Origin: an uncultured Oscillospiraceae bacterium
GTDB taxonomy: Bacteria; Bacillota; Clostridia; Oscillospirales; Oscillospiraceae
Length of the DNA stretch: 52,635 bases
Assembly: GCA_947628315.1 (NCBI GenBank)
Contig: CANQZJ010000008.1
Location: forward strand, 1 to 52,635
Reading direction: 5' to 3'
How positions within the stretch are numbered: the first letter of the stretch is position 1; the number at the start of each line of letters is the position of its first letter. The position numbers and the translations under genes are program-made. Below, in pieces: positions 1-52,635 of the stretch. The notes under the pieces were generated by a model, which searched no databases, was not told where the DNA came from, and worked only from the letters and a program-made list of their open reading frames with translations.

Positions 1-117
1 ATTCAAAGTGAAAAATGGCAAATTTCAGGTGGACAACCGCACCCTGATATGTTAAGATTCTTCGCGGTACCTGATAGTGTTTCACAATCGAAATAAACGA
101 GAAATGGAGAGAAGGAA

Positions 118-1506
118 ATGAACAACCAAGAACCCATTCGCGATGCGCGTACTCTGGGCATCCCCAAGATGCTGCTGCTGGGTCTGCAGCACATGTTCGC
201 CATGTTCGGCGCCACCATTCTGGTGCCCATCCTGGTGAACAGCCAGACCACCGCCAGCGGCGAGGCCATCGGCATGCCCCTGTCCATCCAGACCACCCTG
301 TTCTTCGCCGGCTTCGGCACCCTGCTGTTCCACGTGTGCTCCAAGCTGAAGGTGCCCGCCTTCCTGGGCTCCTCCTTCGCCTTCCTGGGCGGCTTCGCCG
401 CCATGGGCGGCATGAATGAGGGCATCTACGCCGGCATGTCCCAGGCGGAGAAGCTCCAGTACACCTGCGGCGGCATCGTGGTGGCCGGCCTGCTCTACCT
501 GGTGCTGGCCCTGCTGATCAAGCTGGTGGGCGTCCACAAGGTCATGCGCTTCCTGCCCCCCGTGGTCACCGGCCCCATCATCATCTGCATCGGCCTGAAC
601 CTGGCCCCCTCCGCCGTGTCCAACGCCTCCACCTGCTGGTGGCTGGCCCTGATCGCCATCGCCATCATCGTGGTGGCCAACATCTGGGGTAAGGGCATGA
701 TCAAGATCATCCCCATCCTGCTGGGCGTGGTGGGCAGCTACATCGTGGCCCTGATCGTCACCCTGGCCGGCGGCCCCCAGCTCATCGACCTGTCCAGCAT
801 CGCCGGCTCCCAGATCGTCGGCCTCCAGCCCTTCATCACCGACTTCTCCGGCTCCGTGGCCAAGTTTGACCTGTCCGCCATCCTGGTGATGGCCCCCATC
901 GCCATCGCCTCCATGATGGAGCACATCGGCGATATGTCCGCCATCTCCGCCACCGTGGGGGAGAACTTCATCGACGATCCCGGCCTGCACCGCACCCTGA
1001 TCGGCGACGGCCTTGCCACCTCTCTGGCCGGCCTGTTCGGCGGCCCCGCCAACACCACCTACGGCGAGAACACCGGCGTGCTGGTGCTGTCCCGTGTCTA
1101 TGACCCCAACGTGATCCGTCTGGCCGCCGTCTACGCCCTGGTGCTGTCCTTCAGCCCCATGTTCGCCGCGGTCATCGGCTCCATGCCCTCCGCCATCATC
1201 GGCGGCGTGTCCTTCATCCTCTACGGCATGATCTCCGCCATCGGCGTGCGCAACCTGGTGGAGAACCAGGTGGACTTCACCAACTCCCGCAACCTGATCG
1301 TGGCGGCCGTCATCCTGGTGTGCGGCCTGGGCTTCTCCAGCGGCCTCACCTTCACCATCGGCGGCGCCTCCATCACCCTGACCGGCCTGGCCATCGCCGC
1401 CATCGCCGGCATCCTGCTCAACGCCATCCTCCCCGGCAAGGACTACGACTTCGGCGAGCCTGCCAAGGACGAGCACCGTCCCTCCGGCACTCTGGGTCAG
1501 TATTGA
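118..1506 (+). CDS. uraA: Uracil/xanthine permease, UraA type
   Basis: This is a 462-residue nucleobase:cation symporter (NCS2 family) of the cytoplasmic membrane that takes up uracil with protons. About a dozen to fourteen hydrophobic segments fill the protein. The family substrate-site motifs are visible: MMEHIGD near residue 265 and TTYGENTG near residue 315, each carrying the glutamate that contacts the pyrimidine ring in UraA. Length matches the family (about 430-470). The ATG at 118 follows a GAGAAGGAA ribosome site at the right distance. Codon use is extremely biased to GCC, CTG and ATC, which suggests high expression. It is monocistronic and ends in a strong terminator. The 117 bases upstream are the window edge, and no complete pyrimidine-responsive leader can be seen in them. 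Xanthine transport is a less likely alternative. Confidence 0.93.
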   Translation: MNNQEPIRDARTLGIPKMLLLGLQHMFAMFGATILVPILVNSQTTASGEAIGMPLSIQTTLFFAGFGTLLFHVCSKLKVPAFLGSSFAFLGGFAAMGGMNEGIYAGMSQAEKLQYTCGGIVVAGLLYLVLALLIKLVGVHKVMRFLPPVVTGPIIICIGLNLAPSAVSNASTCWWLALIAIAIIVVANIWGKGMIKIIPILLGVVGSYIVALIVTLAGGPQLIDLSSIAGSQIVGLQPFITDFSGSVAKFDLSAILVMAPIAIASMMEHIGDMSAISATVGENFIDDPGLHRTLIGDGLATSLAGLFGGPANTTYGENTGVLVLSRVYDPNVIRLAAVYALVLSFSPMFAAVIGSMPSAIIGGVSFILYGMISAIGVRNLVENQVDFTNSRNLIVAAVILVCGLGFSSGLTFTIGGASITLTGLAIAAIAGILLNAILPGKDYDFGEPAKDEHRPSGTLGQY

Positions 1507-1527
1507 TCCGGGCCGTCAAGGCATATC

Positions 1528-1561
1528 AAAAGGAGCGTCCCGAAACGGGACGCTCCTTTTT
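1528..1561. terminator. Bidirectional intrinsic terminator between uraA and the aldehyde dehydrogenase
   Basis: A perfect 15-base stem (1528-1542 with 1546-1560) closes a three-base AAA loop. It starts with an A-run and ends with a T-run, so it can stop transcription from both convergent genes. Confidence 0.92.
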
Positions 1562-1571
1562 GCGCTTTTCG

Positions 1572-2951
1572 TCATTTCAGGAAGAACCGCACCATCCGCT
1601 CATGCCCCCTGGTGTAGGGCTGATAGCGCATGGTCAGGTCGATCCAGGTCTTTTTGTCCACGATGCTCTTGTAGTGGCTGAAGGCGTCGAATCCGGCCTT
1701 GCCGTGGTAGGAACCCATGCCGCTCTCCCCAAAGCCGCCGAAGCCCATCTCGCTGGTGGCCAGGTGGATGATCACGTCGTTGACGCAGCCGCCGCCAAAC
1801 CCGCACCGGCTCATGACCTTCCGGGCCGCGGCCTTGCTGGATGTGAACAGATACAGCGCCAGCGGGTGCTGCCGGGTGTTGACGGTGCGGATGACCTCGT
1901 CCAGACTGCCGTAGGTCAGCACCGGCAGAATGGGGCCGAAGATCTCCTCCCCCATCACCGGGTCGTCCCAGGTCACGTTGTCCAGCACCGTGGGCTCGAT
2001 GCGAAGTGTCTCTCCGTTGGAGGAGCCCCCGTGAACCACCTTGGCCGGGTCGATGAGCCCCAGCAGCCGGTTGAAATGTTTCTCGTTGACGATCCTGCCG
2101 TAGTCCATGTTCTCCAGGGGCCGGGCTCCGAACTGCTTTCCGATCTGCACTTTGATCTGCCGGATGAGCTCGTCCTTCACGGCCGGGTCGCACAGGATGT
2201 AGTCCGGCGCCACGCAGGTCTGGCCGCAATTCAGGAATTTTCCGAACACGATGCGCTTCGCCGCCAGCCTGAGGTTGGCGCTCTTCTCCACAATGCAGGG
2301 GCTCTTGCCGCCCAGCTCCAGGGTCACGGGGGTGAGGTGTTCCGCCGCCTTCCGCATGACCTCCTTCCCCACCCCCTGGCTGCCGGTAAAGAAGATATAG
2401 TCGAATTTCTGCTCCAGCAGGGCGGTGTTCTCCGCCCGCCCCCCGGTGACCACCGCCACATACTCCGGGGCGAAGCACCGCTCCAGGATCTTCTGCACCA
2501 CCGCGCTGGTGTTGGGGGAGTAGGCGCTGGGCTTCACCACGGCGGTATTGCCCGCCGCCAGCGCGTCCACCAGCGGCTCCATGGTCAGCAGGAACGGGTA
2601 GTTCCACGGGCTCATGATGAGCGCCACCCCGTAGGGGAACGGTTTCTGACAGCTCCGGGCGGCGAACTGGGCCAGGGGCGTCCGCACCCTCCGATCCCGG
2701 GCAAATCCATGGATGTGCTTGAGCATATAGGTCAGCTCCGCCAGGGTCATGCCCACCTCGCACATGTAGCTCTCCATGGCGCTCTTGCCCAGGTCGGCTT
2801 TGAGGGCGGCGTTGATCTCCCCCTCGTGGACGGCGATGGCCGCCTTCAGCTGCTTCAGCGCCCGGACACGGCCCGCCACGTCCAGGGTGACCCCGGTGAG
2901 GAAAAACTCCCGCTGCCGGTCAACGATCGCCCGAATGTCCTGTTCCGTCAT
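1572..2951 (-). CDS. NAD(P)-dependent aldehyde dehydrogenase (class 3 / fatty-aldehyde type)
   Basis: The 459-residue enzyme should oxidise an aldehyde to its carboxylate with NAD(P)+. The catalytic glutamate is seen in LELGGKSP (Glu212) and the catalytic cysteine in NCGQTC (Cys246). The length of about 455, without the N-terminal extension of class 1/2 enzymes, and the C-terminal NDVIIHL and SGMGSYHGKAGFDAFSH stretches resemble class 3 enzymes such as YwdH and fatty-aldehyde or coniferyl-aldehyde dehydrogenases. The reading frame is open further upstream, but the ATG at 2951 is preceded by GAGGAGG at ideal spacing and begins the conserved part. It stands alone, convergent with uraA. The substrate cannot be told from sequence. 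Confidence 0.93.
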   Translation of the reverse strand: MTEQDIRAIVDRQREFFLTGVTLDVAGRVRALKQLKAAIAVHEGEINAALKADLGKSAMESYMCEVGMTLAELTYMLKHIHGFARDRRVRTPLAQFAARSCQKPFPYGVALIMSPWNYPFLLTMEPLVDALAAGNTAVVKPSAYSPNTSAVVQKILERCFAPEYVAVVTGGRAENTALLEQKFDYIFFTGSQGVGKEVMRKAAEHLTPVTLELGGKSPCIVEKSANLRLAAKRIVFGKFLNCGQTCVAPDYILCDPAVKDELIRQIKVQIGKQFGARPLENMDYGRIVNEKHFNRLLGLIDPAKVVHGGSSNGETLRIEPTVLDNVTWDDPVMGEEIFGPILPVLTYGSLDEVIRTVNTRQHPLALYLFTSSKAAARKVMSRCGFGGGCVNDVIIHLATSEMGFGGFGESGMGSYHGKAGFDAFSHYKSIVDKKTWIDLTMRYQPYTRGHERMVRFFLK

Positions 2952-3024
2952 AGTGACGCCCTCCTCTACCCGCCCTCCGGGGCCGGTTGTTTCTGAAAAA
3001 TTATACCAGCCTCCGCCCCGCAAG

Positions 3025-3357
3025 TCAAATCCGCGATCCGCCATTGACGGCGGGCCCGTCCTGAAACCCCGCCGCCTTCGCCGTCTCATAGGTCACGCCG
3101 CCCTCCCGGTGGTCGCTCTTGCACAGCGCCAGATAGCCGGAGATGCCGGCGGCCATCACCGCCTCGGCCAGCCCCACCGCCGCCGTCAGCCACGCCGCCG
3201 TGGAGGTGTAGCCGTAACGGATGCACAGGTACATCAGCACAAAGCACTCCTGCACGATGACGAACCCCAGCAGGATCACCAGCAGGGTCATCAGCTTAGA
3301 CCACTGGATCTTTCGCCGCTTCTCCTGCGGTTTTTGCTCACGCTCGCCGTGCATCAT
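3025..3357 (-). CDS. Small two-TM protein at the end of the lysis cassette
   Basis: A 110-residue protein with a basic N-terminus (residues 1-20), two hydrophobic segments (about 22-45 and 53-77) and a soluble tail. I do not recognise a family. Its start codon overlaps the stop of the endolysin gene by four bases (ATGA), so it is the last gene of the 4657-3025 cassette. A second ATG directly follows the first; either may be used. Position and topology would suit a holin-like or antiholin-like role, but this is inference from context only. Confidence 0.72.
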   Translation of the reverse strand: MMHGEREQKPQEKRRKIQWSKLMTLLVILLGFVIVQECFVLMYLCIRYGYTSTAAWLTAAVGLAEAVMAAGISGYLALCKSDHREGGVTYETAKAAGFQDGPAVNGGSRI

Positions 3358-4139
3358 ACTTTCTCCGCGGCCCGCAGCGCCATAACGGCTGTCTCAAGCC
3401 GGGAAGCGGGGGCGCAGGGGCGGGTGCCGTCCGTGATGCCAAGCTCCACGGCGCGCTGGAACTCGCCGTCTCTGACCGCCCAGTCCGGCACCGGCTTCGC
3501 GGCGATGTATTCCATCAGCTTGTTGTAGATCTCTTCACCTGTCATATCATCGTCTCCTCCCGGTGTGGGTGTAGGTGTGGGCTCCGGCACAAAGCTCCAG
3601 TCGGGCCGCCCGTAGCCGTAGATGTATCTGTAGTCCAAGTCCCGGCGCTTCTCCGCCACCACCACGTCGCCGGGGTTGGACGGGTCGGAGGTGTTCCCCT
3701 CTACGGTGTAGACCTTGCCGCCCTGCACCGCCGTCACGATGCCGGTGTGGTCGGCCTCGCCGTCCAGATCCCAGTCGTAGAAGATCTGATCCCCCGGCTG
3801 TGGGCCGGCCTTGTGGAACTGCCCCATGTTCTTGTAATACCCGGCAGACCAGTTGCAGCCCGCACCGCAGCCCTGATAGGGCTGGCACATCAGCTTCACC
3901 CCCAGCGTCTCGCCGAAGGTCTTGATAAAGCACCAGTCAACGAACACGTCGCACCAGTCGTAGCCCTGTTTTTTGCCGTTGTAGACATCGCCCAGGGCGT
4001 CCAGGTCGCGGGCGTACTTGGTGTAGTTCCTGCTGCCGGAGTTTCCGGTCTTGCTGTCCAGGTCGGCGTTGCCGGCCTTTTCGTGATAGCCCACCTCGGC
4101 CAGGGCGGTGGCAAGCAGGCGCTCTACCGCCGCGCTCAT
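3354..4139 (-). CDS. CHAP-domain endolysin
   Basis: A 261-residue peptidoglycan hydrolase, predicted amidase or endopeptidase. The N-terminal CHAP domain (about 1-180) shows the catalytic set Cys63 (YDWCDVF), His131 (EADHTG) and Glu147 (YTVEGN). A Pro/Thr linker (about 185-195) leads to a C-terminal segment of about 60 residues (DWAVRDGEFQRAVELGITDG) that resembles a short SLH-like or cell-wall-binding repeat. There is no signal peptide, as expected for an endolysin released through a holin. The start overlaps the upstream holin-like gene by four bases and the stop overlaps the downstream gene by four bases, so all are translated together. Catalytic class is known for the family; the precise bond cut is not visible here. 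Confidence 0.88.
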   Translation of the reverse strand: MSAAVERLLATALAEVGYHEKAGNADLDSKTGNSGSRNYTKYARDLDALGDVYNGKKQGYDWCDVFVDWCFIKTFGETLGVKLMCQPYQGCGAGCNWSAGYYKNMGQFHKAGPQPGDQIFYDWDLDGEADHTGIVTAVQGGKVYTVEGNTSDPSNPGDVVVAEKRRDLDYRYIYGYGRPDWSFVPEPTPTPTPGGDDDMTGEEIYNKLMEYIAAKPVPDWAVRDGEFQRAVELGITDGTRPCAPASRLETAVMALRAAEKV

Positions 4140-4339
4140 TCCTCAATCCCTCCGCTCTTGGCGTCCTTCACGGTCTGGACGCCGAAGTAGAACGAGATGA
4201 TCACCGTGTAGATGGTCATATAACTCTGCTCGATCTTGCCCATCACCGTGAGGACGGCGAACACGACGGTCAAAATAATGGTCACCAGCGACTTGACCGT
4301 CAGCAGATTGGCCAGCCGCTTAAAAAGCAGTTCTTTCAT
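4136..4339 (-). CDS. Holin-like small membrane protein
   Basis: A 67-residue protein with two hydrophobic stretches (about 16-35 and 40-55), a charged N-terminus (MKELLFKRLANLL) and a charged C-terminus (KDAKSGGIEE). Size, topology and position directly before a CHAP endolysin match phage holins. The ATG at 4339 is chosen over an in-frame ATG six codons upstream because an AGGGAGAG ribosome site lies between the two and fits the inner start. Four-base overlap with the endolysin gene. Membrane-pore function is inferred from context. Confidence 0.78.
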   Translation of the reverse strand: MKELLFKRLANLLTVKSLVTIILTVVFAVLTVMGKIEQSYMTIYTVIISFYFGVQTVKDAKSGGIEE

Positions 4340-4363
4340 GGATTTCTCTCCCTTCATATCAAG

Positions 4364-4407
4364 CCTTCCCCACCTGTGGGGAAGGTGGCGCGGAGCGCCG
4401 GATGAGG
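4364..4407. repeat. REP-like palindromic element with two hairpins
   Basis: Positions 4364-4385 form a perfect ten-base-pair hairpin (CCTTCCCCAC paired with GTGGGGAAGG). A second five-base-pair hairpin follows (4387-4399, GGCGC with GCGCC), then the tail GGATGAGG. The layout of hairpin, short spacer, small GC hairpin and GGATGAGG resembles dispersed REP-type elements that I associate with Oscillospiraceae genomes. It lies between two genes of the lysis cassette. No second copy was noticed in this window. Confidence 0.7.
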
Positions 4408-4408
4408 C

Positions 4409-4657
4409 CTATGCCCCTTTCCCGACCTGCTGTTCCAGGTCGTCGATGCGGTGGTTGGCCACCTTCAGCTTCTCCTCCTGGATGGCTGCCTGCTCCTCCA
4501 GACGGTAGGTGCGCTCCACAAGATTGTTGTGCTTCTGCACCTTCTTCTCCAACTCCTCCAGCCGGTAGGCGATCAGCGCCGCGCTCCTGCGGTTGGCGAA
4601 GTACGTGCCCGCCAGGGTGCCGATCAGCGCCAGCGCGCCCACAATAATGCTCTCCAT
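4409..4657 (-). CDS. XhlA-like membrane-anchored coiled-coil protein of the lysis cassette
   Basis: An 82-residue protein with one N-terminal membrane segment (about residues 2-22) followed by a heptad-rich, charged coiled coil (about 28-80). This layout resembles hemolysin XhlA/BhlA-type holin-associated proteins of Gram-positive phages, usually encoded just before holin and endolysin as here, though with the membrane segment at the opposite end from XhlA. The ATG at 4657 follows AGAGGGGGTG; the frame is open further upstream, but no ribosome site supports an earlier start. It begins the minus-strand cassette 4657-3025. Assignment is by architecture and order, not by a recognised motif. Confidence 0.7.
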   Translation of the reverse strand: MESIIVGALALIGTLAGTYFANRRSAALIAYRLEELEKKVQKHNNLVERTYRLEEQAAIQEEKLKVANHRIDDLEQQVGKGA

Positions 4658-4702
4658 TCCATTCACCCCCTCTAAAACAAACCGCCGTCCACAGGACAGC
4701 GG

Positions 4703-4731
4703 TTGACGGGAATCGTGCAATCGTATATAAT
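4703..4731 (+). promoter_or_regulatory. Near-consensus sigma-A promoter for the DUF3737-patB operon
   Basis: TTGACG at 4703-4708, a 17-base spacer and TATAAT at 4726-4731, 56 bases before the gene start. A nine-base direct repeat GTGCAATCG (4715-4723 and 4733-4741) brackets the -10 box and may be an operator. Confidence 0.82.
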
Positions 4732-4786
4732 GGTGCAATCGGCCCGGCTTTGCCGGGAATCCACAGAAAAGGCAGAGAGTTTACCT

Positions 4787-5650
4787 ATGTCCAACGAGAT
4801 CCGCCAGCAGTTCCTCACCGGGGAGCGGGCCCTGTTCATGTCCCGCGGCCTGAAAATCTATGACACCATTTTCGACGACGGGGAGTCCCCCCTGAAGGAG
4901 AGCCGGGACATCGAGCTTTGGGGCTCCATGTTCAAGTGGAAGTACCCCCTATGGTACTGCAAGCACGTCAAAGCCCACAACTGCACCTGGTTCGAGATGG
5001 CCCGGGCCGGGGTGTGGTACACCGACGACATCCTGGTGGAGGACGCCGTCATCGAGGCGCCCAAAAACTTCCGCCGGTGCGACGGGGTCACCCTGAGAAA
5101 CGTCCAGTTCCCCAACGCCGCCGAGACATTGTGGAGCTGCAAAAATGTGAAGCTGGAGAACGTCCACGCCAAGGGCGACTATCTGGCCATGAACTGCGAG
5201 AACGTGGACGTCGACGGCTTCACCCTCGTCGGCAACTACTCCTTCGACGGGGCGAAGAACGTCACCATCCGCAACGCCCATATGCTGTCCAAGGACTCCT
5301 TCTGGAACAGCGAGAACGTGACGGTGTACGACTCTTTCATCTCCGGCGAGTACCTGGGCTGGAACGCCAGAAATCTGACCCTGGTGAACTGCACCATCGA
5401 GAGCCTGCAGGGCCTCTGCTACATCGACAACCTGGTGATGAAAAACTGCAAGCTCATCAACACCACCCTGGCCTTTGAGTACTCCACCGTGGACGCGGAC
5501 ATCACCTCCCATGTGGACAGCGTGCTGAACCCCTCCGGCGGCACCATCAAGGCCGCCTCCATCGGCACGCTGACCATCGAGAAGGACAAGGTGGATCCCT
5601 CCAAAACGGTGATCGTCTGTCGGGACAGCGAAAACGGAGCGGCGCCATGA
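4787..5650 (+). CDS. DUF3737-family right-handed beta-helix protein
   Basis: A 287-residue protein rich in short repeated strands ending in Asn/Cys ladders (for example CKNVKLENVH, CENVDVDGFT, AKNVTIRNAH, SENVTVYDS, ARNLTLVNCT). This pattern of a right-handed beta helix runs from about 80 to 270. It matches my recollection of the DUF3737 family, whose function is unknown. No signal peptide. The start at 4787 is chosen because the promoter lies just upstream and begins inside the longer open frame; the ribosome site is weak (GGCAGAGAG). It overlaps the aminotransferase gene by four bases, so a shared pathway in sulfur amino acid or small-molecule metabolism is possible but unproven. Confidence 0.82.
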   Translation: MSNEIRQQFLTGERALFMSRGLKIYDTIFDDGESPLKESRDIELWGSMFKWKYPLWYCKHVKAHNCTWFEMARAGVWYTDDILVEDAVIEAPKNFRRCDGVTLRNVQFPNAAETLWSCKNVKLENVHAKGDYLAMNCENVDVDGFTLVGNYSFDGAKNVTIRNAHMLSKDSFWNSENVTVYDSFISGEYLGWNARNLTLVNCTIESLQGLCYIDNLVMKNCKLINTTLAFEYSTVDADITSHVDSVLNPSGGTIKAASIGTLTIEKDKVDPSKTVIVCRDSENGAAP

Positions 5651-6807
5651 AGTACGATTTTGACACCCTCATTGACCGCCGGAACACCGGCTCCCTGAAG
5701 TGGGATGTGGGGGCAGACGAGCTGCCCATGTGGGTGGCGGATATGGACTTCCAGGCCGCCCCTGCCATCCGGGAGGCGCTGCAAAAGCGGCTGGATCACG
5801 GCGTCTTCGGCTATACCGACGTGCCCCCGGAGTGGGCGGACGCCTACATCGGCTGGTGGAAAGAGCGTCACCACTTCACCATGGAGCGGGACTGGCTCAT
5901 CTTCTGCACCGGCGTGGTGCCCGCCATCTCCAGCATGGTGCGTAAGCTGACCACCCCCGGCGAGAACGTGCTGATCCAAACCCCGGTGTACAACATGTTT
6001 TTCAACTCCATCGTCAACAACGGACGGAACGTAAAAGAGAGCCCTTTATGCTATGAAAACGGCGTTTATTCCATGGATTTTGCGCGTTTGGAGCGCGACC
6101 TCTCCGACCCCCAGACCACCCTCATGATTTTGTGCAACCCCCATAATCCGGTGGGTAAGATATGGGACAGGGAAATACTGGCAAGGGTGGGTGAGCTGTG
6201 CGCCAGGCACCACGTCACCGTGATCTCCGACGAGATCCACTGTGATCTCACCGACCCCGGCAGGGAGTACGTCCCCTTCGCCTCCGCGTCGGAGACCTGC
6301 AAACAGACCAGCGTCACCTGCATCGCCCCCACCAAGACGTTCAGCATCCCCGGCATCCAGACCGCCGCGGTATCCGTGCCCGACCCGTTCCTGCGCCACA
6401 AGGTGTGGCGGGGCCTCAACACCGACGAGGTGGCGGAGGGCAATGTCTTCGCCTGCGACGCCGCCATCGCCGCCTTCCGCCACGGCGGGGACTGGCTGGA
6501 TGAACTGCGGGAGTATATCTATGCCAACAAGCAGGCGGTGCGGAAGTTTTTGGCGGCCGAGCTGCCCCAGCTCCACCTGGTGCCCTCTGAGGCCACCTAT
6601 CTGCTGTGGCTGGACTGCGGGAAAATCACCGGCGACGCCAAACCGCTGGCGGACTTTATCCGCAAAAAGACCGGCCTCTATGTGACCTCCGGCGGCCAGT
6701 ACGGCGCGCCCGGCAAACAGTTCCTCCGGGTGAACATCGCCTGCCCCCGCGCCCGGTTGCTGGACGGGCTGAACCGGCTGAAAGCCGGTATCCTGGCCTG
6801 GTCATAA
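5647..6807 (+). CDS. patB: MalY/PatB-family PLP aminotransferase (cystathionine beta-lyase type)
   Basis: A 386-residue fold-type I PLP enzyme. Visible landmarks are the N-terminal VGADELPMWVADMDF, typical of the MalY/PatB group, NPHNPVGKIW near residue 160, SDEIHCDL near 195, the PLP lysine Lys230 in APTKTFSIPG, and a C-terminal arginine in FLRVNIACPR that should hold the substrate carboxylate. Members cleave cystathionine or cysteine conjugates to homocysteine or thiols, pyruvate and ammonia; some act as transaminases or regulators. The ATG overlaps the stop of the DUF3737 gene. Length is normal for the family. Confidence 0.9.
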   Translation: MKYDFDTLIDRRNTGSLKWDVGADELPMWVADMDFQAAPAIREALQKRLDHGVFGYTDVPPEWADAYIGWWKERHHFTMERDWLIFCTGVVPAISSMVRKLTTPGENVLIQTPVYNMFFNSIVNNGRNVKESPLCYENGVYSMDFARLERDLSDPQTTLMILCNPHNPVGKIWDREILARVGELCARHHVTVISDEIHCDLTDPGREYVPFASASETCKQTSVTCIAPTKTFSIPGIQTAAVSVPDPFLRHKVWRGLNTDEVAEGNVFACDAAIAAFRHGGDWLDELREYIYANKQAVRKFLAAELPQLHLVPSEATYLLWLDCGKITGDAKPLADFIRKKTGLYVTSGGQYGAPGKQFLRVNIACPRARLLDGLNRLKAGILAWS

Positions 6808-6856
6808 TCGCTTCGCCCGGCGCGAACGCCACCGACCACTGAAAGGAGAGATTCCC

Positions 6857-7348
6857 ATGAAACGAATCCTCGTCCTCGCTCTTTGCGTCTTCCTGGCGAT
6901 CCCCTCGTCGGCCTGCGGCCAGTCCGCTGGCGATCAGCCGGAGGACGGCGTGAGCGGCGTCCGGATCCCCAACCCCTTCGCGGAGTGCGCCACACTGGAG
7001 GAAGCCGCCGGCATCGCCGGATTCGGGCTCTCCGCCCCCACCGAACTGGAGGACTGGGGCAGCGCCGGGATCACCGCCGTGGCCGGCAGCATGATCCAGC
7101 TCACCTTTGAGAAGGACGGCGGCCAGCTCACCCTGCGGAAGGGCGCCGGCGCCGGGGACATCAGCGGCGACTACAACCAGTACCCCGACAGAGGCAGCGC
7201 CGATGTGGACGGCCGCGACGTCACCCTGCGGATGAAGAACGGTCTGGTCATGGTGGCCTACTGGAGCGACGGCGGGTACGCCTTCTCCCTCCAGTGCGGC
7301 GGCATGGCCCAGGCGGACGCCGAGGCTGTCATCGCGGAGATGAAGTGA
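6857..7348 (+). CDS. Small lipoprotein of unknown function
   Basis: A 163-residue protein with a type II signal peptide: basic MKR, a hydrophobic core, and SSAC with the lipidated cysteine at residue 20. The mature part has a short domain with alternating strands (ITAVAGSMIQLTFEKDGGQLTLRKG, then YWSDGGYAFSLQCGG), resembling DUF4367-like domains that bind or sense at the outer face of the membrane. AAAGGAGAG precedes the ATG. It follows patB by 49 bases and ends at a strong terminator, so it may be the third gene of that operon. Function unknown. Confidence 0.82.
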   Translation: MKRILVLALCVFLAIPSSACGQSAGDQPEDGVSGVRIPNPFAECATLEEAAGIAGFGLSAPTELEDWGSAGITAVAGSMIQLTFEKDGGQLTLRKGAGAGDISGDYNQYPDRGSADVDGRDVTLRMKNGLVMVAYWSDGGYAFSLQCGGMAQADAEAVIAEMK

Positions 7349-7355
7349 CAGGCAC

Positions 7356-7396
7356 AAAAAAATACCGCTCTGGCAATTTCCAGAGCGGTATTTTTT
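7356..7396. terminator. Bidirectional intrinsic terminator
   Basis: A 17-base perfect inverted repeat (7356-7372 with 7380-7396) that begins with six A and ends with six T. It separates the plus-strand lipoprotein gene from the minus-strand uronate operon. Confidence 0.93.
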
Positions 7397-7407
7397 ATGA
7401 TTTGCGG

Positions 7408-8805
7408 TTATTTCCACCCGTCGGGCAGATAGTTCGATGTGGCGGCGATCATGTCGTCCGCCAGCCGCTTCACGGCGGCGTCCTCTGCCCTGCCGCGCAC
7501 CAGCGGGTCGGTGAGGAACGCCTCGTACACCAGCTCCCGGTCGCAGTTCAGGGCCGCGTCCAGGATGCGCTTCTGGTTGGCGGCGTGGGGCCGGATCAGC
7601 GCCAGGATGTCCTCCGGCAGGGCGCCGGCGGCCACGGGGCGGATGGCGTCACGGCCGAACAGGGCGTTGGTCTCCACCACGGTACCCGCGGGCAGATCAG
7701 GGATCTGCAGGGCGTAGTTGGGCACGTTCACGTTGCTGACCACCCTTGTCAGCCCGCACAGGGCCTTGATGAGCAGGATGCCCTCCTCGCCGGTGGGCTC
7801 CAGGGCGATGTCCTCCGCCCCGCTGGCCAGACGGGCGCTGCGGGCCAGACGCTCCTTCAGGTCGGCCTTACGCCAGTCCACGGGGGTGAGGCTGAACTTC
7901 CAGCTCCGCACCGTCTCCGGATCCTTCAAATACTCTGTCCCCGGCATAAACTCCGCCAGATGGCGGTCGCCGGCGGCGGCGATGTACCCATACCGCCGGA
8001 ACAGGTCGAACTTCACCCGGTGGGCGCAGTTGAAGTGGCTGTTCATCCAGTTGTCGCTGGTGGTCTCAAAGCCCTCTTCAAAGTGGGCGTCCACAAACTC
8101 CCGGTACAGGGGGAACAGGTCGATCCCCCTATAATTGGCCGAGCTGAACCAGGTGAAGTGGTTGATGCCCAGCACGTTCACCTCGATGTCCTGCCGGGTG
8201 ACGCCCTCCACCCCCAGCACCTGCTCACAGAGGCTGGCCAGCATCGCCTGGGTGTTGAACACCTCGTGGCAGCAGCCGAAGGCCTTGATGCCGGGGAACA
8301 CATGGTACAGCGTCCGCACGCACAGGGCCATGGGGTTGGTGTAGTTGATGACCCAGGCGCCGGGGCAATGCTGTTTCACGGCCTCGGCGATCTCCACGAA
8401 CATGGGCACCGTGCGCAGGCCCCGCATGGTGCCGCCGGGGCCGGCAGTGTCTCCCACGGACTGGTAGACGCCCAGCCGCTCCGGCATATGGACGTCCACC
8501 GCCATCTCGTCAAAGGTGCCGGGCAGGATGGAGATGACCACGAAGTCGGCGCCGTCCAGCGCCTCCCCCAGGGTGGGGCTGACCACGTAATCCCACTTGC
8601 CGGCGCTCTCCGGCTTGGCCGACAGCCGGTTGCCGATGACCTTGTTGTTCTCCGCGGCGGGCCGGTCGATGTCGTAAAGGCGGATGGTGCCGCTCAGCGC
8701 GGGCTCCATGGCGAGGTCGGCCATGAACGTCCACGCCCAGCCCCGGGAGCCGCCGCCGATATAGGCGATGTTCATGCCGCTCATGCGGCCGTTTTCATAT
8801 TTCAT
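7408..8805 (-). CDS. lplD: GH4 alpha-galacturonidase (LplD type)
   Basis: A 465-residue glycoside hydrolase family 4 enzyme, which uses NAD+ and a divalent metal in a redox-elimination mechanism. The Rossmann motif IAYIGGGSRGW lies at about 13-23. The active-site motif is CHEV (residues 179-182, GCCHEVF) rather than the CHSV or CNVP of other GH4 groups; the CHEV form is reported for alpha-galacturonidases that release galacturonate from short oligogalacturonides. This agrees with the adjacent galacturonate pathway. GAGGTGAAC precedes the ATG at 8805; an internal ATG at residue 11 is possible. No signal peptide, so cytosolic. It is the last gene of the uronate operon. Confidence 0.88.
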   Translation of the reverse strand: MKYENGRMSGMNIAYIGGGSRGWAWTFMADLAMEPALSGTIRLYDIDRPAAENNKVIGNRLSAKPESAGKWDYVVSPTLGEALDGADFVVISILPGTFDEMAVDVHMPERLGVYQSVGDTAGPGGTMRGLRTVPMFVEIAEAVKQHCPGAWVINYTNPMALCVRTLYHVFPGIKAFGCCHEVFNTQAMLASLCEQVLGVEGVTRQDIEVNVLGINHFTWFSSANYRGIDLFPLYREFVDAHFEEGFETTSDNWMNSHFNCAHRVKFDLFRRYGYIAAAGDRHLAEFMPGTEYLKDPETVRSWKFSLTPVDWRKADLKERLARSARLASGAEDIALEPTGEEGILLIKALCGLTRVVSNVNVPNYALQIPDLPAGTVVETNALFGRDAIRPVAAGALPEDILALIRPHAANQKRILDAALNCDRELVYEAFLTDPLVRGRAEDAAVKRLADDMIAATSNYLPDGWK

Positions 8806-8826
8806 ACGCGTTCACCTCAAAAGGCG

Positions 8827-8851
8827 GGCCGGGGGCAGGTCGCCCCCGGCC
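8827..8851 (-). other. Intercistronic stem-loop between uxaC and lplD
   Basis: A ten-base-pair GC stem (8827-8836 with 8842-8851) and a five-base loop sit in the 67-base gap. There is no T-run on the minus strand, so it looks like an mRNA-stabilising or processing hairpin rather than a terminator. Confidence 0.6.
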
Positions 8852-8872
8852 GGCTTGTCTGTCTCAAATGGC

Positions 8873-10306
8873 TTACAGCCCGAAGTAACGGGCGGCGTTG
8901 GCGTAGGACACGCCCTCCACGATGCGCTTCAGCGCGCTCTCGATGTTGGGGTATTCGCCGCTCTCCACCCAGTTGCCCACCAGGTTGCAGAAGATGCGGC
9001 GGAAGTAGTCGTGCCGGGCATAGCTCAGGAACGAGCGGGAGTCGGTGAGCATGCCCACGAAGTTGCCCAGCAGGCCCAGATTGGCCAGGGACTTCATCTG
9101 ATCCTCCATGCCGCTCTTGGTGTCGTTGAACCACCACGCGGAGCCGTGCTGGATCTTGCCGGGGACTTCGTCGGACTGGAAGCAGCCGATCAGGGTGCCC
9201 AGCTGCTCGTTGTCGGCGGGGTTCAGGGAGTACAGAATGGTCTTGGGGCACTCGTTGGTCTCGTCCAGGGCGGCCAGCAGGTCGGCGATGTCGCCGCCGC
9301 AGGTGTTCTGGGAGATCATGTCCACGCCGGTGTCGGGGCCCAGCTTCTTGTAGAGCCGGGTGTTGGCGTTGCGCTTGCAGGAGTAGTGCAGCTGCATGGC
9401 GATGTCCAGGCGGTGGTACTCGCGGCCCAGGTGGAGCAGCACATAGGTCTGGTACCTCTCCGCCTCCTCCACGGTGATCTCCCCGCCGGCCATGACCTTC
9501 TGGAAGGCCTCGGTGGCGCACTTGGCGCAGCACTTGCGGAAGGGGATATAGTCCAGGCCGTGGTCGCTGGCCCGGCAGCCCAGGGACTTGAAAAACTCAA
9601 GGCGCTGGGTGAGGGCGGCGCACACGTCGTCCGCGCTGTCCAGAGAGGCCTTGCCTACGCTGGCCGCCAGCTTGCCGATGTACTCGGCGAAGCCGGGCTT
9701 ATTGATGTTGATGGCCTTGTCCGGGCGGAAGGAGGGGCACACCTTCACGGTGATGGAGGGATCGGCGGCGATCTTCTCGTGCCACTCCAGCGTGTCGATG
9801 GGGTCGTCGGTGGTGCCGATCATAGCCACGTTGGCCTTCTTGATGATGCCGCGCACCGTCAGGTCGGGGTCGTTGCGGAGCTTGTCGTTGACGAAGTTCC
9901 AGCACTCCTCCGCCGTCTCGGGGGTCAGGGGCTTGTTGAAGCCGAAGAACTGCCGCAGCTCCAGGTTGCACCAGTGGTACATGGGGTTGCCGATGGCCAT
10001 CTGGAGGGCCTCCACAAACTTCAGGAAACGCTCATAGTCCGGCTTGTCGCCGGTGACGTAGTCCTCGGGGGTGCCGTTGGAGCGCATCACGCGCCACTTG
10101 TAGTGGTCGCCGAAGTAAGTCCCGTCGGGGTTGCGGCCGCCCAGCCACACCTGAACCAGGTTGTCGAACCGGCGATCCTCGTAGATCTCCCGGGGAGAGA
10201 TGTGGCAGTGATAGTCCACCAGGGGCATATGCTCCGCGTAATCGTGGAACAGGTGCCTGGCGGTGTCGGTCTCCAGCAGGAAATCCTTGTCCATAAATTC
10301 TCTCAT
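8873..10306 (-). CDS. uxaC: Glucuronate/galacturonate isomerase
   Basis: A 477-residue UxaC, normal family length (about 465-475). It isomerises D-galacturonate to D-tagaturonate and D-glucuronate to D-fructuronate, the first step of uronate catabolism. The amidohydrolase-like metal-site motif VDYHCHISPREI is at about residues 29-40; the C-terminal half contains DSRSFLSYARHDYFRRI and the conserved NLVGNWVESGE. GAGGTAG lies before the ATG. In this operon the substrate is most likely galacturonate, because UxaB and UxaA are encoded upstream while the mannonate enzymes UxuA and UxuB are not seen. Cytoplasmic. Confidence 0.96.
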   Translation of the reverse strand: MREFMDKDFLLETDTARHLFHDYAEHMPLVDYHCHISPREIYEDRRFDNLVQVWLGGRNPDGTYFGDHYKWRVMRSNGTPEDYVTGDKPDYERFLKFVEALQMAIGNPMYHWCNLELRQFFGFNKPLTPETAEECWNFVNDKLRNDPDLTVRGIIKKANVAMIGTTDDPIDTLEWHEKIAADPSITVKVCPSFRPDKAININKPGFAEYIGKLAASVGKASLDSADDVCAALTQRLEFFKSLGCRASDHGLDYIPFRKCCAKCATEAFQKVMAGGEITVEEAERYQTYVLLHLGREYHRLDIAMQLHYSCKRNANTRLYKKLGPDTGVDMISQNTCGGDIADLLAALDETNECPKTILYSLNPADNEQLGTLIGCFQSDEVPGKIQHGSAWWFNDTKSGMEDQMKSLANLGLLGNFVGMLTDSRSFLSYARHDYFRRIFCNLVGNWVESGEYPNIESALKRIVEGVSYANAARYFGL

Positions 10307-10323
10307 GCCTAACTACCTCACAG

Positions 10324-11409
10324 TTACCGTTTGATGTCGTAGTTCATGTTCATCAGGCTGCGGATGGATTCCACGTCGTCGGTGATGTTGGCGTCGCCGT
10401 GGATGGTGTGCTTGATGACGCTGGACGCCACGGCGAAGTTCACCATATCCATGGGCTTGTACCCGTTCATCATGGCGTAAATCAGGCCGCTGGCAAAGGC
10501 GTCGCCGCCGCCCACACGATCCAGGATGTTGAAGGTGAACAGCTTGCTCTCGAAGGTGTGGCCCTGATACCACATGTAAGCCATCAGGCTGTTCTCGCTG
10601 CCGGAGTGGGCGTAGCGCACATGCCGGGCGAGGCACTTCAGGTTGGGGTACCGCTCGATGAACCGCTGGAACACCTCGTCCTGCTGCTCATAGCTGGGCT
10701 GAAAGGGGATATCGTCCTTCCAGTCGCCCTTGGCGTGGTCGTCCTCGTCCTTCCACAGGTGGTAGGGCTCGATGCCGAACAGCACGTCCACATAGGGCAG
10801 GCACTGGGTGCAGTAGTCCCGGGCCTCCTCCCACGTCCACAGCTTGGAGCGGAAGTTTCCGTCGAAGCTGACGGTCATACCCTTCTCCTTGGCCCGCTTG
10901 AGCATGGCCAGCATGAAGTCGGCGCAGCTCTTGGACAGGGCCGGGGTGATGCCGGAGAGGTGCAGCCAGTCAAACCCATCCAGCAGCCCTTCCAGATCCA
11001 CCTTGCTGAAATCGTACTCGGTGATGGCGCTGTGCTTGCGGTCATAGGTCACCTTGCTGGGGCGGATGCCGTAGCCCGTCTCCAGATAGTAGGTGCCCAG
11101 CCGGTGGGTGGGGGTCTCCGCATGGGAGGAGAGGATCATGGGGGTGCAGTGGACGTCGTTGGAGCGGAGCATACGCACCGCGCTCTTGCCCAGGGAATTG
11201 CTGGGCACCACGGAGAAGAAAGTGCTGTCCACCCCCAGGTTGGCCAGGGCCAGGGCAATATTGGCCTCACTGCCGCCATAGCTGATCTCAAAGCTGTTGG
11301 CCATGCGGATCTTGTCGTAGTTAGGGGGCGTCAGGCGGAGCATGATCTCACCGAACGTGAGAAACTTCTGCCCCACCGACGCCTTGGTCAGGGGATTGGA
11401 GTGCTCCAT
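10324..11409 (-). CDS. kdgK: PfkB-family 2-keto-3-deoxygluconate kinase, second copy
   Basis: A 361-residue sugar kinase predicted to phosphorylate 2-keto-3-deoxygluconate at C6. The PfkB signature is seen as YGGSEANIALALANLG near residues 44-59 and ILDRVGGGDAFASG with catalytic Asp303. The substrate loop region GTYYLETG (105-112) and the YDR-HSAI segment (122-129) match the KdgK group. It lies three bases after another kdgK-like gene but is clearly divergent from it, with a longer N-terminus and an insertion around 218-245 (DEDDHAKGDWKDDI). It has no clear ribosome site of its own and probably depends on translational coupling. It may have a different but related substrate. Confidence 0.88.
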   Translation of the reverse strand: MEHSNPLTKASVGQKFLTFGEIMLRLTPPNYDKIRMANSFEISYGGSEANIALALANLGVDSTFFSVVPSNSLGKSAVRMLRSNDVHCTPMILSSHAETPTHRLGTYYLETGYGIRPSKVTYDRKHSAITEYDFSKVDLEGLLDGFDWLHLSGITPALSKSCADFMLAMLKRAKEKGMTVSFDGNFRSKLWTWEEARDYCTQCLPYVDVLFGIEPYHLWKDEDDHAKGDWKDDIPFQPSYEQQDEVFQRFIERYPNLKCLARHVRYAHSGSENSLMAYMWYQGHTFESKLFTFNILDRVGGGDAFASGLIYAMMNGYKPMDMVNFAVASSVIKHTIHGDANITDDVESIRSLMNMNYDIKR

Positions 11410-11412
11410 GGC

Positions 11413-12441
11413 TCAGCGCTGGACGCGGCCGGAGCCGTCGCCGCCGGCCAGCTTCTCCACCTCCGCCAGGGTGGCGAAGTTGTAGTCGCCCTCGATGGAG
11501 TGCTTCAGAGCGGAGGCCGCCACGGCGAACTCCACGGCGCCCTGGGTGTCGTACCCGTTCAGTAGGGAGTAGATCAGGCCGCCGCCGAAGGAGTCGCCGC
11601 CGCCGATGCGGTCGATGATGTGCAGATGATACAGCTTGGAGAAGCAGTATTGGTTGGAGGCCACATCGTACAGCATGGCGCTCCAGTCGTTGTCGAAGGC
11701 GCTCTTGGACTCGCGCAGGGTGATGGCCACCTTCTCAAAGCCGAACTTGTCGGCCAGCTGCTTGGCAACGGACTTGTAGCCCTCCTTATTCAGCTCGCCG
11801 GCGGTGATGTCGGTGGCCTCGGCCTCGATGCCGAACACGTCCTTGGCGTCCTCCTCGTTGGAGATGCACACGTCAACGTACTGGCACAGCTCGGTCATGG
11901 CGGCGCGGGCCTGGTCACGGGTCCACAGCTTGCCGCGGTAGTTCAGGTCGCAGGAGATCTTCACGCCGTGGGCCTTGGCGGCCTTACAGGCCTGCTTGCA
12001 GGCCTCGACCATGTTGGGGCCCAGGGCCGGGGTGATGCCGGTGAAGTGGAACCAGTCGGCGCCCTCGAAGATGGCGTCCCAGTCGAAGTCGGCGGGGTCG
12101 CTCTCCTGGATGGCGGAGTGGGCGCGGTCATAGATGCACACGCTGGGCCGCTGGGAGGCGCCCTTCTCGTTGAAGTAGATGCCCACACGGTCGCCGCCGC
12201 GGACGATCTTGGAGGTATCCACGCCGTAGCGGCGCAGGGAGTTGACCGCTGCCTGGCCGATGGCGTGGGCGGGCAGCTTGGTGACGAACACGGCCTCCTG
12301 GCCGTAGTTGGCGAGGGAGACGGCCACGTTGGCCTCGCCGCCGCCGAAGGTGAACTCCAGGTGATCGGCCTGGACGAAGCGCTCATAGTTGTAGGGCTGG
12401 AGGCGAATCATCAGTTCGCCGAAGGTGACAATTTTAGCCAT
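11413..12441 (-). CDS. kdgK: PfkB-family 2-keto-3-deoxygluconate kinase, first copy
   Basis: A 342-residue PfkB kinase, expected to convert 2-keto-3-deoxygluconate (KDG) to KDPG with ATP. Landmarks are FGELMIRLQP at the N-terminus, FGGGEANVAVSLANYG (32-47), the GIYFNEKG substrate loop (87-94), YDRAHSAI (104-111) and IDRIGGGDSFGGG with catalytic Asp283. Length and motifs fit KdgK better than ribokinase or fructokinase. AGGGGGAAG precedes the ATG. It sits between the aldolase/VOC pair and the second kinase, exactly where the pathway needs it. Cytoplasmic. Confidence 0.93.
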   Translation of the reverse strand: MAKIVTFGELMIRLQPYNYERFVQADHLEFTFGGGEANVAVSLANYGQEAVFVTKLPAHAIGQAAVNSLRRYGVDTSKIVRGGDRVGIYFNEKGASQRPSVCIYDRAHSAIQESDPADFDWDAIFEGADWFHFTGITPALGPNMVEACKQACKAAKAHGVKISCDLNYRGKLWTRDQARAAMTELCQYVDVCISNEEDAKDVFGIEAEATDITAGELNKEGYKSVAKQLADKFGFEKVAITLRESKSAFDNDWSAMLYDVASNQYCFSKLYHLHIIDRIGGGDSFGGGLIYSLLNGYDTQGAVEFAVAASALKHSIEGDYNFATLAEVEKLAGGDGSGRVQR

Positions 12442-12459
12442 AATTTTCTTCCCCCTGTG

Positions 12460-12807
12460 TTAAGGTTTTTTCATCAGATGGATGGCGAAGCCCAGCACCT
12501 CGCCGTTGAGGTAGATGGCCTTCAGCACGCCCTCGGGCGTATACACGGCGCTGGACTCCTCGAAGGTGAAGCCGCGGGCCTCCAGATCCGCCTTGGCGGC
12601 GGCCACGTCCGGGGTGCCGATGCCGATGTGGCCGTGGGTGCCGCGGCCGGGCTTCTTCATGATCTCGGCAACGGTGCCGGCAAAGTTGGAGCTGTTGCCC
12701 TCTTTCACGGCAAAACCGAACAGGGCCTCCAGCTGCTTCGCGGCCGCCAGAGACTCCTCCGCGCCGGCGGCGTTGATGCCGATGTGGGCCAGCGTGTACT
12801 CAACCAT
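12460..12807 (-). CDS. VOC-superfamily protein coupled to the KDPG aldolase
   Basis: A 115-residue single-module vicinal-oxygen-chelate (glyoxalase-like) protein. The two beta-alpha-beta-beta-beta halves are visible (TLAHIGINA at the start, HGHIGIGTPDVAAAKADLEARGF in the middle, VLGFAIHL at the end). Candidate metal ligands are His8 and His65 or His67 with a glutamate. It overlaps eda by eight bases, so the two are translationally coupled. It could be an isomerase or lyase acting on a keto-deoxy sugar acid, or detoxify a dicarbonyl by-product; neither can be shown from sequence. Family call is firm, function is open. Confidence 0.85.
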   Translation of the reverse strand: MVEYTLAHIGINAAGAEESLAAAKQLEALFGFAVKEGNSSNFAGTVAEIMKKPGRGTHGHIGIGTPDVAAAKADLEARGFTFEESSAVYTPEGVLKAIYLNGEVLGFAIHLMKKP

Positions 12808-13444
12808 TGCGGGCCTCCTTGACGATGGCCACAGACTGCTTGCACAGGTCGGTGATCTCGTCCCACTTGTTGTTGTCGATCAGGTCGGCGGTGACCATGT
12901 AGGAGCCGCCGCAGGCCGCGATGACGGGGGCCTTGATGTACTCCGCCAGGTTCTTCAGGGAGATGCCGCCGGTGGGCATGACCTTGAACATGGGGAACGG
13001 GGCGCTCATGGCCTTGATCTTGGCCAGGCCGCCGGACTGCTCGGCGGGGAAGAACTTGATCAGCTCCAGGCCCAGCTTATAGGCGGTGTGGTAATCGGTG
13101 GGGGTGGTGCAGCCGGGATAGACGTTCACGCCCTTGGACTGGCAGTACTTCACGATGTCGGGATCCAGGCCGGGGGTGACGATGAACTTGGCGCCCGCCG
13201 CCAGGGCCTCGTCCACCTGGCCGGTGGTGAGGACGGTGCCGGCGCCCACCAGCATGTCGGGGCACTCCTCAGCCATCAGCTTGATGGCGGTGGCGGCGCC
13301 GGCGGCACGGAAGGTGACCTCGGCCACGGGCACGCCGCCGGCCACCAGGGCGCGGGCCAGAGGGGCCGCATCCCGCTCGGGGTGGTTCAGCTTGATCACG
13401 GGGACAACGCCGATTTCAGAGATCTGCTTGCTCAGTTCATTCAT
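12800..13444 (-). CDS. eda: KDPG/KHG aldolase
   Basis: A 214-residue class I aldolase that splits 2-keto-3-deoxy-6-phosphogluconate into pyruvate and glyceraldehyde-3-phosphate. The catalytic glutamate lies in VAEVTFR (Glu42) and the Schiff-base lysine in IKFFPAE (Lys130). VGAGTVLT (66-73), FIVTPGLD (87-94) and the phosphate-binding TGGIS complete the family pattern. Length is typical. AGGAGGAATGTCACC precedes the ATG at 13444. It ends the uronate route common to both the Uxa and the Kdu branches. Confidence 0.95.
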   Translation of the reverse strand: MNELSKQISEIGVVPVIKLNHPERDAAPLARALVAGGVPVAEVTFRAAGAATAIKLMAEECPDMLVGAGTVLTTGQVDEALAAGAKFIVTPGLDPDIVKYCQSKGVNVYPGCTTPTDYHTAYKLGLELIKFFPAEQSGGLAKIKAMSAPFPMFKVMPTGGISLKNLAEYIKAPVIAACGGSYMVTADLIDNNKWDEITDLCKQSVAIVKEARNG

Positions 13445-13468
13445 GGTGACATTCCTCCTGTAATGAAA

Positions 13469-14323
13469 TTATAGCGATTCGTATAACTGCTCCAACATAA
13501 CTCTGGCGGCCACCGCGTTATCGTTCGTGGTGTCCTCCAGGGTGGCCTGGACATAGGGCTTGCGGGCCTTCAGGAACTTCAAAATGCTCGTGTAGTCCAT
13601 CATGCCGGTGCCGGCGGCCCCGCTCTTCAAATCGTCGCCGCCGGGGACAAAGTCCTTCAGGTGGACAACGGCAATGCGGTCGCCCAGCTTATCCATGGCC
13701 TCGGCGAACAGCCGCTCCCGATCGTCCACGTTGCCGGGGTACAGCAGATTCACCGGGTCGAAGATGATGCGCAGGTTGGGGCTCTTGATGGCGTTCAGCA
13801 CCTCCACCGCCCGGTCGGGGCTGTAGACGATGTGCTTCCACACCGGTTCGATGGCAATGGTGACGCCGCAGGCCTCCGCCCGCTCCACCACCGGGGCCAT
13901 GTTGCGGATGAAGGTGTCCAGCGCCTCCTTGGTGTGGGTGTTGGAATCCATCTTGTACTCGGCGTTGGGGGAGCCGGTCTCGGTGCCCACCACGCCGGCG
14001 CCCATGAGGGCCGCCACCCGCAGGTGGCCGTAGTACTTGCTCTGGATCTCTTTCAGCTTCTCCGGGTCGGGGTGGGCCAGGTTGAGGTAGCACCCCAGCA
14101 CCGCTATATCCAGATTCTCCTTGGCGAAAACCCGCCTGGTGTGGAAGGCCAGGCCCTCCGTCAGGGAGCAGTCGTCCATGGGGAACCCCGCGATGACCTT
14201 GCCGATGGCCAGATGGACGCAGGAGAAGCCCTCCGCCCTGGCCTTGGCCGCCCGGGCCTCCATGGTCTGCTCCGCCGGGGACAGGGCGGCGTTTACGTCG
14301 TGGAGCCGGATACCGATCTGCAT
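13469..14323 (-). CDS. Sugar phosphate isomerase/epimerase-family TIM-barrel protein
   Basis: A 284-residue xylose-isomerase-like TIM barrel (AP_endonuc_2 fold). Visible elements are FSCVHLAIGK near residue 35, VTIAIEPVWKH around 155, LRIIFDPVNLLYPGN around 190 and IAVVHLKDFVPG around 220, with Glu, Asp, His and a later Glu positioned as the usual metal ligands. The substrate is not known. Its place between eda and uxaA suggests an epimerase or isomerase for a uronate-derived keto acid, perhaps feeding fructuronate or another hexuronate isomer into the route. GGGAGGAAA precedes the ATG. Confidence 0.85.
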   Translation of the reverse strand: MQIGIRLHDVNAALSPAEQTMEARAAKARAEGFSCVHLAIGKVIAGFPMDDCSLTEGLAFHTRRVFAKENLDIAVLGCYLNLAHPDPEKLKEIQSKYYGHLRVAALMGAGVVGTETGSPNAEYKMDSNTHTKEALDTFIRNMAPVVERAEACGVTIAIEPVWKHIVYSPDRAVEVLNAIKSPNLRIIFDPVNLLYPGNVDDRERLFAEAMDKLGDRIAVVHLKDFVPGGDDLKSGAAGTGMMDYTSILKFLKARKPYVQATLEDTTNDNAVAARVMLEQLYESL

Positions 14324-14339
14324 ACTGTTTCCTCCCTCG

Positions 14340-15812
14340 TTACAGGACGACCCCGTCCTTGAAAATGGAGATCTCCCGGAAGCCCTTCTCCTCCGCCCGG
14401 GTCTGCTTGCCGGAGGCCACCTCGCACACCAGCTCCATCAGATCGGCGGCGGCCTCTGGGATGGTGCGGGTGCCGTCCGCCACCACGCCGGCGTTGAAGT
14501 CGATCCAGCCGGCCTTTTTGGTGGCCAGCGGGGTGTTGGTGGCGATCTTCATGGTGGGGGCGGGGGCGCCGAAGGGGGTGCCGCGCCCCGTGGTAAACAG
14601 GATCAGGTGGGCCCCCGCGGCGGTGAGCGCCGTGGCGGACACCAAGTCGTTGCCGGGGCCGTACAGCAGGTTCAGCCCCTTCTTGGTGACCGCCTCGCCG
14701 TAGCCGATCACGTCCATGATGGGGGCGGTGCCACCCTTCTGGACGCAGCCGCAGGACTTATCCTCCAGGGTGGTGATGCCGCCCTGCTTGTTGCCGGGGC
14801 TGGGGTTGTCATAGACCACCTCGTTGTGGCTGATGAAGTAGTCCTTGAAGCCGTTGAGCATGCCGGCGGCCTTCTCAAAGACGCCCTTGTCCACGCAGCG
14901 ATCCATCAGGAAGTTCTCCGCGCCGAACATCTCGGGCACCTCTGTGAGCACTGTGGCGCCGCCCATGGCGCCCAGCATGTCGGAGAAGCGGCCCACGGTG
15001 GGGTTGGCGGTGATGCCGGACAGCCCGTCGGAGCCGCCGCACTTCATGCCCACCACCAATTCGCTCACGGGCATCTCCTCCCGCTGGAACCGGCCGGCAT
15101 ATGCGGCGCACTCTTTCAGCAGTTCGCGGCCGGCGGCCAGCTCGTCCTCCACCTCCTGGCAGGTGAGGAACTTGACCCGCTCGGGGTCATAGTCCCCCAG
15201 CTCCGCCAGGAACTGGTCGTGGGTCAGGTTCTCGCAGCCCAGGCTCAGCACCAGCACCGCGCCGGCGTTGGGATGGCGGGTCAGCGCCGCCAAAAGCTTC
15301 CGGGTCTGGGCGTGGTCGTGGCCGGTCTGGGAGCAGCCGAAGGGGTGGGTAAAGGTATACAGGCCGTCGATGGTGCCGCTCACCAGATCCTGATTCTCCC
15401 GCACCATGGCCTTGGCTACGTCGTTGACGCAGCCCACGGTGGGGATGATCCAGATCTCGTTGCGGATGGCGGCCCGGCCGTCCTTCCGGCGGTAACCCAT
15501 AAAGGTCTTGGCCGGGATGGGCTCCGGGAACACCACCTTCGGGTCGTAGGTGTACTCCACCTCGCCGGACAGATTGGTCTTCATGTTGTGGGTGTGCACC
15601 CACTGGCCGGGGGCGATGTCCTCGGTGGCGTGGCCGATGTACAGGCCGTACTTCACCACCATCTCCCCGTTGGCGATGGGCTTCAGCGCCATCTTGTGGC
15701 CCTGGGGGATGTCCTCCGCGGCGGTGACGCCCAGGAACTCCGTCCCCTTGGCGACGGGGCGCAGGGCCACCGCCACGTTGTCGGTTTCGTGGATGTGAAT
15801 GAAATCAGGCAT
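14340..15812 (-). CDS. uxaA: Altronate dehydratase
   Basis: A 490-residue UxaA that dehydrates D-altronate to 2-keto-3-deoxygluconate, using a metal centre. The N-terminal SAF domain (about 1-95, FIHIHETDNVAVALRPV) is joined to the catalytic domain with the conserved stretches GYRRKDGRAAIRN, TVGCVNDVAK, HPFGCSQTGHDHAQT and MKCGGSDGLSGITANP. Both parts are complete, so it is not one of the split SAF/catalytic pairs. AGGAGAG precedes the ATG. It directly follows uxaB by 12 bases, consistent with stepwise reduction and dehydration. Confidence 0.95.
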   Translation of the reverse strand: MPDFIHIHETDNVAVALRPVAKGTEFLGVTAAEDIPQGHKMALKPIANGEMVVKYGLYIGHATEDIAPGQWVHTHNMKTNLSGEVEYTYDPKVVFPEPIPAKTFMGYRRKDGRAAIRNEIWIIPTVGCVNDVAKAMVRENQDLVSGTIDGLYTFTHPFGCSQTGHDHAQTRKLLAALTRHPNAGAVLVLSLGCENLTHDQFLAELGDYDPERVKFLTCQEVEDELAAGRELLKECAAYAGRFQREEMPVSELVVGMKCGGSDGLSGITANPTVGRFSDMLGAMGGATVLTEVPEMFGAENFLMDRCVDKGVFEKAAGMLNGFKDYFISHNEVVYDNPSPGNKQGGITTLEDKSCGCVQKGGTAPIMDVIGYGEAVTKKGLNLLYGPGNDLVSATALTAAGAHLILFTTGRGTPFGAPAPTMKIATNTPLATKKAGWIDFNAGVVADGTRTIPEAAADLMELVCEVASGKQTRAEEKGFREISIFKDGVVL

Positions 15813-15824
15813 GGCGCTCTCCTG

Positions 15825-17318
15825 TTACAGGCAGGCGGCGTAGGCAGCCTTGGCGCCCTGGGTGCGGATGAGCTCCAGCGCCTCGGCGGCGGCCTTTTCG
15901 AAGCCGGGCACCTTGGTCAGATCCTGGCCCCACATCCGCTCGTCGGTCATGACGGCATGGGTCAGGGCGGCGGCGTCATCGTCCTTGTGGGCATAGTAGA
16001 ACTCCAGCACGAAGCGGTCGTCGGAGCAGGTGTAGGTGTTGCCCTTGGGACGGCGGCACACCAGGCCCTTGTCGTTCAGCTCCTGGATGTCGCTGGAGAA
16101 GAAGGCCATGTAGGCGGCGAAGGAGGTCACCAGGCACTTGGGCAGCTCGCCGGTCTTCTCGATGTACTCCAGGAAGCTGGGCATATTGCGGGCGCGCCAC
16201 TTGGAGGTGGAGTTCAGAGAAATGCTCATCAGCTCATGGTTGATGAAGGGGTTGTTGAAGCGATCCTGCACGGCGGAGGCAAAGCCCATCAGGTCGTCCT
16301 TGTCCAGAGGCAGGGTGGGGATGACCTCATCGTACAGCATCTTGTTCATGAAGCCGCGGACGGTGTCGTCCTGCATGCAGTCGCGGACGATGTCGAAGCC
16401 GGCCAGGTAGGCGCCCAGCACAAAGCCGGTGTGCGCGCCGTTGAGGATGCGCACCTTGCGCTTCTTGTAGGGGGTCACATCGGGCACCACGGGACAGTTA
16501 AGGCCGGCGGCCTTGAAGGGCAGCTTGTCCTCCAGCCACGCCGGGCCCTCGATGTTCCACACGCCGAAGACCTCGCCCACGTCCAGCAGGGGGTCGGTGT
16601 AGCCGTGCTCGGCCTCCAGGCGGGCCACTTCCTCCGGGTCGCGGATACGGCCTGGGACGATGCGGTCCACCAGGGTGGAGCAGAAGGTGCAGTCCTCGTT
16701 GACGTACTTCTTGAAGCCGCCGTCCAGGCCCCACTGGTCGATGTGCTGGTTGACGCACTTCAGCAGCTCTTTGCCGTTGTTGTCGATGAGCTCGCAGGAC
16801 AGGATGACCAGGCCGGGCAGGCCGGCCTCATACCGGGCCAGCAGCACCTGGGTCAGCTTGGCGGGGAAGGAGCTGGCGGGCTTGTCGTCCTTCTGGCAGG
16901 CGGGGTCGTAGACGATGCCGGCCTCGGTGGTGTTGGACACCACGTACTCCAGATCCTTGGAGCGGGCCAGTTCCAGCAGAGCGTCGAAACCGCCGTCGGC
17001 ATAGGGGTTGATGGCGCGGCTGACGCAGGAGATCACACGTTTGCGATCCACCTTCTCGCCGTTCTCACGGCCGCGGAGGTAGAGGGTGTACAGGCCCTGC
17101 TGCTCGTTGATCATGTCGGTGAGTCCGGAGGCGATGGGCTGCACCAGCACGCACTTGCCGTTCCAGCCGGCCTTCTCGTTGGACACGTCGAACCAGTACT
17201 GGGCAAAGGCGCGGAGGAAGTTGCCCTCGCCGAACTGGAGCACCTTTTCAGGGGCGTTCTCAAGGATATAGCCGTCGTAGCCGGACTTGCGAAGGACTTC
17301 ATAGTTCAATCGTTCCAT
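15825..17318 (-). CDS. uxaB: Tagaturonate reductase (altronate oxidoreductase)
   Basis: A 497-residue mannitol-dehydrogenase-superfamily enzyme that reduces D-tagaturonate to D-altronate with NADH. The start of the nucleotide fold is VLQFGEGNFLRAF (about 26-38), and the conserved catalytic-domain segment KVRILNGAHTGFVLGAYLAG is near residue 290. The length matches UxaB (about 480-500) and the neighbour uxaA supports UxaB over the fructuronate enzyme UxuB. AGGAAGGG lies before the ATG. A hairpin with a short T-run lies only about 36 bases upstream and may limit read-through into this gene. Confidence 0.94.
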   Translation of the reverse strand: MERLNYEVLRKSGYDGYILENAPEKVLQFGEGNFLRAFAQYWFDVSNEKAGWNGKCVLVQPIASGLTDMINEQQGLYTLYLRGRENGEKVDRKRVISCVSRAINPYADGGFDALLELARSKDLEYVVSNTTEAGIVYDPACQKDDKPASSFPAKLTQVLLARYEAGLPGLVILSCELIDNNGKELLKCVNQHIDQWGLDGGFKKYVNEDCTFCSTLVDRIVPGRIRDPEEVARLEAEHGYTDPLLDVGEVFGVWNIEGPAWLEDKLPFKAAGLNCPVVPDVTPYKKRKVRILNGAHTGFVLGAYLAGFDIVRDCMQDDTVRGFMNKMLYDEVIPTLPLDKDDLMGFASAVQDRFNNPFINHELMSISLNSTSKWRARNMPSFLEYIEKTGELPKCLVTSFAAYMAFFSSDIQELNDKGLVCRRPKGNTYTCSDDRFVLEFYYAHKDDDAAALTHAVMTDERMWGQDLTKVPGFEKAAAEALELIRTQGAKAAYAACL

Positions 17319-17354
17319 TAGTGATCCCTTCCTGTCATTTCAGATTTTTAGAGA

Positions 17355-17384
17355 AAACCGGGGTACAGAACCGTACCCCGGTTT
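17355..17384 (-). terminator. Intrinsic terminator or attenuator after the esterase gene
   Basis: A 12-base-pair perfect stem (17355-17366 with 17373-17384) and a six-base loop, followed on the minus strand by four T and then CTC. There is no room for a promoter before uxaB, so it may act as a partial terminator inside the operon. Confidence 0.72.
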
Positions 17385-17386
17385 GT

Positions 17387-18169
17387 TTACGGCTGGTAAT
17401 GGAATCTGCCGTTGAGCCATGTCTTGCACAAGGGAAGCCACGCCCGGCAGACCTCATCGGGCGTCTCCACCTCCCGGGTGCAGGTGGAGATGCCGTGGGC
17501 GCCCGTTTCAAACAGGTGGTACTCAACGGGGACTCCAACGCCCCGCAGTTTCACCGCCAGGAACAGACTGTTCTCCGGCGGTACCGCGTCGTCCTTTCCC
17601 CCGTGCCACAGGAACGTGGGCGGGAAATCGGATGTCACTCCATCCCAGAGGTGCAGTTTGTCCCGCACGGCATCGTCGCCGCCAGACACCCACTGGGCGG
17701 ACTCCGCATGGATATATTCGCCCTTGGTGGCGATCACCGGGTAGCACAGCACCAGGGCGTCCGGGCGGCTTTCAGGCGGCAGCGCCAGCTCGGGGTCGTT
17801 CCACAGAGCGCCCAGGCTGGCCACCAGATGGCCTCCGGCGGAGAAGCCCATCACCGCAACCTTGCCCGGGTCGATGTGCCACTCCTCCGCGTGTTCGCGG
17901 ATGTGCTTTACCGCCTGGGCCAGCTGCCGGAGGGGCTTGTACCCGCCGGCCTCTTCCCCGCAGGAGTACCGCACGATAAACGCCTGATAGCCCATGGAGA
18001 GGAACTCCAGCGCGGGCGGATCCTCCTCCCGGGGGGACAGCCAGGCGTAGGCGCCGCCGGCGCAGATGACCATGGCAGGCCGCACCCTGTGCGCGGCCAG
18101 GGTGTCGTAGTCCTCCTGGAGCCAGCCATGGACTTTCGCCCCGAGGGCTTCAAAGGAGACGGAAATCAT
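17387..18169 (-). CDS. Alpha/beta-hydrolase, predicted carbohydrate (acetyl) esterase
   Basis: A 260-residue serine hydrolase. The nucleophile motif is GFSAGGH with Ser110, the acid is in GGKDDAVP (Asp193 or Asp194) and the base is His225 in ETGAHGIS. The oxyanion-side motif CAGGAYAWLSPREEDP near residue 36 is typical of acetyl-xylan-esterase-like and BD-FAE-like enzymes. No signal peptide. The same frame stays open far upstream, but the ATG at 18169 overlaps the kduD stop (ATGA), which fixes the start. In this operon it plausibly removes acetyl groups from imported pectic oligosaccharides; the natural substrate is inferred. Confidence 0.87.
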   Translation of the reverse strand: MISVSFEALGAKVHGWLQEDYDTLAAHRVRPAMVICAGGAYAWLSPREEDPPALEFLSMGYQAFIVRYSCGEEAGGYKPLRQLAQAVKHIREHAEEWHIDPGKVAVMGFSAGGHLVASLGALWNDPELALPPESRPDALVLCYPVIATKGEYIHAESAQWVSGGDDAVRDKLHLWDGVTSDFPPTFLWHGGKDDAVPPENSLFLAVKLRGVGVPVEYHLFETGAHGISTCTREVETPDEVCRAWLPLCKTWLNGRFHYQP

Positions 18170-18966
18170 CCAGGCTGCTTGCCGATGTAAGCCAGGATGC
18201 CGCCGTCCACATACAGGATGTGGCCGTTGACAAAGTCGGAGGCGTGGGAGGCCAGGAACACAGCGGGGCCGCCCAGATCCTCCGCCTCGCCCCAGCGCTC
18301 GGCGGGAGTCTTGGCGATAATGAACTGGTCGAAGGGGTGACGGCTGCCGTCGGGCTGGAGCTCGCGCAGAGGCGCGGTCTGGGGCGTGGCGATGTAGCCG
18401 GGGCCGATGCCGTTGCACTGGATGTTGTACTTGCCGTACTCGCTGGCGATGTTCCTGGTGAGCATCTTCAGGCCGCCCTTGGCGGCGGCATAGGCGGAGA
18501 CGGTCTCGCGGCCCAGCTCGCTCATCATGGAGCAGATGTTGATGATCTTGCCGCCGCCCTGTTCGATCATATCGGGAATGATGGCCTTGGCCATGATGAA
18601 CGGCCCATTCAGGTCGATATCGATGACCTGGCGGAACTGGGCCGCGGTCATCTCCAGCATGGGGATGCGCTTGATGATGCCGGCGTTGTTCACCAGGATG
18701 TTGATGTGGCCCACCTCGGCGGTGACTTTTTTGACGAACTCGCCCACAGCCTCTTCGTTGGTCACGTCGCACACATAGCCGTGGGCGTCGATACCGATCT
18801 CCTTGTAAGAGGCCAGGCCCTTGTTCACCAGATCCTGGTTGATGTCGTTGAACACGATGGTAGCGCCGGCAGCTGCCATTGCTTTCGCGATGGCGAAGCC
18901 GATGCCATAGCTGGCCCCGGTGATGAGAGCCACTTTGCCGTCCAGGCGGAAATCGTTCTTTTCCAT
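18166..18966 (-). CDS. kduD: SDR oxidoreductase, 2-dehydro-3-deoxygluconate 5-dehydrogenase role
   Basis: A 266-residue classical short-chain dehydrogenase. The cofactor motif is TGASYGIG (16-23), the structural motif NNAG (93-96) and the catalytic set Ser146, Tyr159 and Lys163 (YAAAK). By position directly after kduI it should interconvert 2,5-diketo-3-deoxygluconate and 2-keto-3-deoxygluconate. The sequence around IIKRIPMLEM also resembles gluconate 5-dehydrogenases, which are close relatives, so the KduD role rests partly on context. AAGGAGGA precedes the ATG. Four-base overlap with the esterase gene. Confidence 0.9.
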   Translation of the reverse strand: MEKNDFRLDGKVALITGASYGIGFAIAKAMAAAGATIVFNDINQDLVNKGLASYKEIGIDAHGYVCDVTNEEAVGEFVKKVTAEVGHINILVNNAGIIKRIPMLEMTAAQFRQVIDIDLNGPFIMAKAIIPDMIEQGGGKIINICSMMSELGRETVSAYAAAKGGLKMLTRNIASEYGKYNIQCNGIGPGYIATPQTAPLRELQPDGSRHPFDQFIIAKTPAERWGEAEDLGGPAVFLASHASDFVNGHILYVDGGILAYIGKQPG

Positions 18967-18983
18967 GTTGTTTTTCCTCCTTC

Positions 18984-19826
18984 TTATTTCAGATCAATGG
19001 GTTTCAGGTTGTCCATATCATCAAAAGTCTGGTTCTCTCCGCCCATGGCCCAGATGAAGGTGTAGTTGGCGGTGCCGCACCCGCTGTGGATGGACCAGGA
19101 GGGGGAGATCACCGCGTCGAAGTTGTGCATCATCAGGGGACGGATCTCCGTGGGCTGGCCCATCAGGTGGACGACAGCCTGATCCTCGGGGATCTCGAAG
19201 TAGGTGTAGACCTCCATGCGGCGCTCATGGGTGTGGCAGGGCATGGTGTTCCAAACGCTGCCGGGGGCCAGCTGGGTCAGGCCCATGGAGAGCTGGCAGG
19301 TCTCCAGCACGTCCGGGTGGATGAACTGATTGATGACCCGCTTGTTGGCGAAGGTCTCCTCGCCGCAGGGGCGGTGGTTGGCCTTCTCCATGGTGAGCAG
19401 GGTGGTCTTGCACTCCTTGTGGGCGGGGGTGGAGGCCAGATAGAACTTGGCGGGGTTCGCCGGATCCTCGCTGGCAAAGGTCACCGTTTTGGCACCCTTG
19501 GAGATGTACAGGCAGTCCTCATAGCTCAGGTCGTAGCGGGTGCCGTCCACGGTGATGCGGCCCTTGCCGCCCAGATTGAAGACGCCGGCCTCACGGCGCT
19601 CGAAGAAGTAACTGGTGCCGAAGTTGGCCCAGATGTCCACGCCCTTGTCGATGGGGACTTCCTCCTTCACGGGCATGATGCCCATGACCACCATGCGATC
19701 CACATGGGAGTAGGTGGCCTGGACGGTGTCAGGCACATACAGATCGGTGATGAGGAATTCCTTGCGGAGCTCCTCGGTGGTGTAGCGCTTGACGTCGTTG
19801 GGGCTTGCGGAGTAGCGAATATCCAT
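18984..19826 (-). CDS. kduI: 5-keto-4-deoxyuronate isomerase
   Basis: A 280-residue cupin that converts 5-keto-4-deoxyuronate, the spontaneous product of unsaturated galacturonate, into 2,5-diketo-3-deoxygluconate. The zinc ligands His198, His200 and Glu205 are in CHTHERRMEVYTYF, and the fourth, His247, in SWSIHSG. The length equals E. coli KduI (278). The ATG at 19826 follows AGGGGGATC; the frame is open 16 codons further but without a ribosome site. It works with the GH105 enzyme encoded at 21.8 kb, which supplies the unsaturated sugar. Confidence 0.96.
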   Translation of the reverse strand: MDIRYSASPNDVKRYTTEELRKEFLITDLYVPDTVQATYSHVDRMVVMGIMPVKEEVPIDKGVDIWANFGTSYFFERREAGVFNLGGKGRITVDGTRYDLSYEDCLYISKGAKTVTFASEDPANPAKFYLASTPAHKECKTTLLTMEKANHRPCGEETFANKRVINQFIHPDVLETCQLSMGLTQLAPGSVWNTMPCHTHERRMEVYTYFEIPEDQAVVHLMGQPTEIRPLMMHNFDAVISPSWSIHSGCGTANYTFIWAMGGENQTFDDMDNLKPIDLK

Positions 19827-19842
19827 CGTGCAGGATCCCCCT

Positions 19843-20922
19843 TTATTCGATGACATTTTCGGTCTCGCCGTCAAAGAGGTAGACCTCTTTCACGGGGATG
19901 GAGAACTTGATGCTGGTGTCGATCTCCGGCGTGTCGTGGGGATCGACCTTGAGGATGGCCTTGTCCTCGCCGGTGGTGATGTAGATGTTGGTGTTGTCGC
20001 CCAGCATCTCGGTGAGCTCCACCTGGGCGTCCACCACGTAGGCGTCGGCCTGCTCGCCCAGCTCGATGGCCTCGGGCCGGAAGCCGAAGACGATCTCCTT
20101 GCCCTCGTACTGGGCGGCCTTGGCGCCCAGCTTCTTGGTGATGTCCAGCTGGTTGGTGCCGAAGGTCAGCTTGCCGCCCTGCACCTTGCCCTTGACGAAG
20201 TTCATGGGCGGCTCGCCGATGAACCCGGCCACGAACACGTTGACGGGCTTGTAGTACAGGTCGTACGGGGTGCCGATCTGCTGGATATAGCCGTCCTTCA
20301 TGACCACGATCCGGTCGGCCAGAGTCATGGCCTCTGTCTGGTCGTGGGTCACGTAGATGGTGGTGGCGCCGGTGCTGTGGTGGATCTGGGCGATCTCAGA
20401 GCGCATGGTCACGCGCTGCTTGGCGTCCAGGTTGGACAGCGGCTCGTCCATCAGGAACACGCCCACCTTGCGGATGATGGCGCGGCCGATGGCCACACGC
20501 TGGCGCTGGCCGCCGGACAGAGCCCGGGGCAGACGATCCAGATAGTCCGTCAGGCCGAGGATGGCGGCGGTCTTCTTCACCTTCTCCTCGATGACGTCCT
20601 CGTCCACGCCCTGGAGGGTCAGGCCGAAGGCGATGTTGTCGAACACCGTCATCTGGGGATACAGGGCGTAGCTCTGGAAGACCATGGCCACTTCCCGCTC
20701 CCGGGGGCCCATCTCGTTGGCCCGCTTGCCGTTGATGAGGAATTCGCCGTTGGAGATGTCCTCCAGGCCCGCGATCATCCGCAGGGTGGTGGACTTTCCG
20801 CAGCCGGACGGCCCCACGAAGACGATGAACTCGCCCTTTTCGATCTCCAGATTGAAGTTGTGGACCGCGTGATAGCCGTTGGGATAGATCTTGTTGATGT
20901 CTTTCAGAGTTAAGTACGCCAT
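19843..20922 (-). CDS. ugpC: MsmX/UgpC-type sugar ABC transporter ATPase, stand-alone
   Basis: A 359-residue ATPase of the CUT1 carbohydrate importers. Walker A is GPSGCGKST (37-45), the signature LSGGQ (135-139) and Walker B VFLMDEP (155-161), followed by a C-terminal OB/TOBE regulatory part. The ATG at 20922 follows AAGGAGA. It leads the Kdu/Uxa operon, with no permease or binding-protein gene beside it. Such ATPases often energise several transporters at once, as MsmX does in Bacillus. The pectin transporter at 25-33 kb carries its own ATPase, so this one may be shared or redundant. Confidence 0.94.
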   Translation of the reverse strand: MAYLTLKDINKIYPNGYHAVHNFNLEIEKGEFIVFVGPSGCGKSTTLRMIAGLEDISNGEFLINGKRANEMGPREREVAMVFQSYALYPQMTVFDNIAFGLTLQGVDEDVIEEKVKKTAAILGLTDYLDRLPRALSGGQRQRVAIGRAIIRKVGVFLMDEPLSNLDAKQRVTMRSEIAQIHHSTGATTIYVTHDQTEAMTLADRIVVMKDGYIQQIGTPYDLYYKPVNVFVAGFIGEPPMNFVKGKVQGGKLTFGTNQLDITKKLGAKAAQYEGKEIVFGFRPEAIELGEQADAYVVDAQVELTEMLGDNTNIYITTGEDKAILKVDPHDTPEIDTSIKFSIPVKEVYLFDGETENVIE

Positions 20923-21056
20923 ATCTTCTGTCTCCTTACACATGATTTGATGGCCTTTACCAAGCTCGCGAGAACTTACTTTATTTACATTCCATATGGA
21001 CAAAACCGACAAAGTCTGATACAATAGCGGGTAACCGACAAGGGGGGCCCTGAAGC
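20923..21056. promoter_or_regulatory. Divergent regulatory region between the uronate operon and the AraC gene
   Basis: A 134-base gap drives both directions. It holds a perfect ten-base palindrome TCCATATGGA (20991-21000), the eight-base palindrome CTCGCGAG (20965-20972) and the decamer GACAAAACCG (20999-21008), which recurs in the regulatory region at 33129-33138. No good minus-strand sigma-A promoter is visible, which suits an activator-dependent operon. Confidence 0.6.
20997..21025 (+). promoter_or_regulatory. Sigma-A promoter of the AraC-type regulator
   Basis: TGGACA (20997-21002), 17-base spacer and TACAAT (21020-21025). The -35 box overlaps the palindrome TCCATATGGA and the shared decamer, so autoregulation is plausible. 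Confidence 0.68.
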
Positions 21057-21839
21057 ATGAACAGAATCGTATACGTGGGAAAACATACCTTGACGTTTTC
21101 CGTGTCCCGCCACATGCACACCACCTGGGAGCTGATCTACTGTACCGGCGGCAGCGGAACGCTGACCTTTGACGATCAGTCCACGCTGGAATACAGCGCC
21201 GGGGATGTGGCTGTCATTCCGCCGGGGCTGCCCCATTCCAACCGGAGCGCCAAGGGCTTTACCAACATCCACATCAATCTGGCGGACACCACCCTCGCCG
21301 ACGCGGAGCCCTTTCTCCTCCCCGCCGATCCAAACGGATTCTTGCTGAACGCCTTTCAGGCGGCGTTTTACTACTACTCCGGCGCCGACGCGGATGATGC
21401 CATGCTGCTGTCCATGTACGGGCAGCTGGTCGCCGCGTTCGCGTCCAGCCGCCAGCCCGGCAACCCCCGCAGCGAAGTGGTACATGAGATCAAGAACCAC
21501 ATCCTGCAGAACTACCCGGACTGCAACTACGACCTCAACGCCTACCTGCATACCCTTCCCTTCAACTCCGAGTATGTCAAGAAGCTGTTCAAGCGGGAGA
21601 CCGGCATGACGCCGCTGCAGTACCTCACCGACAAGCGGCTGGAGAACGGCGCCAACGCCCTGGCCATGTGCGCGGGCAAAGGGAATATCTCGGAGACCGC
21701 CCATCTGTGCGGCTTTTCCGAGCCGCTGTACTTCTCCCGGCTGTTCAAGAAGAAGTACGGCGTCTCCCCCCGTCAGTACCGGCCGGAGCGCCCCGAGCCG
21801 ATGACCGACTCGGACTGGATGAAGGTCATTCCGCTGTGA
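21057..21839 (+). CDS. AraC-family transcriptional regulator
   Basis: A 260-residue regulator with an N-terminal cupin sensor (about 10-110; HMHTTWELIYC and YSAGDVAVIPPGLPHS are characteristic) and a C-terminal AraC pair of helix-turn-helix motifs (about 155-255; LNAYLHTLPFNSEYVKKLFK, then ISETAHLCGFSEPLYFSRLF and KKYGVSPRQYR). The ligand is probably a uronate or a pectin breakdown intermediate, given its place between the Kdu/Uxa operon and the pectin depolymerase genes. Its 3' end overlaps the convergent GH105 gene by 14 bases. It is the only regulator gene seen between 7 and 34 kb. Confidence 0.93.
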   Translation: MNRIVYVGKHTLTFSVSRHMHTTWELIYCTGGSGTLTFDDQSTLEYSAGDVAVIPPGLPHSNRSAKGFTNIHINLADTTLADAEPFLLPADPNGFLLNAFQAAFYYYSGADADDAMLLSMYGQLVAAFASSRQPGNPRSEVVHEIKNHILQNYPDCNYDLNAYLHTLPFNSEYVKKLFKRETGMTPLQYLTDKRLENGANALAMCAGKGNISETAHLCGFSEPLYFSRLFKKKYGVSPRQYRPERPEPMTDSDWMKVIPL

Positions 21840-22962
21840 GGCGTTTGACCTCGGTGTAGGCCAGCACAAAGGGCGCCACGCCCTTGGCGTCGTTGGCCAC
21901 TACCGGCTCGGAGATGTAGTATTCATAGGAGCCGTCCCGCCGGCGGTTGTTCTCCGGGCCCAGGCCCGCCACCAGGCAGATACCCTCCAGGTCGATACCG
22001 TCGTCGGTAAAGGTCAAATACTTCTCCACGATGCCGTCAAAGGTCTTCTGGCCTTTGGCGGCATAGCTTTTGTCCAGGATGCCCAGCCGTGCGCCCTTCA
22101 GCATGGCGTAGGCCATCATGGCGCTGCCGCTGGTCTCCAGGTAGTTGCCCTCCCGGCCGCCCTGATCGGGCACCTGCCAGTAGAGGCCGGTGGCCGGGTC
22201 GGCGTATTTGCCGACGGAGGCCATCAGGTCGGCGAAGATCTCCGCCAGGCCCTCCCGGTACGGATCGTCCGCCGGGATGATCTCCGTCAGGTCGGCCAGC
22301 GCCACGGCGAACCAGCCCAGGGAGCGCAGCCAGAAGTTTTTGGAGCAGCCAGTCTCTTTGTCCGCCCAGAAGGCGGTCTTGGAGGCGTCATACCCGTGGT
22401 AGTAGAGCCCGGTCTTAAGGTCGAACATCCTGGCCCGGACGTTGCCGATCTGCTTTGCCACGTCGGTGTAGTCGCCCTTCCCCAGGTGGCGCTGATAGAG
22501 CGCCCGGAAGGGCTGGGCCATGTAGATGCCGTCCAGCCACACCTGGTTGGGGTAGATCTCCTTGTGCCAGAAGTTCCCCTCATGGGTGCGGGGCTGGCGC
22601 TCCAGCTGATTCTGGAGAAATTCGGCCGCCCTGCGGTATTTCTCCTTGCCGGTGCGCTCATAGAGCTCAAAGAGCGCCCGGCCCTCGTTGATATCGTCCA
22701 GATTGTACTTTTCCGGCTGGAAGGTGCGGATGGAGCCGTCCTCCTCCACAAAGTGGTCGATCACCTGCTCGGCGAAATCAAAGTACCGCTGGTCGCCCGT
22801 GATGCGGGCCATCTCCAGCAGGGCGGTGATCATGCAGCCGTCGATGTAGTTCCAGGAGGCGGGCTTGCCCTCCCGGATCTTTTCCATATTCCACGCGGTG
22901 CGCTCCGGGGTGGACTCCTCCACCAGGCGGAGCACATAGGCGTCGATTTTTTGATAGTCCAT
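21826..22962 (-). CDS. GH105 unsaturated rhamnogalacturonyl/galacturonyl hydrolase
   Basis: A 378-residue (alpha/alpha)6-barrel enzyme of the YteR/YesR family. It hydrates the double bond of the 4,5-unsaturated galacturonate left by pectin lyases and so releases 5-keto-4-deoxyuronate. The catalytic aspartate of the family is in VWLDGIYMAQPF (Asp144), and a second conserved aspartate in LDDINEGR (Asp89 or Asp90). No signal peptide, so it works on imported oligosaccharides. Its product is the KduI substrate. The start overlaps the GH28 stop by one base. The choice between rhamnogalacturonan and homogalacturonan fragments cannot be made from sequence. Confidence 0.92.
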   Translation of the reverse strand: MDYQKIDAYVLRLVEESTPERTAWNMEKIREGKPASWNYIDGCMITALLEMARITGDQRYFDFAEQVIDHFVEEDGSIRTFQPEKYNLDDINEGRALFELYERTGKEKYRRAAEFLQNQLERQPRTHEGNFWHKEIYPNQVWLDGIYMAQPFRALYQRHLGKGDYTDVAKQIGNVRARMFDLKTGLYYHGYDASKTAFWADKETGCSKNFWLRSLGWFAVALADLTEIIPADDPYREGLAEIFADLMASVGKYADPATGLYWQVPDQGGREGNYLETSGSAMMAYAMLKGARLGILDKSYAAKGQKTFDGIVEKYLTFTDDGIDLEGICLVAGLGPENNRRRDGSYEYYISEPVVANDAKGVAPFVLAYTEVKRLTAE

Positions 22963-24527
22963 CAGTCCACCTCGAATCCGTCCGTGGTAACGTCCTCACA
23001 GTGCTGGACGATGAGTCCCTCGCCGTCCACGCCCTTGAGGGTCACATTTTTCACCTGGATCTTGGTCACGTTGTCGAGATACAGGCCCAGGCGGCACCGC
23101 TTCTCGGCAAAGTTCTGCATGGCGGGAGTGCCCGGCTGGGCATCCTCCGCGAAGGATATGCTGATGTCTTCAAAGCTCACCTCGTCGATGGGGCTCTCGG
23201 GCAGGCCGTCGATATAGCAGGCGGCCACCTCCGCTCCGGTACACTCCATGTTGCGGAAGGCGAAGGAACCCAGGTGGGGCGTCCTGTCGTCCACCGGCAG
23301 GTGCTCCCGGCTCCATACATACTCGGTGTACCGATCCGGGTCGCAGCAGTTGTACCACATGTTGATGACGATAGGGGTGAGCACCGCGTCCATGAGAATG
23401 TTGTCAAACAGCACGTTGGTGACGATGCTGTCCTTTCCGCGGCCCCGGCGGGACTTGATGCGCAGGCCCCGGTCGGTGGCATGGAACACGCACTGGGTCA
23501 CGCTCAGGTTGCGGATGCCCGCCGCCAGCTCGCTGCCCAGGGTCACGGCCCCGTGGCCAAATTCCATCAGACAGTTGCGGATGGTGTGGTGGTCGGCGGG
23601 GACGCAGTACTTTCGGGCCATTTCGATCTTGCCGGACTTGATGGCGATGCAGTCGTCCCCCACGGAGAACCGGCAGCCGATAATGTCCACCCCGTCACAG
23701 CTCTCCGGGTCGATGCCGTCGGTGTTGGGGCTCACTTTGGGCGCGGTGATGAAGATGTCCAAAATGGACACATTCTGAGAGTAATAGGGGTGGATATGCC
23801 AGGAGGCGCCGTTCTGCACCGTCACGCCGTGAAGGGTAACATCCTTGCAGCGGTTCAGGAAGATGGCGCGGGGCCGGGCGGCGGGGAACTCCTTGAAGTT
23901 CTTCCACCAGTCGCCATTCTGGGCGTTGCCGTCGATGACGCCCTTGCCCACAATGGCCACATCCTCGGCGTAGGAGCCGTGGATCAGAGACTGATAGCAG
24001 TCGTCCTCCAGCCCCTCAAAGCTCACCATGGGCAGCTCCTTGCCGTCGGGCGCCACACACACCGTTTTCAGAATGGGATAGCGCTCCCGCTCCGTGGAGC
24101 CCAGCAGGGACGCGCCCTCCTGCAACTCCAGGGTGATGTGGCTCTTCAGGGACAGGGGCAGGGTGAGATAGGTTCCCGCCGGGAAGACCACGCGGCCTCC
24201 CTCGGGGATCAGGTTGATGGCGGCCTGAAGCGCGGCGGTGTCCTCGTGGACGCCGTCGCCCACGGCGCCGAAGTCCTTGACGCTGACCCGGCAGGTCTCG
24301 GCACGGGTGTGGATCGTCACAGCGTCCTCCCCGCCGGAGCGGAAACGGACGGTGACGGCATACCCGGTGTCCGGCTCCAGGTCGAACAGGGAGAACACGT
24401 TGGTCTCCCCCTGGAGCCGCTCCTCGCCGTTCAGCAGGACGGTATAGGGTTCCTGCGCGTAGTAGGGCCTGGTGCCCTCCAGCTCAAAACAGGCGGAACT
24501 GTTTCCGCAGTACAGGATGTTGATCAT
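22962..24527 (-). CDS. GH28 polygalacturonase, cytosolic, predicted exo-acting
   Basis: A 521-residue enzyme. Residues 1 to about 76 form a fibronectin-III-like module (ends with DTGYAVTVRF), and the parallel beta helix begins at VKDFGAVGDG. All GH28 catalytic motifs are present: NTDG (Asp270), DD in GDDC (Asp291, Asp292), GHG (324-326) and RIK (356-358). An N-terminal FN3-like module joined to GH28 is known from exo-polygalacturonases such as that of Yersinia. No signal peptide is visible, so oligogalacturonides must be imported first. It sits in the transporter operon between a 4-TM protein gene and GH105. Confidence 0.93.
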   Translation of the reverse strand: MINILYCGNSSACFELEGTRPYYAQEPYTVLLNGEERLQGETNVFSLFDLEPDTGYAVTVRFRSGGEDAVTIHTRAETCRVSVKDFGAVGDGVHEDTAALQAAINLIPEGGRVVFPAGTYLTLPLSLKSHITLELQEGASLLGSTERERYPILKTVCVAPDGKELPMVSFEGLEDDCYQSLIHGSYAEDVAIVGKGVIDGNAQNGDWWKNFKEFPAARPRAIFLNRCKDVTLHGVTVQNGASWHIHPYYSQNVSILDIFITAPKVSPNTDGIDPESCDGVDIIGCRFSVGDDCIAIKSGKIEMARKYCVPADHHTIRNCLMEFGHGAVTLGSELAAGIRNLSVTQCVFHATDRGLRIKSRRGRGKDSIVTNVLFDNILMDAVLTPIVINMWYNCCDPDRYTEYVWSREHLPVDDRTPHLGSFAFRNMECTGAEVAACYIDGLPESPIDEVSFEDISISFAEDAQPGTPAMQNFAEKRCRLGLYLDNVTKIQVKNVTLKGVDGEGLIVQHCEDVTTDGFEVD

Positions 24528-24537
24528 GGCTTTGACC

Positions 24538-25179
24538 TCACTGGACAGACTTTTTTGCCCCGCCGCGCACCAGATCCACGATCCAGTGCTTGATTTGGAT
24601 CAGCAGCAGATCCACACCCAGGCAGAACACGCCGAACAGAACCGGCTCCACCCCCAGGGGGACGCTGCCGGCGGGCGCTTTCGTGATGGCCACAAGGGCC
24701 GTGTTGATACCGGTGTAGATCAAAATGACCAGAAACAGTACCACATAGGAGTAGATGATGTTCAGCGGGAAGCTGATGTAGCCCGTCTGGGGGCACATCA
24801 TCCAGCGGTCGTTGCCGCCCTTGGTCTTGGCGATGAACCGCAGCACATTGTTGGTGAGCAGATCGGTGACGATCCCCAGCGCCATGCCGGTGACGAAGAG
24901 GGCGTCCAGCGTGTCCGCCAGATAGCCCCCCAGCCCCCACAGGAAGAAGAAACACACCGCCCCGGCGAACCAGCCCTTGATAAAGCACAGCTTCACCCAG
25001 TCGGCCACCTGCAGCTTCGGGCCGGACTTGTACTTCCGCAGCTCCGCCTGGGAGACCTCCGGCGAGTTGGACTCATCGGCGGTGACCAGGTCGCGCACCG
25101 CATCGGTTTTCAGCTGGTAATAGTCCGACTCTTTTTCGATCTCAGGCTTTTCCGGCTGGTTTCGTTTGCGTTTGCTCAT
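24538..25179 (-). CDS. Four-TM membrane protein E of the pectin transporter operon, unknown family
   Basis: A 213-residue protein with a charged, cytosolic-looking N-terminus (about 1-60, rich in Lys and Glu) and four hydrophobic segments (about 63-87, 91-115, 133-160 and 177-202). I recognise no family and see no catalytic motif. It follows the 4-TM gene at 25255 and precedes GH28, inside the operon that runs from 32938 to 21826. One of four distinct 4-TM proteins around the ABC ATPase; an accessory role in uptake is inferred from context. Confidence 0.8.
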   Translation of the reverse strand: MSKRKRNQPEKPEIEKESDYYQLKTDAVRDLVTADESNSPEVSQAELRKYKSGPKLQVADWVKLCFIKGWFAGAVCFFFLWGLGGYLADTLDALFVTGMALGIVTDLLTNNVLRFIAKTKGGNDRWMMCPQTGYISFPLNIIYSYVVLFLVILIYTGINTALVAITKAPAGSVPLGVEPVLFGVFCLGVDLLLIQIKHWIVDLVRGGAKKSVQ

Positions 25180-25198
25180 GTGGAACTCCTATCCCGGA

Positions 25199-25222
25199 GC
25201 GGGAGCTCTTGCGAGCCCCCGC
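25199..25222 (-). other. Intercistronic stem-loop
   Basis: A ten-base stem with one wobble pair (25199-25208 with 25213-25222) and a TTGC-type loop lies between two 4-TM genes. No T-run follows on the minus strand, so it is more likely an mRNA-processing or stability element than a terminator. Confidence 0.55.
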
Positions 25223-25254
25223 CCTGTCAGGCCAGTGGGGCGTATCCGATGGGG

Positions 25255-25824
25255 TCAGTCGTTGGACAGGTCGATGGCGCCCATTTCGCCGTTGCCCTCC
25301 ACCTCGATGGAGGTCTTGATCTTCCGCAGCAGCTTGGAATACACAGGCAGCAGGATCACCAGCACGACGCCGATGCCCAGAATGACCATGTGACCGCGCA
25401 GCATATTATAGGCCTTGGCGATATAGGCGGTCTGGCTGGTGATCTCGATGCGGTTCTCCGCCCGGGTCACCGCGTTCAGGATCATGCGGCTGTAATACGC
25501 ATCGCAGCCGATGATGATGGCGAACATGATGAACATCAGCACCAGCATGACCTTATTCACCGGCTTACGATAGGGGAATGCGTTGATGAAGCACATAAAG
25601 GACAGCATGGAGAACAGCATGGTGCAGAAACCGGTGAAGCCCATGCCGGGGCCCTGGATACGGGCGGTAGTGTCCGAAATGTACATCAGGTTCAGGGAGT
25701 AGTAGAGGAACGCCACTACGACGACCACCAGGGCGATCATCTGGGGACGGCGCTTCAGGGCGACCATAAATTTACGGCAGGCCTCTTTCAGCACTCCGCC
25801 GACCGTCTTTTTATTTTCCTTCAT
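25255..25824 (-). CDS. Four-TM membrane protein D of the pectin transporter operon, unknown family
   Basis: A 189-residue protein with a basic N-terminus, four hydrophobic segments (about 29-49, 61-82, 90-112 and 140-165) and a short acidic tail. The ATG at 25824 is chosen over the GTG one codon upstream: AGGGGGGAC precedes it, and it overlaps the ATPase stop by one base (TGATG). No family recognised. The tight coupling to the ATPase gene argues that its product is made in step with the transporter. Confidence 0.82.
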   Translation of the reverse strand: MKENKKTVGGVLKEACRKFMVALKRRPQMIALVVVVVAFLYYSLNLMYISDTTARIQGPGMGFTGFCTMLFSMLSFMCFINAFPYRKPVNKVMLVLMFIMFAIIIGCDAYYSRMILNAVTRAENRIEITSQTAYIAKAYNMLRGHMVILGIGVVLVILLPVYSKLLRKIKTSIEVEGNGEMGAIDLSND

Positions 25825-26897
25825 CACTTGTCCCCCCTGATCGCTTTGGTAGTCTCCTTATCGAAGAAGTGCTTGCGCTTGAAGGAGAAGGAGGCGCCGT
25901 CGCCGTTCTTGTAGTCGGCCCAGCCCTTGAGCTTGGCGACGATCCGGTTGCCGGTGCCGGCGATGTGGCCGTGAACCAGGGTGTTCATGCCCAGGTTCTC
26001 GTTGTTGGTCACGTCCACCTTCACGTCGGTGCCCTCCGCGATGTTCTCGGGCCGGACGCCCAGGACGACCACCTTGCCGTTGTAGGCCTGCAGGATGTGC
26101 TGCTCCTCGGGGGTGAGCCCCACGGTAAAGCCCTCGCCCACCAGCTTGTCGCCGTCAACACGAACGTCGAAGAAGTTCATGGGAGGCAGGCCGATGAAGC
26201 TGGCCACGAAGATGTTGTCCGGGGAATCATACAACTCCAGGGGAGTGCCCACCTGCTGCACGTGGCCCATGGACATACACACGATGCGGTCAGCCAGGGT
26301 CAGAGCTTCGGTCTGGTCGTGGGTAACGTACATCATGGTGGCCTGCAGCCGCTTGTGGAGCAGCAGGATCTCACGCCGGGTGGCGCCGCGGAGCTTGGCG
26401 TCCAGGTTGGACAGGGGCTCGTCGAACAGGAACACCTTGGGGTTCCGCACGATGGAGCGGCCCATGGCCACGCGCTGGCGCTGGCCGCCGGACAGCTGCG
26501 CCGGCTTCTTGTTCAGCTGGCTGGTCAGGCCCAGGATCTCGGCCGCCGCCAGCACTTTCTTGTGGATAACGTTGGGATTCTCCTTACGCAGGGTCAGGGA
26601 GAACGCCATGTTCTCGTAAATGGTCATGTGGCCGTACAGAGCGTAGCTCTGGAACACCATGGCCATATCACGATCCTTGGCGGGGGCGGCGGTGATGTCC
26701 TTGCCGTCCAGCAGGAGCTTGCCGGCGGAGATGTCCTCCAGGCCGGCCACCATGCGGAGGGTGGTGGACTTACCGCAGCCGGAGGGGCCCACCAGTACGA
26801 TGAGCTCGCCGTCCTTTACGTCCAGGTTGAAGTCGAAGACCGCCTGAACATTGTTGTCGTATATCTTGTCGATATGCTGAATACTCAGTTCTGCCAT
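25824..26897 (-). CDS. ugpC: MsmX/UgpC-type sugar ABC transporter ATPase of the pectin transporter
   Basis: A 357-residue CUT1 ATPase. Walker A GPSGCGKST (37-45), signature LSGGQ (135-139), Walker B VFLFDEP, and a C-terminal TOBE part are all intact. AAAGGAGG precedes the ATG at 26897. It is encoded between two pairs of 4-TM proteins, in the same operon as the binding protein and two permeases, and so probably energises that importer. It differs from the ATPase at 19.8 kb over much of its length, so this is not a recent duplication. Confidence 0.94.
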   Translation of the reverse strand: MAELSIQHIDKIYDNNVQAVFDFNLDVKDGELIVLVGPSGCGKSTTLRMVAGLEDISAGKLLLDGKDITAAPAKDRDMAMVFQSYALYGHMTIYENMAFSLTLRKENPNVIHKKVLAAAEILGLTSQLNKKPAQLSGGQRQRVAMGRSIVRNPKVFLFDEPLSNLDAKLRGATRREILLLHKRLQATMMYVTHDQTEALTLADRIVCMSMGHVQQVGTPLELYDSPDNIFVASFIGLPPMNFFDVRVDGDKLVGEGFTVGLTPEEQHILQAYNGKVVVLGVRPENIAEGTDVKVDVTNNENLGMNTLVHGHIAGTGNRIVAKLKGWADYKNGDGASFSFKRKHFFDKETTKAIRGDK

Positions 26898-26910
26898 GTC
26901 TTCGCCTCCT

Positions 26911-27405
26911 TTACGCGTTCTGGGCGTCCAGGGTCTTCATGTGGGCCGCCAGCTCCCTGCACTTGGTGAAGTTGATCACCGCGGACAGAATCAGGCAGAC
27001 CGCGGAGGCCACCAGGCAGACCACATGGAACATGAACTGGCCGTTGCCCATCACGGTGGTCTCCACGCCGTTGACCAGGGTCTCGGCGGCATGGGCGGGA
27101 ACCGGGATGATGAAGATCCGGACGATCTGGATCACGCCGATCACTGCCAGCAGATAGGAGTAGCCGGGCTTGTAGTTCTTGACCCCCTCGGAGGCCAGGA
27201 ACACCGCCAGCATGAAGATCAGGTTGTAGACGATGGACACGCCGATCACGATGGTGTAATAGTAGTTGCCCACGTCGGACATATACAGCCTGACAAAATT
27301 GAACACATTAAAGAGAATGCCGAGGTAGCACAGGCTGGAGGACTGGGTGTTCTTGATGAATCTCATCCGGTCGCGCCGGACGGTACGTTCGTCGTTCAGA
27401 TTCAC
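26911..27405 (-). CDS. Four-TM membrane protein C of the pectin transporter operon, unknown family
   Basis: A 164-residue protein with four hydrophobic segments (about 23-42, 49-71, 81-99 and 123-144) and short charged ends. No known family or motif. The start overlaps the upstream gene stop by four bases (ATGA) and the ATPase gene follows 13 bases later. With its neighbours it forms a set of small membrane proteins placed inside an otherwise standard sugar importer operon. Confidence 0.82.
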   Translation of the reverse strand: MNLNDERTVRRDRMRFIKNTQSSSLCYLGILFNVFNFVRLYMSDVGNYYYTIVIGVSIVYNLIFMLAVFLASEGVKNYKPGYSYLLAVIGVIQIVRIFIIPVPAHAAETLVNGVETTVMGNGQFMFHVVCLVASAVCLILSAVINFTKCRELAAHMKTLDAQNA

Positions 27406-27992
27406 GCCGCAGCCTCCTTTCCTTTCTCAATGAGCTTGGCCTCCTGCTTCATCAGGCTGATCTTCCACACCGCGTTGGCAACGAGCAGCACGGCCACCAG
27501 CAGCAGCAGGCCGAATACGGCGTAATGGATATCGAACCAGAAGGTGGATTTGGTGTACAGGGTGCCCCACATATCCGCGTGTTCTTTCAGGGCGTCGAAG
27601 TCCACCTCAAGCCATCTGGCCCGGAAGTACTCGATGTAGGTATGGCAGGTCACGGACAGATATACGCTGAAGCCCGCAAACGCGGCGATGGCAACATAGT
27701 TGCCGATGTAGTACTTTCTGCGAATATGGGTGTTGGTAACGAACAGGAACGCGGCCAGCAGGATCAGCACGATACTGTAAATCAGGAAGAACTGATTGAA
27801 CGGCTGCATGTTGTAGTAGATGATAGAGCCGGGCACGTCCGTCTTGGTGTAATCGTTGGAGTTGCGCATGGTGCTGTACAGACTATCATACAGGTCGGTC
27901 ATGATGCCGAGCGAATAGAGGAAAACCACCGCGCTCATGATGATAGCCGACAGGCAAAGGATCTTCTGCGCGATCAACTGTTTTTTGTACAT
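27402..27992 (-). CDS. Four-TM membrane protein B of the pectin transporter operon, unknown family
   Basis: A 196-residue protein with four hydrophobic segments (about 11-32, 68-86, 94-116 and 153-173), two hydrophilic loops with many Tyr and Asp residues (33-65 and 117-150), and a basic C-terminus. By the positive-inside rule the loops would face outward. The ATG at 27992 is supported by GAGGAGG; the open frame upstream is a GC-rich artefact. No family recognised. It follows the binding-protein gene after a strong hairpin. Confidence 0.82.
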   Translation of the reverse strand: MYKKQLIAQKILCLSAIIMSAVVFLYSLGIMTDLYDSLYSTMRNSNDYTKTDVPGSIIYYNMQPFNQFFLIYSIVLILLAAFLFVTNTHIRRKYYIGNYVAIAAFAGFSVYLSVTCHTYIEYFRARWLEVDFDALKEHADMWGTLYTKSTFWFDIHYAVFGLLLLVAVLLVANAVWKISLMKQEAKLIEKGKEAAA

Positions 27993-28025
27993 GACGACCT
28001 CCTCGCAGGGAACCTGCCCGCCCGG

Positions 28026-28050
28026 CCCGGGGAGCGGACCGCTCCCCGGG
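28026..28050 (-). other. Strong intercistronic hairpin after the binding-protein gene
   Basis: Twelve-base arms (28026-28037 and 28039-28050) form a perfect GC-rich inverted repeat with a one-base centre. No T-run follows. Such hairpins after binding-protein genes commonly protect the upstream mRNA and raise binding-protein levels above those of downstream genes. Confidence 0.66.
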
Positions 28051-28130
28051 CACGGGCCGGCTTTTCTCCGGTCTTGGTGGCGGCGCGGCGAAAGCCGCCC
28101 CGCGGGTAATGCCAATGCGGTGTGTTTCGA

Positions 28131-30311
28131 TTACTTAATGGTCTCGTAATAGGCCTGAGCGTTCTCCCAGGCGCTCTCCTTCAGAGCCAGGTACTGCTTG
28201 CCGCTCCAGGTGCTGGCCACGTAGTCAGCAGAGGACTGAGCGTCCTTCATGTTGGCGTCGGTGTAGCCGCTGACGATCTGGTCGACCAGGATGTTGACCT
28301 CGTCCTTGGAGCTGGAGAACTGGGTGGACAGCTCAGCATAGCTGTTGATCAGGGCGTTGTCCTCCTTGGTGGTGGGCAGCACGGTGGGCACGGAGGTGTA
28401 CCAGCTGTTGTCAGCCACGGCCAGTTCGGGGTGCTTGATGGTGCCCAGGGCGATGGCCTTGGAGATGTAGCCGGCGCCCTCACGGCCGACCTCGGAGGTG
28501 CACTCATACTCGAAGGACTGGCTCTTCACGAAGGACAGGGTGGAGCCCAGGTAGTTACGGGCATAGTTGGTGTAGTTGCCGCCGGCCTTCTCCCACAGCT
28601 CAGCATAGGTGGCGTCGGAAATCTCGGGCCACTGCTCGCCGTTAAAGTCGAAGGTCACATAGCTGCCGTCGGAATTGGTCTTGATGAAGTCGTCGGGGCC
28701 ATAGCTCATCATGACCATGCCCTCGGGGGAGTAAGCGTAGTCGATCAGGGCCAGGCAGGCGTTCAGCTTGTCGGTGTCGCTGCCCACGCCCTCCTTGGAG
28801 ATGGCCCAGCCGTCAGTCTTGACGGAGCGCCAGGACTCGGTGAAGCGCATGAACTGCTCGCCGGTGCCGTCATCCCAACGGGCCACGGGCACCATAACGG
28901 CCATGTACTTCTCGCCGGCGGCGGTATCCAGGGTCTTGCCATCCTCGTTGTACAGGGTCTGGGTCTGGTTGTAGTCATAGTGCATGAAGCCCAGGTCGTT
29001 CTCCAGATAGGTCTGGGTCTTCTCAGCGGACATATCAACGAAAGCCTTGGAGATCAGGCCCTCGGAGACCAGGTCGTGCATACGCTCCAGAGCCTCATAG
29101 GTAGCGGCCTCCTGGCGGGCGTCATGCAGAACGCCGTCGTTGCCGACGTACAGGTAATCCTGGCGGGACTCCAGGCCGCGGACGCCGAACAGGGTGCCGG
29201 CGAAGCGGAACATATCAACGCGGCGCTGGTTGTTGTCGTCCTCACGGGAGAACAGGCCCTGGATGGAGTCGGTGCCGTTCAGAGTCTGGGGGTTGGCGAC
29301 CACGCAGCGGAGCAGGGCCACCAGCTCGTCGGCGTCCCAGGCAGCGTTCTGGCCGATGAACAGGTCAGCGCGGTTGGTGCCATAGTAGCCGTTGTAAGCG
29401 GTGTCGATGTAGGTGCGGAGCATGTTGACGGCGTCCACGCCGCTCATGCTGCCGGCCTCGTTCATCTTGGCGACGATGTTGCCGGCGGCGTCATAGTCCT
29501 TGGTGACCTTCTCGGTGCCGGAGCCGTCAGCCTTGACCACGTCCACCTCCACCTTGCCGGTGGTGGGCATATAGGGCTCATAGACGGGGGCGGCGGTGTT
29601 GTTGCTGGCGTCGGCGGTGAACTCACCCTCGCCGTTCAGCAGCTTCGCGACCCAGTCAACACGCATCAGAGGCATACGCTCGATGTCGTTGACACCGTCG
29701 AAGTAGGGGCTGAAGTAGATGGCGCCGGTGGAGGTGTCGCCAACGATGGACAGCATGACGATGGGGTTGGCCTCCAGATAGGCCTTGAAGTTGGGCATCT
29801 GATCGAGATAGTCGGCGATGTTGACCAGGGAGCCGGCAACGCCGTTCTCATTCAGCTTGGCAGCGGTGCCGGACACCATGTCGACCTGGCCCAGCTGCTC
29901 TTTCCAGTAGTCGAACTCCTTGGAAGCGGAGTTGCCCTGGTACTTGTTCTCGAAGGTGACCTTCAGGACGTCCTGAATGGCGGCCCAGGTGGGCTTCAGC
30001 TCGCCGGCGTGATAGGTCTTGCCGTCGGCCAGAGTCACGCCTTCGCCGGCGGTCTCGGCGTCGAAGGTGATGCCGGTCTTCTCATTGTTGTAGCCGCAGG
30101 CCAGGCGGATCACGGTACCGTCCGCATAGGTCAGGGTGGCGGCGGGCTGATCGCCGCCCTCAGGGGCCTGGGTAGCTTCGCTGCCCGAAGCCGTGGGAGC
30201 CTGAGTGGCGGGGGGGTTGGTGGGAGCTTCCAGGCTGGGGCCGCAGCCGGCCATCAGCGCGAAGCTCATGGCGAGCACGAGCAGAATCGCGATGAGTTTT
30301 TGCTTTTTCAT
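28131..30311 (-). CDS. Large sugar-binding lipoprotein of the pectin oligosaccharide ABC transporter
   Basis: A 726-residue extracellular solute-binding protein. A type II signal peptide ends in LMAGC with the lipidated Cys23, followed by a Pro/Thr/Ala-rich linker (about 24-58). The body shows a family 1 type binding-protein pattern (for example YWKEQLGQVDMVSG, LVNIADYLDQMPNFKAYLEANP, GWAISKEG and ACLALIDYAYSPEG). It is considerably longer than the LplA-type proteins of about 500 residues, suggesting an enlarged site for long oligosaccharides. It is encoded directly after its two permeases. The pectic substrate is inferred from the operon. Confidence 0.9.
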   Translation of the reverse strand: MKKQKLIAILLVLAMSFALMAGCGPSLEAPTNPPATQAPTASGSEATQAPEGGDQPAATLTYADGTVIRLACGYNNEKTGITFDAETAGEGVTLADGKTYHAGELKPTWAAIQDVLKVTFENKYQGNSASKEFDYWKEQLGQVDMVSGTAAKLNENGVAGSLVNIADYLDQMPNFKAYLEANPIVMLSIVGDTSTGAIYFSPYFDGVNDIERMPLMRVDWVAKLLNGEGEFTADASNNTAAPVYEPYMPTTGKVEVDVVKADGSGTEKVTKDYDAAGNIVAKMNEAGSMSGVDAVNMLRTYIDTAYNGYYGTNRADLFIGQNAAWDADELVALLRCVVANPQTLNGTDSIQGLFSREDDNNQRRVDMFRFAGTLFGVRGLESRQDYLYVGNDGVLHDARQEAATYEALERMHDLVSEGLISKAFVDMSAEKTQTYLENDLGFMHYDYNQTQTLYNEDGKTLDTAAGEKYMAVMVPVARWDDGTGEQFMRFTESWRSVKTDGWAISKEGVGSDTDKLNACLALIDYAYSPEGMVMMSYGPDDFIKTNSDGSYVTFDFNGEQWPEISDATYAELWEKAGGNYTNYARNYLGSTLSFVKSQSFEYECTSEVGREGAGYISKAIALGTIKHPELAVADNSWYTSVPTVLPTTKEDNALINSYAELSTQFSSSKDEVNILVDQIVSGYTDANMKDAQSSADYVASTWSGKQYLALKESAWENAQAYYETIK

Positions 30312-30385
30312 GGGATATCCTCCTAGATTTTAATATTTTCCGGGCGTCGCCCGGTGGGGTAATAAAGTCAGCTGAACGGTGTGGA

Positions 30386-31276
30386 TCATTCCTTCACGCC
30401 GCCCACGTTGGTGCCCTTGGCAAAGTACTTCTGAATGAAGGGGTAGATCACCAGGATGGGCACGATGGAGCAGACGATCAGGGCGTAGATCACAGAGTCG
30501 GACGCATAGGGGTAGTTCCAGCCGGTCATCCGATCCGGGTCGGTGAACTCCTCCAGCCGCAGACGGATGAACACCTGCAGGGGGTGCTCATTCTGGTTGG
30601 AGATCATCTGCCGCGCCCAGAAGTATCCGTTCCAGCGGCTGATGGCGAAGAACAACGCCACCGTCGCGATGGTGGATTTACTCATGGGGATGAACACGTT
30701 GGTCAGCACCTGCATCTCGGTGGCGCCGTCCACGATGGCGGCCTCCTCCACCTCGGAGGGGACGCCTTCAAAGGCGTTTCTCAGCAGGATGATGTTCATG
30801 GCCGCCATGCCCATGGCGATGACGACCAGCCACTTGTCGTCCATGATGCCCACGGCGTTGAACACCTTCTGGGTAGCCAGGTAGTTCAGGTACTGGGGCA
30901 CGATGCCGGCGGCGAACCACATGGTGAACACCAGGAAGAAGTTGAACGCCTTGCGGAACAGCAGCCGGGGCTTGGACAGGGCGTAGGCGCCCAGAATGGC
31001 GGTGAACATGGCCCACAGAGTGCCGTACAGGGTGATGAACAGGGTGTTGGAGTAGGCATTCCAGAACATGTTGTCCCCGAACATCCGGGCGAAGGCCTCG
31101 AACTGAACGTCGATGGGGAGCAGCACCACCCGGCCGTATTCCACGGCGGAGCGTCCGCTGATGGCGGAGGCCACGGCGTACACGAAGGGGTACAGGCAGG
31201 CCAGCGCGAAGATGGTCAGCAGGGTGTAGCTGAGGATCTTAAAGATCAGCTCGGAGATCTCAAGTTTTCTTTTCAT
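30386..31276 (-). CDS. LplC/YtcP-type ABC permease
   Basis: A 296-residue integral membrane permease of the CUT1 family with about six segments. The cytoplasmic EAA loop that docks with the ATPase is EAAIVDGATEMQVLTNVFIP (from residue 178). AGGAGG precedes the ATG. It pairs with the permease encoded 12 bases upstream. Homologues LplC and YtcP import pectin-derived rhamnogalacturonan or galacturonate oligomers in Bacillus. Confidence 0.93.
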   Translation of the reverse strand: MKRKLEISELIFKILSYTLLTIFALACLYPFVYAVASAISGRSAVEYGRVVLLPIDVQFEAFARMFGDNMFWNAYSNTLFITLYGTLWAMFTAILGAYALSKPRLLFRKAFNFFLVFTMWFAAGIVPQYLNYLATQKVFNAVGIMDDKWLVVIAMGMAAMNIILLRNAFEGVPSEVEEAAIVDGATEMQVLTNVFIPMSKSTIATVALFFAISRWNGYFWARQMISNQNEHPLQVFIRLRLEEFTDPDRMTGWNYPYASDSVIYALIVCSIVPILVIYPFIQKYFAKGTNVGGVKE

Positions 31277-31288
31277 GGCGACCTCCTG

Positions 31289-32353
31289 TTAGTACAGCGA
31301 CGTGTTGGACGCCTTCCGGGCAATGGTGTTGGCGCCGATGACCAGCAGCATGCCGACCACGTTGTTCATCATCTCGGCCGCGGCGGCAAGTCCCGGCTGT
31401 GCGGCGCCCGCGGCGCTGCCCATGCCGTACCGGTTGGCGAAGGTGGAGACCACGTCGGCAGTGACGTAGGTATTGGTGTTGTACAGCAGCAATACCTTCT
31501 CATAGCCGATGTTCAGCAGGGAGCCGATCCGGGTGATCAGCATGATCACGATGGTGGACAGGATGCTGGGGAGCACCACGTACCGCATCTGGGCCCACTT
31601 GTCGGCGCCGTCGATCTGGGCGGCCTCGTAGCTGGTGGGGGACACGGCGATGATGGCCGCGAAGAACACGATGCTGTCGTAGCCGGCGGTCTCCCAGATG
31701 CCGCTGATCTGATAGATGGAGCGGAAGAACGCGGGGTTGTTCAGCAGGCCGGCGTTCGCCACGTCGTGACTGATCAGTCCCAGTCCTTCCAACGCCTGGT
31801 TCACAATGCCCATACCGGTGGTCAGAGAGCCCTGCTTGACCAACATGGTCACCAGAGAGGTCATAACGACGGTGGACATGAACTTGGGCAGATAGGTCAG
31901 CACCTGGTAGACGCTCCGGGCGGCGTCAGACTTGATCTCATTGAAGAACAACGCCAGTATGATGGGGATGGGGAAGCCGAAGCAGAGGCCATAGAAGCTG
32001 AGGATGAAGGTGTTCCGCATGGCCCGCCAGAATTCTGTGGAGACGGTGTCTCCGCCCAGCAGCAGCCGCTTGAAATACGAGAAGCCGGAAAACAGCTGCT
32101 CGGACACGGGCAGAACGTTGTCTGACACCTTAAAGCACCCCAACAGCTCATACATGGGGAAGTAGCGCCAGAACAGGAACACCAGCAGCATGGGCACCAG
32201 CATGAGATACAGCCGCCAGTCCTTTGCGATGGTACGGCCAACATGGAGCCAATAGTGCTTTTCCACATCATCTCGAACAGCCTGTTCCGGACTAATTCGA
32301 TAAGCGCCCCGGTCTTTATCGAATTCGAGGAAATCCGCTGCCCTTTCTTTCAT
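31289..32353 (-). CDS. LplB/YteP-type ABC permease
   Basis: A 354-residue permease with six membrane segments and a hydrophilic N-terminus of about 45 residues that is longer than usual. The EAA loop is EAAQIDGADKWAQMRYVVLP (from residue 243). AAAGGAGG precedes the ATG. LplB and YteP relatives are partners of LplC/YtcP-type permeases in pectin oligosaccharide import, which agrees with GH28, GH105 and pectinesterase genes nearby. Confidence 0.93.
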   Translation of the reverse strand: MKERAADFLEFDKDRGAYRISPEQAVRDDVEKHYWLHVGRTIAKDWRLYLMLVPMLLVFLFWRYFPMYELLGCFKVSDNVLPVSEQLFSGFSYFKRLLLGGDTVSTEFWRAMRNTFILSFYGLCFGFPIPIILALFFNEIKSDAARSVYQVLTYLPKFMSTVVMTSLVTMLVKQGSLTTGMGIVNQALEGLGLISHDVANAGLLNNPAFFRSIYQISGIWETAGYDSIVFFAAIIAVSPTSYEAAQIDGADKWAQMRYVVLPSILSTIVIMLITRIGSLLNIGYEKVLLLYNTNTYVTADVVSTFANRYGMGSAAGAAQPGLAAAAEMMNNVVGMLLVIGANTIARKASNTSLY

Positions 32354-32368
32354 AGTTTACCTCCTTTT

Positions 32369-32938
32369 TTACCCCTCCTCCTCATGGATCCGGAGGAGGT
32401 AATGTTTTTGATCTTCATAGACACCGTCCAGCTTTCGCGCTATCCAGATGATCACAAAAGTAAAGATGTAGGAGAGGCTGTCCATGGTGAAAAAGTCCAC
32501 CATGCCCACCGGCTTGACGGCGCCGCAGATCAGCGCCACCACCGCCCGTCCTACGTGCATGAGCAGCTGCACCAGCAGCGGGAACACCAGCGACAGGTTG
32601 CTCCCCGTGCGCACCTTCTCCTTCCCCAGCTTCAGCAGCAGGGGCACCGCCAGAAGGGAGAACAGATTGCCCACACAATAAATAATGTACTGCTCTCCGG
32701 TTCCGCCGGAGAACACGCAGAAAATCAAACCGGCCTCCGCCGCGTGGATGGCACCCCACCAGCCCCAGCGCATATAGACGATGGAGGTGAGCGCCGCCGC
32801 CAGGGACACGGTATACAGCTGGTCGGGGAACCAGAAGCGCGCCGCGGCAATGATCAGGTACTCAAATACCGCCAGCATCACCGCCATGAGCGCCAGGTCG
32901 ATGGCGCGGTATTGCTGCCAGGTGCGCTGTCTCTTCAT
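32369..32938 (-). CDS. Six-TM protein A, S-component-like, first gene of the pectin transporter operon
   Basis: A 189-residue protein with about six hydrophobic segments (13-33, 38-55, 57-77, 82-103, 113-137 and 148-168). The first segment (RAIDLALMAVMLAVFEYL) and the compact six-segment size resemble the substrate-binding S components of ECF transporters, but this is a weak resemblance and no ECF ATPases are nearby. The ATG at 32938 is preceded by GGAGAGGA; the frame is open further upstream into the promoter region. The gene is transcribed first, ahead of the two permeases. Confidence 0.76.
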   Translation of the reverse strand: MKRQRTWQQYRAIDLALMAVMLAVFEYLIIAAARFWFPDQLYTVSLAAALTSIVYMRWGWWGAIHAAEAGLIFCVFSGGTGEQYIIYCVGNLFSLLAVPLLLKLGKEKVRTGSNLSLVFPLLVQLLMHVGRAVVALICGAVKPVGMVDFFTMDSLSYIFTFVIIWIARKLDGVYEDQKHYLLRIHEEEG

Positions 32939-33240
32939 CGCGTTCCTCTCCGTCCCGCCGAACCGCTGAAATCCGGCCAAAACGGAGGTCTGGCCGCACC
33001 CAACCTGCGGGGCAGCCTGGCCTCCTGATGTATGCCACAAAAAAGTCTTCCCTGTTTTGTGCAATATCACTATCAAAATCGATTCTATGATGGGTTTATT
33101 ATACATGATGACATTTTTCATGTATATAGACAAAACCGCTACATTTATGCACAAAACAGATTTTTTGCCAATTTTGAATGTTCCGGCCGCTTTGCCGGTT
33201 TATAATGGTGCCACCACAGAAAAAACAGGGAGGTTTTTCT
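32939..33240. promoter_or_regulatory. Divergent regulatory region between the pectin transporter operon and pectinesterase
   Basis: A 302-base AT-rich gap without a gene. It contains a perfect 12-base inverted repeat whose arms (33052-33063 and 33148-33159, reading TGCACAAAACAG on one strand) flank the minus-strand promoter. A smaller palindrome TACATGA/TCATGTA (33102-33108 and 33118-33124) lies across the promoter itself. The decamer GACAAAACCG (33129-33138) is shared with the AraC-gene region. A plus-strand TATAAT (33201-33206) lies 34 bases before pectinesterase but has no good -35 box, as expected for an activated promoter. The stretch nearest the operon start (32939-33030) shows nothing I can name. 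Confidence 0.68.
33098..33126 (-). promoter_or_regulatory. Sigma-A promoter of the pectin transporter operon
   Basis: On the minus strand, TATACA (33126-33121), a 17-base spacer and TATAAT (33103-33098). It predicts a leader of about 150 bases before the gene at 32938. Confidence 0.66.
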
Positions 33241-34098
33241 ATGATTTCCGTCCAGCCGCACGACGATCTGCAGACGATTTTCGACCGCGCCGCCCCCGGC
33301 GAGGTCATCCGGCTCGCCCCCGGTGAATACCGGGTCAAATCCGTCATCTTCACCGACGGTCTCACCCTGGTGGGCGCGGGAGCGGACGCCACCCGCATCG
33401 TCTGGGACGACTACGCACAGAAGATCCACGCGGACGGCAAGGAGTACAACACCTTCCGCACCTGGACGCTGGCGGTGTGCGCCGACAATGTGACCATGCG
33501 GGATCTGGCCGTGGTGAACGACGCCCTCCACCCGGAGACCAAGGGCCAGGAGGTGGCCCTCACCGTCTACGGCGACAACTTCGCCATGGAGCACTGCCGG
33601 CTCACCTCCACCCAGGACACCCTGTTCCTGGGCCCCCTGCCCAGGGACCTGATCGAGCGGTATGACGGCTTCCTCCCCGATCATCTCCGCCGGGACAAGG
33701 CCTGCCGCCAGCGGTTCACCGACTGTCTCATCGAGGGCACGGTGGATTTCATCTTCGGCTGCGGCGAGGCGCTCTTCGAGGACTGCGAGATCCGCTCCCT
33801 CTACGACGTGCGGGGCCACGGCTACGCCGCCGCCCCCGCCCACGCCCTGGAGCAGACCGAGGGCTTCCGGTTCCAAAACTGCCGCTTCACCGCCGAGGGC
33901 ACCGTGGCGGACGGCTCCATCTACCTGGCGCGGCCATGGCGGGACTACGGCCTGTGCGTGTTCGAGAACTGCGCCTACGGCCCCCACATCTCCCCCCTGG
34001 GCTTCGACAAGTGGAACGACACGGAGCGGGACAAGACCGCCCGGTTCTACGAGTCCCCCAGCCGCCCCGGACGGGTGCCCTGGGCGCGCTCCTTTTGA
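33241..34098 (+). CDS. CE8 pectinesterase, cytosolic
   Basis: A 285-residue pectin methylesterase of the right-handed beta-helix type. Catalytic residues are visible: Asp126 in STQDTLF, Asp169 in GTVDFIFG and Arg231 in LARPWRDYG. It removes methyl esters from galacturonate residues, freeing methanol. There is no signal peptide, so it should act on imported methylated oligosaccharides before GH28 and GH4. GGAGG lies before the ATG at 33241; the longer open frame upstream covers the promoter. It is transcribed divergently from the transporter operon. Length is close to the minimal catalytic domain. Confidence 0.93.
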   Translation: MISVQPHDDLQTIFDRAAPGEVIRLAPGEYRVKSVIFTDGLTLVGAGADATRIVWDDYAQKIHADGKEYNTFRTWTLAVCADNVTMRDLAVVNDALHPETKGQEVALTVYGDNFAMEHCRLTSTQDTLFLGPLPRDLIERYDGFLPDHLRRDKACRQRFTDCLIEGTVDFIFGCGEALFEDCEIRSLYDVRGHGYAAAPAHALEQTEGFRFQNCRFTAEGTVADGSIYLARPWRDYGLCVFENCAYGPHISPLGFDKWNDTERDKTARFYESPSRPGRVPWARSF

Positions 34099-34145
34099 GC
34101 CGTTGAAAAAATCGGCAAATTTCTGTTAATTTTTCAGAAAAGGGC

Positions 34146-34174
34146 TTGAACTGCCGCCCCGTTTACAATATAAT
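34146..34174 (+). promoter_or_regulatory. Near-consensus sigma-A promoter of the L,D-transpeptidase gene
   Basis: TTGAAC (34146-34151), 17-base spacer and TATAAT (34169-34174), 54 bases before the start codon. Confidence 0.85.
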
Positions 34175-34228
34175 GTAGTGTGTAATTGTTTCAACTACTA
34201 CCTATATTGTTTGATCGAGAGGCAAATC

Positions 34229-35641
34229 ATGAAAAAAACACTTACCCGGCTGTTCTGCCTGGCGCTGTGCGCCGTCATGCTCCTCAGCGCGATCCCCGCA
34301 GCCAGCGCGGCCGATGGAGATTATATCGCCGCTGAACACACTCCGGACAACGGCTCCCCCTATTACATCATGGTGAACCGCTCCATGAACACCGTTACCA
34401 TCTACACCGTGGGGGCCAGCGGGTATTATGATGTGCCCTTCAAGGCCATGATCTGCTCCACCGGGCGGTATGGCTGCACTCCGCTTGGCACCTACTCCCT
34501 CTCCGGTTGGAAAACGCTCTGGTGCCACATGGTGGACGGTTCCTACGGGCAGTATGTCAGCCAGTTCTATGGCGACTTCCTGTTCCACTCCGTGTGCTAT
34601 GACTACCCGGATCCCTCCACTCTGATCACCGAGGAATACAATCAGCTGGGTTCCAGCGTGTCCCGGGGCTGCGTGCGCCTCCAGTCGGAGGACGCCAAGT
34701 GGATCTACGACAACTGCCCCGCGGGCACCAGGGTCACTATATATGACGGCACCGTCACCGGCGCTCTGGGCCAGCCGGAAAAGGCGGTGCCGGAGATCAC
34801 CGCCGAACAGGACAACGGCTGGGATCCCACCGATCCCCGGGCGGACAATCCCTGGCAGACCCAGCGTCTGGAGTCCATCACCCTGTCCCACGCCGAACTG
34901 CTCATGCCGGCGGGCGGCAAGGCAGCGCTTCTCCCCTCCTACACTCCCGTCGCCCCCCTGGCGAAGGATGTCAGCTGGACTTCCAGCTCCCCCGACGTGG
35001 CCTCCGTGGATCCCAACGGCACCGTGTCCGCCAACTCCACCGGCTCAGCCCGGATCACCGTCTCCTGCGGGTCGGTGAGCGCCTCCTGCACGGTCACCGT
35101 GGTGGAGCCCTCCCCCTTCCGGGATGTGGCCATCGACGCCTGGTACTATCCTTATGTCAAATATGTCTCCGACCAGAAGCTTATGATCGGCGCGGCTAAC
35201 GGCCTGTTCTGTCCGGATGGCGCCATCACCCGCGCCATGGCCGTTCAGATCATCTACAACATCGCTGTTGAGCCCTCGGAGCGAGTCACCGCCGAGGGTT
35301 CGGGATGGTACCTCCCCGCGCTGGAATGGGTCACGGAGCACGGGCTGCTGGATGGCATCGCCGAACAGTATCTCGCCCCTGGGCATGAGATCTCCCGGCA
35401 GGAATTCGCCACGCTCCTCTATCGGTACGACGCGTTCACCCATGAGCACGTTCCCTCCGGCGTCACGCTGGACGGCTACGAGGATGCGGGCGAGATCTCC
35501 AGCTGCGCCGAAGAGGCCATGCGGTGGGCGGTGGAGCAGGGCATCCTCAAGGGTGTCAGCAGCACACGGCTCGCGCCCAACGGCACCATGACCCGTGCGC
35601 AGCAGGCCGCCATCCTCCAGCGGTACATGGCGCTGAACTGA
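34229..35641 (+). CDS. L,D-transpeptidase with Ig-like and SLH domains
   Basis: A 470-residue exported protein. Residues 1-27 are a Sec signal peptide (cleavage after ASA). A YkuD domain (about 42-172) carries the catalytic histidine in LFHSVCYD (His120) and cysteine in SRGCVR (Cys148). A BIG2 Ig-like domain follows (214-291), then three SLH motifs (about 296-345, 354-400 and 415-470). It should make 3-3 cross-links in peptidoglycan and hold to secondary wall polymer through its SLH domains. GAGAGG precedes the ATG at 34229. Monocistronic between a strong promoter and a terminator. Confidence 0.93.
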   Translation: MKKTLTRLFCLALCAVMLLSAIPAASAADGDYIAAEHTPDNGSPYYIMVNRSMNTVTIYTVGASGYYDVPFKAMICSTGRYGCTPLGTYSLSGWKTLWCHMVDGSYGQYVSQFYGDFLFHSVCYDYPDPSTLITEEYNQLGSSVSRGCVRLQSEDAKWIYDNCPAGTRVTIYDGTVTGALGQPEKAVPEITAEQDNGWDPTDPRADNPWQTQRLESITLSHAELLMPAGGKAALLPSYTPVAPLAKDVSWTSSSPDVASVDPNGTVSANSTGSARITVSCGSVSASCTVTVVEPSPFRDVAIDAWYYPYVKYVSDQKLMIGAANGLFCPDGAITRAMAVQIIYNIAVEPSERVTAEGSGWYLPALEWVTEHGLLDGIAEQYLAPGHEISRQEFATLLYRYDAFTHEHVPSGVTLDGYEDAGEISSCAEEAMRWAVEQGILKGVSSTRLAPNGTMTRAQQAAILQRYMALN

Positions 35642-35654
35642 TTGGAACAGCAGA

Positions 35655-35689
35655 GAACCCCATGGACGGCGTCCATGGGGTTCTTTTTT
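35655..35689 (+). terminator. Intrinsic terminator after the L,D-transpeptidase gene
   Basis: A 13-base perfect stem (35655-35667 with 35671-35683), three-base loop and a run of six T. Confidence 0.93.
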
Positions 35690-35753
35690 GCGTATTCCGG
35701 GTCATCCCGCGGCGAAATCCCGGGGCCGGCTGCACACGTGGAGGGTGCAGGCG

Positions 35754-36401
35754 TCAAATGTGGAAGCAGCGCTGGATGGCCTTCTCGTGGCCCAGCACCA
35801 GCACGGACTGCTCGGTGTCCAGCAGGGTGTCCGGGGTCACCTGCATGGAGAGGCGTCCGTTTTCCCGGACGGCCAGGATGTTGATGCCGAACTTCTTGCG
35901 CACGTCCAACTGCAGGATGGTCTTGCCGTGCCACTCTTTTGGCACGGACAGCTCATACATGGCGTAGCCGTCGTCCAGCTCGGTGTAGTCCAGAATGTGA
36001 TCGGAGGTGCAGCGGATGGCCGTCCAGGCCGCCAACTGTCTCTCCGGGTACACCACCTGGTCGGCGCCGTTGCGGAGCAGGAACTTCTCCTGCATCCCCT
36101 GGGAGGCCCGGGCGATGACCTTCTTGGCCCCCAACTCCTTCAGCAGCCACACCGTCTCCAGGGAGTTCTGGAAGCTGTCGCCGATGGCGACGATACAGGC
36201 GTCGAAGGTGTGGATGCCCAGGGAGGACAGGAAGTCCCGGTTGGTGCTGTTGCCGATCTGGGCGGCGGTGACGTAGGGCAGGATCTCGTTCACCCGCGCC
36301 TCGCTGGCGTCCACCGCCATCACCTCATGTCCCAGCTCGTTGAGCTTCATGGCCACGTTCTTGCCAAAGCGGCCCAGCCCGATCAATAAAATGGTCTTCA
36401 T
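35754..36401 (-). CDS. ktrA: Ktr/Trk potassium uptake regulatory subunit
   Basis: A 215-residue cytosolic gating subunit. The RCK_N (TrkA-N) Rossmann domain starts at MKTILLIGLGRFG (GxGxxG) with the nucleotide-ribose acidic residue in VDAS near residue 30; an RCK_C domain covers about 135-215. The size equals KtrA/KtrC (about 220) rather than the double-length TrkA. It binds nucleotides such as ATP, ADP or NAD(H), and in some species cyclic di-AMP, to gate the KtrB channel encoded ten bases upstream. Confidence 0.92.
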   Translation of the reverse strand: MKTILLIGLGRFGKNVAMKLNELGHEVMAVDASEARVNEILPYVTAAQIGNSTNRDFLSSLGIHTFDACIVAIGDSFQNSLETVWLLKELGAKKVIARASQGMQEKFLLRNGADQVVYPERQLAAWTAIRCTSDHILDYTELDDGYAMYELSVPKEWHGKTILQLDVRKKFGINILAVRENGRLSMQVTPDTLLDTEQSVLVLGHEKAIQRCFHI

Positions 36402-36411
36402 AGCGTCCTCC

Positions 36412-37734
36412 TTATCCCACGGTGATTTTTTCCTGGGGCAGACGGGCGGCGGTGCCTCCGCCGGAGATCGCGGCGAAGATCAGCGTCAAGCCGCCCACAC
36501 GGCCCAGATACATGAGTACGATCAAAATCAGATGGGAGGCCAGTCCCAGCTGAGGGGTGATCCCCAGCGTCAGCCCCACGGTGCCCACCGCCGAGGCGGT
36601 CTCAAACATACAGGTCAGCAGGGGCAGCCCCTCCACCCGGCTGATGATGAATCCTCCCGCGGTGAAGAGGGTCAGATACATGACCAGCACGGTGGCAGCG
36701 GTGCGCACCGTCTCGTCGGCGAGACGCCGGCCGAAGAAGTGGGCGCTCTCCCGCCGCCGGAACACCGCCACGCCGGTGGCCAGCAGCACGGCCACGGTGG
36801 TGGTCTTCATACCGCCGGCGGTGGAGCCGGGGGAGCCGCCGATCAGCATCAGGATAGTCATAACGGCCTTGCCGGTCTCGCTCATGCCGTTCAGGTCGGC
36901 GGTATTGAACCCGGCGGTGCGGGCGGTCACCGACTGGAAGAGGGACGCCCAGATCCGCTCCCCGAGGGGCATCTTGTCAAACTCCAGGCAGAAGAAATAC
37001 AGCGCCGGCAGGAGGATCAGCAGAACGCTGACGGTGAGCGCCACCTTGCTCTGCATCCGGTACTTTCGGAGGGTCAGGCCGTGATCCCGCACGTCCGCCC
37101 ACACCAGGAAGCCGATGCCGCCGATGACGATCAGCGCCATCACCGTCAGGTTGATGGCCGGCTGGGTGATAAATCCGGTGAGGGAGGAATACTCCCCCCG
37201 GACGCCCATCAGGTCAAACCCGGCGTTGCAGAAGGCGGAGATGGAGTGGAACAGGCTGTACCACAGCCCCTTCAGGAATCCGAACTCCTTACAGAACACC
37301 GGAGCCATGGCAAACGCCCCCGCCAGCTCGAACACGGCGGTCATGGTCAGGATAAACCCGGTGAGCTGGACGATGCCCCCCACGTGGGGCGCGGAGACGG
37401 CCTCCTGCATGGCGCTGCGGTGCTTCAGGCTGATCCTGGCCTTGGCGGCAGTCAAGGCCGCCACCGCCAGGGTGACCACACCCATGCCGCCGATCTGGAT
37501 GAGCACCAGGATGACAAGCTGGCCGAACAGCGACCAGTAGGTGGCGGTGTCGTGCACCACCAGCCCGGTGACGCACACGGCGGAGGTGGCAGTGAACAGC
37601 GCGTCCGGGAAGGGCGTCCAGTGCCGCGCCGCCGCGGCGATGGGCAGCGTCAGCAGCACGCTCCCCAACAGGATGACGGCGGCAAAGCCCAGAATGATGA
37701 TCTGGGAGGTGGAGATCTGTCTTCTGATTTTCAC
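36412..37734 (-). CDS. ktrB: Ktr/Trk potassium uptake membrane subunit
   Basis: A 440-residue K+ translocating subunit (KtrB/TrkH family) with four repeated membrane-pore-membrane units. Selectivity-loop glycines appear in AVCVTGL, ISAFCNAGFD, ARTAGFNTAD and ASAVGTVGLT, one in each unit. The start is a GTG at 37734 with GGGAGGGG upstream; no ATG is close. It forms a two-gene unit with ktrA and is not functionally tied to the sugar loci. Confidence 0.92.
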   Translation of the reverse strand: MKIRRQISTSQIIILGFAAVILLGSVLLTLPIAAAARHWTPFPDALFTATSAVCVTGLVVHDTATYWSLFGQLVILVLIQIGGMGVVTLAVAALTAAKARISLKHRSAMQEAVSAPHVGGIVQLTGFILTMTAVFELAGAFAMAPVFCKEFGFLKGLWYSLFHSISAFCNAGFDLMGVRGEYSSLTGFITQPAINLTVMALIVIGGIGFLVWADVRDHGLTLRKYRMQSKVALTVSVLLILLPALYFFCLEFDKMPLGERIWASLFQSVTARTAGFNTADLNGMSETGKAVMTILMLIGGSPGSTAGGMKTTTVAVLLATGVAVFRRRESAHFFGRRLADETVRTAATVLVMYLTLFTAGGFIISRVEGLPLLTCMFETASAVGTVGLTLGITPQLGLASHLILIVLMYLGRVGGLTLIFAAISGGGTAARLPQEKITVG

Positions 37735-37768
37735 GCCGCGAGCCCCTCCCTTCTCCGTTTTTGTGTAT

Positions 37769-37792
37769 TTGACGCCCCTTGAGGGGCATCAA
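37769..37792. other. Short inverted repeat between the FGGY kinase and ktrB
   Basis: Ten-base arms with one wobble (37769-37778 and 37783-37792) and a four-base loop in a 73-base gap. Only AAA follows on the plus strand and no clear T-run on the minus strand, so terminator function is doubtful; it may be an operator. Confidence 0.5.
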
Positions 37793-37807
37793 ATGGACAT
37801 TCGTATT

Positions 37808-39283
37808 TCAGTGCAGCCTGGGGAACAGCGCCTTCATGGCGGGATAGATCTGCCTGAACTGCCGGTACCGCGCCTCATACCGGGCGGTGAGCGACCGGTC
37901 GGGCTCCACGGTGCCGGCCACGCGGATCAACGCGCCACAGGCAGCCCGGACGGAGGGGAACTTCCCCGTGGCCACCATGGCGAGGATGGCTCCGCCGTAG
38001 CCGGGGCCCTGCTCCGTGGCCACCATGTCCAGGGGGATGCCCAGCACGTTGGCCACGATGGTGCGCCACAGCGGGGACTTGCTCCCGCCGCCGCAGATGT
38101 TGGAGCGGGGGATATCCACTCCGAGGGATCTCGCCACCTCAAAGCTGTCCCGGATGGAAAAGGCCACGCCCTCCAGCACCGCCTGGGTCAGGTCTGCTCG
38201 GGTGGTGTCCATGGTCATGCCCACAAAGGCGCCCCGGGCGTCGGTGTCGTTGATGGGGGAGCGCTCCCCCATGAGATAGGGCAGGAAGTACACGTGGTTC
38301 CGGCCCAGCTTGTCCTCCGTGATGGGCGCCTGCTCGGCGGAGTAGTCCTCGGTATTCAGCACGTCCTCGCACCACCACTTGTTACAGCTGGCGGCGGACA
38401 GCATACAGCCCATCAGGTGGTATCCGCCGTCCGCGTGGGCGAAGGAGTGCAGGGCGTTGTGGGGATCCACGCCGAATCTGTCCGACGAGATGAAGATGGT
38501 GCCGGAGGTGCCCAGGGAGATATTGCAGCCCCCCGCGCCCACAGTGCCGGTGCCCACCGCGGCAGCGGCGTTGTCCCCCGCCCCGGCGCACACCACCGTG
38601 TCCGGGCTCAACCCCAGGGCGGCGGCCACGTCGGGCTTCAGCGTCCCTGCGGCCTCCCAGCTCTCATGGAGTCTGGGCAGCTGGCTGACAGAGACGCCGC
38701 AGATCCGGCACATCTCCTCCGACCAGCGCCTGTGCTCCACGTCCAGCAGCAGCGTGCCGGAGGCGTCCGAGTAATCGGTGGCGTGGACGCCGGTGAGCCG
38801 GTAGACCAGATAGTCCTTGGGCAGCATGATCTTGTGGATACGGGCGAACAGATCGGGTTCATTTGCCTTCATCCACAGGAGCTTGGGGGCGGTGAACCCG
38901 GCGAAGGCGATGTTGGCGGTGTACTTGCTCAACTTCTCCCGCCCCACGGTCTCGTTGAGGTAGTCCACCTCATTGGCGGTGCGGCCGTCGTTCCAGAGGA
39001 TGGCGGGCCGGATGACGTTGTCGTCCTCATCAAGGGCCACCAGGCCGTGCATCTGGCCGCCCGCTCCGATGCCCTTCACTTCGCCGGCGTCAAAGCCCGC
39101 GATCAGCTCCGGCACACCCTCCAGAACCGCCTCCCACCAGTCCGCCGGATCCTGCTGGCTCCAGCCGGGCCGGGGAAACTCCAGGGGATATTCCTTCGTC
39201 ACGGTGTTCCTGACCTGCCCCGCCTCGTCCACCAGCAGCAGTTTGGCGGCAGAGGTGCCCAGGTCGACGCCAATGTACAGCAT
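37808..39283 (-). CDS. xylB: FGGY-family carbohydrate kinase, xylulokinase type
   Basis: A 491-residue kinase. The N-terminal ATPase fold begins YIGVDLGTSAAKLLLVD; WSQQDPADWW (46-55) is the xylulokinase hallmark and supplies the substrate-contacting residues. The C-terminal FGGY signature region reads ICGGGSKSPLWRTIVANVLG. It should phosphorylate D-xylulose to xylulose-5-phosphate. GGAGGGGAG precedes the ATG. It follows GH53 by 42 bases in one operon, though xylose isomerase is not seen here and galactan gives no xylulose, so the true substrate may differ. Confidence 0.9.
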   Translation of the reverse strand: MLYIGVDLGTSAAKLLLVDEAGQVRNTVTKEYPLEFPRPGWSQQDPADWWEAVLEGVPELIAGFDAGEVKGIGAGGQMHGLVALDEDDNVIRPAILWNDGRTANEVDYLNETVGREKLSKYTANIAFAGFTAPKLLWMKANEPDLFARIHKIMLPKDYLVYRLTGVHATDYSDASGTLLLDVEHRRWSEEMCRICGVSVSQLPRLHESWEAAGTLKPDVAAALGLSPDTVVCAGAGDNAAAAVGTGTVGAGGCNISLGTSGTIFISSDRFGVDPHNALHSFAHADGGYHLMGCMLSAASCNKWWCEDVLNTEDYSAEQAPITEDKLGRNHVYFLPYLMGERSPINDTDARGAFVGMTMDTTRADLTQAVLEGVAFSIRDSFEVARSLGVDIPRSNICGGGSKSPLWRTIVANVLGIPLDMVATEQGPGYGGAILAMVATGKFPSVRAACGALIRVAGTVEPDRSLTARYEARYRQFRQIYPAMKALFPRLH

Positions 39284-39325
39284 GACGTCCGCTCCCCTCC
39301 TGTCAAAATATCAAACAGCCCCGAT

Positions 39326-40435
39326 TCAAGCCTGAGCGGAGCGCTTCAGCTCCTCCAGGGCGGGGAGGGCGTTGCCGTCGTAGTCGAACAGCGCCTGGTT
39401 GGCCCACTCGTTGCCGCCGGTGCCCGGCTCGCCCACATAGGCGCGGCCCTCCGCCGTGGCCCACTGGCTGCCGTGGATGGGGATCCAGCAGGGCTCCCAC
39501 CAGATATACCCCGCGCCCTTTGGGTTGTCCCGGATCAGGTCGATCAAGTCCCGTAGAAAGGCCCGCTGGCCTTCCGGGGTCATGGGGTGTTCGATCTTCT
39601 CCGCCAGGTCGGGCCGGGTGGCCATGCCCTTGCGCTCCCCGGCGGGCAGCCGCTCATAGCGCTGGTAGTCCTCCATGGTAAAGCCCATGGAGGTCTCCGC
39701 CACGATCAGCTCCTTGCCGTACCGGCCGGCAATGTCGGCCATATTGGCCTTCAGGTCGGCCATGGTGCCGTGCCAGAACGGATAGTAACTGAGGCCGATA
39801 ACTTCAAAGTCCGCGCCGCCGTTGGCAAAGTAGTTGTCAAACCAGGTGCGGTACAGCTCGTTGTTGCCGCCGTTATCCAGGTGGATCATCACCGGGACAG
39901 CGGGGTCATAGGCCTGGACGGCCTTCACGCCCTCGCTGACGATGTGGGCGATGGCGCCCCAGTTGGGCACCTTCCCCACCGGCCACAGCAGCCCCTTGGA
40001 CAGCTCGTTGCCCACCGCCACCATCTGGGGCGGCACGCCGGCCTCGTCCAGGGCGGCAAGGGTCTGGGCGGTGAAGTCCCCCACCGCGGCGGCGAGGCCG
40101 TCCTCGTCCAGCCCGCGCCACGCCTTGGGGACGGTCTGCTTGCCGGGGTCGGCCCAGAAGTCAGAGTAGTGGAAGTCCAGCAGCCAGTCCAGCCCCAGCC
40201 CCTTCGCCCGCTTCGCCAGGTCGATGACGCACTCCAGGTCACAGCCCCCCGCGCCGTAGGACACCCCGTTCTCGTCATGGGGGTCGTTCCACAGGCGGAG
40301 CCGCACCGTGTTCACGCCGTAGCGTTTGAGGATCTCCAGGGCGTCCCCCTGCCGTCCCCTGTCGTAAAATTTGCCGCCGCGGCGCTCCACCTCCCGCAGG
40401 GTGGACACGTCCGCGCCGATCATCCATTTTGTCAT
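39326..40435 (-). CDS. GH53 endo-beta-1,4-galactanase, cytosolic
   Basis: A 369-residue TIM-barrel enzyme of clan GH-A. The acid/base is Glu144 in AVGNELS and the nucleophile Glu247 in LIVAETSMGF; VNTVRLRLWNDPHDENG and DFHYSDFWADPGKQ are family landmarks. No signal peptide, so it cuts imported beta-1,4-galacto-oligosaccharides. The ATG at 40435 has GGGTGAAG before it; a GTG three codons upstream has no ribosome site. A LacI/CcpA-like operator lies just upstream. A separate secreted GH53 is encoded at 42.8 kb. Confidence 0.92.
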   Translation of the reverse strand: MTKWMIGADVSTLREVERRGGKFYDRGRQGDALEILKRYGVNTVRLRLWNDPHDENGVSYGAGGCDLECVIDLAKRAKGLGLDWLLDFHYSDFWADPGKQTVPKAWRGLDEDGLAAAVGDFTAQTLAALDEAGVPPQMVAVGNELSKGLLWPVGKVPNWGAIAHIVSEGVKAVQAYDPAVPVMIHLDNGGNNELYRTWFDNYFANGGADFEVIGLSYYPFWHGTMADLKANMADIAGRYGKELIVAETSMGFTMEDYQRYERLPAGERKGMATRPDLAEKIEHPMTPEGQRAFLRDLIDLIRDNPKGAGYIWWEPCWIPIHGSQWATAEGRAYVGEPGTGGNEWANQALFDYDGNALPALEELKRSAQA

Positions 40436-40455
40436 TTTCTTCACCCGTTGAAAAA

Positions 40456-40470
40456 GTGTAGCGCTTTCAC
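40456..40470 (-). promoter_or_regulatory. LacI/CcpA-type operator-like site upstream of cytosolic GH53
   Basis: Minus strand reads TGAAAGCGCTACAC, 12 of 14 matches to the catabolite-responsive element consensus (TGWAARCGYTWNCW), with an AGCGCT core typical of LacI-family sites. It ends about 20 bases before the start codon. Confidence 0.55.
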
Positions 40471-40477
40471 CTGAAAA

Positions 40478-40507
40478 GGGCGCCGCAGGGCTGTGCCCGC
40501 GGCGCCC
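40478..40507 (-). terminator. Intrinsic terminator after the zinc-ribbon gene
   Basis: Nine-base GC stem (40478-40486 with 40499-40507) followed on the minus strand by four T. It separates the transcript from 42552 from the GH53-xylB unit. Confidence 0.75.
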
Positions 40508-40516
40508 CTGTCGGGA

Positions 40517-40738
40517 TCAGTCGTCCATGCTGTCGAAGTCGAACCGCTTGTGCATATCCTTATAGCGGATGCGGGGCAGCTCGTTGGCCTTGCGCACCTC
40601 TTCCTCGGTGCCGGTGTACTCGCAGCGGATGCAGTAGTATTCGCCCTTATCGGGGTCGAAGAACATGTCGATGTCCAGCTCCCGCAGGAAGCAGGAGGGG
40701 CACCGGTAATTCAGTTTGCCCTTTCCAGCTTGAGCCAT
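40517..40738 (-). CDS. Small zinc-ribbon protein
   Basis: A 73-residue protein with two CxxC pairs (Cys13/Cys16 in YRCPSC and Cys36/Cys39 in YYCIRC) that should bind one zinc. The C-terminal third is charged and acidic. No family beyond a generic zinc ribbon is recognised. Its start lies 28 bases inside the end of the upstream 613-residue protein gene, in another frame, which is an unusually long overlap and implies coupling. A role in nucleic acid or protein binding is possible. Confidence 0.78.
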   Translation of the reverse strand: MAQAGKGKLNYRCPSCFLRELDIDMFFDPDKGEYYCIRCEYTGTEEEVRKANELPRIRYKDMHKRFDFDSMDD

Positions 40739-42552
40739 GTGGTAAAGCCCTCCTTTTCACGCAGTGTGCCGGTGTAGCCGATGGTGAACATGGGACTGAA
40801 GGCGTAGCCCTCCTTCACGTAGCCCGCCTTATCGGCGCCCTCGGCGGTCATGGAGACCCGGGTGCGGATGGGCGGCACCACGCAGGCGGCCTCGTCCGCG
40901 CCGGGCGCGGTCAGGTCGCGGCAGCGGTACTCATAGGGCAGCGTCTGCACGTCCTCACCCGTCCGCAGGGACAGGGTGAGGGAGCTCATGTCCTCGGTGT
41001 ACTCGGTGGTGCCGTAGCAGCCCACCATGTACTCGTTGATGGTGACCTGAGCGGTGGGGTCGGAGCTCTCCAGCACCTTCCGCTCGATCTGGATGACGCT
41101 CTCCCCCTCGGGGAAGGACACCACGGTCTGCACCTTCACGGTGAGGCCGCCGGCGAAGACGATCTCCACCGGATCCAGGGTCAGCCTGCGGGTCTTGCCC
41201 TCCTGGGAGAAGTGGGCCTTGGTGCGGCAGAGGCACAGGTCGATCTCCTCACCGTTCCAGCAGATCTTGGCGCTGCGGATGGTTCCCTCGCCGGCGTAGT
41301 GGGTGAAGTAGCCGGCCCGGTACTTCTCCTGGATCAGGAAGGGATAGCTGGCGTCCTGGATGTGGGGGGTGCCGATGCCCACCGGCCACTCCAGCTTGGC
41401 GGCGTAGGGCCGCAGATCCACGATGGCGCCGCCCTGATCCATGTTGACGCAGGCCCGCATATAGGGGTCGCAGTACCAGAACAGCTGCTTGTCGCTGCCG
41501 TAGAGGATGTCCCGCCACAGGGCGCACTCCGGCTCGGTGTAGCTCTTCACGGAGCGGTAGTGGTCGGCGAACTCCGCCATGGTCATGTCCACCAGCTTGC
41601 CCTCTTTTTTCAGCTTGCCGTAGTAGGCGCAGCCGTCCTCGTAGGACTTGAGCAGCAGCTCGTAGGGGGCCTCCCACCGGCCCATCTTGTTCATCCAGCC
41701 GGGGCCCACGAACATCATGTTATAGGCGTAGCCGTTGTTGTACTTCGCCAGGTGGCGGTACTGGTCGATGAGGTTGTAGAGATAGGGGTACTCCCAGGTC
41801 TTGCTGTCGTAGATCATGCCCCGCAGCACGTTCTGGGGATGGGTGCCGAAGTTGGAGCCGTTGCCGTCGTAGCAGGCGATGAGATCCCGGCTCAGGTGGG
41901 GAATGGCCACGATGCCGCTGTCCTCCTCCTCATTGGCGGCGGGGGCGTGGGTGTTCACCTTACTGGGGATCCAGGGGGCCCAGGGGCCGCCGTCCATAAA
42001 GGTGTACCAGGAGTTGTTGCAGGTGTGGTAGGCCTTGGGGCCCTCCTCCCAGCAGGTGGCCACGGCGCACTTCACCATGGGGTACTTGCCCTTGATGTAG
42101 TTGATGAGCTCCGCGTCCATGTAGTAGGATCCGGTGGACTCGGGGTAGAACCCGAACCGCTCGTAGAACTTGCCGAACACGTCGTCCACGATGGCCATCT
42201 TGTCCTCCATGGAGAACATCCAGATGCAGAAGTCCTTGGTCTTGTACTTCTGCCGGAACTGCTCGCAGGGCAGGCCCAGGAGGGTCAGGGCGATCTCGTC
42301 CCCGTACTTCTCGTGGTGCTCCTTGGCCAGGGACACCGCCTCGTCGTTGAACAGAGAGGCGTAGGTCATCTGGATGGTGGTCTTCAGGCCGTTCTTGTGG
42401 GCGCACTCCTGCTGGGTCTTGAAAATGTCCAGACTCTCGGTGAGCAGGGCCTTCCTGCCCAGATCCTCCGCCTTTCCGTGGCCGGTGACCTTCTCGGCGT
42501 ACTCCGGCACCATTTCGGGGCGGTGGATGATGTTCAAAATGAGCTTGTCCAT
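40711..42552 (-). CDS. Large uncharacterised protein, possible new glycoside-active enzyme (DUF3863-like)
   Basis: A 613-residue cytosolic protein with no signal peptide. The first 350 or so residues are rich in Trp, Tyr, His and acidic residues and read like a (beta/alpha) barrel of the GH57/polysaccharide-deacetylase kind (IIHRPEM, TIQMTYASLFND, CIWMFSMEDKM, STGSYYMDAELINYIKG, AVATCWEEGP, IPHLSRDL). The last 220 or so resemble a beta sandwich (TRRLTLDPVEIVFAGGLTVK onward). This architecture recalls DUF3863/DUF3864 proteins, but I cannot confirm that. Placed among galactan genes, it may act on a galactan-derived or related glycan. Function unknown. Confidence 0.82.
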   Translation of the reverse strand: MDKLILNIIHRPEMVPEYAEKVTGHGKAEDLGRKALLTESLDIFKTQQECAHKNGLKTTIQMTYASLFNDEAVSLAKEHHEKYGDEIALTLLGLPCEQFRQKYKTKDFCIWMFSMEDKMAIVDDVFGKFYERFGFYPESTGSYYMDAELINYIKGKYPMVKCAVATCWEEGPKAYHTCNNSWYTFMDGGPWAPWIPSKVNTHAPAANEEEDSGIVAIPHLSRDLIACYDGNGSNFGTHPQNVLRGMIYDSKTWEYPYLYNLIDQYRHLAKYNNGYAYNMMFVGPGWMNKMGRWEAPYELLLKSYEDGCAYYGKLKKEGKLVDMTMAEFADHYRSVKSYTEPECALWRDILYGSDKQLFWYCDPYMRACVNMDQGGAIVDLRPYAAKLEWPVGIGTPHIQDASYPFLIQEKYRAGYFTHYAGEGTIRSAKICWNGEEIDLCLCRTKAHFSQEGKTRRLTLDPVEIVFAGGLTVKVQTVVSFPEGESVIQIERKVLESSDPTAQVTINEYMVGCYGTTEYTEDMSSLTLSLRTGEDVQTLPYEYRCRDLTAPGADEAACVVPPIRTRVSMTAEGADKAGYVKEGYAFSPMFTIGYTGTLREKEGFTTWLKLERAN

Positions 42553-42617
42553 GCATCATCCTCCTATGTAGTTGACCGCCGCCGAGGGGGCAAAACACGG
42601 CGGTCTGTGTTAATTAT

Positions 42618-42647
42618 AAGATAGCACCCAGCCGCGCTTGTTGTCAA
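42618..42647 (-). promoter_or_regulatory. Promoter candidate for the 613-residue protein gene
   Basis: On the minus strand a perfect TTGACA (42647-42642), an 18-base spacer and TATCTT (42623-42618). A perfect TATAAT lies five bases further but with a 23-base spacing. Confidence 0.55.
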
Positions 42648-42725
42648 TCCCTTCCGGTTGGAAACAGCATTTTCTCCGACTTCAAAACCGTCCCCTCCGG
42701 AGGGCCGTATCCGCGAAAATAGAGG

Positions 42726-42754
42726 TGGAAATTTCCCCCTGAACGTGTTATGAT
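42726..42754 (+). promoter_or_regulatory. Promoter candidate for the secreted GH53-GH2 operon
   Basis: TGGAAA (42726-42731), 17-base spacer and TATGAT (42749-42754), 49 bases before the start codon. The divergent gap 42553-42803 holds nothing else that I can name. Confidence 0.6.
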
Positions 42755-42803
42755 GAAAAGTGAGAAAATGGCCGCCGGACGCGGCCGGTAAGGAGGAAAC
42801 ACC

Positions 42804-44876
42804 ATGAAACGGAAGATCTCTCTGCTGCTTGCGCTGGTATTCGCGCTGACGCTGGCGCTGTCCGGCTGCGGGCAGTCCGCCCAGGCCGATCCCACCCAGG
42901 CCCCCGGGACGGAAGCTCCCGCCACCGAAGCTCCCGCCACTCCCGCTCCCACCCAGGAGCCGGAGGAGCCGGAGACCCCGCCCGATCCGGTGGAGGCCGA
43001 CCTCTATGTGCCCTTTGTCACCGCCAAGGAGGACTTCATCCGGGGCACCGACGTGTCCTCCCTGCTCAGCATCCTGAACAGCGGCGCCCACTACTATGAC
43101 GCCGACGGCAATCTACTGGGCGACGCCGGCGACGTGGATTCCCAGGGCGAGGCGTTCATGGCGCTGATGGCCGCCTCCGGCGTCAACTGGATCCGCCTCC
43201 GGGTGTGGAACGACCCCTATGACGCCGACGGCAACGGCTACGGCGGCGGCAACTGCGACATCGACGCCGCCGTCACCATGGGCGGCTGGGCCACCAAAGC
43301 CGGCCTGAAGGTGCTCATCGACTTCCACTACTCCGACTTCTGGGCCGACCCCAGCCGCCAGCTGGCCCCCAAGGCCTGGGAGGGCATGGACGTGGACGCC
43401 AAGGCCGACGCCATGAAGGCGTACACCGTGGAGTCCCTCACGAAGCTGAAGGACGCGGGCGTGGACGTTGGCATGGTGCAGGTGGGCAACGAGACCGTCA
43501 ACGCCATCAGCGGTGAGACGAACTGGACCAACGTCTGCAAGCTGATGAGCGCGGGCTCCGCCGGCGTGCGGGAGGTGTTCCCGGAGGCGCTGGTGGCCCT
43601 GCACTTCACCAACGCCCAGAACGCCGGGTTCTACGCGGAGACCGCCGCCTCCCTGGCCAGCAACGGCGTGGACTACGACGTGTTCGCCTCCTCCTACTAT
43701 CCCATCTGGCACGGCAGTATCGAGAACCTGACCAGCGTGCTCAAAGAGGTCGCCGACACCTATGGCAAGAAGGTGATGGTGGCCGAGACCGCCTGGGCCT
43801 ACACCCTGGAGGACGGCGACGACAACGGCAACACCATGGGCGAGGGCTACGACGACACCAACGGCTACCCCGTCTCCGTCCAGGGCCAGGCGCTGGAGTT
43901 CGCCGCCGTGGCCCAGGCCGTGAAGGACGTGGGCAGCGCCGGCCTCGGCCTGTTCTACTGGGAGAACGCCTGGATCCCCGTGGGCTCCACCCGGGCGCAG
44001 AATCTCCCCCTGTGGGAGGAATACGGCTCCGGCTGGGCCACCTCCTACGCCAAAGCTTATGACCCGGACAATGTGGGCGAGTGGTACGGCGGCTCCGCCT
44101 GCGACAACTGGGCCATGTTCGACTTCAGCGGCAAGGCCCTGCCCTCCCTCAACGTCTTCAACTACATCACCACCGGCACCACCGGCTATGTGAACGCCAT
44201 CCTCAGCGCGGAGTCTCCGGCGTTCACCGTGCCGGTGAACAGCGGCTCCGTCCCGGCCCTCCCCGAGACCGTCACCGTGACCTACACCGACGGTACCGCC
44301 GCCGCCCTGGCCGTCGCCTGGAATGAGGCCGATGTGAACGCCATCGACGTCGCCTCCGCCGGGAAATACACCGTAAACGGCACCGTCACCGACGAGTCCG
44401 GCGCGGCCTTTGACGTCCGCTGCACCGTCACCGTCGCGGCGGAGAACCTGCTCAGCAACCCCGGCTTTGAGGAGGAGGATATGTCCATGTACGCCGCCTC
44501 CGGCTGGCACGGGGACGCCCGCGCCAACAGGGAGGACAACGCCTACTCCGGCGAGTATTACTACCACTTCTGGGCCGACAGCGCCTTTGAGGGCGCCACC
44601 GTCCAGCAGACCGTCTCCCTGGAGCCGGGCGAGTACACCTTCTCCCTCTACGCCCAGGGCGGTGACACCGGCGGCAAGGACATCCACATCTTCGTCAGCT
44701 ACGACGGCGCGGAGCAGGCCACCGAGAGCATCACCCTCGACGGCTGGCACAACTGGAAGAACCCCTCCGTCACCTTCACTCTCGACGCGGCGAAGGAGGT
44801 GTCCGTGGGCGTCAGCGTCAGCTCCGCGTCCGGCGGCTGGGGCACTGTGGACGACCTGGCCCTCTTCGCCAACTGA
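42804..44876 (+). CDS. Secreted GH53 endo-beta-1,4-galactanase lipoprotein with Ig-like and CBM61-like modules
   Basis: A 690-residue surface enzyme. A type II signal peptide ends in LSGC with lipidated Cys22; a Pro/Thr/Ala linker covers about 27-63. The GH53 domain (about 75-445) has the acid/base Glu230 in QVGNET and the nucleophile Glu328 in MVAETAWAY. A Big_4-type Ig-like domain (about 455-535) follows, then a galactan-binding CBM61-like module (about 540-690, beginning NLLSNPGFEEED). It cleaves beta-1,4-galactan outside the cell into oligosaccharides for the ABC transporter. AAGGAGGAA precedes the ATG. The cytosolic GH2 enzyme follows 26 bases later. Confidence 0.95.
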   Translation: MKRKISLLLALVFALTLALSGCGQSAQADPTQAPGTEAPATEAPATPAPTQEPEEPETPPDPVEADLYVPFVTAKEDFIRGTDVSSLLSILNSGAHYYDADGNLLGDAGDVDSQGEAFMALMAASGVNWIRLRVWNDPYDADGNGYGGGNCDIDAAVTMGGWATKAGLKVLIDFHYSDFWADPSRQLAPKAWEGMDVDAKADAMKAYTVESLTKLKDAGVDVGMVQVGNETVNAISGETNWTNVCKLMSAGSAGVREVFPEALVALHFTNAQNAGFYAETAASLASNGVDYDVFASSYYPIWHGSIENLTSVLKEVADTYGKKVMVAETAWAYTLEDGDDNGNTMGEGYDDTNGYPVSVQGQALEFAAVAQAVKDVGSAGLGLFYWENAWIPVGSTRAQNLPLWEEYGSGWATSYAKAYDPDNVGEWYGGSACDNWAMFDFSGKALPSLNVFNYITTGTTGYVNAILSAESPAFTVPVNSGSVPALPETVTVTYTDGTAAALAVAWNEADVNAIDVASAGKYTVNGTVTDESGAAFDVRCTVTVAAENLLSNPGFEEEDMSMYAASGWHGDARANREDNAYSGEYYYHFWADSAFEGATVQQTVSLEPGEYTFSLYAQGGDTGGKDIHIFVSYDGAEQATESITLDGWHNWKNPSVTFTLDAAKEVSVGVSVSSASGGWGTVDDLALFAN

Positions 44877-44902
44877 TTTCCCCCTAAAAGGAGGATCCCC
44901 CC

Positions 44903-47257
44903 GTGCGTCAAATCGACCTCTGCCGGGGCTGGACGTTCTCGCTGAACGGCGGCCCTCCCCGGCCCGTCTCCCTGCCCCACGACTTCTCCATCGGCCAGCC
45001 CCGCTCCCCCCACAGCCCCATGGGGGGCCCTGGGGGCTGGTTCCAGGGGGGCGCGGGGGTCTATGAGCGCCCCCTGTCCCTCCCCCCTGCCGCCAAAACG
45101 GTGCTGGTGTTCGAGGGCAGTATGGGCGTCACCACCGTGGCCCTCAACGGCGAGGTGTTGTGCGTCCACCCCTACGGCTATACCGAGTTTCATGTGGACG
45201 TCACCGGCAGGCTCACCGGGGACGACACCCTCACCGTCACCGTGGATCACACCGCCCTGCCCGACAGCCGGTGGTACCCCGGCAGCGGCCTGTACCGCCC
45301 GGTTTGGGCGGCGCTGGGGGGCGAGGTTTACATCCCCCTGTGGCGCACCGCCATCACCACGGCGGAGCTTTCCGGCGACCGGGCGGTCATCGAAGTGGCG
45401 TCCGCCCTGGAGAACCTGGGCGAGGCCAGGGACGTCCCCGTCTCCGTCGAGATCATCGCGCCCGACGGCTCCCCCGCCGCCCGGTGCGGCTGGACGGAGA
45501 CCGCCGCCAACGGCGTCACCGGGTTCAAGAAATGTGTGGATCTGTCCCGCCCCGCTCTGTGGGAGCCGGACAGTCCCGCCTTGTACACCGCCGTCCTCAC
45601 CGCCGGGGAAGATGTGGAGCGCACCGCCTTTGGTCTGTGCGCTGTCTCCCTCTCCCCGGAGAGCGGCCTGGCCCTCAACGGCCGGCCGCTGAAGCTCCGG
45701 GGCGGCTGCGTCCACCACGACAACGGCCCCCTGGGGGCCTGCGCCCATCCCGACGCGGAGCGCCGCAAGCTGGACAAGCTGAAGGCCGCCGGGTACAACG
45801 CCGTCCGCTCCGCCCACAATCCCCCCGGCAGGGCCTTTCTGGACGCCTGCGACGAGCTGGGCCTGCTGGTCATCGACGAGGCCTTTGACTGCTGGCACAC
45901 CGGCAAGAATCCCCACGACTACCACCTCTGGTTCGACGACTGGCGGCAGCGCGACCTGACTGCCATGGTGCTCCGGGATCGCAATCACCCCTCCGTCCTG
46001 ATGTACAGCATCGGCAACGAGATCCCCGACAAAAACTCCCCCCTGGGCGCCGAGCTGTCCCGGCAGATGGCGGACTTTGTTCGCTCCCTGGATCCCACCC
46101 GCCCCGTCACCTGCGCGGTAGACGGGATATTCATCGAGGGCGGCGGCTGGCAGGAGCAGGTGGCCGGCCTGGTGAACGGTGACGGCGTCAAGCCGGAGGA
46201 CACCTCCCCCGAGGCGCTGGACATCGTCGCCAGATCCGGGTTCGAGCCCTTTGACTGGGGCGCTGCCACAGCGGATTTCATCGCCCCGCTGGACGTGGCG
46301 GGCTACAACTATCTGGACTACCGCTACGCCTCCGACCGCGTCCGCTTCCCGGAGCGCATCCTCATGGGCACCGAGAGCTTCCCCAAGCTGATGGCGCGGA
46401 TCTGGCGGCGGGTGCTGGAGAATCCCCACGTCATCGGCGACTTCACCTGGACGGCCTGGGACTATCTCGGGGAGAGCGGCATCGGCCACGCCGTCTACGA
46501 CGGTGATTCCCCCGTGTACGGCGGCGCCTGGCCCTATCACCTGGCCACCTGCGGCGACTTTGATATTTGCGGGAACAGCCGCCCCCAGGGCAAATGCCGC
46601 CGGGTGGTGTGGGGACTGGAGCAATCCCCCGTCATCGCTGTGCTGCCGCCGGAGCTCACCGGCAGGCCCGAGCGGGTCACCGCCTGGGGCTGGTCTCAGG
46701 TGGAGGAGCGCTGGACGTTCCCCGGCAGCGAGGGCAGGCGCGTCCGGGTGGACGTCTACTCCAACGCCCCGGAGGTGGAGCTGTCCCTCAACGGCGAGAT
46801 GCTTGGCCGCGCCGGGGTCGTCGACTGCAAAGCCGTGTTCACCGTCCCCTACCGGCCCGGAACGCTCCGGGCGGTGAATCTGCGGAACGGCATCCCCGCT
46901 GAGGCGGCGGAGCTGACCACCGCCGGGGCCCCCGCCGCCCTGGCCCTTCTCCCGGAGGCAAAGAGCTGCCGGACAGGCGGCCTTCTCTATCTGTGGGCGG
47001 AGATCCGGGACGAACAGGGCCGTGTCGTCCCCTGGGCGGAGACAGACGTGACCGCCGCCGTCACCGGCCCTGCGGAGGTGATTGTCTCCGCCAGCGGCGA
47101 CCCGGAGACGGAACACCGCTACACCGATCCCACCTGCCGCACCTGGCGCGGGCGGGCGCTGTTCATCCTCCGGGGAACCGCCCCGGGAACGGCGGAGGCC
47201 GTCCTCTCCGCCCCCGGCCTGGCCCCCGCAAAGCTGACCTTCCCCGTCCTGCCGTGA
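44903..47257 (+). CDS. GH2 beta-galactosidase, cytosolic
   Basis: A 784-residue family 2 glycosidase. The N-terminal sugar-binding jelly roll includes the conserved WYPGSGLYRPV; an Ig-like domain and the TIM barrel follow. The acid/base is Glu373 in IGNEIPD and the nucleophile Glu491 in LMGTESFPK. A C-terminal DUF4982-like and Ig-like part ends the protein. No signal peptide. It should remove galactose from imported galacto-oligosaccharides, taking the place of the GH42 enzyme in Bacillus gan operons. The start is a GTG at 44903 with AAAGGAGG upstream. Beta-glucuronidase is a possible but less likely alternative within GH2. Confidence 0.92.
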   Translation: MRQIDLCRGWTFSLNGGPPRPVSLPHDFSIGQPRSPHSPMGGPGGWFQGGAGVYERPLSLPPAAKTVLVFEGSMGVTTVALNGEVLCVHPYGYTEFHVDVTGRLTGDDTLTVTVDHTALPDSRWYPGSGLYRPVWAALGGEVYIPLWRTAITTAELSGDRAVIEVASALENLGEARDVPVSVEIIAPDGSPAARCGWTETAANGVTGFKKCVDLSRPALWEPDSPALYTAVLTAGEDVERTAFGLCAVSLSPESGLALNGRPLKLRGGCVHHDNGPLGACAHPDAERRKLDKLKAAGYNAVRSAHNPPGRAFLDACDELGLLVIDEAFDCWHTGKNPHDYHLWFDDWRQRDLTAMVLRDRNHPSVLMYSIGNEIPDKNSPLGAELSRQMADFVRSLDPTRPVTCAVDGIFIEGGGWQEQVAGLVNGDGVKPEDTSPEALDIVARSGFEPFDWGAATADFIAPLDVAGYNYLDYRYASDRVRFPERILMGTESFPKLMARIWRRVLENPHVIGDFTWTAWDYLGESGIGHAVYDGDSPVYGGAWPYHLATCGDFDICGNSRPQGKCRRVVWGLEQSPVIAVLPPELTGRPERVTAWGWSQVEERWTFPGSEGRRVRVDVYSNAPEVELSLNGEMLGRAGVVDCKAVFTVPYRPGTLRAVNLRNGIPAEAAELTTAGAPAALALLPEAKSCRTGGLLYLWAEIRDEQGRVVPWAETDVTAAVTGPAEVIVSASGDPETEHRYTDPTCRTWRGRALFILRGTAPGTAEAVLSAPGLAPAKLTFPVLP

Positions 47258-47269
47258 CGCGACGTAAAA

Positions 47270-47302
47270 CGAGGCCCCCGGCTCAGTGAGCCGGGGGCCT
47301 CG
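47270..47302. terminator. Intrinsic terminator between GH2 and the galactan transporter operon
   Basis: A 15-base perfect stem (47270-47284 with 47288-47302). The minus strand continues with TTTT, so it stops the transporter transcript; on the plus strand it is followed by TCTGTTGT and may also stop the GH2 transcript. Confidence 0.9.
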
Positions 47303-47323
47303 TCTGTTGTGCTCGTTTCGCTC

Positions 47324-48445
<1,122 letters not shown>

Positions 48446-48465
48446 TGTCCCGTTCTCCTTTCAAA

Positions 48466-49329
48466 TCAGCCTTTAACGGCGCCGCCGGTAACGCCCTCGA
48501 CGTAGTACTTCTGCAAGCACAGGAAGAGGATGGTCACGGGGAGCGCCACGATCACGCCGCCGGCGCAGAAGGTGGTATACCAGTTGCTGATCTGGTCATT
48601 GGTCAGCCAGCTGTACATACCGACAGCCACGTTGTAACCGGCGGAGGTGCCCATGGCCACGTAGCGGGCGAACACGAAGTCGCCCCAGGGGCCCATGAAG
48701 GCGGTCAGGATCGTGTAGATGACGATGGGCTTTGCCAGCGGCAGGATGATCTTGTACAGCACCTGGAAGCGGGTGGCGCCGTCCACGCGGGCCGCCTCGT
48801 CCAGGGACTTGGGGATGGTGTCGAAGAAGCCCTTGGACACATAGTAGCCCATGCCGGAGGAGGCCACGCCCACCAGGATCAGGCCGGGCACGGCGTTGGC
48901 CTGGGTCAGGCCCAGGTCGGCCAGCACGCGGTACAGGATGATCATGGTCAGCATCCCGGGGAACATGCCCAGGATGAGCATGAACCGCATCAGCGGGCCG
49001 CGGGCCTTAAAGCGGAACCGGGAGAGGGTATAGCTCATGCAGAGCTGGATGACGGTGACCAGCACCGCCGACGCCAGCGCGATGATAAAGGTGTTCAGAT
49101 ACCAGCGCTTGAAGTCGGAGTTCCAGAGGTTTATGTAGTTCTGGAGGCCCCACTGCTGGGGGATGACGTATCCCACCTGCCAGGTGGATTCCACGCGGAA
49201 GGACTGGAACACGATGAAGATAAAGGGCAGCAGCCAGATCACGCTGATGATGATCAGAATGATGTAGATGATCGTGTTGCTCAGGCGGTTGGCTGCCTTC
49301 AAGCCCATGTGACGTTTCTGATTATTCAT
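48466..49329 (-). CDS. MalG/GanQ-type ABC permease
   Basis: A 287-residue CUT1 permease with six membrane segments. The EAA loop reads EAARVDGATRFQVLYKIILP near residue 190. The ATG at 49329 is preferred to the GTG one codon upstream because GAGGAGG is spaced for it and it overlaps the MalF stop by one base. It partners with the MalF-type protein. Homologues GanQ and MalG import galacto-oligosaccharides and maltodextrins; the galactan role is inferred from GH53 and GH2 next door. Confidence 0.93.
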   Translation of the reverse strand: MNNQKRHMGLKAANRLSNTIIYIILIIISVIWLLPFIFIVFQSFRVESTWQVGYVIPQQWGLQNYINLWNSDFKRWYLNTFIIALASAVLVTVIQLCMSYTLSRFRFKARGPLMRFMLILGMFPGMLTMIILYRVLADLGLTQANAVPGLILVGVASSGMGYYVSKGFFDTIPKSLDEAARVDGATRFQVLYKIILPLAKPIVIYTILTAFMGPWGDFVFARYVAMGTSAGYNVAVGMYSWLTNDQISNWYTTFCAGGVIVALPVTILFLCLQKYYVEGVTGGAVKG

Positions 49330-50870
49330 CACTGGAAGTCCTCCTCGTTCTTAATGGAGGGCAGCACGTTGTAGACCACCAGGGAGATCAACGCCACCAC
49401 GACGAACACCATGATACCGATGACGGAGGCCAGATAGTACTGGGACTCCGAACCGGTGGTGATCTTGAACAACCAGGTGATCAACAGATCCGTGTAGCCC
49501 ACGGAGCCGGCCGCGCCGGAGGCCGCCGCGTTGGTGGGGCCGCCGCCGGTCAACAGGTAGATGACGTTGAAGTTGTTCATGTTGCCCGTGAAGCTGGTGA
49601 GCAAATAGGGGCCGGTGATGAACAGCATGTAGGGCAGAGTGATCTTGCGGAACTGCTGCCAGCCGTTTGCGCCGTCGATCTTGGCGGACTCGTACAGGTC
49701 GGCGGGGATGTTCATCAAAATACCGGTGGTGATCAGCATCAGATACGGGATACCGATCCAGATGTTGATGATGATCACCGTGACCCTGGCCCAGATCGGG
49801 TCATCCCAGAATGGCAGCGGCGATTTGATCCACCCCAGCCCCTGCAGCATCTGGTTGATCAGGCCGTTCTGCGCGAACATCTTGGACACATACAGCAGGG
49901 AGATAAACTGGGGGATGGCCACCGTCATGACCAGGATGGTACGCCACATCTTCTTCAGGCGGATGCCCTTCTTGTTGATGGCCATGGCCACGCCCATGCC
50001 CATGAAGTAGTTGGTGAAGGTGGCGAAGAAGGCCCACATCAGCGTCCAGACCAGGATCTCGCCGAAGGTGGCGGAGTAGGACTGGGTGCCGGCGGCGCCG
50101 GTGGAGGTCCAGGAGAACAGCGTCCCGAAGTTCTTGAAGCCCACCCAGGTGAACAGCGCGTTGGAGTAGCCGTTGTGGGAGCCGTCGTAGTTGGTGAAGG
50201 CCACCAGCACCATGAACACGATGGGCAGCACGGTGAACATCACGATGCCCAGCATGGGCAGGGCCAGCAGGGTCTTGTGGAACTGGTCGTCCACCAGGGA
50301 GCGCAGGTCGTCCTTGCCGGAGCGCAGCTTCTTGCCGGACTTCACGATCTTCTCGGCGATGATGTTCTGCTTCACGTTGACCCACCAGGTGTAGACGAAG
50401 GCCACGATGAAGAACATGGTCAGCACGCCGTAGAGCAGGATCTTGAAGGAGTTGTCGTGATAGACGGTGGTATTGGTGTCGAGAACGGGATTGTACACGC
50501 TCTCAGGCCCCTGCTTGCCCAGGGAGGGCAGCATGGACATCCAATAGCCGCCGGTGGTGATCATGTAGAAGATGAACACCGCCTCAAAGAGCAGGAACAG
50601 CAGTCCCCGCAGAACCTGGCCACGGGCGATGTTGCCAAAGCCCATGACCACATAGGAGATTTTGGTCTTCCAGTCGCCGTGGACAAAGCCCACCGCGATC
50701 TCCTTGCACTCGCCGCCGAACTTCACGCAGCCATTCTTGATGGCGGAGCCGATCTTGGCGAAGAAATGACCGATACCCAGAGGGATACCCACCAGGAAGG
50801 AAACCAGCTTGTAGACAAACTTTTGCCATTTTGATAAGCGAAGATATTCCATATCGCTGTATCGTTTCAT
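49329..50870 (-). CDS. MalF/GanP-type ABC permease with long N-terminal extension
   Basis: A 513-residue CUT1 permease. The first 200 or so residues carry extra membrane segments and a soluble loop (for example ARGQVLRGLLFLLFEAVFIF and LYGVLTMFFIVAFVYTWWV), longer than in GanP of Bacillus (about 420). The transport core follows with the EAA loop YESAKIDGANGWQQFRKITL near residue 395. AGAGGGGTGA precedes the ATG. It lies after the binding-protein gene, separated by a hairpin. Confidence 0.92.
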   Translation of the reverse strand: MKRYSDMEYLRLSKWQKFVYKLVSFLVGIPLGIGHFFAKIGSAIKNGCVKFGGECKEIAVGFVHGDWKTKISYVVMGFGNIARGQVLRGLLFLLFEAVFIFYMITTGGYWMSMLPSLGKQGPESVYNPVLDTNTTVYHDNSFKILLYGVLTMFFIVAFVYTWWVNVKQNIIAEKIVKSGKKLRSGKDDLRSLVDDQFHKTLLALPMLGIVMFTVLPIVFMVLVAFTNYDGSHNGYSNALFTWVGFKNFGTLFSWTSTGAAGTQSYSATFGEILVWTLMWAFFATFTNYFMGMGVAMAINKKGIRLKKMWRTILVMTVAIPQFISLLYVSKMFAQNGLINQMLQGLGWIKSPLPFWDDPIWARVTVIIINIWIGIPYLMLITTGILMNIPADLYESAKIDGANGWQQFRKITLPYMLFITGPYLLTSFTGNMNNFNVIYLLTGGGPTNAAASGAAGSVGYTDLLITWLFKITTGSESQYYLASVIGIMVFVVVALISLVVYNVLPSIKNEEDFQ

Positions 50871-50892
50871 TAAATCACCCCTCTAAATAAAC

Positions 50893-50927
50893 CGGGCGGA
50901 GCCTACTCGGATCATAGGCTCCGCCCG
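50893..50927 (-). other. Intercistronic hairpin between binding protein and permease genes
   Basis: Thirteen-base perfect arms (50893-50905 and 50915-50927). On the minus strand it is followed by GTTTATTT, so it could be a weak terminator that lowers permease relative to binding-protein expression. Confidence 0.72.
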
Positions 50928-50990
50928 ATCAATGCTTTGTCAGGTCAGGCCAAATGGGACTTGGTGCCGAAATGACAGATCACCGTGCGA

Positions 50991-52316
50991 TCAGCCGGCG
51001 AGGCTGGCCTGCACGCTGCTCTCGTACTTGTCGAGAGCGGCCTGGATGGCGGCGTCGTCGTCGCCGGCGGCCTTCACGTCATCGGCGATGACCTTGGCGA
51101 TATCCCACCAGGCGGTGGGGATGTTGGGCTGCGGGGTGGCATAGGCGTTCTGAGCGGACAGAGCCTCCAGAGCGATGTTGGTGACGGCGGGGTCAGCCAT
51201 AGCCTGCAGGTTGGAGGGGCCCCAGCCGAACTCGTTGAAGCGGGCCATCTGGCAGTCATAATTGGTCAGGTACAGAGCCAGCTGGTTCAGGGCAGCGGCC
51301 CTGGTCGCGTCGCTCTGAGGCTTCACGCCCAGCAGCTTGCAGCCGTTGTAGGAGCCCATGTGATAGCTCTTGCCGTCCACGGTGAAGGAGGGCAGATCGG
51401 CGGCGCCCAGGTTTTCGCCCAGGATCTTCTGCGCGTCACTCAGAGCCCAGGTGCCGGACACGACAACGGCGGCGCCGTTGGCGAAGCTGGCCACGTCGGA
51501 GGAGCTCAGGTTGGCGGGGGAGTTCAGCAGCTTCTGCATGCCCTTGGCGGCGATGACGCCGTTGGCGGAGTTGAAGTCGTCGTCGAACCCGGTGGCTTTG
51601 CCGGCCTCGTCGAAGGTCCAGTCAGAGTGGCAGCCGGTGGCGAAGAACCAGGCCACGATATACCAGGCGGAGGTGTTGTTCTCCATGGCGAACAGCTTGC
51701 CGGCGGCCTCGCAGTCGGCAAGGATGTCCTCCAGGCTGTCGATGTGATCCTCGGGGATGACGGACTTGTCATAGTACATGAAGTAGCCGTTATCAGCGGT
51801 CAGAGGATAGGCATAGAGGTCGGAGCCGGAGGTGGCGGCGATCAGAGAGCCGGCATCGTTCAGCTCGGTCACAGTGGCGGCAGCGCCCTGGCCCAGCTTG
51901 TTCAGGCCGCCGGCCAGAACCATGCGGGACAGCTGATCCTGCGAGAAGAAGAACAGGTCGCCGGCGGCGTCAACGTCGGTGATGACGTTGTTGGCGGCCT
52001 CAGCCTCGGAGACGGGCTCCACGGTGACGTTGAAGGTGATGCCGAACTCGTTGGAGCTGTTGAAGTCGGCGACCTGCTGCTTGGTCAGCTCGACGGCGGC
52101 GTCGGGCGCCCAAACGGTGATGTCATAGGTGCCGGCCAGCTCGTTGCTGCCGCCGGACTGCTCACCGCCGGACTGCTCACCGCCGGACTGCTCGCCGCCG
52201 GCGTTGTCGGTGGGGTTCTGGGCAGGGCCGGGGCCGGTCTGGGTCTGGCCGCCGCCGCAGGCGCACAGCGCGAACACCATGACCAGAGCCAGCAGCAATG
52301 CTACTACTTTTTTCAT
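50991..52316 (-). CDS. MalE/GanS-type sugar-binding lipoprotein of the galactan transporter
   Basis: A 441-residue extracellular solute-binding protein. A type II signal peptide ends in LCAC with Cys20 as the lipid site. A Gly/Glu/Gln/Ser linker made of five-residue repeats (GGEQS) follows at about 40-55. The body has the family 1 pattern (YDITVWAPDAAVELTKQQVADFN, AGDLFFFSQDQLSRM, YAYPLTADNGYFMYYDKSV). AGGAGGAAAG precedes the ATG. It is the first and probably most abundant product of the transporter operon; beta-galacto-oligosaccharide specificity is inferred from its neighbours. Confidence 0.93.
   Translation of the reverse strand: MKKVVALLLALVMVFALCACGGGQTQTGPGPAQNPTDNAGGEQSGGEQSGGEQSGGSNELAGTYDITVWAPDAAVELTKQQVADFNSSNEFGITFNVTVEPVSEAEAANNVITDVDAAGDLFFFSQDQLSRMVLAGGLNKLGQGAAATVTELNDAGSLIAATSGSDLYAYPLTADNGYFMYYDKSVIPEDHIDSLEDILADCEAAGKLFAMENNTSAWYIVAWFFATGCHSDWTFDEAGKATGFDDDFNSANGVIAAKGMQKLLNSPANLSSSDVASFANGAAVVVSGTWALSDAQKILGENLGAADLPSFTVDGKSYHMGSYNGCKLLGVKPQSDATRAAALNQLALYLTNYDCQMARFNEFGWGPSNLQAMADPAVTNIALEALSAQNAYATPQPNIPTAWWDIAKVIADDVKAAGDDDAAIQAALDKYESSVQASLAG
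52150..52201. repeat. Three and a half tandem copies of a 15-base repeat in the binding-protein linker
   Basis: Units 52150-52164, 52165-52179 and 52180-52194 differ by one base in the third, and a partial unit follows. Each encodes GGEQS on the minus strand, so a copy-number change keeps the frame and alters linker length. Confidence 0.88.
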
Positions 52317-52345
52317 TTTCTTTCCTCCTGTTTTTTATTTAGGCA

Positions 52346-52389
52346 TTATCCTTGCTGCGCAAGGATAAAAAACATGGGGTACCCCATGT
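52346..52389 (-). promoter_or_regulatory. Two-hairpin leader with attenuator-like palindrome before the galactan transporter operon
   Basis: On the minus strand, the 18-base perfect palindrome 52389-52372 is followed at once by six T, the form of an intrinsic terminator. A second hairpin (52346-52355 paired with 52359-52368) follows, then the ribosome site and start codon. The elements lie between the promoter and the first gene, so conditional read-through is plausible. Confidence 0.6.
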
Positions 52390-52409
52390 CCCGCCTATTT
52401 AACAATCAA

Positions 52410-52438
52410 ATTATAGCAAAAGTTTTCGTCAATGTCCA
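52410..52438 (-). promoter_or_regulatory. Sigma-A promoter of the galactan transporter operon
   Basis: On the minus strand TGGACA (52438-52433), 17-base spacer and TATAAT (52415-52410), giving a leader of about 90 bases. A 12-base palindrome AATTTCGAAATT (52444-52455) lies just upstream of the -35 box. Confidence 0.8.
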
Positions 52439-52511
52439 TACATAATTTCGAAATTGCCCCGTGTTATGTTGTACAAAAAAGCAAATGGAAATTTGTGCAA
52501 TTGGGCCAACG

Positions 52512-52546
52512 CAAAAAGTGGAGCGCCCCCCGCGGAGCGCTCCACT
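52512..52546 (-). terminator. Intrinsic terminator of the gene that enters from the right edge
   Basis: Ten-base perfect stem (52517-52526 with 52537-52546) followed on the minus strand by five T, eleven bases after the stop codon at 52557. Confidence 0.88.
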
Positions 52547-52556
52547 GTCCCTCTGT

Positions 52557-52635
52557 TCACATATCCAGCAGCCGCCGCGCGATCTCCTCCGCGGCGCCGT
52601 CCTCCAGGTGGCCGGAACCCGCCCCCAGGAACAGA
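52557..52635 (-). CDS. C-terminal end of an unidentified gene, cut by the window edge
   Basis: An open minus-strand frame reads LFLGAGSGHLEDGAAEEI and ends RRLLDM before a TGA at 52557-52559. A terminator follows directly, which supports a real gene end. Too short to name. Confidence 0.5.
   Translation of the reverse strand, partial: LFLGAGSGHLEDGAAEEIARRLLDM

Follow-up and report, generated by a model that had tools for sequence, protein, structure and literature searches.

Small membrane proteins encoded with a uronate-oligosaccharide ABC importer in gut Clostridia are candidate accessory subunits

Four small membrane proteins encoded within a pectin-type importer operon of an uncultured Oscillospiraceae bacterium (E, F, H, and I) are judged, with modest confidence, to act as accessory membrane subunits in a single clade of uronate-oligosaccharide importers of type I (CUT1-like), to which a fifth protein (A) would have been added in the pectin branch. 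A bolder proposal, to which we give somewhat less than even weight, is that these proteins define an undescribed ABC importer architecture, in which a pair of permeases (~12 transmembrane (TM) helices expected) forms a complex with four mutually unrelated 4-TM subunits, plus an S-fold subunit in the pectin type, for ~22 extra TM helices in all. The locus lies on contig CANQZJ010000008.1 (GCA_947628315.1), of which positions 1–52,635 make up the window, the whole stretch of DNA analyzed (52,635 nucleotides).

All nine genes of the original prediction were found as open reading frames on the minus strand, in the order A to I, followed by GH28 and GH105 genes. A (32369..32938) encodes a 189-aa six-helix membrane protein with a predicted ECF S-component fold; B (31289..32353) and C (30386..31276) encode LplB- and LplC-type permeases; D (28131..30311) encodes a 726-aa AlgQ-like lipoprotein solute-binding protein; E (27402..27992) and F (26911..27405) encode 4-TM proteins of 196 and 164 aa; G (25824..26897), within the operon, encodes the importer ATPase of UgpC/MalK type; and H (25255..25824) and I (24538..25179) encode 4-TM proteins of 189 and 213 aa, the latter with an N-terminus of ~60 aa predicted to be cytosolic. 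Downstream, on the same strand, are J (22962..24527), a GH28 polygalacturonase (PF00295) for which no signal peptide was seen by eye, and K (21826..22962), a GH88/GH105-type unsaturated uronyl hydrolase (PF07470). The starts of A (32938) and E (27992) were chosen by eye and by comparison with relatives. Both predicted start–stop overlaps are present: F starts with a GTG that overlaps the stop of E at 27402–27405, and H with an ATG that overlaps the stop of G at 25824. The gene context is a uronate one, with genes for KduI, PfkB kinases, KDPG aldolase, altronate dehydratase, UxaC, GH28, GH88, and pectinesterase. A promoter-like site upstream of A (33098..33126, minus strand; TATACA-17-TATAAT) is only a 10/12 consensus match, and five such matches were observed in the region versus 3.8 expected by chance. 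Also on the minus strand, a strong hairpin without a U tract occupies the D–E intergenic region (27993..28130; z = −3.39) and another hairpin the H–I region (25180..25254; z = −2.01); in block shuffles of 40 relatives, z was below −2 in 95% and 97.5%, respectively. An Rfam search of positions 21000–34000 gave no match.

The importer core is of a familiar kind. B and C both match PF00528 (BPD_transp_1) above cut-off, as a CUT1-like permease pair, and have sub-cutoff NCBIfam matches that are UgpA/MalF-like and UgpE/MalG-like, respectively. G matches PF00005 and OB_MalK above cut-off in Pfam, in keeping with a MalK/UgpC-type ATPase, and scores 428.7 bits against the UgpC subfamily model, just under the cut-off of 432. 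D has no match in Pfam; its family profile matches AlgQ1 (E = 8e-24), AlgQ1 and AlgQ2 being the closest PDB sequences, and it carries a lipobox (LMAGC), a pattern found in 52 of the 56 D orthologues over 700 aa, as expected of a solute-binding lipoprotein. A second importer-type ATPase gene nearby (19843..21024, minus strand, likely start near 20922) is 49% identical to G and likewise conserved in relatives, so the exclusivity of G to the A–I importer is putative.

The five extra proteins had been proposed to belong with the importer, and their co-occurrence with it, together with frequent translational coupling to the permease (A–B) and the ATPase (E–F–G–H), bears this out. The order A–I is monotone in all 80 loci examined, which were the best 80 of 228 relatives by similarity to H; members beyond these might lack parts. 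Where the contig has room, every gene is present (A 51/51, B 54/54, C 55/55, D 60/60, E 70/70, F 72/72, G 74/74, and I 77/77), and 55 of the 80 loci show the complete set of nine, the remainder being cut by contig ends. GH28 is absent in 10/69 loci and GH105 in 2/69. Start–stop overlaps recur in relatives for A–B (40/56), E–F (66/72), and G–H (37/80). Operon linkage by itself can also be explained by co-regulation.

The set has a narrow distribution. Among 197 genomes of the order, matches to D, H (strong), and I fall in the same six genomes, those to E and F in five of the six, and strong A matches likewise in five; A is unmatched in genome G479, where its expected position lies beyond the contig end. 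The most distant member seen, G527, has A, H, and I, with E and F found nowhere; its cassette is interrupted by contig ends, and A–B–C and H–I recur there in a different order. In the family of G527, A was matched in one of 18 genomes, G527 itself. Phylum-level draws of 299 genomes, searched with the E and A profiles, gave a high-confidence match in the source genome only, which argues that the set is narrow; viral contigs searched with the I profile and plasmids searched with the H profile gave no match. Several lesser matches were set aside. A-profile matches in G444, G478, and G504 (1e-4 to 1e-5) cover residues 44–104 only, in frames of 642–743 aa, and were taken as unrelated; G478 and G444 each have a similar small gene adjoining the match, and the G444 region holds genes that we take to encode V-type ATPase subunits. 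H-profile matches in G491 and G494 (0.004–0.01), which contain internal stops, and in G034 (8.7e-4), in a 506-aa frame, were taken as chance. Partial A-profile matches were also seen in the phylum draws, in G136 and G387 (0.001–0.005). By the terms of the original prediction, homologues usually lying far from ABC genes, or clear matches of each protein to unrelated known families, would have told against it; profile searches found no confident case of the former and no clear match of the latter kind for any of the five.

A second, diverged importer (L180), adjoining uronate-lyase-like genes, has the same B-C-D-E-F-G-H-I layout. Its I2, E2, and F2 match I, E, and F of the pectin type with hhalign E-values of 3e-12, 3e-5, and 2e-5, respectively, versus at least 0.03 for mismatched pairs, and its H2 is assigned to H by position only (E-value 0.13); no A was recognized beside this cassette, though relatives of E, F, and I are present. 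Judged by these profile matches and, for H, by position, the E/F/H/I set extends beyond pectin loci, and ‘long pectic oligosaccharides’, the substrate first proposed, is too narrow for E, F, and I, since their relatives occur in an importer beside uronate-lyase-like genes. Phylogenetically, the LplB proteins that count as bearers, 16 in number, group in a single clade (100/100) versus 13 plainer LplB paralogues from the same six genomes, which are without the E/F/H/I quartet; among 36 LplB matches, six were the cassette’s own, and the best 14 of the other 30 were examined. These plain paralogues bear on the reading that the small proteins are transient assembly or stability factors, which fold, insert, or protect the permeases or the ATPase and stay outside the working importer. 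Such factors would show the same linkage and coupling and could well be small helical bundles of no known family, but four to five different factors are many for one importer, and the 13 plain paralogues manage without them; we therefore consider this reading unlikely.

In themselves, A, E, F, H, and I resemble little in the databases. None has a family above cut-off in Pfam or NCBIfam or a PHROGs match at E ≤ 0.01, so the claim that they belong to no known family stands at the level of sequence, and gives way for A only in its predicted fold (see below). The strongest sub-cutoff match, of E to DUF2569 (E-value 0.003), was rejected as an identity, being below cut-off. Relatives have sub-cutoff Pfam matches to DUF6057, DUF7937, YfhO, and others, which were not adopted as identities. 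Against PDB sequences, E, F, H, and I gave no match or weak ones (E-value 0.25 or worse). PDB sequence matches to EMC4 (E-value 0.012), APOBEC3H, a chemokine receptor, and SinI were weak and partial and were taken as chance. The five are not chance reading frames: comparing the window with one relative each, dN/dS pair values are 0.089/0.423 for E, 0.107/0.381 for F, 0.097/0.409 for H, 0.063/0.402 for I, and 0.145/0.666 for A, i.e., dN is 0.16–0.28 of dS. No mutual relation was detected by hhalign (probability ≤5.2 for all 10 pairs), which gives no hint of a symmetric belt. The AF2 model of H (pLDDT 84.9) is a generic four-helix bundle. Pooled conservation is not higher in extracellular loops (0.66) than in cytosolic ones (0.69; p = 0.08), and thus offers no particular indication that substrate is captured on the outer face. 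Taken singly, only H and I have cytosolic loops with significantly higher conservation than their outer loops; A, E, and F do not, so that cytosol-side conservation does not hold as a general rule. The idea that the long N-terminus of I tethers GH28 is weakened by the G527 and L180 versions, which are without it; GH28 adjoins the G527 cassette all the same.

For protein A, structure prediction points to an ECF S-component fold. Its AF2 model (pLDDT 94.1) shows the six-helix S fold, and its best Foldseek match is an ECF S component, with several others among the matches listed; 3p5n (prob 0.98, TMq 0.56) and 4hzu_S (prob 0.92, TMq 0.58) are matched at weak E-values of 0.32 and 1.2, respectively, and no match reaches E ≤ 0.001. 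Thus, A is not without any relation, though it is claimed by no sequence family (no Pfam or NCBIfam match at E ≤ 1). The helix-1 AXXXA motif, which binds EcfT, is not conserved: Ala occupies both positions 19 and 23 in 10/32 sequences, small residues occupy both in 20/32, and any AxxxA within residues 7–36 is found in 14/32. No EcfT or EcfA was recognized in the operon; CbiQ/EcfT is encoded elsewhere in 8/8 genomes tested and might serve a true S component as motor. The predicted fold also invites the reading that A and the 4-TM proteins are a sensor module (transceptor) that senses uronates and tunes the importer, since 5TMR histidine kinases have the S fold in their membrane domains and transporters and receptors have it in common (PMC11109136). 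The most conserved segment of A, its cytosolic C-terminus (0.81), would suit such a role, but Pfam finds a signalling domain on none of the five, and A is missing from the recognized L180 genes whereas E, F, and I have relatives there; we regard a sensor as improbable. The EcfT/CbiQ encoded elsewhere would accommodate the reading that the extra proteins are hitchhikers with unrelated jobs, merely co-transcribed (A, for instance, being an S component for a vitamin). We regard this as quite improbable, since GH28 is lost in loci where A–I, given room, never are, E, F, and I recur as relatives in the diverged L180 importer, A–B–C and H–I recur in the differently ordered G527 cassette, and the AXXXA of A is not conserved.

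For E, F, H, and I as accessory subunits, we infer a physical complex; capture, gating, or anchoring, the roles first proposed for the five, are putative. In the pectin type, lipoprotein D would capture oligogalacturonides and pass them to LplB/LplC, with the dedicated ATPase G powering transport. A would be made coupled to LplB, and E-F-G-H as one translational unit; because of this coupling, the small bundles probably gather on the permease–ATPase core during synthesis. There, they would brace the core, retain a dedicated ATPase as opposed to a shared MsmX-type one, and help a long polyanionic substrate to pass through; GH28 and GH105 would then cleave this substrate in the cytosol. If true, gut Clostridia would possess a class of uronate-oligosaccharide importers with its own locked-in ATPase, and the extra subunits might explain why this importer clade carries one. 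A clade with four to five extra membrane proteins, constant in the loci examined, would revise the view of how gut Firmicutes take up long charged oligosaccharides, and five unnamed families would gain a testable function. It would also place an S-component-fold protein in a non-ECF sugar importer operon, of which our searches of the open-licence subset of PubMed Central gave no description; by title or abstract, none of the papers that they listed describes any of these proteins.

Sugar ABC importers (CUT1) are taken as four-part machines. The Sphingomonas alginate importer AlgM1M2SS-AlgQ2, whose substrate is fragments of a uronate polymer, is the nearest parallel for D, which is closest in the PDB to AlgQ1/AlgQ2 by sequence, although AlgQ chains have 490–516 aa versus 726 aa in D; to our knowledge, this importer was solved without extra membrane subunits. 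Small membrane proteins, presumably DUF624/YesL-like, also lie close to LplB/LplC near some plain LplB paralogues, whereas Pfam detects DUF624 in none of the five extra proteins. ECF S components (riboflavin, biotin, and folate types) share the predicted fold of A and differ from it in the points given above, i.e., the Ecf partners in the operon, the AXXXA motif, and a Pfam match. The same fold is also described, without an ECF motor, in MreD and in the membrane part of 5TMR histidine kinases (PMC11109136); unlike these, A adjoins an ABC permease and has no Pfam match at E ≤ 1. Finally, the B. subtilis pectin importers YtcQP-YteP and YesOPQ likewise combine two permeases with a binding protein and act on polygalacturonan or rhamnogalacturonan; compared by description only, the available part of that account mentions no accessory membrane proteins and has the ATPase MsmX shared among importers (PMC5730181), whereas the clade analyzed here carries four to five extra membrane proteins and an ATPase within its own operon.

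The importer operon lies on the minus strand and opens with the membrane protein A (32369-32938), followed by the permeases B (LplB, 31289-32353) and C (LplC, 30386-31276), both matching BPD_transp_1, and the binding protein D (28131-30311), which carries a lipobox. It continues with the small four-transmembrane (4-TM) proteins E (27402-27992) and F (26911-27405), the ATPase G (25824-26897; ABC_tran and OB_MalK matches) and two further 4-TM proteins, H (25255-25824) and I (24538-25179), after which come GH28 (22962-24527) and GH88/GH105 (21826-22962), also on the minus strand. An operon with extra membrane proteins was thus confirmed as originally observed, and inspection of the ORFs bore out its gene overlaps. 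A, E, F, H, and I had no match reaching the cut-off in Pfam, NCBIfam, or PHROGs; since dN is 0.16 to 0.28 of dS (one comparison with one relative each), they encode proteins and evolve under purifying selection. Further along the window, 34178-35641 (plus strand) encodes an L,D-transpeptidase domain fused to a Big_2 domain and three SLH repeats.

A profile search with H, using one genome per species (84,980 species), returned 228 relatives; the 80 best were retrieved. H is present in these loci by construction, whereas the other genes were not selected for. Among these best 80 of 228, the A–I order is monotone in 80/80, all nine genes are seen in 55/80, and each gene is present wherever the contig extends past a fixed distance (A 51/51, B 54/54, C 55/55, D 60/60, E 70/70, F 72/72, G 74/74, I 77/77), while GH28 is absent in 10 and GH105 in two of the 69 loci with room. 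Compared with the window, B, C, and G have a median identity of about 86%, D of 70%, and A, E, F, H, and I of 58–67%. Going by the record titles, where the taxon is as named by the submitter, the relatives come from Oscillospiraceae, Lachnospiraceae, Ruminococcaceae, Erysipelotrichaceae, and other groups, often from the guts of herbivores. Within a single draw of 197 genomes from the order, the strong matches to D, H, and I (six each) and to E, F, and A (five each) are all confined to the same six genomes; weaker matches outside these six were set aside. In one of these, G479, F is truncated and the expected place of A falls off the contig; in another, G527, neither E nor F was found anywhere in the genome, but contig ends interrupt its cassette, which makes this no proof of absence. 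A set of 120 genomes of the family gave seven H matches, six of them strong; G and I adjoin H in all six, and the five loci other than the window keep the complete A–I order. The co-occurrence that the original prediction put forward for checking is therefore found, and is strong in the genomes and loci examined.

Spacing was counted in loci where both genes of a pair were seen. A and B overlap in 40/56 loci and E and F in 66/72 (median -4), and G and H are a median of one base apart, overlapping in 37/80. The median gaps are 116 bases for D–E and 70 bases for H–I, and both fold strongly in 40 loci each (block shuffle; mean z -3.75 and -4.28, respectively) and in the window (dinucleotide shuffle; z -3.39 and -2.01); the C–D gap shows no unusual folding in relatives or window. 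In the window, the hairpins at 27993-28130 (D–E) and 25180-25254 (H–I) are strong, conserved, and devoid of a U tract, and no terminator-like site was listed in either gap. These hairpins perhaps split the operon into units differing in mRNA stability. Together, spacing, overlaps, and folded gaps point to three coupled units, namely A–B, E–F–G–H, and I with the enzymes, so that the ATPase appears to be made in one translational unit with three 4-TM proteins.

The operon's tested neighbours (two PfkB kinases, KDPG aldolase, altronate dehydratase, a mannitol-dehydrogenase-type reductase, an SDR, KduI, UxaC, GH4, an AraC regulator, and a pectinesterase) indicate a surrounding galacturonate pathway. 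By eye, no signal peptide was seen on GH28 or the pectinesterase. The closest PDB relatives of D by sequence are AlgQ1 and AlgQ2, which bind alginate; because of this likeness and the neighbouring pathway, oligogalacturonides are the most likely substrate.

The original link of the extra proteins to pectin is not an exclusive one, as relatives of E, F, and I also occur in another importer. LplB relatives were searched in six genomes. Of the 36 matches, six were the cassette's own; among the remaining 30, the top 14 were retrieved. One of these loci, L180 in genome G077, has B at 7810-8835 (49% identity in the aligned region) and C at 8851-9714, then D, E2, F2, an ATPase, H2, and I2 in the order of the pectin cassette, with an IclR regulator upstream, no recognised A, and DUF4962 and heparinase/alginate-lyase-like genes downstream. 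Among 52 background TM ORFs, hmmsearch specifically matched I2 to I (3.8e-14), E2 to E (3.4e-5), and F2 to F (2e-4), and hhalign made the same specific pairings; H2 is assigned to H by position only. This second, diverged importer, with its B-C-D-E-F-G-H-I layout and the downstream genes just named, is assigned to 7810-14966 of L180 and 1956-5870 of locus L194, and likely serves another uronate polymer. The other 13 LplB operons (best 14 of 30 fetched) gave no match at 1e-3 to any of A, E, F, H, and I; no more than two small TM ORFs lie on the same strand within 7.5 kb of their LplB, and some of these look to us like DUF624/YesL. A tree built from 29 LplB proteins, with long branches present, puts the 16 counted as bearers on one side of a branch (100/100), two of them counted on partial evidence: G479, with its cut contigs, and G527, with H and I on another contig and no E or F. 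G527 carries its parts on two contigs, arranged G-A-B-C and H-I-GH28-D; the order differs, but the partners are the same. An ATPase gene 56% identical to G lies directly upstream of its A (locus L139, 2570-3679), unlike in pectin cassettes. Loci L115 (3226-6489) and L116 (2513-6058) contain very large frames of 1087 and 1181 aa with a D-like domain (57% and about 40% identity); no permease genes were recognised on the fetched stretches, and the products are perhaps surface binding proteins.

The model of H (pLDDT 84.9; last 14 residues of low confidence) is a plain four-helix bundle weakly matching many unrelated bundles, e.g., an IgE-receptor chain and claudin-15. The model of A (pLDDT 94.1) best matches the S component 3p5n, which we take to be RibU (Foldseek prob 0.98, TM 0.56/0.61), then 4hzu_S (prob 0.92), TmRibU, and a biotin S component. 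A is thus predicted to have an S-component fold, a statement on fold rather than proof of descent, because no match has an E-value better than 0.3, and thus none reaches 0.001. Its cytosolic C-terminus is its most conserved segment (0.81). Pooled loop conservation is 0.69 for cytosolic versus 0.66 for outer loops (p=0.08; taken singly, only H, at p=0.014, and I, at p=0.001, reach significance), which does not favour a capture role outside the cell. We propose that E, F, H, and I, and A, are accessory subunits that would assemble with the permease–ATPase core, brace it, and hold a dedicated ATPase on it. Readings of these proteins as chaperones, as sensors, or as hitchhikers of the operon are less likely alternatives. 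Nearby, at 19843-21024, lies another importer ATPase, which shares 49% identity with G and is conserved in the relatives as well (median 82%). It is perhaps the shared ATPase, and either it or G could serve the importer.

According to Partipilo and Slotboom (PMC11109136), the fold predicted for A is also used by MreD and sensor kinases, and AXXXA in helix 1 accompanies true ECF transport, whereas in A this motif is not conserved (10/32). The pectin importers of B. subtilis, as described in PMC5730181, rely on the shared MsmX, whereas the importer in the window would instead use a dedicated ATPase.
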